From Candidatus Poribacteria bacterium (GTDB lineage Bacteria > Poribacteria > WGA-4E > WGA-3G), in contig JAJEIP010000137.1 in NCBI GenBank assembly GCA_022827885.1, positions 124,001 through 188,000 on the forward strand: a stretch of DNA of 64,000 nt, given 5' to 3'. The notes beneath the pieces are model-generated. The model was not told where the DNA came from. It saw only the letters and a list, made by a program, of their open reading frames with translations, and searched no databases. The position numbers were made by a program, and so were the translations under genes. This document shows, one piece after another, positions 1 to 64,000 of this stretch; within the stretch, counting starts at the first letter, position 1; each line of letters begins with the position of its first letter.

Positions 1-1
1 T

Positions 2-547
2 AAAAAGAGTACTGAAACTTTCGGTCGGTTTCTGGTCAATCCCCGCGCGGAGATCGTCGGATATTTGCACGAATTTAGTGAAGGCGTGCCAACGGAATTG
101 CTGAAAACATTAACAGCCGCCGTTCTGGAGCATTTGGAGTCTCTGCCTGACGAAATGGAGATGCACGATTCCCTCTGTTTCGTGAGGCTCGCGGAGACGG
201 AAGCTCTGTCGAGCAGGGATAAGGTCTGGGCGAAACTCGCGCGAGCGGCGGCACCGGGTGTTGCCCGGAACGCCGAGCAGTTGACTGGCTATGTCCTCAA
301 ACCGCTGTGGTTGGTGCCCTCTCCAGAATCCCCTTTAGCTGCTGGACTCAAAGATGAAGTGGAGATGAATTTGGACTTTGAAATCGAACAGCAGGGCGAG
401 GACGGCGCTTGGTCCCCGAATTTCTCCTGGGGCGATCAATATCCAGAGGCATGGCGAGTCGCCAAGCGGGAATGGCAATCGAGATTCACAGTCGATACTT
501 TGAAAACATTGAGAGATTTTGGTCGCATTGCGCAAATAGATGCTTAG
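2..547 (+). CDS. 3' end of a hypothetical protein (partial)
   Basis: The reading frame is open from the left edge, so the gene starts outside the window; about 181 codons are visible before the TAG stop. I do not recognise the family with certainty. The visible part is acidic and soluble, with no membrane segment. Its C-terminal 50 residues are rich in Trp (SWGDQYPEAW, then REWQ) and end in LKTLRDFGRI, which recalls the C-terminal tails of some bacterial proteins of unknown function. A TTG at 65 could be an internal start but has no good ribosome binding site. Confidence 0.75.
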   Translation, partial: KKSTETFGRFLVNPRAEIVGYLHEFSEGVPTELLKTLTAAVLEHLESLPDEMEMHDSLCFVRLAETEALSSRDKVWAKLARAAAPGVARNAEQLTGYVLKPLWLVPSPESPLAAGLKDEVEMNLDFEIEQQGEDGAWSPNFSWGDQYPEAWRVAKREWQSRFTVDTLKTLRDFGRIAQIDA

Positions 548-624
548 AAGGTAGATAGGCGTATGATATCTTCGACCTGCCGTTTATAAGTCCTACGACA
601 GCCACTGAGTATTAAAACAAAAAA

Positions 625-1116
625 CTTGAGTTGAGAATAAGCCGGATTCTGTATATGATGATCATTCATCTGGGATGGATGTTACCATCCACCTCAAGCG
701 GTTACCTGGGGACGAGACGGGCACGCCTATATATGTCCCCCATTTACCTTGCTCCAGACGGGGTTTACCAAGCTCCATAAGTCACCTTATGGACTGGTGC
801 GCTTTTACCGCACCGTTTCACCTGTACAACGTGCTTTCACCTACGCGCCAACTTCCTCACCTTCGTCTGAAGGTGATCTGCTTTAAAATCAACAGTCCCA
901 CCATTTGTAGGACATATCACTTGATTTTAACGCAACCCATTTTTTGACAACGTCAAAAAATGATCAAGAAGGCCCATAGTTAAAAAAACGTTGTAGTCTA
1001 CTCTCTGTTGCACTTTCCATAGCGTCGCCGCTCCTGGGTGTTACCCAGCATCCTGCCCTGTGGAGTCCGGACTTTCCTCATCCCGATGGGACGCGACCAT
1101 CTACTCAACTCAAGCC
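625..1116 (-). ncRNA. rnpB: RNase P RNA (class A), with enlarged P12 region
   Basis: Catalytic RNA that matures tRNA 5' ends. Read on the minus strand, the conserved 5' block GAGGAAAGTCCGGACTCC and CAGGG lies near 1085-1060 and the 3' block AGAATCCGGCTTAT near 650-636. The ends pair as an 11-bp P1 helix: CTTGAGTTGAG at 1114-1104 with CTCAACTCAAG at 635-625. The total of about 490 nt is longer than the usual 350-400 nt. The excess lies between about 820 and 990, where P12 normally sits, and includes a perfect 11-bp hairpin (938-962). A T-rich tract follows at 624-615 and probably ends transcription. Confidence 0.93.
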
Positions 1117-1121
1117 TCTCT

Positions 1122-1150
1122 ATTATAACCTATCTGTCAACTTAAAACAA
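1122..1150 (-). promoter_or_regulatory. Sigma-70-type promoter for rnpB
   Basis: On the minus strand the -35 is TTGTTT (1150-1145), then 17 nt, then -10 TATAAT (1127-1122). A start about 7 nt further on coincides with the beginning of the P1 helix of RNase P RNA. Confidence 0.7.
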
Positions 1151-1173
1151 TAAAATCAAAGCGAGGTTGCGTT

Positions 1174-1210
1174 GAAAAGAAAAAAAGAGGCGCGCCTGCA
1201 AAGCGCGCCT
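1174..1210 (-). terminator. Rho-independent terminator after nrdJ
   Basis: An 8-bp GC stem (AGGCGCGC with GCGCGCCT at 1188-1210) has a 7-nt loop and is followed on the minus strand by a T-rich run (1187-1174). A T-run at 1214-1219 means it could also act on the plus strand. The hairpin belongs to a small family of GGCGCGC palindromes also seen at 54896-54920 and 48412-48431. Confidence 0.75.
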
Positions 1211-1234
1211 GCAATTTTTTCTTCATACAAAAAA

Positions 1235-4200
1235 TTAAGAACATCCACTCGTTGATCCACAATTTGTGCAGCGATAGCAGACGCCGCTTCTCACCATAAG
1301 GGAGCCGCATTCAAGACACGGCGGCGCATCTGCATGTTGAAGCGAAATTTGCTTCTCATGTTCCGACCACGAGTCGGTTTCACCGTTGCTACCGTGTCCG
1401 TAGGGATGGAGTTCCTCAGGAGGTACCATCTCTTCATCCATATCTATCATGTTCCCTGCTTGTGGTTCCTGCGTGAGAAACTGTGTGCCGAGCCACCGGA
1501 AAACGTAATCTATAATCGACTTCGCCATCGGAATGTCAGGATTCGATGTAAAGCCTGACGGTTCAAATCGGACATGGCTGAACTTATTAACGAGCGACTC
1601 TAACGGCACGCCATACTGCAACGCAATAGAGGTGAGGACCGCTACAGAGTCCATCAGTCCAGAGACGGCTGTTCCTTCTTTGCTCATACGGAGGAAAACT
1701 TCTCCGGGGCTACCATCTTCATAGAACCCAACGTGGATGTAGCCTTCATGACCGCCCACGCTAAATTTGTGGGTCATAGAGGAACGCGTGTCAGAGAGAC
1801 GTTTCCTGATGGGACGTTCAGTAGAAGTTTCAGCGATAGCCTCATCGGTTTCACTCTCTGCATCCGGTTGGCTGCGGGTTGAAAGCGGTTGGCTACCTTT
1901 GCTGCCATCACGGTAAACGGCGAGACATTTGACACCGCGCCGCCACGCTTCCACGTATAGGGTTTTGATGTCATCCACCGTTGCGTCGTGTGGGACATTG
2001 ACAGTCTTGGAGATAGCACCAGAGATAAAGGGTTGCACAGCCGCCATCATTTTCAGTGGTCCCATGTGATTTATGTAACGAGTTCCGTGCTTACCACACT
2101 GGACAGCACAATCGAAAACGGCGTAGTGCGTCGGTGAGAGGTGTGGCGCGCCCTCAACCGTGCCTGTACCACAAATGACTTCTTCAGCGATACTGATTTC
2201 ATCTTCACTGAATCCGATTGCAGAGAGAAGATTAAAACTGGGATCTGCGGCTTCTTCTTGGGTTATACCTAACCGTTCAAGACACGCTTCTCCGAGAAAA
2301 CCCGGGGCAAAGGCGAGGTTCAGGTCAAACGCACTCGGTAACATCTCCGCAACACGGGCGATATCTTCCTGTGTGAAGCCTTTCCGTTTCAATGTGTCCG
2401 CATTGATGTGTGGGGTCCCTTCAAAAGTGCCCGTGCCCACGAGATACTTAATGATGGCTTCGGTTTGCTGAAGCGTATAATCTAAGTTGTGCAAGGCATC
2501 ACGAACGCTCTGATTGACAATTTTCATGTACCCGCCGCCTGCCAACTTCTTGAATTTAACGAGCGCAAACTCCGGTTCAATCCCGGTCGTATCACAATCC
2601 ATCAGGAAAGAAATCGTTCCGGTCGGAGCGATAACACTAATTTGGGAGTTCCGATACCCGCAACGTTCTCCCTTTTCAAGACAGGCATCCCAATCCGCTT
2701 TTGCGGCATCTAAAAGGTCGGGTGGGCATACCATCGGATCGATACTGTAGGCGGCATCGCGGTGCATCCGCATAACGTCCAACATGGAGTCGCTATTGTT
2801 CGCGTGTCCCACAAACGGACCGATACTCCCCGCAATCTCTGCGCTTGTTTGATACCCCATACCACTCAGGATAGCGGTAATCGCACCTGCGTAAGCACAC
2901 GCTTGGTCACTGTCGTAGGGAATCCCTAAACGCATCAAGAGTGCGCCCAAGTTCGCATAACCGAGTCCGAGCGGACGATATTCATGAGAACGTTGTGCTA
3001 TACTTTCCGTTGGATATGAAGAGAGATCTACGATGATTTCCATCGCGGTGACGAACACACGCACAGTTGCCTGGAAGCCTTCAATGTCAAAGGTGTTATC
3101 ATCTCTCAAGAATTTAGCAAGGTTAATGCTGGCAAGGTTACAGGCAGAATCGTCTAAGAAGAGGTATTCACTGCAGGGATTACTTGCGTTAATCCTGCCC
3201 GTATTTTTACAGGTATGCCATTTCTGAATCGTGCTGTCGAACTGGACTCCTGGATCCGCGCATGCCCAAGCGGCATAAGCGATCTTCTCCATGAGCGTTC
3301 TGGCATCGTATTCGTCGGCAACTTCACCGCTTGTCCGGTACGTCGTTTTCCATGAATCTCCCTGTAAGTAGGCGTTCATGAAATCATCTGGAATCCGGAC
3401 AGAATTGTTGCTGTTCTGTCCGCTGACGGTGCTATATGCCTCACCATTGAAATCGGCTGGATATCCTGCAGCGATGAGTGCCTTCGCTTTATTCTCTTCT
3501 CTGAGTTTCCAGTCGATATAATCAGCAATTTCTGGGTGATCCATGTCGAGGATGACCATTTTGGCTGCGCGTCTTGTAGTACCACCAGATTTGATACTAC
3601 CTGCCCATCGATCGAAGCCTTCGAGGAATGACAGGACCCCTGAACTCTCACCCCCGCCGGAGAGGAGTTCACCCTTCGCGCGGACTTTGCTGAAGTTCGA
3701 GCCTGTGCCACTGCCGTATTTAAAGAGACGCACTTCGGCTCTCTGGAGCTCCAACATAGAGTCCAGAGAATCGTCAACGCTTTGGATGAAGCAGGCGGAA
3801 TTTTGCGGGTGTTGGTATGCATTGGTAGTAACCTCGACTTTCTGTGCGTCTCGGTTCCAATAGTAGCTGCCGCCCCCTCCCTCGATATGATATTCATGCC
3901 ACAAACCGCAATTAAACCAAACAGGCGAATTGAAAGCACCCCGTTGTGTAACGAGGATATGCGTCAATTCCATCTCAAACGTCTCTGCGTCTTCAGGCGT
4001 AGCAAAATACCCGCCGAATTCCTCGCCTGCGCGACGGAGCGTGCGCGCCACCCGGGTAACCAATTGGCGAGCACTGTCTTCCGCTTCAGCACTGGGTAAT
4101 CCGGCTTTTCGGAAATATTTCGATGATGCAATATCTGTTGCAAGCTGCGTCCAGTCTGTCGGCACCTCAACCTGTTCTTGTTTAAAGATGACATCACCCT

Positions 4201-4369
4201 TTTCATTATAGATGACCGCGTCACGGCGTTCCCACTCCAATAAATCGTAGGGATGAACGCCGGGCGTGGTAAAATAGGGTGTGAAAGTGAGTCCCACCCT
4301 ATTACCTTCGCTATAATGCTTTGGAGAGGTTGCCTCTTCATCAACCCCGTTCGGATTATCAATCGTCAT
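1235..4369 (-). CDS. nrdJ: Adenosylcobalamin-dependent (class II) ribonucleotide reductase
   Basis: Reduces ribonucleotides to deoxyribonucleotides with a B12-derived radical, so no O2-dependent small subunit is needed. The 1044-residue protein shows NSACFIQSVDDSLDSML, the CNLASINL active-site block, ISVIAPTGTISF, and a C-terminal TSCPD-type domain. It ends in a zinc-ribbon tail (CLECG, CYRCTNC, then GCS) that carries the redox cysteines. I start at ATG 4369 (MTIDNPNG) because AAAGGGG lies 10 nt upstream; a longer frame begins at a TTG at 4408 without such a site. It lies 109 nt downstream of tyrS on the same strand, so co-transcription is possible. I saw no cobalamin riboswitch in that gap. 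Confidence 0.95.
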   Translation of the reverse strand: MTIDNPNGVDEEATSPKHYSEGNRVGLTFTPYFTTPGVHPYDLLEWERRDAVIYNEKGDVIFKQEQVEVPTDWTQLATDIASSKYFRKAGLPSAEAEDSARQLVTRVARTLRRAGEEFGGYFATPEDAETFEMELTHILVTQRGAFNSPVWFNCGLWHEYHIEGGGGSYYWNRDAQKVEVTTNAYQHPQNSACFIQSVDDSLDSMLELQRAEVRLFKYGSGTGSNFSKVRAKGELLSGGGESSGVLSFLEGFDRWAGSIKSGGTTRRAAKMVILDMDHPEIADYIDWKLREENKAKALIAAGYPADFNGEAYSTVSGQNSNNSVRIPDDFMNAYLQGDSWKTTYRTSGEVADEYDARTLMEKIAYAAWACADPGVQFDSTIQKWHTCKNTGRINASNPCSEYLFLDDSACNLASINLAKFLRDDNTFDIEGFQATVRVFVTAMEIIVDLSSYPTESIAQRSHEYRPLGLGYANLGALLMRLGIPYDSDQACAYAGAITAILSGMGYQTSAEIAGSIGPFVGHANNSDSMLDVMRMHRDAAYSIDPMVCPPDLLDAAKADWDACLEKGERCGYRNSQISVIAPTGTISFLMDCDTTGIEPEFALVKFKKLAGGGYMKIVNQSVRDALHNLDYTLQQTEAIIKYLVGTGTFEGTPHINADTLKRKGFTQEDIARVAEMLPSAFDLNLAFAPGFLGEACLERLGITQEEAADPSFNLLSAIGFSEDEISIAEEVICGTGTVEGAPHLSPTHYAVFDCAVQCGKHGTRYINHMGPLKMMAAVQPFISGAISKTVNVPHDATVDDIKTLYVEAWRRGVKCLAVYRDGSKGSQPLSTRSQPDAESETDEAIAETSTERPIRKRLSDTRSSMTHKFSVGGHEGYIHVGFYEDGSPGEVFLRMSKEGTAVSGLMDSVAVLTSIALQYGVPLESLVNKFSHVRFEPSGFTSNPDIPMAKSIIDYVFRWLGTQFLTQEPQAGNMIDMDEEMVPPEELHPYGHGSNGETDSWSEHEKQISLQHADAPPCLECGSLMVRSGVCYRCTNCGSTSGCS

Positions 4370-4478
4370 ACTCGTAGTACCCCTTTGGTTGTCAATACGC
4401 CCAAACAAAACACACTGATAACCATCTTATGATGATATACGCTCGAAAGCGCGTCTGTAAGAATTTCTATAGTTATAA

Positions 4479-5753
4479 TTAATTTTCAATAATAATGCGG
4501 TGATAACGTTTCTTTCCGGCGCGGAGGAGCAAAGCATTCTCCTCAAGCAGGTCGCTACCAACAATCGTATCTATCGCGCGGTACTGTTTTTCGTTGATGT
4601 AGGCGCCTCCCTGCTGGACGAGCCGCCGCGCTTCGCTTCGTGAATTTGCTAACCCGACTTCATGGAAGAGTTCCATGATGGGAATCCCACTGTCAAGTCG
4701 TTCCGGTGAGATAGCCGAAGTCGGCATCGCGACTTCATCGAGGTTCCCACCCCCAAACGCAGCACGTGATGTAGCTTGCGCTTTGTCCGCCTCTATCTGT
4801 CCATGGGCGAGTTTTGTGGCTTGATATGCCAGAACTTCCTTGGCTTCCCGAATTGCTGCATCTTCTAAACTACTGAGTTGTCGAATCTCATCCATTGGGA
4901 GGAAGGTGAAATACGCTAAAAACCGAGAGACATCGCGGTCGTCGACGTTAATCCAATATTGATAAAATTCATAGGGTGAGGTGCGTTGCGCATCGAGCCA
5001 AACCGCGCCGCCTGCGGTTTTTCCCATCTTCGCACCGCTCGCTGTCGTGAGGAGCGGAAAAGTGACTGCGTGAACCCGTTCGCCTTCGACGCGACGGACG
5101 AGATCGACACCTGCGAGGATATTGCCCCACTGGTCGTCCCCACCGAGTTGGAGACGGCATCCGTACTCCTGAAAAAGATATAAATAATCGTATGCTTGGA
5201 GCAGTTGATAGTTAAATTCGAGGAATGAAAGTCCGAGTTCACGGTCAAGGCGTTGACGATACCCTTCTGCCTTGATCATTTCATTCACCCGAAAGTGTTT
5301 ACCGATATCACGTAGAAATTCAATATAATTTACAGATAATAACCAGTCAGCGTTATTAAGAAACCTTCCGGTTTTTGATGAAGTCTGAGCTCCCTCATTA
5401 TTTGCTATGCCGTCATTGAGATTTAAGTAGCGTTGCAACTGTGCCAGGATGCCTTTGCCGTTTGTTGAGATTTGTTCGTGCGACAACATCGGACGCATTT
5501 CAGTCTTGTCTGTGGGATCGCCAATCATTGTCGTGCCGCCCCCGATAATTGCAATCGGTTTATGCCCGGCGCGTTGCAGGTGTGCCATCGCCATTATCGG
5601 GACGAGACTCCCGACATGCAGACTCGATGCTGTCGAATCGAAGCCGACGTAGTAGGTAACCTGTTCTTCACCTAACAGGCGTGTCACCTGTTCAGCATTC
5701 GTGGTCTGTTTGATAAAACCCCGTTCATTCAGGGCTTCAAAGACGTTGTCCAT
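4479..5753 (-). CDS. tyrS: Tyrosyl-tRNA synthetase
   Basis: Class I aminoacyl-tRNA synthetase charging tRNA-Tyr. It has 424 residues, the normal length for the bacterial TyrRS type. Visible signatures are the HIGH-type HVGS at residues 46-49, the tyrosine-site GGDDQWGN block, a KMSKS-type loop written KMGKT, and a C-terminal S4 RNA-binding domain (LFHEVGLANSRSEARRLVQQGG). Its own promoter lies about 95 nt upstream. That leader is too short for a T-box. Confidence 0.97.
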   Translation of the reverse strand: MDNVFEALNERGFIKQTTNAEQVTRLLGEEQVTYYVGFDSTASSLHVGSLVPIMAMAHLQRAGHKPIAIIGGGTTMIGDPTDKTEMRPMLSHEQISTNGKGILAQLQRYLNLNDGIANNEGAQTSSKTGRFLNNADWLLSVNYIEFLRDIGKHFRVNEMIKAEGYRQRLDRELGLSFLEFNYQLLQAYDYLYLFQEYGCRLQLGGDDQWGNILAGVDLVRRVEGERVHAVTFPLLTTASGAKMGKTAGGAVWLDAQRTSPYEFYQYWINVDDRDVSRFLAYFTFLPMDEIRQLSSLEDAAIREAKEVLAYQATKLAHGQIEADKAQATSRAAFGGGNLDEVAMPTSAISPERLDSGIPIMELFHEVGLANSRSEARRLVQQGGAYINEKQYRAIDTIVGSDLLEENALLLRAGKKRYHRIIIEN

Positions 5754-5847
5754 TTTTTGTCCTGTTATGATTTAAGTGCGTTTGGTTCTGTTCATTAATG
5801 CAGCAGTTGGGGAAAGGATTTCCTACTGGAATATTCTCGTCCGAATT

Positions 5848-5876
5848 ATTATATAAGATTTTTGCATGCCTGACAA
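5848..5876 (-). promoter_or_regulatory. Sigma-70-type promoter for tyrS
   Basis: On the minus strand TTGTCA (5876-5871), 17 nt, TATAAT (5853-5848), placing a transcription start about 90 nt before the tyrS ATG. Confidence 0.7.
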
Positions 5877-5891
5877 ATGATTTTTTTTAAC

Positions 5892-5914
5892 GTTTGTGCT
5901 GCAGCGGATACCAT
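5892..5914 (-). repeat. Partial copy of the Uma2 gene 5' end
   Basis: The 23 bases at 5892-5914 match 6501-6523 at 22 positions. The second site is the start of the Uma2 gene (ATGGCATCCGCTGCAGCACA on the minus strand), so a copy of its first eight codons lies 3 nt beyond that gene's stop. This suggests a tandem Uma2 gene of which only the start remains, or a recombination scar. Confidence 0.6.
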
Positions 5915-5917
5915 AAT

Positions 5918-6523
5918 TTATTTCCCGACTTCTGTCGAAGGTGTGGACTCCTCAGAAAATGTGATGCGCCTATAAATATCCGACAAACGGAGTTCACAGC
6001 CAATTGAAACAAGGGGCAGCACTTCCTGAAGTCCACAAAATTCAGTGAGGAGCCACTGGGTGCCTTGCCGAAGATAGTGCTCCACACGCATCCGATCCTG
6101 TGAAACGAGGACGTATTCTTGCAAAGAAGCAATTTGCCGATAGTGTGCGAATTTTTCGCCTCTATCATACGCCTCGGTGGATGGCGACAGCACTTCAATC
6201 AGCACAATCGGATTAAGCAACGTATCGAAAACATCATCCTCAAAGCGCGGTTCATCACAGACAACAACGATATCTGGATATGTATAGGAATGTGTTTGAT
6301 AATTTTTCACGCGCATTTCGCTGATGTAAGTTTCACACACGCCATCTATCAATTGGGTGTAAAGCCCATTAAACATATTGCCAGCGATGAGATTATGCCC
6401 GCGACTTGCGCCGGACATAGCGACTATCTGTCCATTCAGATATTCGTGTTTCGTCGTCGCCTTGCGTTCAAAAGCGAGATATTCTTCAGGGGTCACGTAG
6501 GTTTGTGCTGCAGCGGATGCCAT
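5918..6523 (-). CDS. Uma2-family (DUF820) putative restriction-fold nuclease
   Basis: A 201-residue protein of the Uma2 family, which has a PD-(D/E)XK nuclease fold; the biological role is unknown. Visible family marks are TPEEYLAFE near the N terminus, KHEYLNGQIVAMSGAS, the acidic pair in YTYPDIVVVCDE and in LIEVLSPST (the metal-site D and E), then LQEYVLVSQ. I start at ATG 6523 (MASAAAQT) because GGAGG lies 6 nt upstream; an ATG 12 nt earlier lacks this. Such genes often occur in many copies per genome, and the partial copy just downstream fits that. Confidence 0.88.
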   Translation of the reverse strand: MASAAAQTYVTPEEYLAFERKATTKHEYLNGQIVAMSGASRGHNLIAGNMFNGLYTQLIDGVCETYISEMRVKNYQTHSYTYPDIVVVCDEPRFEDDVFDTLLNPIVLIEVLSPSTEAYDRGEKFAHYRQIASLQEYVLVSQDRMRVEHYLRQGTQWLLTEFCGLQEVLPLVSIGCELRLSDIYRRITFSEESTPSTEVGK

Positions 6524-6556
6524 GCGTGCCTCCATAAATCTTGCTAAAGAAAACGT

Positions 6557-7291
6557 CTATTCTTCCTCGTCTTCCGCGTAAGAGTGTCCGCTGAAAATTG
6601 CCCGGACCTGTTTCGCTGTTTTGGGACCCGAGAGCAGTTTCCCTATCCGATCCCCCTCTTCCTCAAGCAACGCCTTGACGTTCGTCAGGACTGCCTCCAA
6701 CTGATCCCCGGGGAACTTGCACGCCCCGTTCTCGTCCATGTGGATGATTTCGCCGGGCGCGACATCCATGCCGCCTATTGAGACAGGGACGTTGACAGCC
6801 TGAACCGCCATTGCACCGTGTCCGGGTGTGATGCCGCTTAACAGATACTGGAATTCCATTGGGCGGATTTCGTCAATATCGCGCGATGGCCCGTTTGAAA
6901 TGGCACCTAAGCACCCGACTGATTTCATCGCTGCTGTCATGTTGCCGCCTGCTAAGCCGACCTTATTGGCGAGCTCAGGCGGGAACTTTTGCTCAAATGC
7001 GAAAATTGTCGGTTGTTTGGAGGCACCGAGGGCATCGATGACATCCATAAAGGAGAGTTCCGAGTAGTTCGGATCTGGGACGCTGTAGACGCACGTCACC
7101 GCATAACCGGCAAGGGCGCCAAGCTCAGGATACATACAACGGATGGTTGTATCCGTATACCAATTCTCTGTCCACGGATTATAGAGTCCGAGACAATGCG
7201 GACTTCCCGGGTAGGTAGCAACCACGTTTGTGATTGAAGGTGTATCGTATTTGCGCAGTTCTGCCAACATTTCCTGTTCTGTTAGTGCCAT
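6557..7291 (-). CDS. RraA-family protein (HMG aldolase / RraA-like)
   Basis: A 244-residue protein with the RraA / 4-hydroxy-4-methyl-2-oxoglutarate aldolase fold. The conserved core is visible as GGNMTAAMKSVGCLGAISNG followed by SRDIDEI, in the place of the family's G-x-V-x-D-G-x-x-R-D segment. The usual Asp before Gly is Asn here, so catalysis is uncertain. VNVPVSIGG and VAPGEIIHMDENG match the metal/substrate region. It is followed by an aldolase on the same strand upstream (7717-8595), which suggests a small keto-acid catabolic unit. The start codon is embedded in the dispersed repeat described at 42900 and elsewhere (CCGCAAGGAAAATTTAAAAA then ATG). Confidence 0.85.
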   Translation of the reverse strand: MALTEQEMLAELRKYDTPSITNVVATYPGSPHCLGLYNPWTENWYTDTTIRCMYPELGALAGYAVTCVYSVPDPNYSELSFMDVIDALGASKQPTIFAFEQKFPPELANKVGLAGGNMTAAMKSVGCLGAISNGPSRDIDEIRPMEFQYLLSGITPGHGAMAVQAVNVPVSIGGMDVAPGEIIHMDENGACKFPGDQLEAVLTNVKALLEEEGDRIGKLLSGPKTAKQVRAIFSGHSYAEDEEE

Positions 7292-7716
7292 TTTTTAAAT
7301 TTTCCTTGCGGTTAAGTGGCGTAGGTTTGGGATTTGACGTTCCTTTCTCTGGAGTCGTCAACCCCTACGGGCTTGACTTGGTTTTCTAAGCTAATTTTAA
7401 TCCAAGTTGCTACTAACACATTTTAGGGTTTTTGCAATGTAATACAAGGAATGGAAATGTAATACATTGTCCCGCAAGTCCACACGCGACTTGCGCTACG
7501 GATTTAGTCTCTCCCCAGACTAAATCCAGTCTATTCCCAGACTAAATCCGGTATTTCTGCGGATTTTGATGCGGTTTTTCAGACCCTTTTCCACCTTGTA
7601 GGAGTAGCATGTCTATAGAAAACCCGGTGCGGTTAGAAACCGCACCTACCGGGTTTGGAGAAACAAGGAACCACGTTTCAGGCTTGGTGTTTTGGGTCTT
7701 GATTTGTAAGTAGGTT
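7292..7716. repeat. Intergenic region with palindromic repeats
   Basis: No gene is supported in these 425 bases. They hold the CCGCAAGG start-codon repeat (7289-7311), two direct copies of CCAGACTAAATCC around 7514-7550, and a palindrome at 7619-7655 (GGTGCGGTT, 3-nt loop, AACCGCACC, flanked by AACCC and GGGTT). The palindrome is shared with 9861-9894. Confidence 0.7.
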
Positions 7717-8595
7717 TTAGACAGGCATTGTTCTACCGGCGTATGCCCGTCCGATGCGTGCAGCTTCCTCGCCACCACCGGTGATCCTTACACCGGCGTC
7801 GATGCTCGCCTCGATTGTATCGGGTGAAGTGCTTTCCAAGAACGCGATGCCGCCGGCTTTGCATGCCTCGAAAACGCGATTTCGGGCGTCTTCCAATTCT
7901 TGTGGACGTGGGTTCGGTGCATTCTTGTAGCCAAATGACATGCTCATGTCACCCGGACCCCATTCAGCGAAGGCGATTCCGGGGACCTGTGCCGTGATTT
8001 CGACGTTCGCTAAAGCGCGCTTGTTTTCGAATTTGAGACCCAATAGAAGTTCACCGTCCGGGTTCAGGGGCCATGGATCGGCGACATCCAAGTATTTGTC
8101 AACGGAGATGCCCCAGATAGGTGCCGCGGAACCTTGCCCCGCGGAGCCGCGCCTGCCAACATCCAATTGTGTGCCAACGCCGATGGTCTGGAATGGGTAA
8201 CGGCACGCCTCAACAAACGCTTTGACGGCTTCTGGAGATTCAGCGTGACAAAGTAGCAAGCCGTGCACACCGCGTGCCAGGAGTTGCCGCATCTGCCAAC
8301 CGTTGGCGCGTATCACATCTGCGCTAATACCATCTACTGGCAATTCAACAATAATAGCCGGGGTTTGGTGCCCGCTATTGGTGGGACCGCCGTCAGCGAG
8401 ACCACGCATGAAACTATCCAATCCCGCGAGATCGAAACTCCCATGCTCCATGCCGATATTGATGTAGTCTGCCCAGGTTTTTGCCATCGCGCGACCCGCG
8501 TCATAGTTCAGGTTCGCGCCCGTGTGACTGCCCGTATAGAAGACAGGCTGGTCGTCTGCTAACAATTCAATCGCTTTATTAACGCGTTTCGGCAT
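7717..8595 (-). CDS. HpcH/HpaI aldolase family protein
   Basis: A 292-residue TIM-barrel protein of the HpcH/HpaI aldolase / citrate lyase beta group, which cleaves or forms hydroxy-keto acids with a divalent metal. The metal-site segment is visible as GIAFAEWGPGDMSMSFGY, in the place of the family's E...GxxDLxxSLG. GVGTQLDVGRRG and GLLLCHAESPEAVKAFVEA are further family-like blocks. The start is ATG 8595 with AAGGAG upstream. It shares its strand with the RraA-like gene but is separated from it by 425 nt, so a separate transcript is possible. Confidence 0.85.
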   Translation of the reverse strand: MPKRVNKAIELLADDQPVFYTGSHTGANLNYDAGRAMAKTWADYINIGMEHGSFDLAGLDSFMRGLADGGPTNSGHQTPAIIVELPVDGISADVIRANGWQMRQLLARGVHGLLLCHAESPEAVKAFVEACRYPFQTIGVGTQLDVGRRGSAGQGSAAPIWGISVDKYLDVADPWPLNPDGELLLGLKFENKRALANVEITAQVPGIAFAEWGPGDMSMSFGYKNAPNPRPQELEDARNRVFEACKAGGIAFLESTSPDTIEASIDAGVRITGGGEEAARIGRAYAGRTMPV

Positions 8596-8762
8596 TGCGG
8601 ATTCTCCTTAATAATTTAACGTGAAAAATGAAAAATAGATACAATCGCTTCCGGCTTATTTTCGTGCCATAGGTTTAAGAATTATAGCAAAAATACGACA
8701 ATCTGTCAACTGGTTTTTTTTGAAAAATCGCGCACGATGATAGCCCAAAATTCTGAAAATCC

Positions 8763-8791
8763 TTGACAAATCTACGGGGTTCGGGTAATCT
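8763..8791 (+). promoter_or_regulatory. Sigma-70-type promoter for the dehydrogenase gene
   Basis: TTGACA (8763-8768), 17 nt, TAATCT (8786-8791), 46 nt before the ATG at 8838. It lies in the divergent gap between the aldolase (minus) and the dehydrogenase (plus). Confidence 0.75.
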
Positions 8792-8837
8792 AAAGGGCGC
8801 ATCCTACATTAAATTTTTCTAAGGAGTGGTCAATATT

Positions 8838-9788
8838 ATGAGAGCACTTGTCGTAAAATTATTGTCAGATAAAAAACGCGAAAAAATTGTTGTCACCGAT
8901 TGGGAAGAGCCAGCACCCCCTACCGGAAACGAAGTGCTGTGTCAAGCCGTCTTCACTGGGCTGACCAACGGCACAGAACGGAATCAACTGATCGGTGGGA
9001 ACTACTCAGCCTCCGATAGCCGACTGCCAACCACCGACGGATACCAGAACGTCGGCAGGGTTATTGAAACAGGACCGGACGTAACGCAATTACAGGTTGG
9101 CGATCTTATCTATGCCAGTGTGAACCATGTCGAACGGTTCACGATTCCAGAAGATGGGCTTTTGTTAAAATTACCAGAGGATATTGACCCAAGCGAAGCC
9201 GCCCTCTTCGGTATCTCCGGTGTCGCGATGCATTGCTGCCGGCGTGTTGATCCGCGTATCGGAGAAAAAGTACTGATTGTCGGACAGGGCTGCATCGGTA
9301 TGTTTGCGGCACAGATCGCTAACGCCATGGGTGCCCGCGTCACAGTGTGTGACATTGAGGAGTCTCGACTGGAACAGAGCCGCCAACTCGGTGTAGCAGA
9401 GGCGGTTCTCAACACAAGTGGCGAGGGTTGGGATGCTCAAATTCAAGAGGGTTCCTTTGATGCCGTCATGGATTTCGCGGGTGTTCCAGATATGGTGACA
9501 CCGATGATACAGGCTTGCAAAACCCGCGGCAGATTGCTCTTGGTTGCCGGACGGTTCGATGTCAATTACACCTTTAACGTCGGACAACATAAAGAGATTA
9601 GTATCCTTCAGTGTAGCCACTTCACTTGTGACGATTTGGAAAATCTCTGTCGCTTGCTCCGCCAAGGTTCTGTCAAGATCGCACCCCTCATTCGACATAA
9701 GGTGGGTGTTGACGAGGCGCCAGAGATATATAGATCGCTCCGCGATGAACCGATGCGTTTGTTGGGGAGTGTGTTTCAATGGGAATAG
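8838..9788 (+). CDS. Medium-chain dehydrogenase/reductase (alcohol dehydrogenase-like)
   Basis: A 316-residue NAD(P)-dependent oxidoreductase of the MDR superfamily; substrate unknown. The N-terminal GroES-like half shows TGLTNGTERNQL and TDGYQNVGRVIETG. The Rossmann half starts VLIVGQGCIGMFAAQIANAMGA (G-x-G-x-x-G). The catalytic and structural zinc cysteine clusters of classical ADHs are not evident, so it may be a zinc-free member like those acting on sugar or threonine derivatives. I use ATG 8838 because AAGGAG is at 8821-8826; a GTG at 8826 overlaps that site. Confidence 0.85.
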   Translation: MRALVVKLLSDKKREKIVVTDWEEPAPPTGNEVLCQAVFTGLTNGTERNQLIGGNYSASDSRLPTTDGYQNVGRVIETGPDVTQLQVGDLIYASVNHVERFTIPEDGLLLKLPEDIDPSEAALFGISGVAMHCCRRVDPRIGEKVLIVGQGCIGMFAAQIANAMGARVTVCDIEESRLEQSRQLGVAEAVLNTSGEGWDAQIQEGSFDAVMDFAGVPDMVTPMIQACKTRGRLLLVAGRFDVNYTFNVGQHKEISILQCSHFTCDDLENLCRLLRQGSVKIAPLIRHKVGVDEAPEIYRSLRDEPMRLLGSVFQWE

Positions 9789-9860
9789 GGTTGGGTTTCG
9801 TCCTTCTGCTTGTAGGAGCGATTTGTAACCCCGAATTACCAAAATATTTATTTTTCCCAG

Positions 9861-9894
9861 GCCCGGTAGGTGCGGTTTCCTAACCGCACCGGGC
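9861..9894. repeat. GGTGCGGTT palindromic repeat
   Basis: A hairpin with GGTGCGGTT / AACCGCACC arms (4-nt loop) inside GCCCGG / CCGGGC outer arms. It is the same element as at 7619-7655, placed about 70 nt after the dehydrogenase stop, where it may act as a transcript end. Confidence 0.65.
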
Positions 9895-10001
9895 ATCGAT
9901 GAAAATTACCCGATTAAACCTTGAAATTTCATAAAACCGCACCTATCACATCCAGTCAGCCCTGCCTAAATTCCGCCGAAAAATATTAAAATTAAAAAAA
10001 A

Positions 10002-10032
10002 TGCAACTTTTTTGCAACTCGTTTGTAGTAAC
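10002..10032 (+). promoter_or_regulatory. Candidate ECF sigma promoter (site 1)
   Basis: TGCAAC at 10002-10007 and GTAGTAAC at 10025-10032, 23 nt from start to start. The same two blocks at the same spacing occur at 19909 and 33427, with a CGTC-type variant at five more sites. It lies 30 nt before the sigma gene, as expected for an autoregulated ECF operon. Confidence 0.6.
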
Positions 10033-10061
10033 AGCAACCTCAAAATGCGCGGAGCTGAAAC

Positions 10062-10607
10062 ATGACAGAAGATAAATTCCTTGAGTTTGTGCATGAATAC
10101 AAGGCTCGGGTTTATCAACACACCCTCTATCTACTCGGAAATCGGGAAGATGCGGAGGATATAACACAAGAGACGTTCATCACGGCGTGGAAACACCGTA
10201 AAAAATTGCGTCCGAAAACTGCACACTCATGGTTGCTAAAATGTGCGCAGAATCTCTGTTTCAACCTGCTAAAGCGAGACAAATTTCAGGTGCATTTAAC
10301 AGGCGGAGACGACACAGATCCTGAAACAGAACTCGAAACTTTGATGCACACGCATTCGGGTCGATCCAATCCATCACCAGATGAGATTGTGATCCAACAA
10401 GAGCTCAAAGACTCCGTCCAGTGTGCGATTCAAAAATTGCCGCCAGATATGCGATCAGTCATAATTATGCGGGAACTGAATGGCATGAGTTTCAAAGAAA
10501 TTGCAGAGGTCTTAGAACAACCCGAAGGAACTGTGAAATCAATAGCATTCCGTGCCCGCAAGCGATTGCGGGAGTTACTGCGTCCCTACTGGAGAGATAA
10601 CGAATGA
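10062..10607 (+). CDS. ECF-type RNA polymerase sigma factor
   Basis: A 181-residue sigma-70 family protein that directs RNA polymerase to a stress or signal regulon. Region 2 is visible as ARVYQHTLYLLGNREDAED then ITQETFITAWKH (about residues 16-47), and region 4 as LPPDMRSVIIMRELNG and FKEIAEVLEQPEGTVKS (about 125-165). The stop overlaps the start of the anti-sigma gene (ATGA at 10604), a classic coupled pair. An ECF-type promoter lies just upstream, suggesting autoregulation. Confidence 0.95.
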   Translation: MTEDKFLEFVHEYKARVYQHTLYLLGNREDAEDITQETFITAWKHRKKLRPKTAHSWLLKCAQNLCFNLLKRDKFQVHLTGGDDTDPETELETLMHTHSGRSNPSPDEIVIQQELKDSVQCAIQKLPPDMRSVIIMRELNGMSFKEIAEVLEQPEGTVKSIAFRARKRLRELLRPYWRDNE

Positions 10608-11266
10608 ACCAATTTCCTTCCCATCCAGATTTAACGTGTACGGAAGTTCAGGATACCTTAGAAGCGTATCTTGGCGATGAATTGGATGCAGACACGTCGG
10701 CGACAGTCGCAGCACATGTCGCATCCTGTCCAATGTGTCAAGCTGAAGTTCGCTTCGCACAAGCAATTAGTGGCGCATTGCACGAACTTCCGAAACCAGA
10801 GCCACCGCCGGAAATCTTCAACGCCGTTGAGGCTTACGTGCGCGCACATCCCAACGAGGGCACGGGGTGGCTACATCGGATATTCCAACTGTTTACGTTC
10901 TCGAATGATTTAACTTCGATGCTCGCTCGCGCAGGTGCGGTGGCATGTCTCATCGGAGTCGTCTTGTTCGGGACCTACCAGTACCAACAGCATCTGAAAG
11001 TGCAGCAAGCCTCCCGTGACTTGGCTTATGCCCTGAGTAAGTTGAATTACGCAGTGGAGCGGACCGGCACTGTTGTTAACGAGAAACTTCCGGATGTGCG
11101 GATTGATGAAGTTTCAAGTCTTCCGTTTGTTCAGATTGAAACAGCCTCCCGTCATGTGTCAAAACAGAAAAGAAATATTTCATCGGCAATCCATCGGAGT
11201 CTGGATAGTCTTGACCGATTACCACACGGCACTCTGGATACGAAAACCGATCAACGTTCATATTAA
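10604..11266 (+). CDS. Membrane anti-sigma factor with zinc-finger domain
   Basis: A 220-residue partner that should hold the sigma factor at the membrane. The N-terminal anti-sigma domain has the HxxxCxxC motif (H38, C42, C45) with another Cys at 12. A hydrophobic segment (AGAVACLIGVVLFGTY, around residues 110-126) would cross the membrane, leaving a C-terminal region of about 95 residues outside. It overlaps the sigma gene by 4 nt and is followed 12 nt later by a DUF4252 gene, a common partner of ECF operons. Confidence 0.9.
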   Translation: MNQFPSHPDLTCTEVQDTLEAYLGDELDADTSATVAAHVASCPMCQAEVRFAQAISGALHELPKPEPPPEIFNAVEAYVRAHPNEGTGWLHRIFQLFTFSNDLTSMLARAGAVACLIGVVLFGTYQYQQHLKVQQASRDLAYALSKLNYAVERTGTVVNEKLPDVRIDEVSSLPFVQIETASRHVSKQKRNISSAIHRSLDSLDRLPHGTLDTKTDQRSY

Positions 11267-11278
11267 GGAGAAAAAAAC

Positions 11279-11965
11279 ATGAAAAGATCCACCCTTACAG
11301 CCCTCTTAGCAGGTATAGCCTTTTTAGCAGTTTGCTGTTTCTTCACCAATGGGCACGCCCAGAACGGCAACGTAGAAGAAACAGTTCGGGGTCAGATAGA
11401 AATGAATCTGCCGGATGCCCCTGTCCCAAAGGTGGAAATTACCTTGGACAAGAGCCTCTTGGGCCTCTTTATCAATTTCGGTATCGCAAGTCATCCGGAA
11501 CTTTCTGGAGATAAATCGATAGACGTGTCGGAATATACGGCGTATGCCGAAATGCTAAAAGGTGCCTCTATCCGGGCTTACGATGGAGAGATGAGAGACC
11601 TCAACCGAATCGTGGACCACTACCGTAGCATCCTTGCCAATGAGAAGTGGGAGCATCTCATCACAATCAGGGATACATTCGATCTCAGCCTGCTCTGCTC
11701 GGAAAAACCGGGCGTAGTGAACGGTATTTTCGTTATGTTCACCGATAATGGCAATTCGGGTTTTGTGAACATTTATGGAGAGATCGACTTTCAGAAACTC
11801 GGCACTCTATTTGGGCAACTTCTGGAATCTAATTCGGGGGAGTCGATCTCCGAAACAGTTCGCAATTGGATAAACGTCCCGATGTCCCATGGGTGGGAAG
11901 TAAAGCGCAACGCCGAGAAACCGGAGCATGCCCCGAAATCAGAAACCACGGCAACTAACCGTTAA
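11279..11965 (+). CDS. Secreted DUF4252-family protein
   Basis: A 228-residue exported protein with a clear signal peptide (residues 1-27, cleaving near GHA-Q). The mature part resembles DUF4252: a predicted helix, KGASIRAYDGE, NEKWEHLITIRD, and a C-terminal VNIYGEIDFQKLGTLF. Its function is unknown; the family commonly sits downstream of ECF sigma/anti-sigma pairs. AAGGAG is 8 nt upstream of the ATG. It is paralogous to the N-terminal half of the next gene. Confidence 0.8.
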   Translation: MKRSTLTALLAGIAFLAVCCFFTNGHAQNGNVEETVRGQIEMNLPDAPVPKVEITLDKSLLGLFINFGIASHPELSGDKSIDVSEYTAYAEMLKGASIRAYDGEMRDLNRIVDHYRSILANEKWEHLITIRDTFDLSLLCSEKPGVVNGIFVMFTDNGNSGFVNIYGEIDFQKLGTLFGQLLESNSGESISETVRNWINVPMSHGWEVKRNAEKPEHAPKSETTATNR

Positions 11966-11984
11966 AATGGATAAGGAGTAAAAC

Positions 11985-13379
11985 ATGAAACTGCAAAAGC
12001 ACTTTATACGGCTGTTCGCGCTCCTGTTTTTGGTTGCATCGCTAACACTGATGCATTCAGCAGTCGCGCAACAGAAAAAGTCGGACAAGACCGATGAAAA
12101 AGGACTTATCCTTTTCGATTTCCCAGAGCCGCTTGCGGCGAAAGTCGAAGTTAACTTAACCTCGAAACTCATCAGTCTGGTAACCAAATCGGTGAGCAAT
12201 CAACCCGAAGTCGCTGAACTGATCCGGATGTTAGACGGCATCTATGTCCGCACCTACGATAGAGGAACGATTGATGAGAAGAAGTTAGTTAACTATTTCA
12301 AGGAGAAGCTCAAAAAGGATGAGTGGGAGGTCCTCGTCAAAATTGAGGAGCGCAGTGAAACGGTGGAGATTAATCTACTGTTTGACGAAGAGAAGGTTTA
12401 CGGGATTTTCGCTATCATCATCCCGAAAAGGTCTGGAGAAGTCACCTTTGTCAACATCGTCGGGGAGATCGCACCGGAACGCATTGAGGAGTTGCTCGGG
12501 AATCTCAGTAATTTCGGGGCGGTAGACATCGATTTTGGCGACAAATTGAAAGGGCAATGGAAAATAGAGGACACCGGGGACAAAGCGAGGGTCATGATTC
12601 TCGGTAGTATATTTTTCTCAAATCCGAGAATCAATAGATTCAATTTCAGAATGGATGATGTCCTCGCACCCGAACGCCAAAGCGAAATGGAACAACTGGT
12701 GACGCAACTGAAAGCATTTGGTCCCACCAAGATAGCCGTTTATATAGACCAAAGTTTTGATGCTGAGCTTAACGCAAACTATCAAGGTTATCTGGATGGC
12801 ACATACGAACTCACACGGAGCTATACGGAGCAGATCGGCTTTCGGTTAGCGAAACAGATGGGGCACTCGAGGCTTTATTCTGTTGCTGATTGGCCAAAAC
12901 ACCGGCCGATCCGGGATAAAATTGACGACCACTTGATGGATTTCGACGCGTTCGCGGAGATGCACAATCAGGAGCATCTCCTACCGACCGTCTCCTCAGA
13001 GGGACAGAAAATTCGGCGGGGTGCAGATGGAACACTCTGGGTTGAACATGAAGAATATGAACCGCTGATTGACATGTATATACGGATGAACGAACCTGAG
13101 GAGATAATCACCAGCCATCGAGGGTATCTGCGCACCGCACGCATTGGACTCAAAGACCAATACCCGGGTGCGAATTGGGTTGGACATTGGTGGTATGTGC
13201 ATAATCTCAAGAATTTTGTGAACCTGACGCGAATCACTGAGTCCACCGATGACCGCATTCTACTGGTTGTTGGTACTGATCATGTTTATCTGATTCAACA
13301 GTTTTTGCAGGACTCGGGAGATTACATCGTTGAGAGTCCGCTGCAATACTTGAATGCAAACCAAGCGGAAACGCCTTAA
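11985..13379 (+). CDS. Secreted fusion of DUF4252 with a degenerate DUF5694 (TraB-like) domain
   Basis: A 464-residue protein with signal peptide (1-28), a DUF4252 region (about 45-190: LDGIYVRTYDR, DEWEVLVKIEE, VNIVGEIAPERIEELL) and a DUF5694 region from about 204 to the end. The second half matches the four neighbouring DUF5694 genes, but key positions differ. GSxHL is GSIFF, the conserved Glu in IAxE is Tyr (IAVY), VYCVDYW is LYSVADW, and GAGH is GTDH. If those residues are catalytic, as in the related TraB/TIKI group, this half is inactive. The next gene starts 57 nt downstream. Confidence 0.85.
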   Translation: MKLQKHFIRLFALLFLVASLTLMHSAVAQQKKSDKTDEKGLILFDFPEPLAAKVEVNLTSKLISLVTKSVSNQPEVAELIRMLDGIYVRTYDRGTIDEKKLVNYFKEKLKKDEWEVLVKIEERSETVEINLLFDEEKVYGIFAIIIPKRSGEVTFVNIVGEIAPERIEELLGNLSNFGAVDIDFGDKLKGQWKIEDTGDKARVMILGSIFFSNPRINRFNFRMDDVLAPERQSEMEQLVTQLKAFGPTKIAVYIDQSFDAELNANYQGYLDGTYELTRSYTEQIGFRLAKQMGHSRLYSVADWPKHRPIRDKIDDHLMDFDAFAEMHNQEHLLPTVSSEGQKIRRGADGTLWVEHEEYEPLIDMYIRMNEPEEIITSHRGYLRTARIGLKDQYPGANWVGHWWYVHNLKNFVNLTRITESTDDRILLVVGTDHVYLIQQFLQDSGDYIVESPLQYLNANQAETP

Positions 13380-13436
13380 TCTGTTGTTCTCTTTTTTGAG
13401 GCAGGGTTACCGATACCACAGATCGGAGAAAATTTT

Positions 13437-14366
13437 ATGAAAGCCTTAGTGAAATGTGAGTTCTGTTTGATAATGTTATTCGTCGCTGTGTTACTTGCGG
13501 TCGGCACAGTCGCAAGTGATGACCAGACAGACCCGTCTACAGAGGATACTACGCACATGACGAAAAAACCGACCCTTATGATTCTTGGAAGCGGACATTT
13601 GGCAAATTGGGGTGCAGACCGAATCAATTACAGAATGGATGATGTGCTTGCGCCTAAACGGCAAGCTGAACTTCAGGCACTTGCGGATCAACTCGCCCAA
13701 TTTAAACCGACGAAAATAGCCGTTGAAGTTGATGAGCGTTGGAATGCGGATCTTCAGGAGGAATACAACGGTTACCTAAAGGATAGTTTTCAGCTGGAGC
13801 CTCATGAAATTCACCAGATTGGGTTCCGACTGGCGAAAGATATGGGACATCCAAAGGTGTACTGTGTAGATTATTTTCGTGATGATCCAATCGTCCGAGA
13901 GGATCTGGATCATGATTTAATAGATTGGGGCACGTTTGCAGAGGCGAACGACCAGAAACACCTTCTGGGTCCTCCACCTACTGGAAAGATGACGCAGGAT
14001 GCAGATGGCAAAATCTGGATTGAGCCTGAGAAATACGAACCGATAATTGACATGTATATACGGATCAACCAAGATGAAAAGATCCGAAAAAACCTCCGCG
14101 ACTACTTACGGATTGCACGAATTGGGTTGCAAGATCAGTATCCGGGTGCGAATTGGGTTGCACATGCTTGGTATCCAAGGAACCTAAAAACTTTCGTCAA
14201 CCTCACCCGAATTACGGAATCAGAAGATGAGCGTATTTTGCTAATCATCGGTGCTGGACACTTGGGATTCCTTAAACAGATTGCGGAAGACTCTGAATTT
14301 TATCACATAGAGAGCCCGTTGCAATACCTGAAGGCAGATGAGGAAGGAAAACCGTCAACTGAGTAA
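13437..14366 (+). CDS. Secreted DUF5694 (TraB-like) protein, copy 2
   Basis: A 309-residue exported protein: signal peptide about residues 1-27, then a domain starting MILGSGHLANWGAD. It keeps GSxH, IAVEVDE, GHPKVYCVD and IIGAGH, the pattern of the EreA/ChaN/TraB-type superfamily; the activity is unknown. It belongs to a subtype with LADQLAQF and FQLEPHEIHQ, shared with copy 4. The leader is almost the same as in copies 3 and 5 (MKALVKC, then VLLAVGT). The ribosome binding region ATCGGAGAAAATTTT is also shared with copy 3. Confidence 0.82.
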   Translation: MKALVKCEFCLIMLFVAVLLAVGTVASDDQTDPSTEDTTHMTKKPTLMILGSGHLANWGADRINYRMDDVLAPKRQAELQALADQLAQFKPTKIAVEVDERWNADLQEEYNGYLKDSFQLEPHEIHQIGFRLAKDMGHPKVYCVDYFRDDPIVREDLDHDLIDWGTFAEANDQKHLLGPPPTGKMTQDADGKIWIEPEKYEPIIDMYIRINQDEKIRKNLRDYLRIARIGLQDQYPGANWVAHAWYPRNLKTFVNLTRITESEDERILLIIGAGHLGFLKQIAEDSEFYHIESPLQYLKADEEGKPSTE

Positions 14367-14484
14367 ACCAATCAGGATAGGATTTATGTGCCCCTTTGAT
14401 GCTTGCGTTGGATGTCGTTTTACAAACTGAATCAACCCCAACGTAAGTGTTGATTAGACAGTTTTACAGATCGGAGAAAGTTTT

Positions 14485-15405
14485 ATGAAAGTCTTAGTGA
14501 AATGCCAATTTTATTTGATGACGTTACTCGTCGCTGTATTACTTACAGTCGGCATGGCCGCAAGCGATGATCGGACTAATTTATCTACAGAGGATGTTAC
14601 GCAAATGACGAAAAAACCGACAATTATGATTCTCGGCAGTCCGCATCTGGCGAATCCGGGGGCGGATGTATACAACACAAAAATGGACGATGTCCGCGTA
14701 CCCAAACGCCAACGCGAGATTGAACAACTGGTCACACAGCTTAAAGCGTTTCGTCCCACCAAGATAGCCATTGAGGCAGATGAAAGGTTTGACGCTAAGA
14801 TTAACGCAGACTATCATGGCTATCTGGAAGGCACATACGAACTCAAGCGTGGGGAAAGCAACCAGATTGGGTTCCAGTTGGCAAAACAGATGGGACATCC
14901 AAAAGTGTACTGCGTCGATTATTGGCCGGAACGTTGGCCAATCCTTGAAAAAATTGATGATCATTTGACAGATCGTTATGCCTTTGCAGAAGCTCACAAT
15001 CAGGAACACTTCCTCCGTCCACCCCCTGTTACTGAGGGAAAAATTGTCAAGGATAAAGATGGCACAACTTGGATTGAACCTGCGAAATACCAGTCAATTA
15101 TTGAGATGTACATACAGCGTAACGAACCTCAAGGTAGACGCGCGGATCATCAGGCATATCTGCGAAGTGCCCGTATTGGATTAGGCGCTCAATACCCGGG
15201 GGCCAACTGGATCGCCCACGTCTGGTATGCTCGAAACCTCAAAATCTTTGTGAATTTAACCCGTATCACCGAATCAACCGACGATCGTATTCTACTGATT
15301 ATCGGTGCTGGTCATGTTTTCCTCGTCCAACAGTTTCTTGAGGATTCAGGCGATTACATCGTCGAAAGTCCGCTGCAATACTTAAAAATGGAGGATGCTA
15401 ATTGA
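14485..15405 (+). CDS. Secreted DUF5694 (TraB-like) protein, copy 3
   Basis: A 306-residue exported paralogue with the shared leader (MKVLVKC). Motifs GSPHLANPGAD, IAIEADERF, GHPKVYCVDYWP and IIGAGH are intact. It belongs to the subtype with VTQLKAF and YELKRGE shared with copies 1 and 5. Its TGA stop overlaps the ATG of copy 4 (TGATG at 15403-15407), so the two are probably translated together. Confidence 0.82.
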   Translation: MKVLVKCQFYLMTLLVAVLLTVGMAASDDRTNLSTEDVTQMTKKPTIMILGSPHLANPGADVYNTKMDDVRVPKRQREIEQLVTQLKAFRPTKIAIEADERFDAKINADYHGYLEGTYELKRGESNQIGFQLAKQMGHPKVYCVDYWPERWPILEKIDDHLTDRYAFAEAHNQEHFLRPPPVTEGKIVKDKDGTTWIEPAKYQSIIEMYIQRNEPQGRRADHQAYLRSARIGLGAQYPGANWIAHVWYARNLKIFVNLTRITESTDDRILLIIGAGHVFLVQQFLEDSGDYIVESPLQYLKMEDAN

Positions 15406-16199
15406 TGAAGCATCAGACGAAACCTACAGTTATGATTCTCGGGAGTCACCACTTGGCAGGTTGGGATGGAGATAATATAGATGATATGCGCGCGCCTAAA
15501 CGTCAGCGTGAACTTCAACAACTTGCTGATCAACTGGCTCAATTTCAGCCGACGAAGATAGCTGTTGAGGTCGACCACCTTGACTCCAATCGTCAGCAGG
15601 AATACAACGCCTATCTAAAGGACGACTTTCAACTTGAACGCCATGAAGTCCATCAAGTCGGGTTTCGATTGGCGAAAATGATGGGACATCCAAAGATCCA
15701 TTGCGTGGATCACTTCCGAAATGCTGCGGAGAACCCAATCTTTGGAAGGGATCCTGATGACGATTTGACAGATTACTATAAGTTTGCCAAAACGCACGGC
15801 CAAGAGCATCTCCTGCGTCTCCCTTCTACTAAAGGAAAAACCACTCAGGATGAAGACGGTACAACCCAGACTGAACCTGAGTACGAGCCAATTATTGACA
15901 TGTACATACGGCTCAATCAACCTGAACGGATACATTCAAACCATCAGAAATATCTGCGGAACGCGCGGATTGGGTCAGACGATCAATATCCAGGTGCCAA
16001 TTGGATGGGGTACTTCTGGTATCCGCGTAATCTCAAGACTTATGTGAATCTGACGCGAATTACCGAATCTGCTGATGACCGAATCCTACTGATTATCGGG
16101 GCTGCACATACCTTCCTGATTCAGCAATTCCTTGAAGATTCGGGGGATTATATCGTTGAGAGTCCGTTAGACTATTTAAGTGCGGAAGAAACACAATGA
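15405..16199 (+). CDS. DUF5694 (TraB-like) protein without signal peptide, copy 4
   Basis: A 264-residue paralogue that starts directly at MKHQTKPTVMILGSHHLAGWDGD. It lacks the export leader of its neighbours and would stay in the cytoplasm. ATG 15405 overlaps the previous stop and has GGAGG 10 nt upstream (15390-15394), within the 3' end of copy 3. GSHHL, IAVEVD and GHPKIHCVDHF are present; the C-terminal GAGH is GAAH. Subtype as copy 2 (LADQLAQF, QLERHEVHQ). Confidence 0.82.
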   Translation: MKHQTKPTVMILGSHHLAGWDGDNIDDMRAPKRQRELQQLADQLAQFQPTKIAVEVDHLDSNRQQEYNAYLKDDFQLERHEVHQVGFRLAKMMGHPKIHCVDHFRNAAENPIFGRDPDDDLTDYYKFAKTHGQEHLLRLPSTKGKTTQDEDGTTQTEPEYEPIIDMYIRLNQPERIHSNHQKYLRNARIGSDDQYPGANWMGYFWYPRNLKTYVNLTRITESADDRILLIIGAAHTFLIQQFLEDSGDYIVESPLDYLSAEETQ

Positions 16200-16268
16200 G
16201 ATAGAGGGCTGAAACGCCTTCCCTACACGCTATTGTAATTTAGGACTAACCGAGGTAAACAGAAAACC

Positions 16269-18035
16269 ATGTGGGACAAAGTCAAATTAACCCGCCCTTC
16301 ATTTCGAGACCTACTCTGGCTGTTCGGACAGGTGTTGAGAGCATCCCCTTTTATTGCCGCAGTGTGGATAACCCTTGTACTCATCAACGCAGGTGCTGCG
16401 GCAGCCCATCTGCTGGTGCTCCGAGAAACCGTTAACACCCTCGTCGATGCAGACCTCCTAAGCAGTGCTGTTCCATGGCTGACTGCACTCTGTCTCCTCT
16501 TTTTGATAGAGCAAACGATCTTAACACTCCTCCCACTTTTGCGCGAGCAACTCCGCATTAAAGCCGGTTTCGCTTTACAGCGTGCTGCCTTGCAAAAGAC
16601 AGGCAAACTGCCATTGGAGGCATTTGATGACGAGGAATCGCACGACCTCATCAATCGCGTCGTCACTGGCGGGGATTCGAACATTGTCCAATTGATGCAA
16701 AATGGCTTAAGTCTTATTGAATACACCCCGATCCTATTCGTCAGTGCTGTTGTTTTAGGACTGATTTCAATTTGGATTCCCTTGATCATCATCGGCGGTG
16801 CAATATTGCTGCGGGTTTTTGAAATTCGGATGGGAACGCGAGTGCGGCACTTTGAGGTGGAAAATACACGCAACAAACGACTTGCGGATTACTACGTCCA
16901 ACTTCTAACAGAACGACGCAGTGGTGCCGAAATCCGTTTATGGTCTATCGGTGAAACCCTTCTCCAACGCTGGCGGACGATCCTCGCCCAATATCTTCAG
17001 GAGCGCTTGCATATCGATTTTCGAAATGCCTCCCAAGGTATTTTCCAAGTGTTTATTTTCGTTGCCATCATCGCTGGGGCATTACTGGTGACATCGCTTT
17101 CACAGGGAAGGGTCGAAGCCGGACTCGCCGCTTTGGTGTTAGAGGCACTCCGGAATATCACTGCAGGTATGAACTCCATGCAGTATTTCGTCATCGGCTT
17201 TGTTCAACATGCTGGCTACGGAGAGGACCTTCGCCGTCTGTTAGAAAAGAAAGAGGAGGAAGCCGCTCCCGAAACACAAACGCCTTCTCCGCACCCGATG
17301 CGTGAAGGTATTCGCTTGCATAGCGTCGCGTATCGTTACCCGGGTGCGGACACAGATGCGCTCTCTGACATTAACATTCATATTCGTCCGGGCGAAATTC
17401 TCGCTATCGTCGGTGAAAATGGCGCAGGAAAAACGACTTTGGCACACATCTTAGCAGGCTTGCGTTCTCCAACAGCAGGACACGTTACAATAGACGGTAT
17501 AAATACCGCCACACTCTCATCCGAAGACCGCCGGCGTGCTTGCACCGTCGTGTTTCAGCAGCCGGCACGTTATCCGACCACCCTACACGAGAATCTGATT
17601 TTAGGCAGTGTTGATGCCTCCGATGCGCATGCTGAGGCGGTTTTAACCCGAGTCGGATTGCCAGCGGAAAGGTTCCCGCTAAGCTCACTTTTAGGTCCCG
17701 AATTTGGGGGTGTAGACTTTTCTGGCGGCGAATGGCAACGCGTCGCCATCGCTCGGAGTCTGATAAAGGAAACGGGTGAATTTGTCATTTTTGACGAACC
17801 CACGGCAGCCCTTGACCCTCTTGCTGAGTTGGAAATTTTTCAGCAGTTTGTTGAATTGGTAGAAGGTAAAACTGCCCTGCTCATCGCCCATCGACTCGGA
17901 CCCACGCGGCTTGTTGATCGCGTGGTTGTTTTGGATGGTGGACGCATTGTAGAAATCGGAAATCCCACTGAACTCCTACAGCGAAATGGAAAATACGCCG
18001 AAATGTTCGCAGCACAAAGTGAGTGGTATCAATAA
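16269..18035 (+). CDS. ABC exporter half-transporter (permease plus ATPase), subunit 1
   Basis: A 588-residue type IV ABC exporter: about 330 residues with membrane helices (for example FIAAVWITLVLINAGAAA, VFIFVAIIAGALLVTSL), then an ATPase domain. Walker A is GENGAGKTT (about residue 382), the signature is FSGGEWQRVAIARS and Walker B is FVIFDEPTAALDP. The stop overlaps the start of a second exporter gene (TAATG at 18033-18037), so the pair probably forms a heterodimer. The cargo is unknown. It sits between DUF5694 copies 4 and 5. Confidence 0.9.
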   Translation: MWDKVKLTRPSFRDLLWLFGQVLRASPFIAAVWITLVLINAGAAAAHLLVLRETVNTLVDADLLSSAVPWLTALCLLFLIEQTILTLLPLLREQLRIKAGFALQRAALQKTGKLPLEAFDDEESHDLINRVVTGGDSNIVQLMQNGLSLIEYTPILFVSAVVLGLISIWIPLIIIGGAILLRVFEIRMGTRVRHFEVENTRNKRLADYYVQLLTERRSGAEIRLWSIGETLLQRWRTILAQYLQERLHIDFRNASQGIFQVFIFVAIIAGALLVTSLSQGRVEAGLAALVLEALRNITAGMNSMQYFVIGFVQHAGYGEDLRRLLEKKEEEAAPETQTPSPHPMREGIRLHSVAYRYPGADTDALSDINIHIRPGEILAIVGENGAGKTTLAHILAGLRSPTAGHVTIDGINTATLSSEDRRRACTVVFQQPARYPTTLHENLILGSVDASDAHAEAVLTRVGLPAERFPLSSLLGPEFGGVDFSGGEWQRVAIARSLIKETGEFVIFDEPTAALDPLAELEIFQQFVELVEGKTALLIAHRLGPTRLVDRVVVLDGGRIVEIGNPTELLQRNGKYAEMFAAQSEWYQ

Positions 18036-19813
18036 TGAGAAACACAAACACATTACCGAGACGCGCAGTTCTTAGATTAATTTGGCAATTTATACGGATA
18101 GCACCGCTTCCGCTCTGTGTTACCCTTCTGCTCCGTTTAATAAACGCGGGAAATCGCGGTTTTACACCGGTTATCATCGCCGGATTTACGAACGCGTTAG
18201 TAAACGCTGAGGGACTCCTTTTATGGATGGGTCTTTATCTCGTGCTAATGACCTTAGAAATATTAACCGATGTTTTCAATGGTGTAACACAAATGTGGTT
18301 CTCCAATAAGGCTGTGCTACATTTTCAGCAAGATCTTCTGCGTCAAGCTGGACAAACACCCCTGCTCCATTTTTTGGACGCCGACTTTCACGACAACCTG
18401 AGTCGGGCAACGCAAGGCTTCAGTGATCGCGTTGTCAGCTGGTTTCGGAGTGTTGTGGACAATATCTATAGTGTCGCGAGTGTATGCGGACTGTTGGGCG
18501 CAATCTTCATTATCAGTAGTGATATATGGTGTATGGCTGCTTTGCTTGTCAGTTCCTCCATCATTCTCTTCACAAGAAAACCTATTGCCAGACTTGAACT
18601 TGAGCAAGACCGAGCGGCAGCACGTCCCAACCGAGCACAGACAGCGTGGGCGGCTCGACTCTATGAACGTGTCAACAGTCCAGAGGTACGCCTTTTTACA
18701 CTGCAACGTTGGTTACTTTCAAAATGGGAAGACGCGTATCATCAACTCGCTGCAGTGGAAATAGGATCGCTCAAAAGGAAAACCGCCTGGAATGCACTTG
18801 CCAATCTCAGTTCTATCTTCGGATATTGTGTGATCGTTTTCATCGCAGCCCGAGTCGCACATAACGGGGACCCTGAAAAGATCGCCGGTGTCTTCACGGG
18901 TTTAGTTACCGCCGCTGTTGGGTTACAAGGGTTTCTCTCGTATATGGCACGCTCTATGGGGAATCTCGCTGAACAGAGCGGTGTCTTACGTGATCTCGCG
19001 ACGCTGTTTACAACGCAATCCACCAAAGACAGTAGCGTTTCTGATACGACGGAGGAACATAAGGATGCTCCCTCACCCGCCGCAGAAGTGGGAGAGATGA
19101 CAGTCGCCATGAACGATCTCTCGTTCCAATACCCACGCGCAGCGACGCAGACACTCAGGGAGATTACCGCAAAAATCGCACCAGGTGAAACCGTGGCACT
19201 CGTCGGCAAAAATGGTGCTGGAAAGACAACACTCGCAAATATATTGCTCGGTTTATACGCCCCAGATAGCGGAACACTCGCGTTTTCACAAGGTGCTACG
19301 GCTTCCGAAAAACCCACAACCAGTGCTGTCTTTCAAGATTTCACGAAATTCCTGCTCCCTGTTCGGGATAATGTCGGTTTTGCTGACCTGAATCGCATGC
19401 AAGACGACAATCACATGCAGCACGCGCTCGACAGAGCAGGTTCTACTTTCGCACGCGACCTCGATACGTGGCTCGGACATGAGTTCGGTGGACGCGATGT
19501 ATCCGGTGGAGAATGGTTGCGTCTCGCCGTTGCGCGTGGACTTTTCCGACAGAGCCAGTTCGTCGTGTTTGATGAACCCACTGCCGCCATCGACCCGGTC
19601 GCCGAAGTTGAAATGATTCGCGAACTCCTCACCAAAGACGCATCCCGTACCACGCTTGTCATTTCCCATCGACTTGGGGTTGCCCGCCTCTGTGACAGAA
19701 TCCTCGTTTTAGATGAAGGCCAACTCGTTGAAGACGGCACACACGAAGAGTTACTCGCCATGAACGGATTATACGCCGAAATGTGGAACGCACAAGCCTC
19801 ATGGTACGCTTAG
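18035..19813 (+). CDS. ABC exporter half-transporter (permease plus ATPase), subunit 2
   Basis: A 592-residue partner of the preceding gene with the same layout. It has N-terminal membrane helices (VTLLLRLINAGNRG, LLWMGLYLVLMTLEIL) and a C-terminal ATPase with GKNGAGKTT, VSGGEWLRLAVARG and FVVFDEPTAAIDP. I start at ATG 18035, which overlaps the previous TAA; a GTG 12 nt earlier is also in frame. Both halves keep Walker and signature motifs, so both sites look competent. Confidence 0.9.
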   Translation: MRNTNTLPRRAVLRLIWQFIRIAPLPLCVTLLLRLINAGNRGFTPVIIAGFTNALVNAEGLLLWMGLYLVLMTLEILTDVFNGVTQMWFSNKAVLHFQQDLLRQAGQTPLLHFLDADFHDNLSRATQGFSDRVVSWFRSVVDNIYSVASVCGLLGAIFIISSDIWCMAALLVSSSIILFTRKPIARLELEQDRAAARPNRAQTAWAARLYERVNSPEVRLFTLQRWLLSKWEDAYHQLAAVEIGSLKRKTAWNALANLSSIFGYCVIVFIAARVAHNGDPEKIAGVFTGLVTAAVGLQGFLSYMARSMGNLAEQSGVLRDLATLFTTQSTKDSSVSDTTEEHKDAPSPAAEVGEMTVAMNDLSFQYPRAATQTLREITAKIAPGETVALVGKNGAGKTTLANILLGLYAPDSGTLAFSQGATASEKPTTSAVFQDFTKFLLPVRDNVGFADLNRMQDDNHMQHALDRAGSTFARDLDTWLGHEFGGRDVSGGEWLRLAVARGLFRQSQFVVFDEPTAAIDPVAEVEMIRELLTKDASRTTLVISHRLGVARLCDRILVLDEGQLVEDGTHEELLAMNGLYAEMWNAQASWYA

Positions 19814-19908
19814 ACACCCCAATTTAATAACACTTTCCCAACCCGATCAATCCCCAGAACCGCATCCACGATCCCTTCCCCAAGCCTTTCCGATTCAACG
19901 GAAAAAAG

Positions 19909-19939
19909 TGCAACTTTTTCCCGTCCCATTTGTAGTAAC
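19909..19939 (+). promoter_or_regulatory. Candidate ECF sigma promoter (site 2)
   Basis: TGCAAC at 19909 and GTAGTAAC at 19932-19939, identical in block and spacing to site 1. It lies 77 nt before DUF5694 copy 5. Confidence 0.6.
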
Positions 19940-20016
19940 GACAACCTCACTTTTTTTCAGAAAGTTCAGGGGATATAACCCAATCAACCACACAACAGAA
20001 AATAGGAGAAAGTTTT

Positions 20017-20958
20017 ATGAAAGCTTTAGTGAAATGCAAAGTCTATTTAATGATATCGCTTGCCACTGTGTTATTTGCAGTCGGCACAACCGCAATCGGT
20101 GATCAGACAGATGTATCCACAGAAACAACCAATCAGATAGCGAAAAAACCGACAGTCATGATTCTCGGTAGCGTGCACTTGTCGAATCCGGGAGTAGATG
20201 TCTTCAATAGAAAAATGGATGATGTCCTCGCGCCCAAACGCCAACGAGAGATTGAGCAACTCGTTACACAACTTAAGGCGTTTCAACCTACCAAAATAGC
20301 ACTTGAGTCAGATCCTTCTAAGGAAGCTGGATTTAACGCAAACTATCAAGGCTATCTGGAAGGAACATATCAACTCAAACGCGGTGAAAAAGATCAAATC
20401 GGGTTTCGGTTAGCAAAACAGATGGGACACTCGAAGGTGTACTGCGTCGATTATTGGCCAGACGAGCACCCCTTCTTCCCAAACGGTTTTGATACGGATT
20501 TGACGGACTTCCGCAAGTTCGCAAAAATCCACGGTCAAGAGCATCTCCTATCTGTCCCGCCTAAAGGTCAAATCACGAAGGATAAAGATGGCACAACTTG
20601 GATTGAACCTGAAAAATACGAACCGATAATTGATATGTACATACGCCTCAATCAACCCGAATGGAGCCGTTCAAGTCATCAGCAATATCTGCGACTGGCG
20701 CGTATTGGGTTAGACAACGCATATCCCGGTGCGAATTGGATGGCACACTGGTGGTATGATAGAGATCTCAAGATTTTTGTCAACCTAACGCGTATCACCG
20801 AATCTGCCGATGATCGAATACTGCTGGTTATTGGTGCTGGACATATCTTCCAGATTGAGCAGTTTCTTAAGGACTCGGGAGATTACATCGTTGAAAGCCC
20901 GTTGAAATACCTGAGTGCGGACGCTGCAGAGAAACCCGCATCCGAGGAAACCGATTGA
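20017..20958 (+). CDS. Secreted DUF5694 (TraB-like) protein, copy 5
   Basis: A 313-residue exported paralogue, separated from the other four by the ABC exporter pair. It has the shared leader (MKALVKC, then VLFAVGT), GSVHLSNPGVD, IALESD, GHSKVYCVDYWP and VIGAGH. It is nearest to copies 1 and 3 in subtype (VTQLKAF, YQLKRGE). It has its own ECF-type promoter of the same class as the sigma operon, which ties it to that regulon by inference. Stop is TGA. Confidence 0.82.
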   Translation: MKALVKCKVYLMISLATVLFAVGTTAIGDQTDVSTETTNQIAKKPTVMILGSVHLSNPGVDVFNRKMDDVLAPKRQREIEQLVTQLKAFQPTKIALESDPSKEAGFNANYQGYLEGTYQLKRGEKDQIGFRLAKQMGHSKVYCVDYWPDEHPFFPNGFDTDLTDFRKFAKIHGQEHLLSVPPKGQITKDKDGTTWIEPEKYEPIIDMYIRLNQPEWSRSSHQQYLRLARIGLDNAYPGANWMAHWWYDRDLKIFVNLTRITESADDRILLVIGAGHIFQIEQFLKDSGDYIVESPLKYLSADAAEKPASEETD

Positions 20959-21134
20959 GCGACTGATCTATCTAACGCGTGCTTTGCTTGTGTGGGATGT
21001 TGCTGGATGGTCCATGCAACCCTACACAAGTGATGGTAGGTTTCTCTTTTCATAGAGAAGGGCGTGTGGCATTCGCAATGATCCTCTCTACAAAAGGCGC
21101 GAGTCTCCTGAAACTAAAAACCTCATAAAAATAA

Positions 21135-21165
21135 TGCACCCTTTTTGTCTCGAAACCGCGTCATT
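21135..21165 (+). promoter_or_regulatory. Candidate ECF sigma promoter (site 4) in a 377-nt gap
   Basis: TGCACCC at 21135 and CGTC at 21159-21162 (24 nt start to start), followed by ATTAAC. It lies about 170 nt before the MacB-like permease gene. The rest of the 20959-21335 gap shows no gene; it is AT-rich before the permease. Confidence 0.5.
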
Positions 21166-21335
21166 AACAACAGAACTTACGCAAATTAAGCCGATAAAAT
21201 TAAGACAATCTTTTCGCGCCTAAATTGTATCTATAATACTTGAGAAGAAAGAACACTTTTTTACGAATACACAACACCTAAAAAATCTAATCGGGAATCA
21301 GTAAACACAGATTTCACTATAATTTGGAGAATCAA

Positions 21336-22637
21336 ATGCGTATAGTCGAAGCAGTATCCGTCGCAATTTCTGCGATGCGTAGCAACAAAATGCGTTCATT
21401 GCTGACGATGCTCGGTATTATCATCGGCATCGCTTCGGTATTAGCGATGATAGCGATTGGTGATGGTGCCAAGGCGATTGTCCGGCAAGACGCACAAAAG
21501 TTAGGTGGGGCAAATCAGTTCTTTGTGTTCCGGAGTTCGTACAAGCGTGTAAACAATCGCTGGGTCCGTATCCGCAGCAATGAATATCTGAAATATGAAG
21601 ATGTTCTAGCAATTGAGGCGGAGTGTCCAACCGTTAGTGCAGCGACGCCGCAAATCTGGAACTGGGGCGGTGTGCTCATCCAAGCTGCAGGCGGCTCTGA
21701 AGTTCGGGCAGGCTGGAATGGCGTAGATGCCACCTATAACAGTGCAATGGATTGGGACGTTAAAGAGGGACGTTTTATTACGGATGAAGACGTTAAAAAC
21801 GCATCGAAAGTTTGTGTACTTGGAGGTGATGTCGCGACCGCCTTGTTCGGTGATAAATCTCCATTGGGACAAGAAATTAAAATCGCACGCGACAGCGACT
21901 ATTACAACCGGTGGGGGCAAAAAGAGGGTAGACGGTTCACTGAACGCTTTACGGTTGTTGGCACATTCGTGCCGCGCGGTACAAGTCTACGGTTTGGTGT
22001 CAGTTTCGACAACCTCGCCTTTATTCCCATATCTACCATACAAGAACGTTTCACCGGCAATGACCAGATTCCGAACATTACAGTCTATGCACATAGCGTC
22101 AAGGAGGTTCCTAAGGCAGTTGAAGAGGTCAAAACTGTCATTCGGAAACGGCACAAAAACCAAGACGACTTCATCAGAATCTTTGAAATGCACGCCGGTA
22201 TGGCGCAGCTGGAGAAAATTAGTAAAATCATAAAAATTACCTTAGGCAGCATCGCAGGATTTTCGCTACTTGTGGGTGGGATCGGTATTATGAACATGAT
22301 GTTAGTTGCTGTCACCGAACGCACTCGTGAAATTGGACTTCGGAAGGCACTTGGTGCAAAATCTCTGGATATCCTCCTTCAGTTCCTCACAGAGGCAGTG
22401 ATTATGTGTGGTGTCGGCGGTGCCATCGGCGTTGGGTTGGGTATGCTCGCGGGTGAAGGCATGGCACTGCTCGCCGTCAAAATCGTCAGAATTGTTCCCG
22501 AATGGCCAGCGGTTATCTCCTTACAGTGGATACTGATTTCAGTATCCGTCTCAGCGATAATCGGCATCTCCTTTGGTCTGTATCCCGCCCTAAAGGCATC
22601 GTCGCTTACCCCTATTGAGGCACTTCGTAAAGCTTAG
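21336..22637 (+). CDS. MacB/FtsX-type ABC transporter permease
   Basis: A 433-residue permease of the MacB_PCD-FtsX type: an N-terminal membrane helix (MRSLLTMLGIIIGIASVLAMI), a periplasmic domain of about 220 residues, then three C-terminal helices with the conserved VGGIGIMNMMLVAVTERTREIGLRKALGA. It should pair with a separate MacB-type ATPase, but none is adjacent. I start at ATG 21336 with TTGGAGA upstream. It is paralogous to 37832-39097. Confidence 0.9.
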   Translation: MRIVEAVSVAISAMRSNKMRSLLTMLGIIIGIASVLAMIAIGDGAKAIVRQDAQKLGGANQFFVFRSSYKRVNNRWVRIRSNEYLKYEDVLAIEAECPTVSAATPQIWNWGGVLIQAAGGSEVRAGWNGVDATYNSAMDWDVKEGRFITDEDVKNASKVCVLGGDVATALFGDKSPLGQEIKIARDSDYYNRWGQKEGRRFTERFTVVGTFVPRGTSLRFGVSFDNLAFIPISTIQERFTGNDQIPNITVYAHSVKEVPKAVEEVKTVIRKRHKNQDDFIRIFEMHAGMAQLEKISKIIKITLGSIAGFSLLVGGIGIMNMMLVAVTERTREIGLRKALGAKSLDILLQFLTEAVIMCGVGGAIGVGLGMLAGEGMALLAVKIVRIVPEWPAVISLQWILISVSVSAIIGISFGLYPALKASSLTPIEALRKA

Positions 22638-22868
22638 AATTTGGAACGACAAAAATATTTATGGTAAAGCCAAAAAATAAATGGACCTTCCAATAGAGAG
22701 CAAAACGCTCCTTCCCACTGGCGAGGTTTTGCGGTGTACTCGCCTATGAGCGACGTGCATTCCTAACCTCGTCCCTTCACAATATCTCGTTAGTTGTAAA
22801 ATTTACGATAAACCCAAAAACGTAATTTTTTCTTTTTTAACGATTTTCTCACCTCTTTTGCAGAATTA

Positions 22869-22899
22869 TGCACCCTTTTTTTTCTCAGTTCGCGTCACT
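22869..22899 (+). promoter_or_regulatory. Candidate ECF sigma promoter (site 5) in a 365-nt gap
   Basis: TGCACCC at 22869 and CGTC at 22893-22896 (24 nt start to start), 107 nt before the next ABC exporter gene. I see no gene in the rest of 22638-23002. Confidence 0.5.
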
Positions 22900-23002
22900 A
22901 TAGTGTGAGGTAAATTGATAGGGTATCTTTTCACAATTTTGTAACCTTTCAAAGGGAAAAGTACCATAACAGTGACTGTTAGCGTTTAGAGGAGACAAAA
23001 CG

Positions 23003-24763
23003 TTGGAGGCATCGAAAAAGAGAGGGACTTTCGGAAGTGGCGGAATCGCTGTCCGTTTGTTAGGCTATCTCAAATCGTATTGGGGATTAGCCCTTTTGTG
23101 TGTGTTCTTCCGGGGAGGCATGCGCGCGACCTTTTTGGTCAACCCATGGATAGAAGGGCAACTTTTTGACCGTGTCTTTGGTGAGAAAGATGCCGACTTT
23201 CTGCCAATTCTTGTTGCGGGATGGATGGCTATTGCGGTCATCACCTATCTCACAGCGATTGGATCCGAGTATTTTTTGGCAAAGGTCACAGGGCGGACCC
23301 GCAGGGATATGCAACTACAAGTCTATCAACATCTGCGATTCTTACCGTGCCGTTTTTATGATGACCACACAACGGGACAGATTATGGCTTACGTCGATTC
23401 CGATACGGCATCTGCAGCTAAGGGGATTCTGGCGAGCGGATGGCTTATTCTCGCTGGAATTGAATTTGCGATTACCCTAACCGTTGTGTTCTGGGTCAAC
23501 CCATGGTTGGGCATTTTTAGCGTTCCGTTTACCTTCGCTGTGGTCGGTCTCCCAGTTCTCTTCCGAAGACCTGTCCAAAACGCTTCAAAGCAGGTCTTAC
23601 AGGAGCGGGAAAGTATTTCGTCCCGACTCCAAGAAGGCATTGCGGGATCACGGGAGATTAAATCTCTCGGGCATGAGATGCGGGATATGGGGCGCATCCG
23701 CGGTTCAATAGAAACCCTCATTCGTGCGGAAGTCCATCAAAACTTAGTCGGAAGCCTGACAGCGCTCGGTCCCCTCGCTTCTTGGGTGGGCAATCCGCTT
23801 TTCTTTCTCATCGGTGGAAAAATGGTGCTCGACGGGCACATCAGCCTCGGGTTTTTGTGGATGGCAAATCGTTATTTGAATCTGCTTACCGTTCCGCTAT
23901 ATCAAGGGCAGCATGAATATCAAACACTTCTCAGAACCGGCGAAGGCGCGAAACGGATTTTTGCGTTCCTCGACGAAAACCCAACCGAACCGACTGATGG
24001 TATTGAGGACGTTGAATTGAAGGGGCAGGTTCGGTTTGAAGCCGTTCACTTCAGCTATAACGAAAACTCGGAAGTCCTGCAGGACGTCAATTTTAAGGTG
24101 CAGCCGGGTCAAATCGCTGCGCTTGTGGGACCCAGCGGGGCAGGGAAAAGCACAATTCTCAGTCTCATTCCGCGTCTCTATACCCCTACCCAAGGACAAA
24201 TTTGTGTGGATGAACACGATATCGCGACGCTCAATCTGCGTGCCCTGCGTTCCCAGATCGGCACGGTGTTTCAAGACCCATATCTCTTCTCGGGGTCAAT
24301 TGAGGAAAACATCCGAATGGGGGCACGACACCCAGAGCGTGTGGGAGAAGAGGATATTATTGCCGCCGCCACAGCCGCAAACGCCCATGGATTTATCACG
24401 CAGCTCAACGATGGCTACGCCACGGAGATAGGTGAGCGTGGTATCAGACTCTCCGGGGGTGAGCGACAACGGATTGCGATCGCTCGTGTGCTGATGCGGA
24501 ATCCCAAACTTCTCCTTTTAGATGAAGCCACTTCCGCACTCGACTCGGAGACGGAACGGATCGTTACGGAAGCATTGGAGCGGTTGATGCGGGGAAGGAC
24601 TTCCTTCGTGATTGCACACCGATTGTCTACTGTGTTGAATGCCGATGTAATTCTCGCCATGGAGGACGGCAAAATTGTGGAGATAGGCACGCATCAGGAG
24701 TTACTCGCTCACGGCGGACTTTACGCTCGGTTGTATCGTTTACAATTTGCGGCATCCGGATAA
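23003..24763 (+). CDS. MsbA-like ABC exporter (permease plus ATPase)
   Basis: A 586-residue half-transporter likely working as a homodimer. The membrane part has about six helices. The ATPase shows GPSGAGKST, a Q-loop at FQDPYLFSGSIEENI, LSGGERQRIAIARVL and LLLDEATSALDSETE, all canonical for lipid or drug exporters. The start is a TTG at 23003 (MEASKKRG) with GAGGAG 8 nt upstream; no ATG or GTG fits better. An ECF-type promoter lies 107 nt upstream. Confidence 0.92.
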   Translation: MEASKKRGTFGSGGIAVRLLGYLKSYWGLALLCVFFRGGMRATFLVNPWIEGQLFDRVFGEKDADFLPILVAGWMAIAVITYLTAIGSEYFLAKVTGRTRRDMQLQVYQHLRFLPCRFYDDHTTGQIMAYVDSDTASAAKGILASGWLILAGIEFAITLTVVFWVNPWLGIFSVPFTFAVVGLPVLFRRPVQNASKQVLQERESISSRLQEGIAGSREIKSLGHEMRDMGRIRGSIETLIRAEVHQNLVGSLTALGPLASWVGNPLFFLIGGKMVLDGHISLGFLWMANRYLNLLTVPLYQGQHEYQTLLRTGEGAKRIFAFLDENPTEPTDGIEDVELKGQVRFEAVHFSYNENSEVLQDVNFKVQPGQIAALVGPSGAGKSTILSLIPRLYTPTQGQICVDEHDIATLNLRALRSQIGTVFQDPYLFSGSIEENIRMGARHPERVGEEDIIAAATAANAHGFITQLNDGYATEIGERGIRLSGGERQRIAIARVLMRNPKLLLLDEATSALDSETERIVTEALERLMRGRTSFVIAHRLSTVLNADVILAMEDGKIVEIGTHQELLAHGGLYARLYRLQFAASG

Positions 24764-24778
24764 GAAATAGATATTTCA

Positions 24779-24794
24779 AGAGGAGAACTCCTCT
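24779..24794. promoter_or_regulatory. Perfect 16-bp palindrome before the sigma-DnaN gene
   Basis: AGAGGAG, AA, CTCCTCT lies about 50 nt before the sigma-DnaN start and close to an AT-rich -10-like TATAAT (about 24807-24812). It could be an operator or a small hairpin; the sequence alone does not decide. Confidence 0.35.
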
Positions 24795-24846
24795 GATATA
24801 CTGTTATATAATTTCCGTTGATAAATGACTTTTCTGGAGATGTTTG

Positions 24847-26577
24847 GTGAGAAACGATAATACTGTATTGATTCAACGCATCCTCGCAGGTGACGCAACT
24901 GCCTTTGAGCATCTGGTGAGAAAGTATCAGAAACAGGTACACACGCTCGCGTGGCGGAAAATTGGGGATTTCCATATCGCCGAGGATATTACGCAGGAAA
25001 CCTTCCTGCAAGTCTATCAGAAGTTGGAAACCTTGAAGGATCCGACGCGGTTTCCAAGATGGCTTTATGTCATTGCGGATCGCCTCTGTATCGCTTGGCT
25101 CCGAAAAAACCAACGACACACCGAACCGCTGGACGACACTGACCTCTCAACAATAGAGACAGAGGCGTACTCCCAGTATATCGCCACAGAACACGCCAGA
25201 ACTTTCGCTGAAGCGCGACGCGACTTGGTGGAGGCGCTACTTGCGAAGTTAAAGGAGAACAACCGGACAACCATTACCCTTCACTACCTTGAGGGTATGA
25301 CATACGCAGAGATAAGTAACGTTTTGGGTGTATCCGAAAATACGGTTAAGAGTCGTCTCCGCCGTGCCCGGCAACACTTAAGACAGTATAAATTCATGGT
25401 TCCAGCAGCGTTGGACATCACCGTTGAAGCGAAACGTTGCTCCCGAAAACATTTGAACGGAGATTTTGGAATGAAATTAACTTTTCAAAAAGATGACCTT
25501 TTGTACCCCCTACAGATGCTGCAGGGGCTCGCGGGTGAGCAGGATACCTCACCTATGCCATCAAATGTTCTCATTCGTGCGGAAGGGAACACAGTTGAAT
25601 GCATAGCGACGGACATGGAAGTCGGTATCAGGATGAAGGTGGAAGGAACCGTTAGGGAGGAGGGGACAATCACTATCTCCGCCGAAAAATTGGGCGATAT
25701 CGTTGAAGGGTGGCCCGTTGAGAAACCGATAGATTTGGCAACGACGACAGACGGCAGAGTTGAAATCACTTGCGGGAATGACCTTTACAACATCGTCGAG
25801 CTTGCTGATGCGGAATTCCCACAACTCCCGTCTGTTGATGATGAAGCCTTGGCGATTGATGGAGACACCTTACGGTCTGTCCTTCACAAAACTGAATTTG
25901 CTGCATCCACGGATAAAGTTCGGCGGACCTTCCTAAACGGACTCTATTTTAACCTCTTTGAGGACAGAACGGAAGTCGTTGCTACGAATGGGGTACAGCT
26001 CGCCCTTGCCCATTGTGAACCCTTCGGGCTGTCTGAGGATAACGATGGGTTTATCGTCCCGCTCAAAGCCGTCAAGGGTATTGAACGAACGTTCGCTGAT
26101 TCCCCAGAGGTAAGGATTTCACGCGTTGCGAACCAGATTCTTTTTTCGGATGAGCGCACCACGTTGGCGGCGCAGTTGGTAGACGGTGAATATCCGAAGT
26201 ATGAGACACTCTTTCCAGAGGCTCCTAAGATGCGTACAGTTGTGCAGAAAGAGCCGATTTTGCGTGCGACGCGTCAAATTTCAGCGTTTTCGGATCCAAA
26301 ATGCCCTGCAATTTGTTTAGAGATAGATGAACAACAGATTCGGATTTCGCCGAGGGATTCTGACCCGGATGAGAAGCATGAAACGTTAGCGGTGGAGTCC
26401 AGCACAGGAAGCATCCGTATCGGTTTTGATGCCCGGATACTGATAGAGGCACTCACGCACATTGGAACGGAGTCCTTGGTCCTGGAGTTCACCGGTGAGT
26501 TGAAACCTGTCATTTTTAAACCGATTGGTGAGGAAGGACATATCTGCCTCATCATGCCGATGCTCTTGGAATCGTAA
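24847..26577 (+). CDS. ECF sigma factor fused to a complete DNA polymerase III sliding clamp (DnaN)
   Basis: A 576-residue chimera. Residues 1-180 are an ECF sigma: region 2 (FEHLVRKYQKQVHTLAWRK, then AEDITQETFLQVYQKL) and region 4 (LHYLEGMTYAEISNVLG, ENTVKSRLRRARQHL). After a linker of about 30 residues, residues 209-576 form a full-length beta clamp (368 residues against 366 in E. coli), with TISAEKLGDIVEGWP, VVATNGVQLALAHCE, GEYPKYETLFPEAP and a terminal LIMPMLL. Met209 (ATG 25471) has GGAG 8 nt upstream, so a stand-alone clamp may also be made. I start at GTG 24847 (GGAG 7 nt away). Two ABC-2 permease genes follow. Confidence 0.92.
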   Translation: MRNDNTVLIQRILAGDATAFEHLVRKYQKQVHTLAWRKIGDFHIAEDITQETFLQVYQKLETLKDPTRFPRWLYVIADRLCIAWLRKNQRHTEPLDDTDLSTIETEAYSQYIATEHARTFAEARRDLVEALLAKLKENNRTTITLHYLEGMTYAEISNVLGVSENTVKSRLRRARQHLRQYKFMVPAALDITVEAKRCSRKHLNGDFGMKLTFQKDDLLYPLQMLQGLAGEQDTSPMPSNVLIRAEGNTVECIATDMEVGIRMKVEGTVREEGTITISAEKLGDIVEGWPVEKPIDLATTTDGRVEITCGNDLYNIVELADAEFPQLPSVDDEALAIDGDTLRSVLHKTEFAASTDKVRRTFLNGLYFNLFEDRTEVVATNGVQLALAHCEPFGLSEDNDGFIVPLKAVKGIERTFADSPEVRISRVANQILFSDERTTLAAQLVDGEYPKYETLFPEAPKMRTVVQKEPILRATRQISAFSDPKCPAICLEIDEQQIRISPRDSDPDEKHETLAVESSTGSIRIGFDARILIEALTHIGTESLVLEFTGELKPVIFKPIGEEGHICLIMPMLLES

Positions 26578-26597
26578 ACATCTCCTAAGGAAAAACG

Positions 26598-28160
26598 ATG
26601 TTACAAACGCTGATACGCCAAGAGCTCCTGATGCATTTGATGAGTGCGCGTTTTTTTGCTGCGGTCGTCATTACACTCCTGCTTGTCGTTGCCAATACGT
26701 TTGTCTTAATCGGGGCATACGAGGAACGTCTTGCTGATTATAGCCAGAGGGAGGCGGTGAATCAAGAGAACATCGCCTCGACACCTACCTATTCGTATTT
26801 AAAATTGAAGGTTCAACGTCCGCCTAACCCGTTGAGCCTCTTTAGTGCCGGCTTAGAAACGCGTTTTGGTAGCGACCTTGACATAGCGTTTGACAGTGTG
26901 CCAGTCCTCTCAAACCCGATAGTTGATGTCAGACCTGAGGAAGAACAGTGGGCATTTGGCAGCGTCCCGTCCCTTTCAAGTCCAGGGGCACCGCTTGGTA
27001 TAAATAACCCATATCTGCATCTCTTTTCACAGATAGATCTTATCTTTGTTTTTCAGGTTGTGTTGAGTCTGATCGCCCTGCTTTTCGCTTATGACGCGAT
27101 TGCTGGAGATTGGGAAACCGGTACCTTGCGTTTGGTGCTTTCACATCCCATCGGGCGAGGAAGTGTGCTGTTTGCCAAATATATTGCGGCGATGGTTTGC
27201 CTGCTACTCCCCGTGTTGATGAGTTTATTACTCACACTGATTCAGTGCTCCTTCGCACGCTCCGTGCAATTCGGTGGAGACGATTTTCTGCGAATTGGTG
27301 GTATTGTTTTGACGACAATCGTCTATCTGTCGGTTTTCTATCTGATTGGTCTGCTCGTTTCCACAATAACCCGGCGTGCCGCTACATCCCTGATGCTCTG
27401 TATGTTTTTATGGGTAATTTTGGTGATCGTCTATCCAAATTGGAGTCGATTTGCCCTAAATCCAGAGAGGGACATACGTGCAGAAAAGAGATCCGCCGAG
27501 CAGCAGATAGCGCAAATTCGGGAAAAGGCGGATAGAGAACGACACCGGTTTTTAGCCAATAGTCCGCTGAAAGGAGAGCCTCCGATATTTTCAGATTCTG
27601 AAGCGTTTTCAGGTCTCTTTAGTGGATCCGGATATTTCTTCCTTGGGGACTTCCCTCGGGTTAACCTTGAACTGAAAGATACAGCGCACCCTTTAGTGCC
27701 ACACTTGCACCGTTATTATGAATTCGCCGCACCCCTGCAAATCCGGAATGCCGAGGAGATCGGTTTCGTCGGCCAGCGGTTAGTAGCACAGACCACCCTC
27801 CAGCAAGCACGCTGGGATGAACGTCTCATGAAGCTCAGTCCGGCAAGCCTTTATACGTTTGCCACGGCGGCGTGGGCGGGCACCGATTTAGCCAGCATGG
27901 CGGATTATATCCAAACCGCCCAGACGTATCGCCGCACCCTCATTGACACCTTTCATGAGAGAGACGCGTTCGCCAGCCAACAGTGGTTTGCCCCAAATCA
28001 AGGGGATATAGACTGGTCAATCTTGCCTCGTTTTCACTTTGAGCGAGCAGAAGTTGGCATCAACGCGCAGCGCGCCCTGCCTGAATTGTTTTTGCTGTTA
28101 TGCACCAATATCGTCCTATTCATGGCAACATTTTTGATTTTTATCAAAGTTGAAGTATAG
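26598..28160 (+). CDS. ABC-2-type transporter permease (DUF3526-like), copy 1
   Basis: A 520-residue integral membrane protein. It has an N-terminal helix (FFAAVVITLLLVVANTFVLI), then a soluble stretch, a block of about five helices around residues 145-285 containing the typical GDWETGTLRLVLSHPIGRGSVLFAKY, a long soluble part, and a last helix (LFLLLCTNIVLFMATFLIFI). It needs a partner ATPase, which is not adjacent. It begins 20 nt after the sigma-DnaN stop with AAGGA upstream, so it is probably in the same transcript. Paralogue of the next gene. Confidence 0.85.
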   Translation: MLQTLIRQELLMHLMSARFFAAVVITLLLVVANTFVLIGAYEERLADYSQREAVNQENIASTPTYSYLKLKVQRPPNPLSLFSAGLETRFGSDLDIAFDSVPVLSNPIVDVRPEEEQWAFGSVPSLSSPGAPLGINNPYLHLFSQIDLIFVFQVVLSLIALLFAYDAIAGDWETGTLRLVLSHPIGRGSVLFAKYIAAMVCLLLPVLMSLLLTLIQCSFARSVQFGGDDFLRIGGIVLTTIVYLSVFYLIGLLVSTITRRAATSLMLCMFLWVILVIVYPNWSRFALNPERDIRAEKRSAEQQIAQIREKADRERHRFLANSPLKGEPPIFSDSEAFSGLFSGSGYFFLGDFPRVNLELKDTAHPLVPHLHRYYEFAAPLQIRNAEEIGFVGQRLVAQTTLQQARWDERLMKLSPASLYTFATAAWAGTDLASMADYIQTAQTYRRTLIDTFHERDAFASQQWFAPNQGDIDWSILPRFHFERAEVGINAQRALPELFLLLCTNIVLFMATFLIFIKVEV

Positions 28161-28239
28161 AATAGTTGGTGGACTTCAGCTATCGGTTTTTAGTCAGTTT
28201 GGAGATTAGGTTCAACCGACGACTCAAGGCTCGTAAGCC

Positions 28240-28320
28240 CAACCAGCGGGCTGGATATACGGAGAGAATCGTTCATCCCGCAACTGCTCTAATCGAACCG
28301 CAAGGAATAGTAAAAAGATG
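28240..28320 (+). repeat. Dispersed start-codon repeat
   Basis: A copy of the repeat with a GGATATACGGAGA module (28251) and the terminal module GAACCGCAAGGAATAGTAAA (from 28295) that runs into the ATG at 28318. The AAGGA inside it serves as the ribosome binding site of the following permease. Confidence 0.75.
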
Positions 28321-29769
28321 ATTTGGCATATTGTCACACGCGAACTTTTAGATCATCTCACGAGTCTCCGCTTTGCCTTAACCACGTTCATCTTCGTGGC
28401 ATTAATGGTAACCAACGCCGTTGTGCATCTGCAGACCCACCCGGAACGGGTTCGGAAATATTCCGAGAAAGTCAGTGCATCCCGCGCCGAGTTGAAAGCC
28501 CGAACGGAGTTGTATGCACTGCTGCAAAAGGGACCGGGTAAACTTTACAAACGTCCCTCATCGCTTGCCTTCATCGCTGACGGAGGAGACGCATTGCTAC
28601 CGGACGAAAGTGTGAGCGGTGGGTTCTGGCGACTATACGGACTTGCCTATATTTGGTCGATGGGCGTTCCACGTCTGAATATGGAGACACTCAGCAATCA
28701 CCGCCCCACTGCCACGGTGATAGATTGGGTGTTTATCATCACGTATCTGCTCTCTTTCATTCCGCTTCTCTTCACGTTTGATGCCCTTTCAGGGGAACGG
28801 GAACGCGGGACATTGCGGCTGTGTCTTGCCAATTCCATTTCGCGTTCTGCCCTGTTAGTGGGTAAATTTCTTGGCTCTCTCATCACAGTCCTCATTGCCT
28901 TCTATTGTGCCGTGTTGTTCAATCTTGCCATCATTTCTACGGGAAGTTGGACGCAGTTTGGTGCCGTAGACTGGGGACGTGTGGGGCTTATCGTACTGAT
29001 CGCTTCTTGCTATGCTGGTATTTTCGTTGCAATTGGGCTTATCATCTCGGCGATGACACGAGAAAGTCGGTTAAGTCTCGTTCTCCTATTGCTCATCTGG
29101 GTGACTGTTGTGGTGTTTATGCCATCAACCCTCGGTACGCTCTCCACAAGATGGATGCCTCCCGTTCAAACGCACCATCAGTTTCAGAAGGCAAAAGGAG
29201 CTGCCATTGACCAAATTAGGGGCGATTTCCTGAATAAAAGGGAAGTTTTAAGAGAACGCCGTCAATCGGCAGAAACCTCGCAGAAAGAAGTGGCAGGGGT
29301 AGACACTTCAGAATTAGAGATACAGCGGGAGTTCGTCAACAAAGACATGGAGATTCGGGAACGGTTGAGCCGCCAGCATCTCGCGGCGCAAAGTGCGCAA
29401 GTCTTGCACGCAAGACGAATAACCCGATGTTCCCCTGCGGCGATTGTCCAGTATGCCCTTGAATCCATGGCGGGTACAGGCTTTAATCGCCACTTGCAAT
29501 TCTTAGAATACTGCCGTCTTCATATCCGACAGTTCCGAAACTTCGTTGTTGAAATGGATCGGGCGGATTCAGAAAGCCTTCATTTCGTTGGTGTCCGAAG
29601 AGGCATGTCGGAAAAATCTGTCTCGCCAGAGGCTATTCCGGTATTTGAGGATAAGTTAACTTTTCAAGATACCCTCAATCCTGCAATAATGGATATACTG
29701 CTGCTGGTTTTATTGCTCGGTGTAGTTCTTTCAGGGGCGTTCCTCGTTTTCCTACGTTCAGAAGTGTGA
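28318..29769 (+). CDS. ABC-2-type transporter permease (DUF3526-like), copy 2
   Basis: A 483-residue paralogue of 26598-28160 with the same plan: an N-terminal helix (FALTTFIFVALMVTNAVV), a central helix block with LSGERERGTLRLCLANSISRSALLVGKF, a soluble region rich in charged residues, and a last helix (IMDILLLVLLLGVVLSGAFLVFL). Its ATG is at the end of a dispersed repeat. The two permeases may form a heterodimer, with an ATPase coded elsewhere. Confidence 0.85.
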   Translation: MIWHIVTRELLDHLTSLRFALTTFIFVALMVTNAVVHLQTHPERVRKYSEKVSASRAELKARTELYALLQKGPGKLYKRPSSLAFIADGGDALLPDESVSGGFWRLYGLAYIWSMGVPRLNMETLSNHRPTATVIDWVFIITYLLSFIPLLFTFDALSGERERGTLRLCLANSISRSALLVGKFLGSLITVLIAFYCAVLFNLAIISTGSWTQFGAVDWGRVGLIVLIASCYAGIFVAIGLIISAMTRESRLSLVLLLLIWVTVVVFMPSTLGTLSTRWMPPVQTHHQFQKAKGAAIDQIRGDFLNKREVLRERRQSAETSQKEVAGVDTSELEIQREFVNKDMEIRERLSRQHLAAQSAQVLHARRITRCSPAAIVQYALESMAGTGFNRHLQFLEYCRLHIRQFRNFVVEMDRADSESLHFVGVRRGMSEKSVSPEAIPVFEDKLTFQDTLNPAIMDILLLVLLLGVVLSGAFLVFLRSEV

Positions 29770-29904
29770 GTTCCTGCAAGCGACCCAGCGAAAAACTACC
29801 GAAACTTGTACGACGCATATAGAGGTACAAATAATTTTTGCTTTTTTTAAACCGCCTCCCGAAAAAGTCCACTCTTTAAGGTTAAAATCAAGAGGAAACT
29901 GTTT

Positions 29905-31128
29905 ATGCGATACGATCTATCAACGCACACTATTCTAACAGATGAGGAACTCATTCGGCTTGCCCAAGCCGGTGATGAGTTGGCATTTGCAGAACTGATG
30001 TCGCGTTATAGTTCACGCATTTGGAGAGTGATTATCGCCAATTCGAGACAACCCCGCGATGCTGAAGAAATCCTCATGGATGTCTGGAGAGCCGTCTGGG
30101 AAAATATCAGCAAACTGCGGCGTGTTGAGAGTTTTAGTGGCTGGTTGCGTCGGATTGCTTACAACGCTTGCAAGCGATACTACGCTTCTGCCGGTCGTTC
30201 GGGAAACGACATTCCTTATAGTTATGCGGATTTGACGGATCGTATCGACCAAGATGCAGTTGCGCGTTTCAGGGAAACGGAACGCTACGACGCTATAAGG
30301 GAAGCCGTGCATCACCTCCCGGATAAAGTGCGCCGCGTTGCGGTCCTATACTATCTGGAATTGTGGAACGTCAAAGAGATCCACGCTGAACTCGGATTGG
30401 CGATAGGCACAATCAAGACCAAATTGAGACAGACACGTGAACTCTTACGCAAGGAGTTCGGTGTCGAACCTAAAAGAGGGAGAACCATGTCATCCAAACG
30501 AGAAGAATCCAAACGCATTCACACCAGAATCAAGGTTATTGGGGTCGGTGGCGCGGGCGGTAATGCCATTAAACGAATGATTGAAGACGGTTTGACGGAC
30601 ATTGAATTTTATACCGTGAATACAGACCAGCAAGCACTCGACAAACACCCTGAAGCAACACCGGTGCAGATCGGTGCTAACACTACCCAAGGACTTGGAT
30701 GTGGCGCGAACCCAGAGATAGGTCGAAGAGCCGCTGAAGAGGACAGGGAAACGCTCAACACCATCGTTGCGGACGCGGATATTGTCTTCGTTATAGCCGG
30801 TATGGGAGGTGGAACAGGAGCGGGTGCTTCGCCTCTGATTGCATCTCTCGCTCGGGAGCAAGGTGCTTTGGCTGTAGGTGTTGTAACCTGTCCATTCAAC
30901 TTTGAGGGTCAACGTCGCGCCGAACAAGCGAAACGTTCACTACAGGAAATTCAAGAGAATGCTGATTCTGTCGTTGTCGTGCAAAACCAGCAATTGCTCG
31001 ATTCGATAGAGCAGCAGCAGAAACTGTCAATGACAATACGCGAGGCGTTCCATCTCAGCGATGAGACGCTGCTCCGAAGTGTTGAAAGAAGCATCTCGGA
31101 ATTTCATGCCAATGCTTTGCGAAACTAA
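29905..31128 (+). CDS. ECF sigma factor fused to the N-terminal GTPase domain of FtsZ
   Basis: A 407-residue chimera. Residues 1-185 are an ECF sigma: AFAELMSRYSSRIWRVI, RDAEEILMDVWRAVWE, FSGWLRRIAYNACKRYY, and region 4 VKEIHAELGLAIGTIKTKL. From Met195 the sequence is FtsZ: GVGGAGGNA (213-221), VNTDQQAL, GMGGGTGAG (299-307, the tubulin/FtsZ signature), VVTCPFNFEGQRR, VVVQNQQLL, and REAFHLSDETLL. It stops there, so the T7 loop, the C-terminal FtsZ domain and the tail that binds FtsA/ZipA-type partners are missing. Met195 (ATG 30487) has AGAGGGAG just upstream, allowing separate translation of the FtsZ part. Start ATG 29905 with AGAGGA upstream. Confidence 0.92.
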   Translation: MRYDLSTHTILTDEELIRLAQAGDELAFAELMSRYSSRIWRVIIANSRQPRDAEEILMDVWRAVWENISKLRRVESFSGWLRRIAYNACKRYYASAGRSGNDIPYSYADLTDRIDQDAVARFRETERYDAIREAVHHLPDKVRRVAVLYYLELWNVKEIHAELGLAIGTIKTKLRQTRELLRKEFGVEPKRGRTMSSKREESKRIHTRIKVIGVGGAGGNAIKRMIEDGLTDIEFYTVNTDQQALDKHPEATPVQIGANTTQGLGCGANPEIGRRAAEEDRETLNTIVADADIVFVIAGMGGGTGAGASPLIASLAREQGALAVGVVTCPFNFEGQRRAEQAKRSLQEIQENADSVVVVQNQQLLDSIEQQQKLSMTIREAFHLSDETLLRSVERSISEFHANALRN

Positions 31129-31216
31129 TGTCGGCAGGGCAGATTTCATGCTGCAAGTTCCATGTTAATTTGAATTTATAATTAGAATAGGGGTTAACCT
31201 TTAAGAACGTTTTGAT

Positions 31217-31245
31217 GAGGATTAAGAATCAAATTCTTAATCCTC
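31217..31245 (+). terminator. Strong hairpin after the sigma-FtsZ gene
   Basis: A perfect 13-bp stem (GAGGATTAAGAAT with its complement) and a 3-nt loop, 88 nt after the stop and 54 nt before the next gene. It has no clear T-run, so termination is likely but not proven. Confidence 0.5.
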
Positions 31246-31299
31246 GTTAAATTGTGAAGTCAGTTCTCAAAGATATTCTAAATCGGAGGAAGTTCATTG

Positions 31300-33372
31300 A
31301 TGAAAAAGCCGAAGTTTACAACGGCAAAGGTTCAGGCAGCGCACGAGTATATCACAAACAAACGGATAGAACAGAAAAATTACGCGATAGTATTGCTCAT
31401 CACGCTATCGTTTACCTTAATCACAAGTTTACAAACTTCGGCAATTGAAAACACACAGACCGTCCAGAAAGAACTCCCCGCAGCCAAAACAGATCAGCCT
31501 CCCACTATTGATGGTATCCTCGACGATGCCTGCTGGCAAGACGCACCGCAAGCCATCGGTTTCACCGACGAACGGACCGAAAAACCGGCGAAGAACCAAT
31601 CGGTTGGTCGAGTCGTCTACACGGACACAGCCATCTATATTGGACTTCATCTCTACGATGATATGCCCGACAAAATTGTGGCACGCCAAACCAAAGACCA
31701 AACGCGAATCCGCGGAGAGGATTGGGTCTCCTTCAGTCTTGACCCGTTTCACACTCATCAGTTTTCAGACAGGAATTTCTTCATCGTAAATCCGCTCGGC
31801 ACCAAATACGCGCATCTCGCTACGGGACGCGCCGAGAAAAGTGAGTGGATTGGGCTATGGAAAACCGCTGCACAGATTGTAGAAGACGGATGGATTGTAG
31901 AAATGGAAATCCCTTGGCAGATGCTCGATTATCCCGATACAACCGAACCTGTTCGGATGGGTATTAACATTGACAGGCTACAACAACGCACCGGAGAACG
32001 TTCTTGGTGGTGCAACTTAGGCGTTCAAGAATTTCGGGAAAACGATGGACACTGGATTGATGTGCTACCGCCACCTCGGAAGCGTGAACTCAAAGTGTTA
32101 CCCTATCTGATTGGTGGCATCAGTGAAACGGAAACTTCTGTAGAAGCGACCTCCGGGACGCGAAGGGAATATACGGCTCGCGCGGGCGCAGATCTCCGCT
32201 ATGAGGTTACACCGCAACTGCGACTCATCGGCACAGCGAACCCGGATTTCGAGAACATCGAGCAAGCAGTAGAAGGTATCGACTTCTCCTACGGTGAACG
32301 CTATGTGCCCGATCGGAGACCTTTCTTCTCGGAAGGCGGCAATGTCTACCGCCTCGGTCGTGTGTTCCATTCGCGGCGGATAGCGGATATGGATGGCGGG
32401 ATTAAACTCTTTGGAAAAATCGGGAAAAACACCTCTGTCGGTACCTTAGGCACGTATCATCGAAACAACCAGAACGTTATCCTGCAAGCCTCTCAATCCC
32501 TAACCGCAACATCCAATATCAGCGCGGCGTTCCTTTCACATCATCACCGTGACACTGGAGCGAACAATGTAGGTTATCTTTCCGGAGATGTACGCCACGG
32601 TAAACTTTCAGTCGGTTCCAGTCTCATCCAAACTTCGGCGGGCGAATCGGACGGAAGGAATGGGTTCGTCAGTTTAGGCTACAACGGACCGCTTTTTCAA
32701 CCCTACCTGTCCGTATTTTTTGTGGATCCAGATTTCATCAATAGACTCGGTTACCGTCCTTTCACCGGCTACCGCGGCGTAGGTTTGGGTAGTTTCATCA
32801 AAAACGAATGGCGTGAAGGATTCTTCCGTAGAGTATCTGCTTCTATCGAAAGCCAGATATCTGATACTTACGACGGTGAAGTTTTCAGGCGTTACTTTTA
32901 TGTGTCTTCACTTATCCTAACGCATAGTGACTACGCACTTGCGGCTGGCTGGAGAGGCGGACAATTTGAAGAATTCAACGACAGTATTTTCAGCGTTGGA
33001 TTCCGTGCGCGTGCTTCCGACAGGTTCAACAATGTTGGTATTACCTACAATTGGGGTGAGCAGGCAGGCGAGACGATTCATCGCATCAGCGGAAATCTAA
33101 ATCTCCAAGCCTACGGTTTCACCGCAGGACTCTCCTCACAAATCCAGTGGCACTTTGAGAGACGTTACCAACAGATATTCACCCTCACTTATGATTTCAG
33201 TCCCGCCTTAAGTCTCGGCAGTCGCCTCATCTGGCAAGTAGAAGGCATTAATATCTACTTCGCATTGCGCCGCTCTGGTTATGCTGGCACCGATTTTTTC
33301 ATCATCCTCGGCGACCCAAACGCTTTAGAATTCAAACAGCGTTTCGTTGCTAAGGTGATCCGCGCGTTTTAA
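31300..33372 (+). CDS. Exported CBM9-like / DUF5916 protein
   Basis: A 690-residue protein. An N-terminal hydrophobic segment (YAIVLLITLSFTLITSL, about residues 30-46) acts as signal or anchor after an unusually long charged N terminus. Residues about 65-230 form a carbohydrate-binding-module-9-like domain (PTIDGILDDACWQDAPQ, VVYTDTAIYIGLHLYDD, GWIVEMEIPWQML). The rest is DUF5916, probably a beta-barrel: PDRRPFFSEGG, then repeated aromatic strands to the end. This family is usually linked to outer membranes. I use ATG 31300 with CGGAGGAAG upstream. Confidence 0.85.
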   Translation: MKKPKFTTAKVQAAHEYITNKRIEQKNYAIVLLITLSFTLITSLQTSAIENTQTVQKELPAAKTDQPPTIDGILDDACWQDAPQAIGFTDERTEKPAKNQSVGRVVYTDTAIYIGLHLYDDMPDKIVARQTKDQTRIRGEDWVSFSLDPFHTHQFSDRNFFIVNPLGTKYAHLATGRAEKSEWIGLWKTAAQIVEDGWIVEMEIPWQMLDYPDTTEPVRMGINIDRLQQRTGERSWWCNLGVQEFRENDGHWIDVLPPPRKRELKVLPYLIGGISETETSVEATSGTRREYTARAGADLRYEVTPQLRLIGTANPDFENIEQAVEGIDFSYGERYVPDRRPFFSEGGNVYRLGRVFHSRRIADMDGGIKLFGKIGKNTSVGTLGTYHRNNQNVILQASQSLTATSNISAAFLSHHHRDTGANNVGYLSGDVRHGKLSVGSSLIQTSAGESDGRNGFVSLGYNGPLFQPYLSVFFVDPDFINRLGYRPFTGYRGVGLGSFIKNEWREGFFRRVSASIESQISDTYDGEVFRRYFYVSSLILTHSDYALAAGWRGGQFEEFNDSIFSVGFRARASDRFNNVGITYNWGEQAGETIHRISGNLNLQAYGFTAGLSSQIQWHFERRYQQIFTLTYDFSPALSLGSRLIWQVEGINIYFALRRSGYAGTDFFIILGDPNALEFKQRFVAKVIRAF

Positions 33373-33426
33373 ACCTCCTCGTATTTCCACAGCATAATCT
33401 TCCAGAAGCATGTTTTATGAAAAAAA

Positions 33427-33457
33427 TGCAACCGTTTTGGAACTCGTTTGTAGTAAC
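33427..33457 (+). promoter_or_regulatory. Candidate ECF sigma promoter (site 3)
   Basis: TGCAACC at 33427 and GTAGTAAC at 33450-33457, the same class and spacing as sites 1 and 2. It lies in the 360-nt gap 33373-33732, 276 nt before the next gene, with site 6 between them. Confidence 0.55.
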
Positions 33458-33614
33458 GACAACGGACAAGTTTTTACTATCTTTTTTGCCTGAACGAACT
33501 CTATATAGGCAAAAGGAGGGGAACTGCAAAGGCTGAGGGGTTCGGAGAATGGATCTTCTATCTCTCCATTTTCAAATTACATTCATTTGGTTGCAACGCT
33601 TTTTTTGAAGATAA

Positions 33615-33645
33615 TGCAACCTTTTGACATCTAAGATGCGTCACC
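33615..33645 (+). promoter_or_regulatory. Candidate ECF sigma promoter (site 6)
   Basis: TGCAACC at 33615 and CGTC at 33639-33642 (24 nt start to start), 91 nt before the small membrane protein gene. With site 3 this gap holds one promoter of each class. Confidence 0.5.
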
Positions 33646-33732
33646 TAAATCAGCGGATGAAAAAGGAAAATTTTAGCAAAATTGCCACTTGCGAATTCAA
33701 ATGCAAGTCCTGTTCCAATAAGGAGAAAAAAA

Positions 33733-33927
33733 ATGCGTTTCCTGATGATTAATCTACTCCTCGTCTTCTTGTTACTCTTCGGCATCGGTTACCTTGCTTT
33801 CGGATCTGATGAGACTGTTGTGCCAGCTGAACCGCGCGATCCTCATACAGAGGAGAGACCTTGGGAAGCGTCTTTTGAAACATTCCATAAACGCCTCAAA
33901 ATGGACACGGACTTGGGTTTGCGTTAA
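33733..33927 (+). CDS. Small single-span membrane protein
   Basis: A 64-residue protein: one hydrophobic segment (MINLLLVFLLLFGIGYLAFG, residues 5-24) followed by a short acidic tail with VVPAEPRDPHTEERPWEASF. No family recognised. The start is ATG 33733 with AAGGAG 7 nt upstream, a very good ribosome binding site, which makes it more credible than most short frames. Two different ECF-type promoters lie upstream. The next gene codes for an anti-sigma antagonist. Confidence 0.7.
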   Translation: MRFLMINLLLVFLLLFGIGYLAFGSDETVVPAEPRDPHTEERPWEASFETFHKRLKMDTDLGLR

Positions 33928-34047
33928 AAAGACGGTTTTTTAAATAGAATTCGGGTTAAGTCAACGCATCCTTAAATTGAACGTTTGAATAGTATTGAAA
34001 GAACAATTAACAGTTACAAATTCCACAAATAAAAAAAGGAGAAAAAA

Positions 34048-34389
34048 ATGACAACGCAAATTCGCCAGCAAAATGGTATCTCGATTTTGAAACCCACTGG
34101 AAAGGTGGGTGGACGTTCCGCATCAGACTTACGGAAAGTTATACTGCCGCAAATAGAAGCTTCTGATACCCCACGTATCCTCATCAATTTCGAGCAGGTC
34201 AACCGGATCGATAGTTCAGGTCTTGGCACCTTGATGGAGGCATATACTGCTGCGTCACGGAAACAAGGACGCGTGGGTGTCATCAATGTCGGGAAACATA
34301 TCAGAAATCTCATTGTTCTCAGTCGTGTGATGCGTCTGTTTGAACATTTCGACAGTGAGGACGCCGCTGTTGCTGGATTGTCGGCTTAG
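34048..34389 (+). CDS. STAS-domain anti-sigma factor antagonist (SpoIIAA/RsbV-like)
   Basis: A 113-residue STAS protein. The domain is complete: GISILKPTGKVGGRSASDL, ILINFEQVNRIDSSGLGTLMEAY with the phosphorylatable Ser in IDSSGLG (about residue 56), and GKHIRNLIVLSRVMRLFEHF. Such proteins bind an anti-sigma kinase in a partner-switching pathway. No kinase or phosphatase gene is adjacent, so its partner is elsewhere or different. AAGGAG precedes the ATG and a strong terminator follows, so it may be monocistronic or the end of the transcript begun upstream. Confidence 0.9.
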   Translation: MTTQIRQQNGISILKPTGKVGGRSASDLRKVILPQIEASDTPRILINFEQVNRIDSSGLGTLMEAYTAASRKQGRVGVINVGKHIRNLIVLSRVMRLFEHFDSEDAAVAGLSA

Positions 34390-34416
34390 CTTCCGAAGTT
34401 CAATAGAATATCCACA

Positions 34417-34448
34417 GGGAACTGGTTTTTTTACCGGTTCCCTTTTTT
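34417..34448 (+). terminator. Rho-independent terminator after the STAS gene
   Basis: GGGAACTGG pairs with CCGGTTCCC (one G-U), with a T-rich loop, followed by TTTTTTG. It lies 27 nt after the stop codon. Confidence 0.88.
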
Positions 34449-34509
34449 GTTGCCTGATACTCACAAAACAAATTCCAAAAAATCCAGGTTTTTATTTTTT
34501 TTTCCATAA

Positions 34510-34540
34510 TGCACGTTTTCTGATCGAACTTTCGTCTTTA
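34510..34540 (+). promoter_or_regulatory. Candidate ECF sigma promoter (site 7)
   Basis: TGCACGTTTTCTG at 34510 and CGTC at 34533-34536 followed by TTTAATAATAG. The whole block, with about 50 nt downstream, closely resembles that at 36000, so the two sites are duplicates. Confidence 0.6.
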
Positions 34541-34606
34541 ATAATAGAAGGTCTGAATCGTATTGTATTGTTTAATTTCAGGAGAGATAGCAAAGCCAAC
34601 AATTAA

Positions 34607-34864
34607 ATGGACACTCAGGAATTGTCGAGGTTAGGAAACCTTGCCAGTGGAAATCGTGAGGTATCGGATTCTATTGTGTCCACATATTTTTCGGATCTAC
34701 TAGATCTAGCACAAAATACCTTGGTGAGGATATTCCGCCAAAGTATAAGATCGCGGGAGAAGCAAAATGAATTGGAAAAGTATCGTTACCATTTTCCTCG
34801 GTTTGTTCACTTGTTTAATCACTTTTACACTAATAACCCGAAGCGAGGGAGAAAATATGACTGA
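34607..34864 (+). CDS. Short uncertain frame, possible remnant of a sigma-like gene
   Basis: An 85-codon frame beginning ATG GAC ACT CAG after site 7. Its first 45 residues (ELSRLGNLASGNREV, then YFSDLLDLAQNTL) loosely resemble the N terminus of an ECF sigma; the rest overlaps the next gene in another frame and looks non-coding. In the duplicated unit downstream this position holds an intact sigma domain, so this may be a decayed counterpart. No good ribosome binding site is seen. It could equally be chance. Confidence 0.3.
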   Translation: MDTQELSRLGNLASGNREVSDSIVSTYFSDLLDLAQNTLVRIFRQSIRSREKQNELEKYRYHFPRFVHLFNHFYTNNPKRGRKYD

Positions 34865-35942
34865 TACCTTGAAAGATATTCGCCGCAAGTTTGATGCCTT
34901 TATGGTGCAAGCAAAATCTGACCCTACATCCGGAGAGGATATACTTACGGAAGCATACAATCAAATTGAGGAAGCACTTAAGGGTGAAATCACACCTGAG
35001 TTGGTGCATCTCACGGATGACATATATCAATATATGGGTAAACTCGGATTAGAGAAACGTATCTCTCTGCACCGTAGGTATCTCGGTGTTGCTCCAGATA
35101 ACACAGAACGTTTCTGGTCGCATTGGCACTTAGTGGATAGCCTCGCTGTTCTTCAGAGAAACAGGGAAACCGTTGAGGAGCAGATTCGACTTTATCGTTG
35201 GACGTGTGAGCATCTATCGGATGAATATGTGTTAGAGGCGCTTTACGATACGACTCAAGCTAAATGTTGGAAAGAGGAAGGTCGTATTGATGAGTGGTTT
35301 CAACTGTATGACGAAGCCTCTGAACGCTTAGAGAATCCTAAAGTAAGTCGGTACAAACGTTGCCTTTTCTTACAAGCCGGGGCAGAAGTTTCATTCAGCA
35401 ATAACAGGCTGGATGAAGCACTTCTTGAATTGGAAAATTTAGAGCGTCTCAATAACATCCCTGGTTTGGAACACTATTTTCAGTTCTGGTTGACAGGGAT
35501 AACCACCCGACTTTTGGTGTATGGCAAAAAGGAAGATTGGGAACGTTTCAATCAAGTCTTTATAGAAGCCGACGCATTTATGGAAAAAGAGATAGAAAAA
35601 CGGAATGCTGGTCAGTCTGTAAATATTGGGAACCTTAGATGGGCTGCTCATGATATTGGATGGTGCTTGTTGTGGGCGAAGAAGTACAATGAGGCGCGAC
35701 GTTTCCTACAAATCGCCGTTGATTTCGGAAACAATAACGCTTGGAGTCACTTCTTTCTTGCAGTAAGTATTTGGGCTTCTGAGAGGGACAGACAGAAAAC
35801 CTTACATCATTTAAAGACTGCTCAAGATTTCACGCTAAATCCTTTGAACCGGGATATGTATTACCCGACTTTCTTGGGAACCCCCGAATTTTCAGATGTA
35901 AGGGATGACAAAGAGTTTCTGAGAGCACTCGGACAGGAGTAA
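34767..35942 (+). CDS. Membrane-anchored helical-repeat (TPR-like) protein
   Basis: A 391-residue protein: one N-terminal membrane helix (IVTIFLGLFTCLITFTLI, residues 6-23), then from Met31 a mostly helical domain to the end. This domain is strongly similar to residues 200-561 of the sigma fusion at 36136-37821 (shared ITPELVHL, MGKLG, EKRISL, YYPTFL, EFSDV). I read it as TPR-like from its helix pattern. Met31 (ATG 34857) has its own GAGGGAG 5 nt upstream, so a soluble form without the anchor could also be made. Function unknown. Confidence 0.8.
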   Translation: MNWKSIVTIFLGLFTCLITFTLITRSEGENMTDTLKDIRRKFDAFMVQAKSDPTSGEDILTEAYNQIEEALKGEITPELVHLTDDIYQYMGKLGLEKRISLHRRYLGVAPDNTERFWSHWHLVDSLAVLQRNRETVEEQIRLYRWTCEHLSDEYVLEALYDTTQAKCWKEEGRIDEWFQLYDEASERLENPKVSRYKRCLFLQAGAEVSFSNNRLDEALLELENLERLNNIPGLEHYFQFWLTGITTRLLVYGKKEDWERFNQVFIEADAFMEKEIEKRNAGQSVNIGNLRWAAHDIGWCLLWAKKYNEARRFLQIAVDFGNNNAWSHFFLAVSIWASERDRQKTLHHLKTAQDFTLNPLNRDMYYPTFLGTPEFSDVRDDKEFLRALGQE

Positions 35943-35999
35943 GAGGAGATTCGTTGAACGTGCGTTGACTTAAGAATTTTTCCGATTTTTTCACCTAAT

Positions 36000-36030
36000 G
36001 CACGTTTTCTGCTCAAACTTTCGTCTTTAA
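36000..36030 (+). promoter_or_regulatory. Candidate ECF sigma promoter (site 8)
   Basis: TGCACGTTTTCTG at 36000 and CGTC at 36023-36026, then TTTAATAATAG; nearly the same as site 7. It lies 110 nt before the sigma-TPR gene and suggests autoregulation. Confidence 0.6.
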
Positions 36031-36135
36031 TAATAGAGCGTGCGAATCCCAATGTATTGCTTAATTTTACAAAACCCAGTATTTGGTTAAGGTGCAGGCA
36101 AACACGATCCAATCTGTTCGTGAGGAGGAAGTTTC

Positions 36136-37821
36136 GTGGAAAGAGAAGACGATGTCCAACTAATCCGCAAAATTTTATCGGGCGACGACGCGGCGTTTAG
36201 CATCTTGGTCGAAAAGTACCAAAAGAGCGTTCATGCACTGGCATGGCGGAAGATCCAAGATTTTCACTATGCGGAGGAAATTATGCAGGATACCTTCCTG
36301 AGGGCATACAGAAAACTGCCGACCCTCAAGAATCCCGAGCAATTTGCGGGGTGGCTCCATGTTATCGCAAATCGACTTTGCATTGATTGGATGCGAAGCC
36401 AAAAGTCTGTGATGCAATCGTTGGAGGATACACCTGTTGAAGAGGTTGAGGAGTCCTCTTATACACATCATATATCGGAACAGCGAATGACAGAGAGAAC
36501 CGAGCATTACCATGAACTTGTGAAAAGACTGTTGGAAAAACTGCCAGAGAAGGAACGCGCCGTTGTAACACTCTATTATCTTGACGAAATGTCAACAAGA
36601 GAGATCGGCAGATTCATGGGAGTGTCGGTGAATACAATTACGAGTCGACTCCACCGCGCTCGGAAGCGTCTGCAAACAGATCCAGAATTCTTTGGTCATT
36701 TACAACTATCAGATAATTTGAAGGAGAACGTCATGAGTCAATTAGAAGAAATTCGCAGCAAGTTCAATGCATTCATGGAAAAAGTGAAAGCTGACCCCGC
36801 ATCAAGAGAGGATATTCTTAAGGAAGCACACAACGAGATTGAAGCTGCACTTAAGGATGGAATCACACCTGAGTTGGTCCATCTTGCTGCCGATGATATA
36901 TACCCCTATATGGGCAAACTCGGCATGGAAAAACGGATATCTCTACTCCGTAAGTATATGGATGAGACTTCAGAGGATACAGAGCGTTTCTGGGCGCATG
37001 ACGGGTTGGTCTATAGTCTCGCTTTTCTTGAAAGAAATCGAGAGGCTGTTGAAGAACACGCTCGGCTTTACCAGTGGACGTGTCGGCACTTGCCAGATAA
37101 ATATGTGTTGGAAATTGCTTCTAATCTGAGCGTCTCTGAATGTTGGACAGCGGAAGGTCGTATTGATGACTGGATTCAACTTTATAATGAAGTCTCTCAA
37201 CGCTTAGAGAACCCCGGCGTGGATTACTACAGCCGTTGCGGGTTTTTGCAAACCGGAGCAGATGTCTTACGATGCAACAACAGGTTCGATGAAGCACTCC
37301 TTGAAATAGAAAAGTTGGAACGTGCGAACAACGAACCCGGTTCGGAGCATTATTTTCACTTCTGGTTGACTGCGAAAGAGAATCGACTGCTCGTGTATGG
37401 TAAACAGGAAGATTGGAATCGTTTTGATCAAGTCTTTACGGAAGTGAATGCGTATCTGGAAGGAGAGTTGAAGAAACGGGATGCAGGTCATCCTGTAAAT
37501 CTTGACCACCTTATGTGGTTTACGCATGATTTCGGTTGTTGTTTGTTGTGGTTGAAGAAGTATGACGAGGCGAAACGGTTCCTACAGATCACCATTGATT
37601 TGGAAGATAACAACCATTATGGTCACTTCCAACTCGCTGTAAGCATCTGGGCTTCTGAGAAGGATCGAGAAAAGACTTTACACCATTTAAAGATCGCTCA
37701 GAACTACTATGTGGTGAATTGGTATAATCGGGATACCTACTATCCAACTTTCCTTGAAACCCCTGAATTCTCGGATGTCAAGGATGATCCAGAGTTTCTG
37801 AAGGTTCTGGGACAGACATAG
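36136..37821 (+). CDS. ECF sigma factor fused to a helical-repeat (TPR-like) domain
   Basis: A 561-residue chimera. Residues 1-180 are an ECF sigma close to that of the sigma-DnaN gene (FSILVEKYQKSVHALAWRK, AEEIMQDTFLRAYRKL, region 4 STREIGRFMG, NTITSRLHRARKRL). Residues 200-561 repeat the helical domain of 34767-35942, with homology beginning exactly at Met200. That Met (ATG 36733) has AAGGAG 6 nt upstream, again a ribosome binding site at the junction. The start is GTG 36136 with GAGGAGG upstream. The downstream MacB-like permease starts 10 nt after the stop. Confidence 0.9.
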   Translation: MEREDDVQLIRKILSGDDAAFSILVEKYQKSVHALAWRKIQDFHYAEEIMQDTFLRAYRKLPTLKNPEQFAGWLHVIANRLCIDWMRSQKSVMQSLEDTPVEEVEESSYTHHISEQRMTERTEHYHELVKRLLEKLPEKERAVVTLYYLDEMSTREIGRFMGVSVNTITSRLHRARKRLQTDPEFFGHLQLSDNLKENVMSQLEEIRSKFNAFMEKVKADPASREDILKEAHNEIEAALKDGITPELVHLAADDIYPYMGKLGMEKRISLLRKYMDETSEDTERFWAHDGLVYSLAFLERNREAVEEHARLYQWTCRHLPDKYVLEIASNLSVSECWTAEGRIDDWIQLYNEVSQRLENPGVDYYSRCGFLQTGADVLRCNNRFDEALLEIEKLERANNEPGSEHYFHFWLTAKENRLLVYGKQEDWNRFDQVFTEVNAYLEGELKKRDAGHPVNLDHLMWFTHDFGCCLLWLKKYDEAKRFLQITIDLEDNNHYGHFQLAVSIWASEKDREKTLHHLKIAQNYYVVNWYNRDTYYPTFLETPEFSDVKDDPEFLKVLGQT

Positions 37822-37831
37822 GGCAAGACTC

Positions 37832-39097
37832 ATGAAACTTCGTGATGCTATCCTCGCAGGTGTAAAGCCTCTCACGCAGAATAAACTCCGGGCAGGATTG
37901 TCCATTCTCGGCATCTTCATCGGGATTGCGGGGGTGTTGTGCATGATCGCTATCGGCGATGGTGCGAAACGTATCATCGCGCAAAACCTTGAAATGATGG
38001 GGGGTGCCAATCAAATCGCATTCTATACACGGACGACTATTTGGAAAGGTCCTCGGCTTGCCCGACGCACGACGGAGCGATATACCCTTGAGGACGCTTC
38101 TGCAGTTGAAGCAGAATGCCCCGATGTGCTGTACGTCTTGCCTAAAGTGGAAGACTTCAACACCTTTGTTAGCAGCCGAAACGGAAATCAAGCGAAAACG
38201 CGTTTAGAAGGTATCACCACAGACTATGCCCTCGGCATGGGATGGAAAGTTCACGCCGGTAGATTCTTTTCCGACAGCGATATCGAAAATGCGAAGCAGG
38301 TCTGTGTCTTGGGTGCTAACACCGCCAGTGAACTTTTTGGAAAGACATCCCCCATCGGACAAGAGGTGAAGGTTCGGTATCATTGGCGGCAATCGCAGAT
38401 TCGGTTACGGGTTATCGGGGTGATGGCAACAAAAGGCATGAGCCTCAGTGATACGTATTCTTTGGATGATGCGATTTCTGTGCCTTTGACAACCTATCAG
38501 CAACGGGTGAAGGGTTTTCGTTATGTTGACTACCTGCTCGTCTTTTTTAGAAAAGGGGCAGAGATGGACAGTATTATTAATTCTGTTAAAAGCACGCTGC
38601 GTAAAAGACACCGAGGGAAAGATGAGTTTATCGGCGTTTGGATAGCGAAATTGACGGCTCACCGACTTTTCCACATTCAAAAAGTGATAAAAATCACCTT
38701 GGGCAGCATTGCGGGTTTCTCGCTGTTCGTCAGCGGTGTCGGCATCATGAATATCTGTCTCGTCTCTGTCGGTGAAAAGACACGAGAGATAGGTTTACGG
38801 AGATCCGTGGGTGCGAGGCGAATTCACATTTTTTGCCAATTTTTGACGGAATCGATCTGTCTCTGTTTATGCGGTGGGGTGCTCGGCATCGCCGGCGGTT
38901 GGGCTGCAGCAAACGGGATGGCATGGCTTGCCGTGCGGATTGTGCCAATTGTAGAGGCGTGGCCCGTCGTCCTCTCCTTTCCGTGGGCACTCACTTCCGT
39001 CATTTTCTCGATTGTCATGGGTGTGGGTTTCGGGGTCTATCCAGCACTGCGGGCAGCACAACTTTCACCCGTCGACGCGCTCCACACTGAGAATTAA
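37832..39097 (+). CDS. MacB/FtsX-type ABC transporter permease
   Basis: A 421-residue paralogue of 21336-22637: an N-terminal helix (LRAGLSILGIFIGIAGVLCMI), a periplasmic domain, then C-terminal helices with VSGVGIMNICLVSVGEKTREIGLRRSVGAR. No ATPase gene is adjacent. It begins 10 nt after the sigma-TPR stop, so the two are probably one operon under site 8. Confidence 0.9.
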   Translation: MKLRDAILAGVKPLTQNKLRAGLSILGIFIGIAGVLCMIAIGDGAKRIIAQNLEMMGGANQIAFYTRTTIWKGPRLARRTTERYTLEDASAVEAECPDVLYVLPKVEDFNTFVSSRNGNQAKTRLEGITTDYALGMGWKVHAGRFFSDSDIENAKQVCVLGANTASELFGKTSPIGQEVKVRYHWRQSQIRLRVIGVMATKGMSLSDTYSLDDAISVPLTTYQQRVKGFRYVDYLLVFFRKGAEMDSIINSVKSTLRKRHRGKDEFIGVWIAKLTAHRLFHIQKVIKITLGSIAGFSLFVSGVGIMNICLVSVGEKTREIGLRRSVGARRIHIFCQFLTESICLCLCGGVLGIAGGWAAANGMAWLAVRIVPIVEAWPVVLSFPWALTSVIFSIVMGVGFGVYPALRAAQLSPVDALHTEN

Positions 39098-39161
39098 CAT
39101 TTACGCAGTGCATCCAGTCGCGTCCTGAAAATTCCTAACGCAGAAAGCATTCCATTTTTTT

Positions 39162-39190
39162 TTGCATTCCCTACATCTCCGTGTTATAAT
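39162..39190 (+). promoter_or_regulatory. Sigma-70-type promoter for the ATP synthase operon
   Basis: TTGCAT (39162-39167), 17 nt, TATAAT (39185-39190), 65 nt before the first gene of the operon. Confidence 0.75.
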
Positions 39191-39255
39191 ATATACCGTT
39201 GCTTGATAAGAGGCTACCCTCTGATAAACGTGTTCCATTTTTTGAAGGTGCAGCG

Positions 39256-39555
39256 ATGTTAATATTTAAGGAACGGCTGAAACATCTGAAAAATGACAAC
39301 ATCGGGATGTTCGACCTCGCTTCCATCGGGATAACGCTTGCGCTCGCCATATGTATCGGTTATTTCGGGGGCAAGTGGATCGGTGGCAAATTAGGCAACG
39401 CAGCAGTTGGATCCTACATCGGTTTCGGAATGGGAGTTACCGCTGGATTCATGGAAATGTTTCGCTCGGTAGCACGCTGGAACCGCCAACTCGAACGCTT
39501 GGAAAAGCAGCGTCGTGCCACTTCAGAACAAACACAGGACACTGAAGAAGGATAA
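39256..39555 (+). CDS. atpZ: AtpZ/AtpI-family ATP synthase accessory protein
   Basis: A 99-residue protein with two membrane helices (IGITLALAICIGYFGGKWIGG and VGSYIGFGMGVTAGFMEMF) and a charged C-terminal tail, the plan of AtpZ/AtpI 'ATP synthase protein I' members. These assist c-ring assembly or ion homeostasis. I start at ATG 39256 with GAAGGTG upstream rather than at an earlier in-frame codon. First gene of the atp operon. Confidence 0.8.
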   Translation: MLIFKERLKHLKNDNIGMFDLASIGITLALAICIGYFGGKWIGGKLGNAAVGSYIGFGMGVTAGFMEMFRSVARWNRQLERLEKQRRATSEQTQDTEEG

Positions 39556-39629
39556 AATCTGAAAGCAATCGAGATCCGGAAATCTCGGCGATCCTAATTT
39601 GCCGTGATTTTGACAAAGGAGTCACTTTA

Positions 39630-40037
39630 ATGGGTCCGGCTTTGGAAATTGGTGACCGATTTATCCGCCACGTCTATATCTTGACAATCTGTCTCACCGT
39701 CGTCATTTCGGTGGTATTGTTAGGATTCAAACGCGCCGCGCTCCCCAGTTTTCTGATCGGCAGTGCTATCAGTCTGAGTCTCTTCTGGTCCATTGAATTT
39801 GTGGTTCGACGGCTTGTTCGTCCCGGGAAAACGAAGCGCACAAAATACTTGCTGGGTTTCATCGCAATCGGTAAATACACGGTACTCGCTGGACTCCTCT
39901 ATCTCTTGTTTAAAATGGAATGGATGAATATATACGCATTCGCTGTCGGGATTGCTTTAGTCCAAGTCGCCATCATTATCAAAGCGATCGGTTTGATGGT
40001 GACGATCCTGTCAAATAAGGATCCGAATCAGTCTTGA
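39630..40037 (+). CDS. atpI: ATP synthase subunit I (AtpI/UncI-like)
   Basis: A 135-residue protein with four membrane helices (YILTICLTVVISVVLLGF, ALPSFLIGSAISLSLFWSI, YLLGFIAIGKYTVLAGLLYLL, YAFAVGIALVQVAIII). Its place between atpZ and atpB is typical for AtpI, which helps assemble the c-ring. AAGGAG lies upstream of the ATG. Confidence 0.8.
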   Translation: MGPALEIGDRFIRHVYILTICLTVVISVVLLGFKRAALPSFLIGSAISLSLFWSIEFVVRRLVRPGKTKRTKYLLGFIAIGKYTVLAGLLYLLFKMEWMNIYAFAVGIALVQVAIIIKAIGLMVTILSNKDPNQS

Positions 40038-40113
40038 GGTAAAATTTACAAGTAGATTTCAAGCGGAAAGTATCCGAAACGCTCCGCGCGCTTAAGAAAC
40101 ATAAAAACAAAAT

Positions 40114-40944
40114 ATGAAAAAAATACCATTTATCTGCTGGGTTGTCGGACTCAGTTTGGCAGCAGGAACCGGGAGTTTCGCAGCCGAGAACGGCCACCGG
40201 AGTCTGCTCTATCCGATTTCAAAAATTTTACCAGATGAAATTATTCCTGAACCGACTCGGTGGCATCAGCCCGATCTAATTCCGAATACATACTTTGCGG
40301 TTCTCGTCTTAGTGTTGTTTTTTATCTTCGTCACCCGGAAGTTGAAACGGATACCTGAAGGGAAAGGACAAACCCTGTTAGAGATGTTTGTAGCGGGTAT
40401 CACTGATTTCTTCGGGGGTATTTTAGGCGAACACGGCAAAAAGTATATTCCATTCGTTGGTTCTTTCTTCATCTTCATTCTCTTCCTAAATTATCTTGGG
40501 GTCATTCCAGGGCTTCAACCACCAACAGCAGATTTGAATACAACGCTCGCACTCGGCATAACGGCTGTGGTGGGCGTTCAAATTATCGCGATTAAAGAGA
40601 ACGGGATAGGCGGCTATCTGAAACATTTAGCCGGTAACCCGCCTTGGTTGGGGGTTTTAATGTTCCCGCTTGAAGTTATTGCGCAGTTATCACGTGCGGG
40701 TTCACTGGCTGTCAGACTTTTCGGAAATATTTTTGGCGAAAAATCGGTTGTTATTGAACTCACGAAACTCGGGCTTATCGTGCTGATTGCAGATGCCATA
40801 CCGATCATTCCGGTGCAAGTGCCTATGCTGTTCTTCGGGCTATTTGCAGGTTTCCTGCAGGCATTCGTTTTTACCATCTTAACATCTATCTATATCGTGC
40901 TGTTCATAGAACACGACGACGAAGCGCATGAAGCGCATCATTAA
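40114..40944 (+). CDS. atpB: F0F1 ATP synthase subunit a
   Basis: The 276-residue ion-channel subunit of F0, with an N-terminal hydrophobic stretch and about five membrane helices. The essential Arg is in AGSLAVRLFGNIFGEKS; FFIFILFLNYLGVIPGLQPPTADLNTTL matches the family block. The hydrophilic C terminus (EHDDEAHEAHH) is His/Asp-rich. Operon order is the standard a-c-b-delta-alpha-gamma-beta-epsilon. Confidence 0.95.
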   Translation: MKKIPFICWVVGLSLAAGTGSFAAENGHRSLLYPISKILPDEIIPEPTRWHQPDLIPNTYFAVLVLVLFFIFVTRKLKRIPEGKGQTLLEMFVAGITDFFGGILGEHGKKYIPFVGSFFIFILFLNYLGVIPGLQPPTADLNTTLALGITAVVGVQIIAIKENGIGGYLKHLAGNPPWLGVLMFPLEVIAQLSRAGSLAVRLFGNIFGEKSVVIELTKLGLIVLIADAIPIIPVQVPMLFFGLFAGFLQAFVFTILTSIYIVLFIEHDDEAHEAHH

Positions 40945-41011
40945 TTCTCTGGGATAGTAGGGGCGAGGTAACCTTGCCCTTACCCCCTTATCCGTCCAAG
41001 GAGGACATTTC

Positions 41012-41317
41012 ATGATTTATTTAGCAGTGTTGGCGTTCGGTGTAACGTTAGGCTTGCCGATCGCCGTCATTTTTGCTTCAAGAGCACAAGGAAGTGCGAC
41101 AAGCACCGCTCTTGAAGGTATCGCACGTCAACCGGATGCCGCGCCGCGTATCCAAACGGCAATGATTATCGGTTTGGCACTCATCGAATCGCTCGTTATT
41201 TATTCGCTTTTAATGTTCTTTATCTTGCAAGCAAAACTCCCTGAAGGTGAAATGCTGAGAGAGATGATAGATGCAGACGCGAAACGAGTCGCAACAGATG
41301 TCGGAAGCGGAAATTAA
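41012..41317 (+). CDS. atpE: F0F1 ATP synthase subunit c
   Basis: A 101-residue ring subunit with two helices and the loop ARQP (38-41). The ion-binding Glu is E59 in GLALIESLVIYSLL. Gln26 in AQG, Ser60 and Tyr64 line up with the Na+ ligand positions Q32, S66 and Y70 of Ilyobacter, but Thr67 is Leu here, so Na+ use is only possible. The C-terminal tail of about 25 residues (KLPEGEMLREMIDAD) is longer than usual. AAGGAGG precedes the ATG. Confidence 0.95.
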   Translation: MIYLAVLAFGVTLGLPIAVIFASRAQGSATSTALEGIARQPDAAPRIQTAMIIGLALIESLVIYSLLMFFILQAKLPEGEMLREMIDADAKRVATDVGSGN

Positions 41318-41430
41318 AATAACTCCTGACTGAGGACGTACAGCACGACTCGCAAGCCGAACCGGAAACGTCCTGACAAAATTTGCGAGCGCATACGTCT
41401 TCAGTTCCAAAAATAGAGTACAGCAAATTG

Positions 41431-42036
41431 ATGCAAAATACCAAGTACAGGGCTATAAATTACGTCCTATATACCGCAATTTTAATGGGCATCTGCGTCA
41501 ATAATGCGTTCGCTGCGGAGGCGCCTGCTGGTGACGGCGGACTGTTGAGCCTGCTCGGGATTGACCCAAAAACGATCACCATCCAAGTCATCGGTTTTTT
41601 GATTGTGCTTGCGGTACTTTGGAAGTTTGTTTTCGGTAAAGTCGGCGGACTTTTAGAGGATCGCAGAAATGAGATTAGCACGCAGTTGGAACAACTGCGA
41701 ACGGATCGGGACGAGTTGGACCGGCTCACCGCAGAGACGCGTCAACGTTTAGCCGATATTGAGACCGAAGCACAAGCCAAAATTCAAGCAGCGATTGAAC
41801 AAGGAAATGCTGAGCGTCAACAAATTCTCGCACAAGCACGGCAAGAGGCAGACAATGAAGTCGCAAGAGCCAGAGCGGAGATTCAGCGTGAAAAAGATGA
41901 AGCGATCTCGGAGCTACGAGGTGTTGTCGCTGAACTCGCTATTGAAGCTGCCAGCAAAATCATAAGCGAAGAACTCAATGCAGAGCGACATCAGCATATC
42001 ATTGACGCATCTATTGATAGGTTGCCAATTTCTTAA
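41431..42036 (+). CDS. atpF: F0F1 ATP synthase subunit b
   Basis: A 201-residue peripheral stalk subunit. The N terminus (NYVLYTAILMGICVNNAFAAE) looks like a cleavable signal peptide before the real membrane helix (IQVIGFLIVLAVLWKFVFGKV), a feature also seen in some other phyla. A long charged coiled coil follows. I start at ATG 41431; an in-frame TTG at 41383 would add 16 residues without support. Confidence 0.9.
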   Translation: MQNTKYRAINYVLYTAILMGICVNNAFAAEAPAGDGGLLSLLGIDPKTITIQVIGFLIVLAVLWKFVFGKVGGLLEDRRNEISTQLEQLRTDRDELDRLTAETRQRLADIETEAQAKIQAAIEQGNAERQQILAQARQEADNEVARARAEIQREKDEAISELRGVVAELAIEAASKIISEELNAERHQHIIDASIDRLPIS

Positions 42037-42050
42037 CTATTAAGTCTGGT

Positions 42051-42112
42051 CATCGTTCCCTGGGCAAGCCTCTATAGGCTTGCAGGACAATGTTTCACGA
42101 TGGTTTTCGGTT
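42051..42112 (+). repeat. 62-bp inverted repeat, left copy
   Basis: The sequence from CATCGTTCCCTGGGCAAGCC to GATGGTTTTCGGTT recurs in inverse orientation at 47901-47962 with only a few differences. It holds a near-perfect palindrome, GCAAGCCTCTATAGGCTTGC (42064-42083). It lies just after atpF; the right copy lies just before atpC. Confidence 0.85.
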
Positions 42113-42250
42113 AATTCCAACCGTCCTTGGGTGGTGAAGGGTTTCAGTGAACGCAATCCAGGTGCAACTTTACCAGAAACCTGCCCAAAACGAAGTGGAG
42201 GGGTGTTTTGCTTGGGCGTTTCTTTAGCCCAGAGGGACATAATTAGAAAG

Positions 42251-42793
42251 ATGAGAGACATTCGGGTCGCAAAACCTTATGCACGTGCCTTATACGATGC
42301 AGCCGTGGAACAAAACGCCTTGGCACCTATTATTGCAGATGTAGACAAGTTGCGGGAGTTGATTGAGCAGTCTGAGGAATTCACGCAATTAATCCACAGC
42401 CCTATTCTGTCTCCGCAATTTAAAAGTGAGACGTTTCAGCAGCTTTTCACCGATACGCTGCAGCCGCTAACTGTTAATTTTTTCAAACTGCTCGCCTTGA
42501 AGCAGCGTGAACGCTATCTCGTCGCGATACTGGATGTCTTTTCGGCAATCGTTGACGAGGCTGCGGGTAGGCTCGTCGCAAAAGTGACGACGGCTGTACC
42601 CATAACAACAGAGCAAGGGGAACGGCTCGCCCAGCAGTTAAGCACGTATTCCGGAAAACAGGTGCGATTGGAAACCGTAACGGACCCACAAATTCTGGGT
42701 GGATTCATCGTGCAGTTAGACGACACCGTTTTTGATGCAAGCGTTACAACACAACTCCAACGCCTGAAGCAGCAACTTGCAAGAGGATCTTGA
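42251..42793 (+). CDS. atpH: F0F1 ATP synthase subunit delta
   Basis: A 180-residue stator subunit linking b to alpha: VAKPYARALYDAA at the N terminus, FFKLLALKQRERYLVAILDVF in the middle, and DPQILGGFIVQLDDTVFDASV at the C terminus, all typical of OSCP/delta. The start is ATG 42251 (MRDIRVAKPY). The frame is open further upstream only because it runs through repeat DNA. A repeat variant (CAGAGGGACATAATTAGAAAG) ends at the ATG. Stop is TGA. Confidence 0.94.
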   Translation: MRDIRVAKPYARALYDAAVEQNALAPIIADVDKLRELIEQSEEFTQLIHSPILSPQFKSETFQQLFTDTLQPLTVNFFKLLALKQRERYLVAILDVFSAIVDEAAGRLVAKVTTAVPITTEQGERLAQQLSTYSGKQVRLETVTDPQILGGFIVQLDDTVFDASVTTQLQRLKQQLARGS

Positions 42794-42899
42794 ACTATGG
42801 GCCCTGGGCACCATTTCCTGTGTAGGTTTCCTATAAAGGAGATCTGCGGGACAATGTTACGCCAATTCATCTGACCGAACCGCAAGGAATAATTAAAAA

Positions 42900-44414
42900 A
42901 TGGCAAGAGAAGTCCGACCGGACGAAATATCAAATATCCTTAAACAACAACTGCAACAGTTTGAACAGGACGTAGATGTCTATGACTCCGGCACTGTGCT
43001 GGAGGTAGGCGACGGCATTGCACGGGTGCATGGACTTGCCAACGCTATGGCAAGTGAAATGATCGAATTTCCGAATAACGTCTACGGGATCGCTTTCAAC
43101 CTCGAAGAGGACAACGTGGGGTGCGTTCTGTTCGGAGAAGACCAACTCATACATGAAGGGGATACCGCCAAACGCACAGGACGACTTCCCGAAGTCCCAG
43201 TAGGCGAAGCACTCCTCGGACGGGTCGTCGACGCACTCGGTCAACCGATTGATGGTTTGGGTGACATCGAAACGGAACATCGACTTCCTGTCGAACAGAA
43301 GGGGCTGGGCATTGTTCAACGGCAACCCGTGAGCGAACCGCTTTACACAGGCTTAAAAGCGATTGACAGTTTAACCCCGATCGGGAGAGGGCAACGTGAA
43401 CTGATTATTGGGGACCGTCGAACCGGCAAGACCGCTATTGCTTTGGATACTATTTTGAGCCAGAAGGATACGGAGGTCTACTGTATCTATGTTGCTATCG
43501 GTCAAAAGGGTTCCACTTTGGCACAAGTTGCAGCGACGCTTCGTGAGCATAACGCCATGGAGTATACGACGATCGTCTCCGCCCCGGCAAGTGCGCCGTC
43601 CCCGCTTCAGTATCTCGCACCCTATTCCGGGACCGCAATGGGTGAATACTTCAGGGATAACGGCAAACACGCCCTTATTATTTACGACGACCTAACAAAG
43701 CACGCCTGGGCGTACCGACAGATGTCGTTGCTCTCACGACGACCTCCCGGTCGAGAAGCCTATCCGGGGGATGTCTTCTACTTACATTCACGTCTCTTAG
43801 AACGCGCCGCAAAATTGAGCGATGAATTGGGCGGAGGTTCTCTCACTGCCCTACCGATTATTGAGATCTTTGAAGGCGATTTGACGACATATATCCCTAC
43901 AAACGTTATTTCCATCACCGATGGACAGATATATCTCACAACGGATCTCTTTAACCAGGGCGTGAGACCCGCGATTGATGTCGGGCTATCCGTTTCGCGA
44001 GTCGGTGGGGATGCACAAGTGAAAGCCATGAAAGCAGACGAGGTTGCAGGGACCCTTAAATTGGATCTCGCCAGTTTCCGGGAAGTTGCCGCCTTTGCGC
44101 AATTTGGATCGGACTTGGATGCATCAACGCAATCCTTGCTGCGCCGCGGCACACGGCTCGTTGAATTGCTGAAACAACCGCAATATCAACCCATGCCTGT
44201 AGCACGCGAAGTTGCCTCTATCTTCTGTGGCACCAACGGCTATCTCGACGATGTTGAGGAGACGGAAGTCGCAAGGTTTGAATCCGAATTTTTGCAATAC
44301 CTTGACCGCAATCACGCCGAACTTCTCGCGGAAGTTGCAGAAACAGGGTTGTTGGGTGATGAACTCCTTGAGACCTTACACACTGCTGTAAAAACATTCA
44401 AAGAAAATTTTTAA
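42900..44414 (+). CDS. atpA: F0F1 ATP synthase subunit alpha
   Basis: The 504-residue non-catalytic nucleotide-binding subunit, normal length. P-loop [13 protein letters not shown] (about residue 169), then [15 protein letters not shown] and [49 protein letters not shown] are diagnostic. The ATG is the last part of the dispersed repeat (CCGCAAGGAATAATTAAAAA then ATG, from 42880), whose AAGGA is the ribosome binding site. An inverted copy of the repeat begins at the stop codon. Confidence 0.97.
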
Positions 44415-44660
44415 TTTTACCTTGCGGTTCGATGAGGTGGCTTGGATGAATAACGTTGATTTCCGTATATCCGCTCTCCACTTCGTTGCGAGCTGCGTGC
44501 TTTGGGATTATGGTGAGGACCTGTGCGTAATGGAATGGTGCCGGAGACCCTAAATTGAAAACCTTGCGATTCGGTGAGGTGGGTTGCATAAATAGCGTTC
44601 GTTTCCGTATGTCGACTCTCTACTTCGTTGTGGGCTGTGTGCTAAAGAAATGTCAAAATG
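44415..44660 (-). repeat. Two tandem inverse copies of the dispersed repeat between atpA and atpG
   Basis: The 324-nt gap holds no gene. It contains two copies of the start-codon repeat in inverse orientation, beginning with CCTTGCGGTTCGATGAGGTGG at 44420 and CCTTGCGATTCGGTGAGGTG at 44562. Each is followed by GTTTCCGTAT and a CTCCACTTCGTTG-like module. The first copy abuts the atpA stop. A plus-strand variant follows and ends at the atpG ATG. Confidence 0.8.
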
Positions 44661-44738
44661 CCCAAACTCGGTCGAGACTTCACCAGAAACCCGCTCGTAA
44701 TATCATGGAGAGCGGCCCAGAGGCCCATAGTTAAAAAA

Positions 44739-45617
44739 ATGGCAACTTTACGAGAAATTCGACGGCGTATCGCCAGCATTCAGAACATTGAGCAAGTCAC
44801 CGATGCAATGCGCGTCGTGGCTGCTGCACGGCTCCGCCGTGCCCAAGAAAATATTAATGCAACGCGTCCCTATGCCGATAAACTTAACACGATCTTAGGA
44901 CACTTAATTTCGCAGATGGATACTGAAAATCAGGCACTCACACACCCGCTGCTTGAAACGCGTGAGGTGAAACATGTCTGTATTATTTCTGTCTCCGCAG
45001 ATCGAGGGTTGTGTGGGAGTTTCAATAGTAACGTTATTCGGACAACGACACAACGCATAGGGCATTATCAAGAAAGTGGTGCAGATGTGACGCTTATCTG
45101 TATCGGCAGACGATCGCAGGAACATTTTACCCGGCGCGGTTACGACATCACCGATGCCTACGTCAACATTTTCCGTCAGCTTGAATTCCAAACCGCTGTT
45201 GACGTTGTTCACGAATTTGAACATCTGTATACAGAGAAAAAAATCGATAAAGTCGAGGTTATCTACAATAACTTCAAGTCTGCTATTCTCCAGACGGTGC
45301 TTGTTGAGCAGCTCCTTCCATTAGAACCCGAAATACCAGAGGGTGATGAACTCTTTCTGGATTATATCTACGAACCGGGACAGGTGGAACTCTTTGAAAT
45401 GCTACTCGGCAAACACCTGAACATGCAAATGTGGAAAGTGCTTCTGGATTCCAACGCCGCGGAGCAAGCCGCGCGAATGGCAGCGATGGAAAATGCCACA
45501 CAGAAGGCAAAAGAACTTATTGATGAACTAATTCTCCAGCGTAATAGGGCACGTCAAACACAGATCACGACAGAAATTTCCGAGATTGTAAGTGGCGCAG
45601 CCGCACTCGAGGGTTAA
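44739..45617 (+). CDS. atpG: F0F1 ATP synthase subunit gamma
   Basis: The 292-residue rotor shaft: MATLREIRRRIASIQNIEQVTDAMRVVAAA-type N terminus, SADRGLCGSFNSNV in the middle, and a C-terminal helix (MAAMENATQKAKELIDELIL, then RARQTQITTEISEIVSGAAAL). I start at ATG 44739. The longer frame from 44658 runs through repeat sequence and its extra residues match nothing in the family. The ATG follows the 19-base block AGGCCCATAGTTAAAAAAA, also found inside rnpB. Confidence 0.95.
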   Translation: MATLREIRRRIASIQNIEQVTDAMRVVAAARLRRAQENINATRPYADKLNTILGHLISQMDTENQALTHPLLETREVKHVCIISVSADRGLCGSFNSNVIRTTTQRIGHYQESGADVTLICIGRRSQEHFTRRGYDITDAYVNIFRQLEFQTAVDVVHEFEHLYTEKKIDKVEVIYNNFKSAILQTVLVEQLLPLEPEIPEGDELFLDYIYEPGQVELFEMLLGKHLNMQMWKVLLDSNAAEQAARMAAMENATQKAKELIDELILQRNRARQTQITTEISEIVSGAAALEG

Positions 45618-45618
45618 A

Positions 45619-45679
45619 AGTAGCAGGCAGATGCCGCTCTGCCGTGCAAAGTAGTAGGCACGCGCCGTCGTGCCGTAAC
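45619..45679 (+). repeat. Two 30-bp direct repeats with hairpin potential
   Basis: AGTAGCAGGCAG-type and AGTAGTAGGCAC-type copies (45619-45648, 45650-45679), each ending TGCCGT and each able to fold (GGCAG with CTGCC; GGCACG with CGTGCC). They fill the gap between atpG and the DUF1992 gene, just before its GAGGAGGT ribosome binding site. Confidence 0.6.
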
Positions 45680-45695
45680 CGCGAGGAGGTCTCAT

Positions 45696-46169
45696 ATGCC
45701 GATCAATGTCAACAAACAAATTGAGGAAGCAATGGAGCGTGGCGAATTCTCGGATTTGCCCGGCAAAGGCAAACCCCTCAAGTTGGATGCGAATCCCTTC
45801 CTCACACCACAAACACGGATGGCGAACCGACTCCTGAAAGAGAACGGATTCGCGCCACGGTGGGTCGAATTAGAAAAAGAGATCAAAAAAGAAAAAGCGC
45901 AACTTGAAAGAGTCTTCACAAATCTGAAAGCCCGCCGAGAGCGATTGGCTGCTATTGTCCAGCAATATCCGCATCGGCGTGAAATTATCAGTCGAACTTT
46001 TGAACAGGAACGGGCTCGCGCTATAGCGCAATATAGTGAAAAACTCGAAAACCTGAATCGGAAAATTCAACGCGTGAATCTCCTCATGCCAACTCGAAAT
46101 CGGCAATACGCCTTAATCAATCGGACACAGGCACTCGCCCGTTTCCAAGAGGCGTGTCCGAGTCTCTGA
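45696..46169 (+). CDS. DUF1992 (DnaJ-associated) family protein inside the atp operon
   Basis: A 157-residue protein with the clear DUF1992 N terminus: VNKQIEEAMERGEFSDLPGKGKPLKLD, then RMANRLLKENGFAPRWVELEKEI. The rest is a basic, probably coiled-coil helix region. The family is of unknown role, sometimes annotated as a DnaJ homologue because of fusions. It lies between atpG and atpD in the same direction with a strong GAGGAGGT site, an unusual place for it. Confidence 0.88.
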   Translation: MPINVNKQIEEAMERGEFSDLPGKGKPLKLDANPFLTPQTRMANRLLKENGFAPRWVELEKEIKKEKAQLERVFTNLKARRERLAAIVQQYPHRREIISRTFEQERARAIAQYSEKLENLNRKIQRVNLLMPTRNRQYALINRTQALARFQEACPSL

Positions 46170-46196
46170 CTGGGCATACCCCTACAAATCGGAACC

Positions 46197-47693
<1,497 letters not shown>

Positions 47694-47900
47694 TGGCTAT
47701 CAGTTAAGAGGGAAACCTCCTAACTGATAACCAAAAACTATACTACTGATAGTGAATTTTAGGATTAACCTGACATATTTGTAGCACAAACTGTTAGTTT
47801 GTGTCCCCGCTGCGCAACTCACAGTTAGCACGACAATCGTGTAAAAGTAATTATAGGCTTTAGTATAAAAGGTGTTCATGTCCTTAATTGCCTTGGGCTT

Positions 47901-47962
47901 AACCAAAAACCATCGTGAAACATTGTCCTGCAAGCCTCTATAGGCTTGCACAGGGAACGATG
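47901..47962 (-). repeat. 62-bp inverted repeat, right copy
   Basis: Inverse partner of 42051-42112, about 5.8 kb apart, together enclosing atpH-atpA-atpG-DUF1992-atpD. The central palindrome differs only by being turned round. The remaining gap 47694-47985 shows no gene. Confidence 0.85.
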
Positions 47963-47985
47963 CTCAGAGGCACATAATTAAAAAT

Positions 47986-48396
47986 ATGTTAAATAGAAGT
48001 TTTCATCTTGAAATTCGGACACCGGAACAGTCGGTTTATGAAGGGGATGTGACGAGCGTGAGTGCCCCAGGCGTCGAAGGTAACTTTCAGATTCTCGCCG
48101 GACACATTCCGTTTCTTACCGCATTAGAGGTGGGTGAGATCCGTATTCGTGAATCATCGGACACACCGCAATTAATGGCGACGAGCGGCGGTGTCTTCGA
48201 GGTGCTCCGCACTGGTGTCACTGTCTTAGTTGAGACAGCGGAATGGGCATCGGAGATCGATGTAGCGCGTGCTGAAAGCGCGCTTGAACGCGCACAAGTG
48301 CAACTCACGACAAATGCCCCTGACCTGAACCGCCCGCGTGCGGCAGCAGCACTCGCCCGCGCCCAAAACCGAATCAAAGTCGCAAGTAATTTGTAG
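47986..48396 (+). CDS. atpC: F0F1 ATP synthase subunit epsilon
   Basis: A 136-residue subunit: the N-terminal beta domain has FHLEIRTPEQSVYEGDVTSVSAPGVEGNFQILAGHIPFLTALEVGEI, and the C-terminal helical hairpin has ARAESALERAQVQL and AAAALARAQNRI. The ATG follows a repeat variant (CAGAGGCACATAATTAAAAA). Last gene of the operon. Confidence 0.94.
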   Translation: MLNRSFHLEIRTPEQSVYEGDVTSVSAPGVEGNFQILAGHIPFLTALEVGEIRIRESSDTPQLMATSGGVFEVLRTGVTVLVETAEWASEIDVARAESALERAQVQLTTNAPDLNRPRAAAALARAQNRIKVASNL

Positions 48397-48411
48397 TTGA
48401 CGAGTTCTTAT

Positions 48412-48431
48412 AGGCGCGTTTTGACGCGCCT
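48412..48431. terminator. Hairpin between converging atpC and PhyH genes
   Basis: AGGCGCG / CGCGCCT stem with a 6-nt loop, in the 43-nt gap between convergent genes. There is no T-run. It belongs to the GGCGCGC hairpin family. Confidence 0.5.
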
Positions 48432-48439
48432 CATCCTGC

Positions 48440-49264
48440 CTAAACCGTCAGCGTAACCGCATCCTGTTTCACAATTTCCTTGATATGACCATATCCCGCA
48501 GATTCCACCAATTCTAATGTTTCTGGAGACAGCCGATCCAAGATGGGCTGCGGGAAGCTATGCCTACCCGTGTATTGTGGGAAATACCGCAGGACGAGGA
48601 AACGACGATCTCGATCCTTCGGTTTCCAACGCAATACACCGTGCGTTAACAACTCCGAAATAATCACGATATCGCCCGCCTTGGGTGTGATATTGAGGAA
48701 TACGGGATCGTCAAGCGGATCAATACCATCTTCTTCATCGAGTATCAGTAACTGCTCCGGTCGCTTAAACTCGCTCTTATGCGAACCGGGAATCACGATG
48801 AGTCCGCCATCGCCTGGATAGACATCCGTAAAATAGGGAAAACAGACAAAATTATCACAGTAGATGTGTCCGTTATCGACCTCGTAACGCGTGCTATACC
48901 ACCCATAATCGTCACGCGCACAGTGCAGTCCGCCCGGATTCACTTGCGCCCGCTCTCCTGCTTCCCATAAATCGTGCCTGTCGTGCTTCAAGGAGCCTCT
49001 ACCGAATCGTGGCTGATTGTCTGTGAGTTCTTTAATAATCGGCCATATCGCTTTATGCACCGTTAAGCGTTCAAGCGATTTATCGAAGGCGAACCCGTGC
49101 TGATGGAGCCCTTGTATCTCAAAACCTGGAGGCAATTCATCGGGAGGGGTTGTGATATATCTATCAACTGCCTCAGCAGCTTCCGCCAATGCATCGCCGG
49201 TGATAACGTTTTCCAAATGAAGATATCCGGTTACATCAAACAGATACCGTTGTTTCGGTGTCAT
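48440..49264 (-). CDS. Phytanoyl-CoA dioxygenase (PhyH)-family protein 1
   Basis: A 274-residue protein of the Fe(II)/2-oxoglutarate-dependent PhyH group, substrate unknown. The N terminus has the usual QRYLFDVTGYLHLENVI; the core has HCARDDYGWY, YCDNFVCFPYFTDVYPGDGGLIVIPGSHKSEFKRPEQL, then GDIVIISELLTHGVLRW. The final H and the R in DRRFLVLRYFPQY fit the metal and 2-oxoglutarate sites. The ATG at 49264 lies at the end of the dispersed repeat (AACCGCAAGGTATAATTAAA). Confidence 0.9.
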   Translation of the reverse strand: MTPKQRYLFDVTGYLHLENVITGDALAEAAEAVDRYITTPPDELPPGFEIQGLHQHGFAFDKSLERLTVHKAIWPIIKELTDNQPRFGRGSLKHDRHDLWEAGERAQVNPGGLHCARDDYGWYSTRYEVDNGHIYCDNFVCFPYFTDVYPGDGGLIVIPGSHKSEFKRPEQLLILDEEDGIDPLDDPVFLNITPKAGDIVIISELLTHGVLRWKPKDRDRRFLVLRYFPQYTGRHSFPQPILDRLSPETLELVESAGYGHIKEIVKQDAVTLTV

Positions 49265-49357
49265 TTTTTAATTATACCTTGCGGTTAAACGATGTGGTCT
49301 GCGCTTTGACGCTTTTCGCTCAAGAGCCGCCCTCCACTTCGTTTCGGGCTACGGTTT
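49262..49357 (-). repeat. Dispersed start-codon repeat before PhyH 1
   Basis: Read on the minus strand: CCGTAGCCCGAAACGAAGTGG, then GAGGGCGGCTC, and finally AACCGCAAGGTATAATTAAA directly before the ATG. It is the same module order as before atpD. Confidence 0.8.
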
Positions 49358-49452
49358 CGTTTCTATTTTATTTGTGAAAGTCGCGAGTACGGGGGAGTCC
49401 AAAGAATACCCAAGCAAAACACTCACGCCTACAAGCGACCGCCGCCGACTGT

Positions 49453-50337
49453 TCATAGTGCCATGTCAAACTTTGTGCCGGTGACGTTGCCCTTTACATA
49501 AGCTTCACGAAAGAGCGTCTGGCGTTTCGGAGGCATTTCATTGAGCAATGCCTGTGGCGGTTTTGAGAGACTCCATCGCTTATCCACAGAGTTATAAGCA
49601 TTGAAGACGGCGACTCGATCGGTGTCCGGGTTTTGCCATGGCTGTCCGCTATGCGTGAGCGCTTCTGTGAAGATGATGACAGAGCCAGCAGGACAAGAAT
49701 AGGTATCCCAGAACGCCCAATCTTGTGTATGGGCACCCTCTGGTGCGGTATAAGCCGCTTTGTGGCTCCCCGTAATGAACATCGTTCCACCGTCACTTTT
49801 CTCCACGGGATTGAGTTCCCAGACGACGCGCGTCAAACCACTATATGCCTGACCCGGAAGGCATGAATACTGGTGACAATCTCCCGGCATTCGCCATAAA
49901 CCGTTGCCGTTGTGGGCATGGAATGTGAAAGGCGTTTCGTCTGTGGTAGACCGCAATGCCAAGAAACTCATCTCCATACGGAACCCGTAACAGGTATCCG
50001 ACGCGAGATAGGGCGACGCGAGAAATTCGTTTCCGAATGCCACGACGACCGGATGATCTGTCAATTTCTCCAAAGGACCCCCGTAGGTTGAGCGATGGTG
50101 TTGCGGAATCGTTTCGGGGTCGTGCTTTAAGCGGTAACAGAAATCACGCATCTCTTCGATCTCTGATTCCGTTAACACGCCCGGCACCAAAAGCCATCCA
50201 TTTTTGTCAAACAGATATTTCTGTTCCTGTGTTAAAGGAACAACCGCTTTACCATCAGCGTTTGTTTGCGTAAGATCGGCGGGTGCTGTTGCCAAAGGAC
50301 TGCCTAAATCTTTGTTAAATTTACCTAACTGTTCCAC
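49453..50337 (-). CDS. Phytanoyl-CoA dioxygenase (PhyH)-family protein 2
   Basis: A 294-residue PhyH-type oxygenase. QKYLFDKNGWLLVPGVLTESEIEEMRDF is the family N terminus; the core has FTFHAHNGNGLWRMPGD, VVWELNPVEKSDGGTMFITGSHKAAY and VIIFTEALTHSGQPW. I start at GTG 50337 (MEQLGKFNK) because GGGAGG lies 8 nt upstream. The longer frame from 50418 passes through a dispersed element (TTGTAAGCACGATT twice, 50368 and 50409). Confidence 0.88.
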   Translation of the reverse strand: MEQLGKFNKDLGSPLATAPADLTQTNADGKAVVPLTQEQKYLFDKNGWLLVPGVLTESEIEEMRDFCYRLKHDPETIPQHHRSTYGGPLEKLTDHPVVVAFGNEFLASPYLASDTCYGFRMEMSFLALRSTTDETPFTFHAHNGNGLWRMPGDCHQYSCLPGQAYSGLTRVVWELNPVEKSDGGTMFITGSHKAAYTAPEGAHTQDWAFWDTYSCPAGSVIIFTEALTHSGQPWQNPDTDRVAVFNAYNSVDKRWSLSKPPQALLNEMPPKRQTLFREAYVKGNVTGTKFDMAL

Positions 50338-50469
50338 CCTAAATTCCTCCCTCTCTTGTGGAAAATATTGTAAGCACGATTTGACAATATCTTTCTTGTG
50401 GGAGTGCTTTGTAAGCACGATTGAAAATCGGTGATACTTAAGTCTATATGTAAAACGTTGGTTAACAAA

Positions 50470-51453
50470 CTAATGGATACGTGCCCCCGTGAAATAGTCT
50501 GGGTTTGCTCCCATTTGTTCTAAAAGGGGTGCAGTGATTGTGTCAAGACTCTCAATCACATCAGCAGACGGCGTGTATTCGATGACGTGCAGGTTTTGCG
50601 TCAGTTCATTTATGTTGCGAGTGCCAACAAGCATGCACGTGATACCCGGACGTGCCATCGCCCAAGCGATAGCCAATCGACTCATCGGAATCTGTTCCGC
50701 TTCCGAGATTTCTCGGATAGCCTCTAAGGTCTCGAACATTTCTTCCTCGGCACCTTCTTCGCCGTGCGAAGCCTGTTCTCGATCATCTCGGAAATGACGG
50801 AATCGAGAATGCACCGGTGGAATCTCGTCTGCGCTCTTATACTGCCCCGTCAAAATCCCTTGTAGCAGTGGCATATATCCCAAAATCCCGACGTTCTGCT
50901 CTCGGCACAACGGAAGTAATTCCGGTTCTATTGCCCGTGACAAGAGGTTATAGCAGAGCTGATTCACGGCGATGGACGCGCCTGTGTTAAGAGCCGCTGT
51001 GAGTTGCTCCACCCCGAAATTACTTACGCCGATGGCACGGATAAGCCCATCTTCTTGTAGGCGCGTGAGTTCCGCCATGCTTTCTTCAATCGCAATCTCA
51101 TCGTCGGGCCAATGAATCATATAGATGTCAACATAATCGGTTTGCAATCGTTGAAGACTCGCTTCGCAGTGTTCACGTATCGTAGTGGGGTCTGGTCTGC
51201 TGACCTTTGTGCCGATAATCGCCTCGTGCCGTCTGTCCTTGAGTGCGACGGCGAGTGCCTCCTCACTGCGTCCGTTGTTATATCCCTCTGCCGTATCGAA
51301 AAAGTTAATACCAGCATCCAATGCTGCGTTGGCAACAGCGGTAACATCTGATTGTGCCTGTGGTCCCCAATAGTCGCCGCCACCATAAGACCAGCATCCA
51401 ATGCCCATCGGTGAGATTTCAATTCCAGATTTTCCACACGTCCGCATCTCCAT
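50470..51453 (-). CDS. Aldo/keto reductase
   Basis: A 327-residue NADPH-dependent oxidoreductase of the AKR superfamily. The catalytic tetrad is visible as D and Y in FFDTAEGYNNGRSEEALAVAL, K in IIGTKVS and H in YMIHWPD. The C-terminal part has IAWAMARPGITCMLVGTRN, the usual cofactor segment. The ATG at 51453 has GGAGG 8 nt upstream. The substrate is unknown. Confidence 0.93.
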   Translation of the reverse strand: MEMRTCGKSGIEISPMGIGCWSYGGGDYWGPQAQSDVTAVANAALDAGINFFDTAEGYNNGRSEEALAVALKDRRHEAIIGTKVSRPDPTTIREHCEASLQRLQTDYVDIYMIHWPDDEIAIEESMAELTRLQEDGLIRAIGVSNFGVEQLTAALNTGASIAVNQLCYNLLSRAIEPELLPLCREQNVGILGYMPLLQGILTGQYKSADEIPPVHSRFRHFRDDREQASHGEEGAEEEMFETLEAIREISEAEQIPMSRLAIAWAMARPGITCMLVGTRNINELTQNLHVIEYTPSADVIESLDTITAPLLEQMGANPDYFTGARIH

Positions 51454-51475
51454 TTTTCAGCCTCCATTTTTTATA

Positions 51476-51595
51476 GGACTTACGTATGATGCTCTTTTGT
51501 AGCATAACCTGTTAGGTTGTGCCACGAGGGGCCCCTGTGTCTTTTTCGGATACTCCCTCTAACAAAGCGTCCTATGGTCAAAATTGCGTAAGTCC
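51476..51595. mobile_element. Possible 120-bp MITE-like element
   Basis: The ends form inverted repeats: GGACTTACGTA at 51476-51486 and TGCGTAAGTCC at 51585-51595. GGACTTACGCA-type ends are known from several small insertion elements. There is no coding capacity and no clear target duplication. A dispersed start-codon repeat in inverse orientation (CCTTGCGG, 51609-51616) lies next to it. Confidence 0.4.
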
Positions 51596-51699
51596 TGTTT
51601 TAATTATACCTTGCGGATAAGTTTCATTGTTTGAAACTGAAAAGTTTTCGTGTGCGAGTCGCTTTCCATTTCAAGCTCGGGTTTGATGAGGCTTAATAA

Positions 51700-52530
51700 C
51701 TATTCTGCACAGAGTTCAGCGACCAACTGTGCGTTCTGACCGATCTGATCCCCGAATTGTTGATACATGCCGAGTAAAAGCGGATCGATCGGTTTGGTGT
51801 TTTCTATCGCGAATTTCACCTCTTCCCGAATCTGATTTGGGTTGCCGATGGTCCTACCCGCGGCAAGCACTTTGAAAATAAGGCACGGCTTCTCAGTCCG
51901 TTGTATTGCTTTGCACATTTCGTCGCGATCCTCGCGGGCGTAGATTTCCCCCAGCGGCGCGTAGCCGAATTTCTCCCTGAACTTGTCAGCACCCCCGTGG
52001 AGGTTATAAAGCCCGGTCATATAATAGTCTATGTCCCAGTCCTCGTCTTCAGCGATGTGTAGAAGCTTCGGATCGTGGACGGACAACCCAACGAGAACAC
52101 CAGTATCCCGCACCCGTTTGAGGATGTCCTGCAGGTGATCGAGTCTGTTTTCGCGTAGACATCTGTGACCAACGCCACCCCCGTGCGGGGCCATGCCGAA
52201 TGGATCGTGCTTTGCCGCTTCAAAGACAGCGTCCGGTTCCTCATACCAAAGTCCACCTGGACTGAGACAGAACCAGTTCAGTGTACCCCCTTCATTTCGG
52301 TACCGCTGCAGGTCAGAGAGTGAGCGTTCCGTTAGGCTATTCTGCCACGCATTGAGTCCAGCCTCTTCTGCCCTTTTGAGCGTTGCCACGACCCGTTCGG
52401 GGGTGTGATATTCCTGTTGATGCTGCGAGAGCAGTTGGTTGAAGTGAGAATAGCCATAGATGGGATTATCCCCAATTATCAACTTACTGATTTGATGATT
52501 ACAAAACGAGACTTTCGGTAGAGTTGCCAC
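51700..52530 (-). CDS. Hypothetical protein, TIM-barrel-like
   Basis: A 276-residue soluble protein that I cannot name. It has the alternating pattern of a TIM barrel and motifs such as KLIIGDNPIYGYSHFN, RAEEAGLNAWQNS, RDTGVLVGLSVHDP and PCLIFKVLAAGRTIGNP. Being between an aldo/keto reductase and an M42 peptidase on the same strand does not define its role. The start is GTG 52530 with GGAGG 8 nt upstream. Confidence 0.75.
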   Translation of the reverse strand: MATLPKVSFCNHQISKLIIGDNPIYGYSHFNQLLSQHQQEYHTPERVVATLKRAEEAGLNAWQNSLTERSLSDLQRYRNEGGTLNWFCLSPGGLWYEEPDAVFEAAKHDPFGMAPHGGGVGHRCLRENRLDHLQDILKRVRDTGVLVGLSVHDPKLLHIAEDEDWDIDYYMTGLYNLHGGADKFREKFGYAPLGEIYAREDRDEMCKAIQRTEKPCLIFKVLAAGRTIGNPNQIREEVKFAIENTKPIDPLLLGMYQQFGDQIGQNAQLVAELCAE

Positions 52531-52569
52531 TGTTTATCCTCCAAGCAAGAAACACACTATAAAATGTGT

Positions 52570-53640
52570 CTAACCGAACAGAAATCCTTCCAAAGCAGAT
52601 GCGTCAATTTCACGCGCAAGATGCATCGTCAAGTCCAACGCTGCGGTGTAGTCATCAATGTTAATGATCGAAACATGGCTGTGGATATAACGCGACGGCA
52701 CGCCGAGCACGATGGACGGCACGCCTCTGCCGGATTGATGAATTGCGCCGCCATCCGTCCCACCGGACTGACGCACCCCAAGTTGATACGATATCTCATG
52801 TTTCTTTGCTGTCTCAATCGCAAAATCCGCCAACTTCGGATTGACAATCATTGAAGAATCAATTATCCGAATTTGGACACCGCCGCCGAGTTTCCCTTGT
52901 GTTGCACCGACGCTTAATCCTGGCGTATCATCAGCGGGGGGTCCCTCAAGCACAATTGCGAGATCGGGTTCCACACTTGCCGCGACCGTCCTCGCGCCTC
53001 TCAGTCCTACCTCTTCTTGCACACTCCCTGCTCCGATGACGGTGTTTGGGTGTTCATCAAGTTTCAAAAGTGCCTCAATTACAATCGCAACGCCGACGCG
53101 ATTGTCGAACGCTTTGGCAGAGAACAATTTATCGTTTTTCAACGGTATAAAGGGTCCGTAGGGTGCGATTGGGCATCCCGGTAATACACCAAATTCCTCA
53201 GCCGCCTGTTCTTCGCTCTCCGCCCCGATGTCAATAAAGAGGTCTTTCATGTCTAAAACTTTATCGCGCGACCCTGAGAGCAGATGCGGCGGTGTAGAGC
53301 CGACCACGCCCGGCACTTTACCCAACTTCGTTGTAATCGTGACGCGTTGCGCTAAAAGTGTATGTGCCCACCATCCACCCAGCGGTAGAAACTTGACGAA
53401 CCCGTTATCTGTGACACTTTGCACCACAAAACCGATCTCGTCTAAATGTGAATCCAGCAGAATACGCGGAGATTCGGCATTTCCAGGGCGCGTGCAGAAG
53501 ATACTTCCCAATCTGTCCGTCCCAATTGGACCCACACCCGAAACAGCATCACGAAAAATCTCGCGGACTTCTGTTTCGTAACCCGGGATTCCATCTGCTT
53601 GTGTCAATGATTTGAGGAGTTCAATTGATGTTTCGTTCAT
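52570..53640 (-). CDS. M42-family metallopeptidase
   Basis: A 356-residue cytosolic aminopeptidase of the M42 group (PepA/FrvX/TET type), using two metal ions. Metal and catalytic residues are visible in LLDSHLDEIGF, SAKAFDNRVG, SVQEEVGLRGA, and near the C terminus SGGTDGGAIH and PSRYIHSHVS. The start is ATG 53640. It lies 39 nt upstream of the TIM-barrel-like gene and probably shares its transcript. Confidence 0.93.
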   Translation of the reverse strand: MNETSIELLKSLTQADGIPGYETEVREIFRDAVSGVGPIGTDRLGSIFCTRPGNAESPRILLDSHLDEIGFVVQSVTDNGFVKFLPLGGWWAHTLLAQRVTITTKLGKVPGVVGSTPPHLLSGSRDKVLDMKDLFIDIGAESEEQAAEEFGVLPGCPIAPYGPFIPLKNDKLFSAKAFDNRVGVAIVIEALLKLDEHPNTVIGAGSVQEEVGLRGARTVAASVEPDLAIVLEGPPADDTPGLSVGATQGKLGGGVQIRIIDSSMIVNPKLADFAIETAKKHEISYQLGVRQSGGTDGGAIHQSGRGVPSIVLGVPSRYIHSHVSIINIDDYTAALDLTMHLAREIDASALEGFLFG

Positions 53641-53739
53641 CTATACGTTCCTTTGACGATTATGCTATTATTTCCGAACATTATAGCACGTCTCCGATTT
53701 TGTGCCAACTTTTAAGTGGTTGGGTCCAAGGATATGAGA

Positions 53740-53769
53740 TTGGCGCACTGTTCTGATTTGTGTTATAAT
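53740..53769 (+). promoter_or_regulatory. Sigma-70-type promoter for the DUF3179 gene
   Basis: TTGGCG (53740-53745), 18 nt, TATAAT (53764-53769), 61 nt before the ATG at 53831. The -35 is moderate. Confidence 0.5.
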
Positions 53770-53830
53770 TTTTCAATTGACGTATTTATGGTGCTAAATT
53801 AAAAACACACTTCTGATCAGGACTTTAATC

Positions 53831-54859
53831 ATGAAACACTATACCCCCATTTTCATACTGTACTTTTTCGTTGCTCTCTGTGCGACCGCTGCAGATTATA
53901 CAGACGACGCAATCCGAACCCTACTACCCTTCGATGCCATTCCGGCTATCACCGATCCGCAATTCGTATCGGCTAGCGACGCGAAATTAGACCTTGATGC
54001 CCCTGTTATTGGTGTAACCTTCAACGACGAAAGCCGTGCCTATTCGCTCTATCTGCTGAACGGACACGAAATCGTCAACGACGTTGTCGGCGGACTGAAA
54101 ATCGCCACGACGTGGTGACCGCTCTGCAAAACGGCTATCGTGTATAGCCGGGACCTTGATGGGAAAACCTATACGTTTGGGGTTAGCGGTAAATTGTGGC
54201 GGGATGCGCTGTTGATGTATGACCATCAGACCCGTTCCCTCTGGTCACATATCACCGGAGAGGCGATAAAGGGACCCCTCAAAGGGAAGCGATTGAAACC
54301 ACTCGCCTCTATGCCACAGATCGCATGGAAAGCATGGCAGCTGAATTATCCGAATACACGTGTGCTGTCCGTGCCGACCAGAGATGGGATGCGCGAGAAC
54401 CGACGTCAGGATGTCTACGCCGATTATCACGCCAGCCAGCGCGCAGGCGTGAGCGGAATGGACTATACCGATAATCGGTTACCGAACAAATCCCTCGTCA
54501 TTGGCGTTCAGGTACAGACAAAGGATGGGAACACCCAGTTTCGGGCGTATCCGTTGACACACTTTACGGAAACTGCCATTATCAACGATACACTCGGCGA
54601 CGTGCCGCTGCTCATCTTTCATGACAAAAAATCTTTCGCAACGGCAGTCTTCAAACGGAATGTAGCAGCGGACGCGCGAACCTTTACGCCACAAGATCGA
54701 TACTTCGTAGAGGATAACACAGGGACGCGTTGGAATCTCGTTACAGGTGCGGCAATATCGGGGAAAGATGCGGGCAAGCGTTTAGAACGATTGCCCGCTG
54801 TTAACATCTATTGGTTCGCGTGGGCGCGCTACTATCCCGAAACCTCGATCTATCGGTAA
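53831..54859 (+). CDS. Exported DUF3179 protein with in-frame TGA (candidate selenoprotein)
   Basis: One frame of 343 codons, interrupted once by TGA at 54116-54118 (codon 96). Before it: signal peptide (LYFFVALCATAADY), PVIGVTFNDESRAYSLYLLNGHEIVNDVVGG. After it: PLCKTAIVYSR, YTFGVSGKLW, LLMYDHQTRSLWSHITGEAIKGPLKG and a second DUF3179-like half up to WFAWARYYPETSIYR. DUF3179 proteins normally read T(Y/F)CPLC here; this one reads T-W-TGA-P-L-C, so the TGA replaces the first Cys of a CxxC pair. A hairpin with bacterial SECIS geometry follows. If TGA is not recoded, the gene is a nonsense pseudogene with a 95-residue product. The family's function is unknown. Confidence 0.75.
54132..54150 (+). 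promoter_or_regulatory. Candidate bacterial SECIS element
   Basis: CGGCTAT (54132-54138), loop CGTGT (54139-54143), ATAGCCG (54144-54150): a perfect 7-bp stem. The stem starts 13 nt and the loop 20 nt after the TGA, and the loop has G in its first two bases followed by T. This fits the known bSECIS rules (loop about 16-37 nt from UGA, G in the first two loop positions). Confidence 0.6.
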
Positions 54860-54895
54860 CTATCGTAGAGTTCACAGTGGACCCTGCAACGGCAA

Positions 54896-54920
54896 TAGGC
54901 GCGCTTACAAAGCGCGCCTA
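54896..54920. terminator. GGCGCGC hairpin after the DUF3179 gene
   Basis: TAGGCGCGCTT, ACA, AAGCGCGCCTA: an 11-bp stem in the gap between converging genes; no T-run. It may end transcription from either side. Confidence 0.5.
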
Positions 54921-54961
54921 CCGGTAGATACCTGTATATTTTATATTTCGCCATAAAGACT

Positions 54962-55723
54962 TTAATCGTCCAGTTCGACGATTTCGCCTGTCATGTTGCG
55001 GTGCATCGTCGGGCGAATGACTAATTCCGGGATGTTGCTCCGTTGGGGTAGCGTCGCAATCAGCAAAATCGCCGCTGAGGTCTCGTCGACATCTACCATC
55101 GTGGCGCGAGCGGCAGCGTCCGGCGGAACCGGACGATTGTCCAGAATCGGCGTTGCTACCTCACCTGGAACGACAACGCTCGCTCGGATGCCGGTGTTCC
55201 GTAAATCTGCGTTGAGGAATTCCGTGAAATTGATAACCGCTGCCTTCGCAGCACCGTAAGCAAAACCGCTAAACGGACCCGGGGTGACCGCCGCGAGCGA
55301 CGAGATATTGATAATCGTCCCCGATTTCGCTTTTAGCATCGCCGGCACAACCGCTTTCGTACAGAAAAATGTGCCCATTAGATTTGAATCGATCACCGAA
55401 CGCATCTCCTCAGGGGGTGTGTTGAGGAGTCGCCGATGCTGTGAACTGTGTCCGGCATTGTTCACAAGCACGTCAATCCGTCCAAATTTTTCAAGCACAT
55501 CGGCAGTCATCTGTTCCACAGCATCGTAGTCAGCCACGTCAAACGCGTAACTTACCGCTGTCCCACCTGCCGCTTCAACTTCAGCCTTGACAGAGACCAA
55601 CTTTGATTCTGTTCTACCGTTAATGACAACCGTCGCACCCTCTTGTGCCATTGCGAGGGCGGCACCGCGCCCTATACCGCTGCCACCACCCGTAATAATA
55701 CAGACATTTCCTTCTAAACGCAT
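54962..55723 (-). CDS. Short-chain dehydrogenase/reductase
   Basis: A 253-residue SDR oxidoreductase. TGGGSGIG (cofactor), NNAG, Ser in NISSLAAVTPG, and the YGAAK catalytic pair (YxxxK) are all present, so the enzyme should be active. Substrate unknown. Its start lies 10 nt inside the end of the PhyH gene upstream on the same strand, so the two are probably co-translated and may act in one pathway. Confidence 0.93.
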   Translation of the reverse strand: MRLEGNVCIITGGGSGIGRGAALAMAQEGATVVINGRTESKLVSVKAEVEAAGGTAVSYAFDVADYDAVEQMTADVLEKFGRIDVLVNNAGHSSQHRRLLNTPPEEMRSVIDSNLMGTFFCTKAVVPAMLKAKSGTIINISSLAAVTPGPFSGFAYGAAKAAVINFTEFLNADLRNTGIRASVVVPGEVATPILDNRPVPPDAAARATMVDVDETSAAILLIATLPQRSNIPELVIRPTMHRNMTGEIVELDD

Positions 55724-56556
55724 TCTTCTCCTCCATTCGGCAAAACGGGTTTTACTGCCGCTTTCACCGCTTTTGATAACGATTCTAATTCATACTGTGC
55801 ATCCGAGATTTTATCGCGATGTTCGTCGAGTGGGTATCCACCCTTTCCGGTCTCATTGAAATAGGCACTCAGTTGGTAACGTTGGAAGATGTTCATCCGT
55901 GGGTAATCCTCTGTCCACGGACTCGCATCGTGGAGCAGGTTTGTGGAGAAGATCGCCACATCGCCTGCCGCCATCGGAAGTGTAATTGAAGTGGGAGGAT
56001 CGTGCTTCACGGGCAGATTCTCTGGGGTCTGAAACAGGGATTTATGACTACCGGGGACAAGACAAAAGCCGGTTCCGGGTGGCACCTCTACGAGTGCTAC
56101 CCACGTCGCAATGTGGCTGCAATAGATGTGTCCAGCAGCGGCTTGATAATCGTTGTGTGGGTTGCGAAACCCAGGTGGGAATTTGAACCCACTGTCGTCA
56201 CGATGGAAGTGTTGCGGGGCATCGTGTTTCGTCATCATCGTGAAATTGCAATGAAACAGGCGTGGGGCATTCATTGTCAACCCCGCCACAACCCGCATAA
56301 TGTCAGGATTCATTGCAAGGTCTTCAAAGAGACGATGCCCATACTGGATATGTCCGATATGTGTTTTACAAGGCTCCTGTCGTCCGCGGTCCAGCGGTGG
56401 TGGGATGTCGGCTTCATCAATTGTCAACCAATGTTGAAGCACATCTAACATCTCTGCAATTGCGTCTTTTGGGATAATATTCCGTAAAACGAGAAAGCCG
56501 TGTAAATCAAAGTACCACTTCTCCGCTTCCGTCAAAGTGGAATGGATTGTATGCAT
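55714..56556 (-). CDS. Phytanoyl-CoA dioxygenase (PhyH)-family protein 3
   Basis: A 280-residue Fe(II)/2-oxoglutarate oxygenase. EKWYFDLHGFLVLRNIIPKDAIAEML is the family N terminus. HFHRDDSGF gives a good metal-binding HxxD-like site, GHIYCSHIATWVALVEVPPGTGFCLVPGSHKSLFQTPENL matches the core, and GDVAIFSTNLLHDASPW supplies the distal His. I start at ATG 56556 with GGAG 7 nt upstream. It overlaps the SDR gene by 10 nt. Confidence 0.9.
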   Translation of the reverse strand: MHTIHSTLTEAEKWYFDLHGFLVLRNIIPKDAIAEMLDVLQHWLTIDEADIPPPLDRGRQEPCKTHIGHIQYGHRLFEDLAMNPDIMRVVAGLTMNAPRLFHCNFTMMTKHDAPQHFHRDDSGFKFPPGFRNPHNDYQAAAGHIYCSHIATWVALVEVPPGTGFCLVPGSHKSLFQTPENLPVKHDPPTSITLPMAAGDVAIFSTNLLHDASPWTEDYPRMNIFQRYQLSAYFNETGKGGYPLDEHRDKISDAQYELESLSKAVKAAVKPVLPNGGEECV

Positions 56557-56574
56557 TAATTTTCTCCGCAATTC

Positions 56575-57585
56575 TTACTCGTCAATCTGTTTGAGTTCTC
56601 CCCAGAGCGTCATCAGTTTCTCCGCACTTGGTGATACAGAAAGAAACCCCTCTGGTACCCATTCAAGACCAGACCCACTTACCAAACCTCTTGTTGCTTC
56701 GAGGGGTTTTCCACCCCTACCGTCTGTTGTATTTGCGAGACAGATGGCCGATTTCGCAAAGAACTCAGCCACTGGAATCAGACCTTGTCCGAGTAAATCT
56801 ATCGGCAATTCTGTCAAAGTATAGGCAATCCATTTTCCACTCGGGGACCACGTAGGTTGGGAGATAATTGTGAGCTCTTTATACAACTGAGTAAGTTGGC
56901 GCTGTTTTTTTCTGTCAACGTTAATACTAAAAAGAGCGACACTTCCAAGGATGTCTCCCGCGGCGATAAAAGCAATCTCTTTGCCATTAGGTGACCAGGT
57001 GCATCCAATGAAAGATGTCTCCGCAAGGTATCTCACACCTCTGCCTTCAGCAGTCATCACATAGAGGGAGTTTTTATCTCTTCTATTTGAAGTGAAGGCG
57101 ATCCGTTGACTATCTGGCGACCAAATCGGTCTGCTACAGTGTCCTTGATTCGTCAGTCGCATCAAATTTTCGCCATCGGCATCCATTCTATAAATAGCCA
57201 TCTCCCCGACACGATCCGAGATGAACGCAATCCATTTCCCATTCGGGGACCACGCGGGCCAAATATCTCTGTTACCGTCAAAGGTCAATTGACGTTGTGT
57301 ATTTGTTCTTACATCCGCCACATAAATATTAGGGTCTCCATCCTGATTAGAGCCGTAGGTAACTGAACGTCCATCAGGCGACCAGCTGAAAGTGCCTATA
57401 CGTCCCGGACCTACTATCAATCGTGGCGTTTCAAGGAGTTGTCCACCGGTGTTTACAAGATGGATAGAACGGTCTCCGCCGTTTCTGGGGAGAAAAGAAA
57501 GGATCTCCGTCTCAACCGCCCATCCGTTACTCACAGACAGCAACAATGTCATTCCCAACACCACGTAAATTCGTATGCGTTTCAT
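56575..57585 (-). CDS. Exported TolB-like beta-propeller protein 1
   Basis: A 336-residue protein with signal peptide (IYVVLGMTLLLSVSNGWAVE) and five or more WD40-like/TolB PD40 repeats. They are seen as FSWSPDGRSVTYGSNQDGDPNIYVAD, PAWSPNGKWIAFISDR, PIWSPDSQRIAFTSNRRDKNSLYV, CTWSPNGKEIAFIA and PTWSPSGKWIAYT. It is probably a periplasmic binding propeller without the N-terminal domain of true TolB. I start at ATG 57585 (MKRIRIY); an upstream TTG is weaker. Paralogue of 57933-59024. Confidence 0.87.
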   Translation of the reverse strand: MKRIRIYVVLGMTLLLSVSNGWAVETEILSFLPRNGGDRSIHLVNTGGQLLETPRLIVGPGRIGTFSWSPDGRSVTYGSNQDGDPNIYVADVRTNTQRQLTFDGNRDIWPAWSPNGKWIAFISDRVGEMAIYRMDADGENLMRLTNQGHCSRPIWSPDSQRIAFTSNRRDKNSLYVMTAEGRGVRYLAETSFIGCTWSPNGKEIAFIAAGDILGSVALFSINVDRKKQRQLTQLYKELTIISQPTWSPSGKWIAYTLTELPIDLLGQGLIPVAEFFAKSAICLANTTDGRGGKPLEATRGLVSGSGLEWVPEGFLSVSPSAEKLMTLWGELKQIDE

Positions 57586-57932
57586 CAAGTTCTTCAGATT
57601 TGGAAACTCCAATCTTTAGATTGAAGAAGAAAATCTGCCTCCTTTTTTATTCACATGTTTCGTCAAAAATGCTATAATCGTTCTATGGAAATGGCGATTT
57701 TTTCGCATACCACACATTTCCAAGTAACTCGAAGGCGTTGGAACGTTCGTTCTACTTCTGAAGTCGGAAGGGTCTGAGGTTCTGCATTGTGGGCTGCTTG
57801 AGCCCCTCGGGGGTAGGCAGGTAAAGTTACGAACCATAGCCCGAGAAATTTCCGAAAATTCGCGTGCTTTCACAAGCCCCGAATTCATTCGGGGGTACTT
57901 GACGTCAACATATCCTTTCTATAATATAGCAT
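57586..57932. other. Intergenic region without a supported gene
   Basis: About 350 bases between two TolB-like genes. A 90-codon minus-strand frame here lacks a ribosome binding site and family resemblance. A CCCCGAATtcATTCGGGG palindrome lies near 57880-57900, probably a dispersed element or terminator. Confidence 0.5.
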
Positions 57933-59024
57933 CTACTTGGAAGTGCCTTCCATTTGCTTGAGTTTCCCCCAAAATGTTGTCTGCTTCTCCACACTCGGTG
58001 ATACAGAGAGAAACCCCTCCGGCACCCATGCAGGAGACACATCGATTCCCGCTTCCTTTACAAGCGGTGTTCCACGCTCGTTACCCTTCGCGTCAATAAT
58101 ATAGATGTCAGCGGTTTGCCCGAGTATTGTATCTGAATAAACGTAGGCAATCCGTTTACCATCAGGAGACCACGCGGGGGAATTAACCTCTGGAAGCGGA
58201 ATACGTGGTAGTTGGACGTTCACAAGTTTCTGTTTTTCTGCTTTCAGCGGCTTTACTATGGGCCCGCCTCGTGTCAGTTGGCGGAAGTTTTCTCCATCCA
58301 CGTCAATCACGCAGAGGTGATATCGCTGAGCTTGAGGGATATGCAAACTAAAAGCGATCTGTTTTCCATCCGGAGACCAAGCACATTTACTTGTAAACAT
58401 GCCTCTGTTTCTGTCAGAAACCCGTCTCAACCGTTTCCCATTGGCATTCATTACATAGAGACCGTTCCTCATACCCACTTTATCGTGGGATAAAGAAACA
58501 AAAGCGATCTGTTTTCCATCCGGGGACCAGGCAGGTCGCCCGTAGTATCCAGGATCTGTCAACTCTACCAGATGTGCCCCGTTGACATCCGTTTTGTAGA
58601 TGTGGGATTTTCCAGAATCACCAGCGACAAAGGCAATCCACTTTCCATCTGGAGACCACGCTGGGAATAATTCTCTATCGTGGTGGTTTGTGAGTCTCCG
58701 ATGTCCCTTTGTCTTTAGGTCTATTACGTAGATCTTGAGGTTTTCATCTCTGTTGGAGGTATATGCCAAGAAACGCCCATCTGGGGACCATGTCGGATCC
58801 GGTGGCCATGGCGGTCCACCGGCTTCACGGGCGAGGTTTGTTGCGAGTCTGCGAAGTCCTTCTCCATCGGTATCCATAACATAAATGTCTAAAGTTCCTG
58901 ATCGGTTGGAAGCAAAAGATATCCGCTCACTTCCCGCGGCGTCTGTCCAGTTGGCTATGAACAGCAGACATCCACTGAGCAATAACACCGTTCCTAATAC
59001 GACAGAACTTCGCGTACGTTTCAT
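57933..59024 (-). CDS. Exported TolB-like beta-propeller protein 2
   Basis: A 363-residue paralogue of the previous gene with a signal peptide (VVLGTVLLLSGCLLFIANWTDAAG; the LSGC may instead be a lipobox, making it a lipoprotein). It has six PD40-type repeats (PTWSPDGRFLAYTSNRDE, PAWSPDGKWIAFVAGD, PAWSPDGKQIAFVS, CAWSPDGKQIAFSL, PAWSPDGKRIAYVYSD). Both end in the same SPAWVPEGFLSVSPS-like tail and KLKQM/ELKQI, so they arose by tandem duplication. Confidence 0.88.
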   Translation of the reverse strand: MKRTRSSVVLGTVLLLSGCLLFIANWTDAAGSERISFASNRSGTLDIYVMDTDGEGLRRLATNLAREAGGPPWPPDPTWSPDGRFLAYTSNRDENLKIYVIDLKTKGHRRLTNHHDRELFPAWSPDGKWIAFVAGDSGKSHIYKTDVNGAHLVELTDPGYYGRPAWSPDGKQIAFVSLSHDKVGMRNGLYVMNANGKRLRRVSDRNRGMFTSKCAWSPDGKQIAFSLHIPQAQRYHLCVIDVDGENFRQLTRGGPIVKPLKAEKQKLVNVQLPRIPLPEVNSPAWSPDGKRIAYVYSDTILGQTADIYIIDAKGNERGTPLVKEAGIDVSPAWVPEGFLSVSPSVEKQTTFWGKLKQMEGTSK

Positions 59025-59187
59025 AGCGACGAATCCCTCCTATTCCTAAGAACACAGATTAGCAGAATTCGGAAAAATTTTCAAGAATTCAGTTGGTTTC
59101 GCATTTCACAGAGGTATTGAATTTTCGGTCCTCTATAAATCGCACATCGCTTTGCAGAAAATCGGAGTGGTTACGATTTCAAAAGAC

Positions 59188-59215
59188 TTGACAAAAATCT
59201 TAAAACCCCTATAAT
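59188..59215 (+). promoter_or_regulatory. Sigma-70-type promoter for the aldolase gene
   Basis: TTGACA (59188-59193), 16 nt, TATAAT (59210-59215), about 40 nt before the GTG start at 59256. Confidence 0.8.
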
Positions 59216-59255
59216 AGACCTCACAATTTAGTTGAGTCCCAAGGAGATCATCCCA

Positions 59256-59921
59256 GTGTCTTTAAAACAACGCATCCATAATAAAGAAGCGATTAACATC
59301 GCATCCGGTGTCCCGTTCGGTTGCACCCGCGACGAGATGGAAGCAGTTCTCGGTCAAGGCAACTACGATTTAGTCAGTGTTGACCATCAGCATGGACCCG
59401 CAAATGAAGACCAACTCGTCGAATATTGTGCGATGGCGAGCGAATTCGATGTAGGTGTGCAGCTCCGCATCAAACACACGCGCAACGCGTATCTCATAGG
59501 GAATCTGTTGGATTTGGGGCCCCTTGCTATTGTTGTACCACAGGTCGAGAGCGTTGAAACGGTGGACGAAGCAATTGATTTCTTTTACTATCTACCGATG
59601 GGAAAACGGAGTTGGGGTCCCAGCAGTGCTTACGGTATCAAAGGGGGCATGGACCGCCTTGAATACGCCGAATGGTGGAACAACACCGGCATTCTCATCT
59701 TACAGATTGAGTCTGTTGATGCCGTGATTAACGTCGGTAAATTCGCAAAACCCGGTGTGGATATGGTAACCTTCGGTGAGAACGACCTGAATTTTAGCAT
59801 AGAATCCTATCCGAGTTCTCCGTTTCAGAACCTTCAAGAGTGCATCGCGCACGTAGAAACACAATTGGCGGATACACACGTCAAAGTCGGGGCTGGAAGT
59901 TCGCCATCGGGTTCCCTGTAG
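59256..59921 (+). CDS. HpcH/HpaI aldolase family protein (short C terminus)
   Basis: A 221-residue aldolase-like TIM barrel. VSVDHQHGPANEDQLVEY, RIKHTRNAYLIGNLLDLGPLAIVVPQVE and LILQIESVDAVINVGKFAKPGVDMVTFGENDL hold the catalytic His, the metal-binding Glu and Asp. I start at GTG 59256 with AAGGAG 9 nt upstream. The protein is shorter than the usual 250 residues; its last codons (GSSPSGSL) run into a dispersed TGTAGGAG-type element, so the C terminus may have been replaced. The Gfo/Idh/MocA gene follows 88 nt later. Confidence 0.85.
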   Translation: MSLKQRIHNKEAINIASGVPFGCTRDEMEAVLGQGNYDLVSVDHQHGPANEDQLVEYCAMASEFDVGVQLRIKHTRNAYLIGNLLDLGPLAIVVPQVESVETVDEAIDFFYYLPMGKRSWGPSSAYGIKGGMDRLEYAEWWNNTGILILQIESVDAVINVGKFAKPGVDMVTFGENDLNFSIESYPSSPFQNLQECIAHVETQLADTHVKVGAGSSPSGSL

Positions 59922-60009
59922 GAGTGGAGTCCACTTCTCCGTGGGAGGGGTTTTCAACCCCGATTGCATGGACTTTAGGCAATTTATAACCCTGAGAAGG
60001 AGTATTAGA

Positions 60010-61254
60010 ATGTCAAAACGGATTAAAATCGGGATTATTGGATGTGGTATGATAGCCGGTTCGCATGTAAACGGGTATCTTGACCATCCACAGCACGCCG
60101 AAATCGTCGCTGTTTGCGATACGGTGGAAGCGAATGTGAAACGGCGGCATGCGGAAGCCCTTTCCGGTGCAGCCTCGCGCGCCGAAGCCGCAAAAGCCGA
60201 CGCAGAAAAGGCAGATACAGCGGAAGCACGCGAGCAGTTGAACGCAGACGCTGCGCTCTGGTCAGAATACGCGAATAACGGGGTCAAAATCTTTAGCGAT
60301 TACAACGAAATGATAAGGGAGTGTGATTTAGACGCTGTCAGTCTTGCCCTACCGCCGTTTGTCCATGAACCCGCCACAATCGCAGCAGCGCAAGCTGGAA
60401 ACCACGTCTTTTGCGAGAAACCGATGGCGCGCACGGCAACAGAGGCGCGAAATATGCGGGATGCTTGTGACGCCGCTGGCGTTAAACTCGCATATCAAAG
60501 CGGCGGCACATGCCTGGATCCGACAAGCCACGCCATTCGGGACTATGTCACGTCTGGGAAACTCGGTGATGTCTATTACGGTAGGCTTACGAGTTACCGT
60601 GTCCGTGGCAGACCGAATGTGGATATGTTTGGCTTCGGTAGATGGTTCCTGAATTCCGTCTATAGCGGCGGTGGCACGATATACGATACGGGGGTCTACG
60701 ATATCAACCGTTCCATTTATCTACTCGGTTCTCCACAACCTGCTACCATCAGCGGTATCGCCTATCGTGGGATGCTCCCTGAATACACGGGTGAAGAGAT
60801 CAATGATGTTGAGGAACACGCCTCTGTCTTTGTCCGATTCACTAACGGTATGTCCTTTACTTATGAACACGGCTGGTCAAGTAACATGGCGGGACAACCG
60901 CAAGGTATCTTCATCTTCGGTTCCAAAGGGTCGTTCAGTAGCGACAAACTCTTCCTTGAAAAAGGGGACTGGGATACCGATGATCAGGGTAACCGTAGGC
61001 GTTATCAAAGCAATCTTGTCGAAACGCCGTTGGAGTTACCAGAGAGGTCGTTCCCCGATAAGTTCCGCGATTTCCTTGATGCCTGTAACAGCGATGCCCA
61101 ACCTGTCAGTAATGGGGATGTCGGTCTGAAGGTTACAGAGATTATGAGTGGTTCGCTTTTGTCAGCGAAACTCGGTCGTGAAATCAGCGTAGAGGAACTT
61201 TATGAAATAGAAGCACTTCGCACTGAACCAACGCCAGGGTGGCCGATTCCATAA
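60010..61254 (+). CDS. Gfo/Idh/MocA-family oxidoreductase with helical insertion
   Basis: A 414-residue NAD(P)-dependent sugar or inositol dehydrogenase-like protein. IKIGIIGCGMIAGSHVNGYLDHP is the Rossmann start, LALPPFVHEPATIAAAQAGNHVFCEKPMARTATEA holds the EKP motif, and the C-terminal sheet domain includes GGGTIYDTGVYDINRS. An Ala/Glu/Lys-rich helical insertion of about 35 residues (SRAEAAKADAEKADTAEAR, about residues 58-90) interrupts the Rossmann domain. It is downstream of the aldolase, so a keto-sugar pathway is possible. AGAAGGAGT precedes the ATG. Confidence 0.9.
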   Translation: MSKRIKIGIIGCGMIAGSHVNGYLDHPQHAEIVAVCDTVEANVKRRHAEALSGAASRAEAAKADAEKADTAEAREQLNADAALWSEYANNGVKIFSDYNEMIRECDLDAVSLALPPFVHEPATIAAAQAGNHVFCEKPMARTATEARNMRDACDAAGVKLAYQSGGTCLDPTSHAIRDYVTSGKLGDVYYGRLTSYRVRGRPNVDMFGFGRWFLNSVYSGGGTIYDTGVYDINRSIYLLGSPQPATISGIAYRGMLPEYTGEEINDVEEHASVFVRFTNGMSFTYEHGWSSNMAGQPQGIFIFGSKGSFSSDKLFLEKGDWDTDDQGNRRRYQSNLVETPLELPERSFPDKFRDFLDACNSDAQPVSNGDVGLKVTEIMSGSLLSAKLGREISVEELYEIEALRTEPTPGWPIP

Positions 61255-61439
61255 CAGGACCTCCTGTGACTTTAAAGTTGACAAATTACCTTCCTATCAG
61301 GTATCCTTTAAAGTGGCGTTGGGTGTGCGGGAATATATGCATATCTTCTTAAGTTAAGGGGCGGTGGATTATGATGAAATGCTTAGCAAACGGCATATCT
61401 TCTGCCAGAACACCTTTTCTTTATTAGCCTCGCAAACGT

Positions 61440-61563
61440 AGCCCGTAACGTAGTGGAAGGGTTTTTGCTTGGGTATTTTTCAGATATACGGAGAAGGGCG
61501 TTCATGCCCAAACCCACTTGATCGAACCGCAAGGAATAATTAAAAAAGGAATAATTAAAAATG
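61440..61563 (+). repeat. Dispersed start-codon repeat before the Mo-hydroxylase operon
   Basis: Modules GTAGCCCGTAACGTAGTGG, GGGTTTTTGCTTGGGTATTT, AGATATACGGAGAAGGGCG and GAACCGCAAGGAATAATTAA, with the last GGAATAATTAAAAA duplicated in tandem. It ends in an ATG at 61561 that opens only a 3-codon frame (ATG GAG GAT TAA). The rest of the 320-nt gap 61255-61574 shows no gene. Confidence 0.8.
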
Positions 61564-61574
61564 GAGGATTAAAT

Positions 61575-62420
61575 TTGAAAGGTTTTGAGTTTTTTGAACC
61601 GACCACCCTCGCGGAAGCCTCTCGGCTATTCGCACAGGAGCACGCGCAGCTCCTTGCGGGCGGAACAGACCTCGTTATCGGTATGAAGGCACTCACCGAA
61701 ACGCCGCAGTCTGTGATTAGTTTGCAGAAAATTCCGGGATTGGATGGCATTACGACAGAGGGCGACGGTATTAGCATCGGTGCAATGACGAAGGTGCGGG
61801 AGGTGGAATTATCGGCAGATATTCAGAATCACCACACCGCGCTGGCAGAAGGTGCCTCGGAAATCGGTTCTATCCAGATCCGTAATCTCGCAACTATCGG
61901 TGGAAACATTGCGCACGCTTCTCCCGCTGCAGATACAGTTGCCGGTTTGCTGGTCGCTGATGCACAGGTTGACATCGCAAGTGCGGATGGCGAGCGGAGT
62001 GTGGCGATTGATGAGCTTTTCACGGGTCCCGGACAGACTGTCTTAGCACCGGGGGAGATTATCACACGCTTTCGTTTACCGAGCCCAGCGTCTGGTTCCC
62101 ACTACATCAAGCATAAAATCCGAGAAGTGATGGATCTGGCGTTCATCGGGGTTGCTGCTGCTGTCAATCTGGATAATGGGACAATCACAGATGCCCGGAT
62201 CGGACTCGCAGCTGTCGCGCCTACACCAATTCGCGCGACGGAGGCAGAAAATCTTTTGAGAGGAAACGAGCTGACAGCGGAACTTCTGCAACAAGCCGGT
62301 GAAGCCGCGGCAGCAGCCGCCAGCCCGATATCCGATCTACGATGCTCCGCAGAACATCGCAAAGAAATGGTCGATGTTCTTACGAGGCGAACCTTACAAG
62401 AGGCAGTCGCGCGAGCATAA
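61575..62420 (+). CDS. Molybdenum hydroxylase FAD subunit (CoxM/XdhB-like)
   Basis: The 281-residue medium subunit of a xanthine dehydrogenase / CO dehydrogenase-type enzyme, passing electrons to FAD. FEFFEPTTLAEASRLFAQEHAQLLAGGTDLVIGMK binds FAD, RNLATIGGNIAHASPAADTVAGLL is the second FAD motif, and the C-terminal domain (DARIGLAAVAPTPIRATEAENLL) is typical. The start is TTG 61575 (MKGFEFF) because GGAGG lies 7 nt upstream; the ATG at 61561 is out of frame. The 2Fe-2S subunit gene follows. Confidence 0.9.
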   Translation: MKGFEFFEPTTLAEASRLFAQEHAQLLAGGTDLVIGMKALTETPQSVISLQKIPGLDGITTEGDGISIGAMTKVREVELSADIQNHHTALAEGASEIGSIQIRNLATIGGNIAHASPAADTVAGLLVADAQVDIASADGERSVAIDELFTGPGQTVLAPGEIITRFRLPSPASGSHYIKHKIREVMDLAFIGVAAAVNLDNGTITDARIGLAAVAPTPIRATEAENLLRGNELTAELLQQAGEAAAAAASPISDLRCSAEHRKEMVDVLTRRTLQEAVARA

Positions 62421-62543
62421 GTGGAATTATTTACTAAAAACGATAGCCTGCAACAACGGCGCAGGCGGGTACTCTAAAAAAACCGTCAAATCTCTAATCG
62501 CGTCGTTCTTCCGCAAGGTATAATTAAAATAAGGAGAAAAGAT

Positions 62544-63023
62544 ATGGCAAAACATCCTGTCAGTCTAAAGGTTAACGGGGACGACTACGATTTACTCATT
62601 GAACCGCGCAAAACCCTATTGGCTGTGCTTCGCGATACGATCGGTTTGACGGGAACCAAAGAGGGATGTAGTACAGGCGACTGTGGTGCCTGCACCGTTA
62701 TTGTTGAGGGTAAAGCCGTCACATCCTGCATGGTACTCGGTGTCACCGCTTCTGGAAAAGAGATTACCACCATTGAAGGTTTAGCCAGTGACGGTGAACT
62801 GCATCCTGTTCAACAGGCGTTTATTAACACAGGCGGCTATCAGTGTGGTTTCTGTACCCCCGGTTTCATCATGGCATCGAAGGCACTCTTAGACGAAAAT
62901 CCGGAGAGATCCGAAGAAGAATTCAGGCATGCGCTCGGCGGGAATATCTGCCGTTGCACCGGATACACAAAGATTCTTGAAGCAGTTCTGAAAGCAGCAG
63001 AAGAAGTTCAAACATCTGCATAA
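62544..63023 (+). CDS. Molybdenum hydroxylase 2Fe-2S subunit (CoxS-like)
   Basis: The 159-residue small subunit with two [2Fe-2S] clusters. The plant-type ferredoxin cluster uses the cysteines of EGCSTGDCGACTVIVEG and TSC; the second uses CGFCTPG and NICRCTGY. All eight cysteines are present. Start ATG 62544 with AAGGAG upstream, after a copy of the CCGCAAGG repeat (62511). Confidence 0.95.
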   Translation: MAKHPVSLKVNGDDYDLLIEPRKTLLAVLRDTIGLTGTKEGCSTGDCGACTVIVEGKAVTSCMVLGVTASGKEITTIEGLASDGELHPVQQAFINTGGYQCGFCTPGFIMASKALLDENPERSEEEFRHALGGNICRCTGYTKILEAVLKAAEEVQTSA

Positions 63024-63105
63024 AAGTTATCAGTGAAGACCTTGTGGCTATTCCAGTATCCTTTACTACCACAAGACCTCTCTTTAACTGAAAATAGGAG
63101 AAAAC

Positions 63106-63336
63106 ATGGCAAAGACGCATCGTGGAAAAGGCATAAAGCACCTTTACATAGATCCAAACGGGAACGTCCACAACGGCGAATATAATAGTGGTCGCGGGAC
63201 CTGTCCGACGTGTGGACGCACCGGTGTGAAAGTCCTTTATGATCGAGAAGTCGGAGAAGATACCGTGAAAGTCTGTAAAAGATGCAATACTGCTATCGGA
63301 CGCGGTAAACTCCACCAACTCGTTGCAAGTGCGTAA
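63106..63336 (+). CDS. Small zinc-ribbon protein inside the Mo-hydroxylase operon
   Basis: A 76-residue basic protein with a four-Cys zinc ribbon: CPTCGRTG, 16 further residues, CKRC. The N terminus is MAKTHRGKGIKHLYID. I recognise no assigned function; similar short ribbons occur in other bacteria as conserved hypotheticals. It has AATAGGAG upstream and lies between the 2Fe-2S and Mo subunit genes, with 82 and 120 nt gaps. It might be a nucleic-acid-binding or assembly factor. Confidence 0.82.
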   Translation: MAKTHRGKGIKHLYIDPNGNVHNGEYNSGRGTCPTCGRTGVKVLYDREVGEDTVKVCKRCNTAIGRGKLHQLVASA

Positions 63337-63456
63337 TAATTATCAGCGGTCAGCGGTCAGCGATCAATGATCAGCAAGCGGATGTACCTTCACCGGACGC
63401 CTCTGTGCTGAGGGTTGATAGTCGACAGCCGACAGCCACGAAAAAAGGAGAGTGAG

Positions 63457-64000
63457 ATGTCAGAATATACTGTTGTCGGGCAAAAAGTGGCACGCGTTGA
63501 TGCTGTTGAAAAGGTAACCGGTGCTGCCCAATACGGGGCAGATGTGCATCCACCCGGTATGCTCTATGGCAAAATCGTCCGCAGTAAACATGCCCACGCC
63601 AACATACTCAGCATTGACACCAGCGAAGCCGAAAAACTTCCGGGGGTCAGGGCGATTGTTACGCAAGATGACGTGCCGAGCGGTCGGAGAGTTTTCGCGA
63701 CTGACAAAGTGCTTTACTTGGGTGAACCGCTTGCTGCTGTTGCAGCAACCGATCCCGATGTTGCCGAGGAAGCCGCTGAACTCGTTAAAATCGAATACGA
63801 AGTGCTACCGGTTGTGCAAGATGTTATGGAAGCGATTCAGCCATCAGCACCCCGCTTGCACGGTGATGCGACAAAGGATGGTCCCAATCGACGGGGAATC
63901 AGCACACAGATCCGGAGACTCTCTCGCGATAAGGAGAACGATCACAGCGACGAAATCAGCAGACTTGAGGCAGCGTTAGAGGAATATCCTGATGAAGTTT
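63457..64000 (+). CDS. Molybdenum hydroxylase large subunit (CoxL/XdhA-like), 5' part
   Basis: The start of the molybdopterin-binding subunit; the frame is open at the right edge with 181 codons visible. VGQKVARVDAVEKVTGAAQYGADVHPPGMLYGKIVRSKHAHANI is the conserved N-terminal domain, and PGVRAIVTQDDVP and VLYLGEPLAAVAATDPDVAEEAAELVKIEYEVLP continue it. Start ATG 63457 with AAAGGAG upstream. The preceding 120 nt contain short tandem CAGCGGT repeats. Confidence 0.93.
   Translation, partial: MSEYTVVGQKVARVDAVEKVTGAAQYGADVHPPGMLYGKIVRSKHAHANILSIDTSEAEKLPGVRAIVTQDDVPSGRRVFATDKVLYLGEPLAAVAATDPDVAEEAAELVKIEYEVLPVVQDVMEAIQPSAPRLHGDATKDGPNRRGISTQIRRLSRDKENDHSDEISRLEAALEEYPDEV

Follow-up and report, generated by a model that had tools for sequence, protein, structure and literature searches.

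Regulatory extensions that act in cis have precedent among ECF sigma factors in which a long C-terminal domain follows the sigma2-sigma4 core and is expected to exert control in cis, and in which no anti-sigma gene adjoins (PMC8999054). Reviews of ECF extensions mention neither a sliding clamp nor FtsZ (PMC8999054, PMC8103513). Phage T4 late transcription (gp55, gp45 and gp33) offers a known case of physical linkage between a sigma-family protein and a sliding clamp: the clamp activates by tethering RNA polymerase, and clamp-binding motifs provide a non-covalent link to a ring that is intact and loaded; other cases are expected by the authors of that work (PMC7892883). Spare DnaN copies are known as well, GriR and MypR being free clamps encoded in biosynthetic clusters.

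Within a 64,000-nucleotide stretch of Candidatus Poribacteria DNA (the window) lies a gene in which an ECF sigma factor is joined to a DnaN clamp. Its product shares with the extended ECF factors the sigma2-sigma4 core, the long C-terminal domain and the lack of an adjoining anti-sigma gene, and differs from them in what was captured: no clamp or FtsZ is found among theirs (PMC8999054), whereas here a whole housekeeping protein was taken up with its own start signals, twice. Unlike the T4 assembly, the Poribacteria protein has its sigma factor attached covalently, N-terminal to the clamp, with region 4 present and the ring sites lost. Compared with the bacterial DnaN beta clamp, the fused copy has the same three domains and the same fold, but shows losses at dimer and DNA-facing positions and a higher dN/dS, carries the sigma factor, and exists beside two normal clamps. 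Like GriR and MypR it is an additional clamp, possibly in a drug context; unlike them it has a joined regulator. No description of ECF-clamp, ECF-FtsZ or MerR-clamp fusions, or of Poribacteria ECF factors, was found in the open-licence literature, which does not in itself prove novelty but agrees with the initial annotation, to which no described ECF group with a clamp partner was known. A sigma factor covalently coupled to a replication clamp, and next door to FtsZ, likewise has no earlier description that we could find in that literature.

Architecture and distribution of the fusion

The gene is a single open frame without interruption that encodes an ECF sigma factor and a three-domain DnaN-type clamp (Table 1). 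Pfam identifies sigma2 and sigma4 in the first half, without sigma3 domains, and the TIGR00663 dnaN model matches the second half over positions 1-365 of 367 with a score above the model cut-off. Both results bear out the original reading of one uninterrupted frame that joins ECF regions 2 and 4 to a clamp of normal length, and the extra C-terminal domain is conserved in the same frame. An AlphaFold model of the single chain, built from 30 sequences (mean pLDDT 79.6, pTM 0.60), shows a pair of helical sigma domains separated from the clamp by a disordered linker (residues 185-206); because the pTM is low, the placement of the sigma domains relative to the clamp is not given by the model. When this model was used as a Foldseek query, bacterial clamps ranked top, with a TM of ∼0.9 by target length. 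The sigma factor is held to the clamp covalently and not by the T4 type of contact through a sliding-clamp-binding motif. A candidate motif of this kind in the linker (IQEALDI) was discarded because the same residues occur in ECF factors fused to HTH domains.

Table 1. Coordinates of the sigma-clamp gene, its parts and its surroundings (window positions, except where a locus in a relative is named)
Feature	Position	Strand	Remarks
Second ECF-type promoter-like site, TGCACC...CGTCATT	21135-21165	+	precedes MacB-like permease gene; also in L034, L037
MacB_PCD/FtsX-type permease	21324-22637	+	probable target gene
ECF-type promoter-like site, TGCACC-N18-CGTCACT	22869-22899	+	precedes MsbA-like and sigma-clamp genes
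MsbA-like ABC exporter	23003-24763	+	directly upstream of fusion, same strand, probably same operon
ECF sigma-clamp fusion gene	24847-26577	+	576 aa; GTG start, GGAG upstream
Sigma region 2	24913-25116	+	residues 23-90; Pfam PF04542 Sigma70_r2, 6.3e-15
Sigma region 4	25222-25380	+	residues 126-178; Pfam PF08281 Sigma70_r4_2, 2.1e-18
Linker	25390-25470	+	residues 182-208; AlphaFold low confidence, pLDDT <50 at 185-206
Internal Shine-Dalgarno GGAG (25459-25462) and ATG (25471-25473) of original clamp gene	25459-25473	+	inside fusion frame
Clamp domain I	25471-25830	+	residues 209-328; PF00712, 4.8e-19
Clamp domain II	25855-26199	+	residues 337-451; PF02767, 8e-20; best conserved clamp domain in clade A fusions
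Clamp domain III	26206-26562	+	residues 454-572; PF02768, 4.1e-14; missing in four relatives
Two ABC-2 family permease genes (26598-28160, 28318-29769)	26598-29769	+	20 nt downstream of fusion
ECF sigma-FtsZ fusion	29905-31128	+	407 aa; FtsZ GTPase domain only
Short variants without clamp domain III	L160:5258-6625, L161:5103-6479, L162:4834-6207, L042:7992-9374		

The closest-matching records for the fusion are Candidatus Poribacteria genomes. A search of related genomes for the same architecture, as had been proposed, found it at full length in 29 of 84 Poribacteria genomes. The window's genus accounts for 26 of these (among 38 genomes) and a sister genus for 3 (among 18), and two further genomes of the sister genus have a split or contig-cut copy. 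Carriers include single-contig chromosomes (G081, G082) and records titled as chromosomes (OX639992.1, OX638352.1). The full-length copies of the 29 genomes have no internal stops and are in frame at the join throughout. Since the same fusion recurs in 29 genomes, several of them single-contig, an assembly error or a frameshift at the join is ruled out. The two observations that the initial annotation had named as fatal to its reading, a stop or frameshift at the join and absence of the fusion from all close relatives, were thus not made in these genomes. One relative (G037) has a sigma-clamp gene broken by a frameshift (L169:5133-6873). No record in phage and plasmid collections covers 80% of the fusion protein, and an origin from either was rejected on that basis.

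Besides the fusion, the window's genome encodes two stand-alone clamps (366 and 370 aa, on contigs C113 and C50), each with all three domains. A check for a second, separate dnaN near dnaA had been proposed; the gene exists in two copies, dnaA lies on another contig (C81), and in complete relatives no stand-alone clamp is near dnaA (in G082, dnaA is at 2.35 Mb and the clamps are at 1.06 and 4.49 Mb). The idea that the fusion replaces a sole dnaN was rejected given the two stand-alone genes, which by their sequences are intact and remain available for replication. Genomes with two to four stand-alone clamp genes are frequent in Poribacteria; some of these genes stand in tandem, and they lie far from dnaA (L171, L215, L216, L226-L229).

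Two lineages of fused clamps

In the clamp tree, fused clamps occupy two places. Clade A has 37 rows, among them the window's copy, and clade B has four, with clade B nested among the stand-alone clamps of one lineage and its own branch supported at 100/100. A single clade of all fused clamps, a group that was named after the tree had been seen, is rejected with a p-AU of 0.004. The sigma halves of the two clades fall into well separated ECF groups, and those of clade B belong to the group that is fused to FtsZ, including the FtsZ fusion in the window. Taken together, the clamp tree, the p-AU test and the separate ECF groups indicate that the sigma-clamp fusion arose at least twice, from different clamp lineages and different ECF groups. 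The clade B fusion is present in eight genomes of the genus, complete in seven and interrupted in the eighth (G077), and none of the genomes with it has a full-length clade A fusion. A fusion of either origin is found in 34 of the 38 genomes of the genus. That it arose twice in a single genus suggests that it is of selective benefit. Short variants of 455-460 aa end after clamp domain II (L042/L163, L160, L161, L162); these four are monophyletic and under purifying selection.

Rates of protein evolution were compared as Nei-Gojobori medians over pairs with dS of 0.15-1 (68 pairs for the stand-alone clamps). Median dN/dS is 0.13 in the sigma half and in stand-alone clamps, 0.28 in the fused clamps of clade A and 0.27 in those of clade B. 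By domain, the clade A values are 0.27, 0.19 and 0.40 for domains I, II and III, as compared to 0.06, 0.14 and 0.17 in stand-alone clamps. By this measure both halves and all clamp domains of the fusion are under purifying selection, with domains I and III, which make the dimer contact, relaxed in clade A and domain II hardly so.

Loss of conserved positions was scored over the 121 columns that 49 stand-alone clamps from Poribacteria conserve. Clade A has lost 26 of these and clade B 34, with 15 common to both (hypergeometric p 3e-4), and 11 of the 15 fall in a zone that covers the dimer interface (Fisher p 9e-5). Kinship of the sequences means that these p values overstate the evidence; that two independent lineages agree carries more weight. 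The zone is what we take to be the interface of the E. coli structure (residues 71-82, 94-111, 264-276 and 296-305), numbered on what is presumably the E. coli clamp sequence, whose 366 aa equal the length of the PDB chain. Jointly lost positions include R96, L272, L273 and G300 at the dimer interface and R24 and K73 facing the DNA. In E. coli beta, alanine at both I272 and L273 yields a monomer (PMC3022782). Measured against the stand-alone consensus, the window protein differs at 27 of the 121 columns, as compared to 0 and 2 for the two stand-alone clamps of its own genome, and its changes include R24Q, K73E, L272A and G300D, the last present in 32 of 32 clade A copies. The fusion lineages do not have the dimer interface of the organism's own clamps, although the window copy retains part of it, with Y106, I108, a hydrophobic F273, K74, E301 and E304. 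Given the uniform G300D of clade A, the interface may also have been rebuilt. Neither DNA-facing basic residue (R24, R/K73) is kept in the window copy. The net charge of the six inner helices was dropped as a test of DNA binding because the stand-alone Poribacteria clamps are not basic there either. In the peptide-binding pocket, clade A keeps the hydrophobic core (L155, L177, P242, P346) and varies at G174, M362 and P363, clade B has its pocket residues intact, and the short forms are without half of the pocket.

The start signals of the original clamp gene also persist inside the fusion frame. An anti-Shine-Dalgarno match of at least 4 nt precedes the original clamp ATG, suitably spaced, in 42 of 43 fusions, against a background of 16% at other ATGs; 27 of 43 have a match of 5 nt or more, against 2.9%. 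The glycine codons that form the internal box are the most codon-conserved of 25 glycine columns (GGA in 33/34 and 25/25), and the clade B fusions have AAGGAGG at this site. Stand-alone clamp genes have a similar box, as do sigma-HTH and sigma-FtsZ fusions at their joins. Conservation of this Shine-Dalgarno-ATG pair makes it likely that translation also initiates internally and that a free clamp domain is made.

Promoter-like sites, neighbours and other ECF fusions

A motif of the form TGCACC-N15-19-CGTCAYT stands upstream of nearly all clade A fusions, directly so in most, with TGCAT or TGCACA at the -35 position in a few relatives. Seven sites occur in the window's own genome as compared to none for a reversed control, and those not listed in Table 1 precede other ECF fusions. 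These sites look like an ECF promoter and suggest that the fusion is autoregulated. The -10-like element of the fusion's promoter falls within an imperfect palindrome (22890-22905, GTCACTATAGTG) that could be an operator. Across 22 fusion loci, ABC-2 genes are present at 14 and MacB genes at 12, and MacB also adjoins three clade B fusions. ABC-2 neighbours are common beside the genome's other ECF fusions too, and thus mark the ECF family and not the clamp. A Pfam search of the neighbouring proteins at 20017-33372 found no anti-sigma factor.

The ECF-FtsZ fusion downstream (Table 1), which is conserved in almost every genome of the genus, follows the same building plan as the sigma-clamp gene and has a similar but weaker start signal at its join; it differs in its ECF group and in having an FtsZ GTPase domain in place of the clamp. 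A second copy, with a complete FtsZ, is encoded on contig C16 (L124:3292-4962, 556 aa), and relatives carry ECF-FtsZ versions in open frames of ∼1350-1450 aa.

In selected stretches of the genome, a survey found ∼34 ECF genes with long, mutually unrelated C-terminal extensions, which include a membrane segment with a large ectodomain, redoxin, M61 peptidase, HTH, FtsZ and the clamp. On this evidence the lineage has a habit of acquiring C-terminal domains, and the sigma-clamp protein is one outcome of that habit. Individual cases are a redoxin-type domain (L103:3052-4962), an M61 peptidase (L099:3198-6203) and a BNR/sortilin-like propeller (L122:2927-5824). Two ECF factors in tandem, extended by a coiled coil and an ArsR-like HTH (L095:2473-4065 and L095:4430-5605), have GGAG..ATG at the join, an adjoining ABC-2 permease pair and a TGCACC...CGTCATT site each. 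Elsewhere in the window, an ECF factor at 36136-37821 has a 380-residue C-terminal extension without a Pfam match, with a MacB-like permease gene (37832-39097) immediately after it, and at 10062-11266 a short ECF factor precedes a gene with a cysteine motif (HVASCPMC) typical of zinc-binding anti-sigma factors.

Possible roles of the clamp half

We consider it somewhat probable that the fusion is an autoregulated ECF sigma factor with a captured and repurposed DnaN clamp as its in-cis regulatory domain. The sigma half would bring RNA polymerase to the operon that encodes it and to genes for ABC transporters. Rather than running on DNA, the clamp half would serve in cis as a sensor, its retained surface binding a partner that could be a protein with a clamp-binding motif, a stand-alone clamp or a clamp-attacking compound, and such binding would free or mask the sigma domains. 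The free clamp domain from the internal start could act in trans as a competitor or anti-sigma factor. To judge from its residues, the clamp half has lost the marks of a ring while its fold, its domain II and the greater part of its peptide-binding pocket persist, and the loss of dimer and DNA-facing sites makes a built-in sensor more likely than a replication-driven transcription machine. Points against an in-cis sensor are the uninformative ABC-2 neighbours, the pocket only partly retained in clade A and by half absent from the short forms, and Y106 and F273 in the window copy.

The initial annotation had proposed a mechanism like that of T4 gp55 and gp45; its architecture, clamp length and novelty stand, and this mechanism is unsupported. 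As a replication-coupled factor, the fusion would form a ring placed on DNA by the clamp loader, with sigma as a mobile enhancer, in the manner of gp45 with gp55 and gp33. The full-length clamp fold, with its TM of ∼0.9 to solved clamps, and the mostly kept pocket would suit such a role, N-terminally tagged clamps are among the solved structures (SMT3 fusion 6p81), and in addition to the T4 precedent for activation by clamp tethering, clamp-VP16 fusions work in vitro (PMC7892883). Yet dimer and DNA-facing sites were lost convergently in two independent fusions, the four substitutions of the window protein named above are among those losses, domains I and III are relaxed, and four conserved relatives do without domain III, all of which makes a loaded ring quite unlikely. 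To our knowledge there is no cellular clamp-driven sigma factor, and if the fusion were loaded on DNA, against the evidence, it would be the first known.

A special case of the sensor reading takes the clamp half, and the adjoining FtsZ half, as a decoy for antibiotics: a compound that binds the mimicked target would switch on sigma and thereby the ABC exporters. Both housekeeping proteins captured in the survey, DnaN and FtsZ, are inhibitor targets, FtsZ being well known as one. Clamp-targeting natural products and the spare DnaN self-resistance genes griR and mypR have been described (PMC10817943), exporter-type genes and promoter-like sites adjoin the fusion, and clade B has its pocket intact. 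Against these stand the varying pocket of clade A and the half pocket of the short forms, the ABC-2 neighbours shared with other ECF fusions, and the fact that no compound or gene cluster has been identified, and we regard a drug-target mimic as unlikely. The gene might instead serve mainly to supply an extra clamp from the internal start, the in-frame link to sigma being a by-product of gene capture. Conservation of the Shine-Dalgarno-ATG pair in both lineages is what such a two-product gene would show, but every complete copy maintains the open frame through the linker, the clamp part is relaxed with its ring sites lost, and the short forms keep the internal start although they are incapable of making a clamp; this explanation appears very unlikely.

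Returning to the in-cis sensor, a clamp domain that senses replication or clamp-directed compounds would represent a new class of intracellular sensor. While Poribacteria are uncultured, the fusion protein and its promoter can still be tested in E. coli. More tentatively, and with appreciable doubt, Poribacteria may possess one-component sigma factors of a class whose sensors are captured copies of cell-cycle proteins, DnaN at least twice and FtsZ in several forms, with a free sensor domain made from the same mRNA by internal initiation. Such factors would make the transcription of ABC-transporter operons depend on how replication and division stand, or on compounds directed against the captured proteins.

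Follow-up and report, generated by a model that had tools for sequence, protein, structure and literature searches.

The locus considered here poses a simple question: does a lone in-frame TGA at positions 54116-54118 terminate a gene, or is it decoded as selenocysteine (Sec)? It lies in a 64,000-nucleotide stretch of DNA (hereafter the window; positions 124,001 to 188,000 of contig JAJEIP010000137.1, assembly GCA_022827885.1) from the 5.13 Mb genome, in 148 contigs, of a sponge-associated Candidatus Poribacteria bacterium whose relatives are likewise Candidatus Poribacteria. As recognized in the initial annotation, the TGA is the sole interruption of the frame 53831-54859 and stands where the CPLC motif of the DUF3179 family has its first cysteine, i.e. 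the first residue of a predicted UPLC. The read-through product of 342 residues matches PF11376 (DUF3179) with an E-value of 8e-78 and 262 bits (gathering cut-off 27), covering positions 2-292 of the 292-position profile (291/292). The gene is present as a single copy in the host genome, and when the full 64 kb were scanned by codon usage, no in-frame TGA other than that at 54116 had coding signal on both sides. The features of the locus are:

53831..54859, + strand: DUF3179 gene, predicted selenoprotein of 342 residues with Sec at 96; residues 1 to about 21 resemble a signal peptide (by eye)
53957..54379, + strand: repeat 1 of an internal duplication, residues about 43-183, with H79-E80, N83-D84 and U96-P-L-C99
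54116..54118, + strand: in-frame TGA, almost certainly read as selenocysteine (U96 in T-W-U-P-L-C)
54125..54127, + strand: C99, the second cysteine of UxxC, replaced by A, T, V or S in some Sec relatives
54132..54150, + strand: candidate bacterial SECIS hairpin with a 7-bp stem (CGGCTAT/ATAGCCG) and apical loop CGTGT
54494..54850, + strand: repeat 2, residues about 222-340, homologous to repeat 1 and lacking the HE...CPLC motif

Decoding of the TGA as Sec calls on dedicated machinery, on whose presence the initial annotation had made its reading depend, and selA, selB, selC and selD were all found in the host genome. A single tRNA-Sec exceeds the Rfam cut-off (75.4 bits against a cut-off of 47), has the anticodon TCA and is located directly downstream of a full-length selB; selA (601 bits) is on the same contig as the window. 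The selD gene (L072, G000:C144:60983-61906; 360 bits) likewise has an in-frame TGA, within the motif KCAGUAS. It codes for a selenophosphate synthetase, a protein unrelated to DUF3179, and thus at least two selenoprotein genes appear to share the machinery of this genome.

The TGA is not a peculiarity of one assembly. Independent assemblies whose proteins are 94% and 87% identical to this one have the identical TGA, which shows that it is not a sequencing error. It is kept in all 55 poribacterial loci that cover the site, drawn from metagenome-assembled genomes of many assemblies and including long-read chromosomes. Across the phylum Poribacteria, DUF3179 was recovered in 75 of 85 genomes, with a match containing a single TGA in 69 of those 75, whereas in the phylum of the acidobacterial metagenome-assembled genome L063 it occurs in 91 of 297 sampled genomes, about 45 of which (45/91) have TGA-containing matches. 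Down to about 40% identity, dozens of species retain the identical TGA with no further disruption. The exchange between TGA and cysteine codons expected among homologs is seen in the column of U96, where the loci read base by base comprise 130 TGA and 41 Cys codons. The Cys forms (CPLC/CTLC) have TGC or TGT in place of TGA but share the domain and the conserved residues H79, D84, D131, W138 and G148. The Sec motifs are varied (UPLC, UTLC, UPLA, UPLT, UPLV, UPLS, UHLC, USLC, UVLC, UENC, UVVC), and the second cysteine is missing in 14 of the 28 UPL/UHL-type Sec genes that remain after thinning. Those with UENC or UVVC (L176, L177, L178 and L186) are deep-branching relatives with other hairpins and might be independent Sec sites.

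The distribution of the two forms points to repeated exchange between them. A tree of repeat 1, computed with the motif columns excluded, requires six Sec/Cys changes as against 24 with shuffled labels; at least two are forced by well supported branches, although the tree is built from few columns and gives no direction. Of 40 genomes with TGA forms, 36 gave a tRNA-Sec, as did 29 of the 37 that have Cys forms only; some of the four negative genomes of the first set may be incomplete. No tRNA-Sec was found in the genome encoding L064, a Cys form that nests alongside a Sec form, or in five genomes with Cys forms of the subfamily discussed below that shares the peptide HTGLVW. These cases fit, without proving, a change from Sec to Cys upon loss of the machinery.

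Immediately downstream of the TGA is the hairpin noted in the initial annotation, with the 5' arm CGGCTAT at 54132-54138, the loop CGTGT at 54139-54143 and the 3' arm ATAGCCG at 54144-54150. Its stem begins 13 nt and its loop 20 nt after the TGA, the span of 13-31 nt given earlier being off by one at most. Folded alone, it reaches -9.5 kcal/mol (z -3.0), a level attained by 2 of 200 shuffles. The published bacterial SECIS constraints comprise a loop of 3-9 nt, a stem of 4-16 bp, a distance of 16-37 nt from the UGA, a G among the first two loop positions and a minimum free energy of at most -7.5 (PMC13188914); all are satisfied here, by a 5-nt loop, 7 bp, a distance of 20 nt, the loop sequence CGUGU and -9.5 kcal/mol, respectively. 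A search of the DUF3179 locus against Rfam gave no match. For this gene alone, the 61-nt fold around the hairpin is unexceptional (z -0.76), as is the hairpin against synonymous-codon shuffles (p 0.086), and its support therefore rests on comparison. The folding energy of the whole region proved too blunt for this comparison (mean z -0.87 in Sec and -0.40 in Cys genes) and was replaced by tests of contiguous stems and synonymous codons.

These tests show that the RNA itself is under selection. Among 25 diverse sequences with the register of the window gene, sampled across phyla, five of the seven stem pairs change on both sides with pairing kept; 95.4% of the stem cells are paired, versus at most 42% when the partner is slid, and 33 cells show double changes versus 11.5 after shuffling. 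Contiguous stems of 6 bp or more were detected in 44 of 48 thinned Sec genes versus 7 of 34 Cys genes (27/34 thus lacking one). The sequences compared in all these tests are related, so that p-values overstate independence, but two further tests serve as within-family controls. In 54 poribacterial genes, codons 101-105 (T101-A102-I103-V104-Y105) are devoid of any synonymous variation, against a mean normalized synonymous entropy of 0.71 at conserved residues elsewhere in the same genes, while codon 106 is only ever AGC or AGT, either of which preserves a G-C or G-U pair. In the UTLC/USLC/UVLC subfamily the peptide HTGLVW occurs in Sec and Cys genes alike: all 16 Sec genes (16/16) encode it as CACACCGGTCTGGTGTGG, which forms a stem with a GGUCU loop, whereas six Cys genes encode it in six different ways, all unlike that of the Sec genes. 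The selection may extend to the protein. Among Cys forms, 23 of 34 have Asp or Glu at residue 106, which falls within the 3' arm; among UPL/UHL-type Sec forms only 3 of 28 do, with Ser, Ala, Val or Gly predominating instead. The covariation suggests that this residue tracks the pairing needs of the 5' arm, such that the RNA would be shaping the protein.

A known counterpart of these elements is the fdhF-type SECIS of Escherichia coli, a stem-loop downstream of the in-frame UGA with the apical loop GGUCU. The acidobacterial UTLC/USLC/UVLC relatives have exactly this loop, on a CCACACC/GGTGTGG stem, whereas the window gene has the loop CGUGU on a stem placed five nucleotides further from the UGA (13 versus 8 nt). 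The family contains two SECIS registers.

With the machinery, the conservation of the TGA, the selection on the RNA and the contrasting codings of HTGLVW in Sec and Cys genes taken together, Sec insertion is the clear explanation, and Sec is almost certainly inserted at 54116-54118, as the initial annotation had proposed. Mechanical ORF calling yields a different gene, 54140-54859, of 239 residues with a GTG start, and standard annotation would likely report the same; the TGA would then be a genuine premature stop, leaving a pseudogene or two genes with the second starting at GTG 54140. This start falls inside the hairpin loop and would delete the conserved motif. Moreover, neither decay nor a gene split sits well with a TGA that is kept without other disruption in dozens of species, or with a hairpin that is selected only in TGA genes, and we regard this account as extremely improbable. 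That one in-frame TGA is present might also be explained by a genome-wide reassignment of TGA to another amino acid such as Trp or Gly, with no selenium involved. Yet 4 of the 30 long ORFs of the window use TGA as their ordinary stop, the 64 kb hold no other in-frame coding TGA, relatives have Cys at the site rather than Trp or Gly, and the genome encodes complete Sec machinery, leaving reassignment a negligible probability.

Turning to what the selenoprotein might do, the genomic context proved of little help. The flanking genes, an M42 peptidase and a short-chain dehydrogenase, are on the opposite strand, and among 30 neighbors elsewhere, which are unrelated, no family recurs more than three times; no conserved neighbor points to a pathway, and gene neighborhood was dropped as a guide. 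About 36 nt 3' of the gene is a near-perfect 25-bp palindrome without a T run (TAGGCGCGCTTACAAAGCGCGCCTA, 54896-54920), the only copy in the window with up to three mismatches allowed; it may be a terminator or else a dispersed palindromic element. Three genes for phytanoyl-CoA dioxygenase (PhyH) are found nearby (48440-49264, 49453-50418 and 55714-56571). Farther away, the window encodes a Tubulin/FtsZ GTPase protein (29905-31128), whose match begins only at residue 208 of 407 and which thus has a long N-terminal extension, and a 1057-residue class II B12-dependent ribonucleotide reductase (1235-4408), the barrel domain of which gives a match in two stretches.

The two repeats of the protein are homologous (hhalign 99.9%, E 7e-31), and H79-E80, N83-D84 and UPLC occur together in repeat 1 only. 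In some poribacterial relatives (L029, L033, L037, L044 and L057) the two repeats are separated by a collagen-like Gly-rich insertion (e.g. AGADGQAGADG). The AlphaFold model is confident (pLDDT 88.8, pTM 0.87) and mostly beta, and no solved structure is related by sequence even at an E-value of 10. In Foldseek searches of the PDB with models of the full protein and of repeat 1, nearly all high-probability matches are Rieske ferredoxins or NirD-type Rieske folds, with probabilities up to 1.00 and a best E-value of 0.02. In BFVD, the model matches giant-virus proteins of Indivirus ILV1 (A0A1V0SD44, E 1.9e-8) and Hokovirus HKV1 (1.5e-3). The Rieske ligand pair CxH...CxxH is absent from DUF3179, the site of which reads NGH(E/H)...[U/C]xxC. 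Profile comparison did not support Rieske homology (0.1-1.8% probability), and a superposition of the motif on the Rieske ligand boxes by their equal H-to-C spacing (17) was not adopted, as the profile alignment of repeat 2 puts the boxes elsewhere. The predicted structures thus suggest a Rieske-like fold weakly, as a lead.

This lead bears on the function of the Sec and not on its insertion; as to function, the initial annotation had taken the motif as a hint of a thiol oxidoreductase or a metal-binding protein. In a Rieske-related fold, the chief role of Sec could be to bind a metal or cofactor instead of catalyzing a redox reaction, and such a ligand site would be in keeping with the nature of the Foldseek matches, with the conservation of H79 in 90% of thinned rows next to an E or H at residue 80, and with the loss of C99 without loss of U96, which suits a ligand site as well as it suits catalysis. 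Set against this are the absence of any PDB match reaching an E-value of 0.001, the negligible profile probabilities, the different placement of the second Rieske box in the weak alignment of repeat 2 and the lack of a solved relative by sequence; on balance, the ligand role is unlikely, though a serious competitor. We consider a selenol/thiol redox role moderately probable, and would place it in the periplasm given the likely export of the product, for which the signal-peptide-like N-terminus argues. We envisage that SelB carrying Sec-tRNA-Sec would bind the hairpin at 54132-54150, with the ribosome then decoding the UGA at 54116 as Sec in vivo; in the exported product, a selenol would replace the thiol in the U-P-L-C of repeat 1, one of a homologous beta-rich pair, and perform a periplasmic selenol/thiol redox step, the oxidized selenium being resolved by C99. 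An intramolecular couple of U and C cannot be general, given that 14 of the 28 thinned UPL/UHL-type Sec genes have C99 replaced, and in the UPLA, UPLT, UPLV and UPLS relatives an outside thiol might resolve the oxidized selenium instead.

The initial annotation had also suggested a new selenoprotein family, which does not hold: the DUF3179 domain-containing protein (pfam11376, UxxC/T) is listed among selenoproteins in reviews of 2022 (PMC9312934) and 2026 (PMC13188914), both of which credit it to Zhang and Gladyshev 2007, in the Olavius algarvensis delta symbiont, with MBW1804167.1 and MDJ0986319.1 as examples. The window gene thus joins an already known selenoprotein family, sharing with the listed protein the Pfam family and Sec at the first position of UxxC/T. 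It differs in coming from Poribacteria, where the TGA is the rule, and its relatives add UPLA, UPLV, UPLS, UTLC, UHLC, USLC, UVLC, UENC and UVVC to the listed motif. According to a 2017 study of sponge microbiomes (PMC5649159), most bins of sponge symbionts contain the COGs of both SelA and SelB, which most of the references for these bins lack. The open-access literature searched yielded no paper on poribacterial selenoproteins; judged from that literature, novelty may lie in the diversity of motifs, the breadth of distribution and the pair of SECIS registers.

What is added here is the scale of the family, the two SECIS registers, the repeated exchange of Sec and Cys and the internal duplication. 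One could go further and picture a large, mostly overlooked group of exported DUF3179 selenoproteins with repeated Sec/Cys exchange, in which two or more SECIS registers arose independently over one active site, the SECIS dictates residue 106, and a duplicated Rieske-like domain turned a former iron-sulfur site into a selenol site; as a whole this scenario is improbable. Automatic annotation can halve such genes, as the start called at GTG 54140 illustrates. With Sec-DUF3179 in most sampled Poribacteria and in about half of the DUF3179-bearing genomes of the acidobacterial phylum sample, annotation probably underestimates the use of selenium in both groups. The paired Sec and Cys subfamilies, in which an identical peptide is spelled with different codons, constitute a natural experiment on how a SECIS constrains a protein, and would open the chemistry of DUF3179 to testing what selenium buys.
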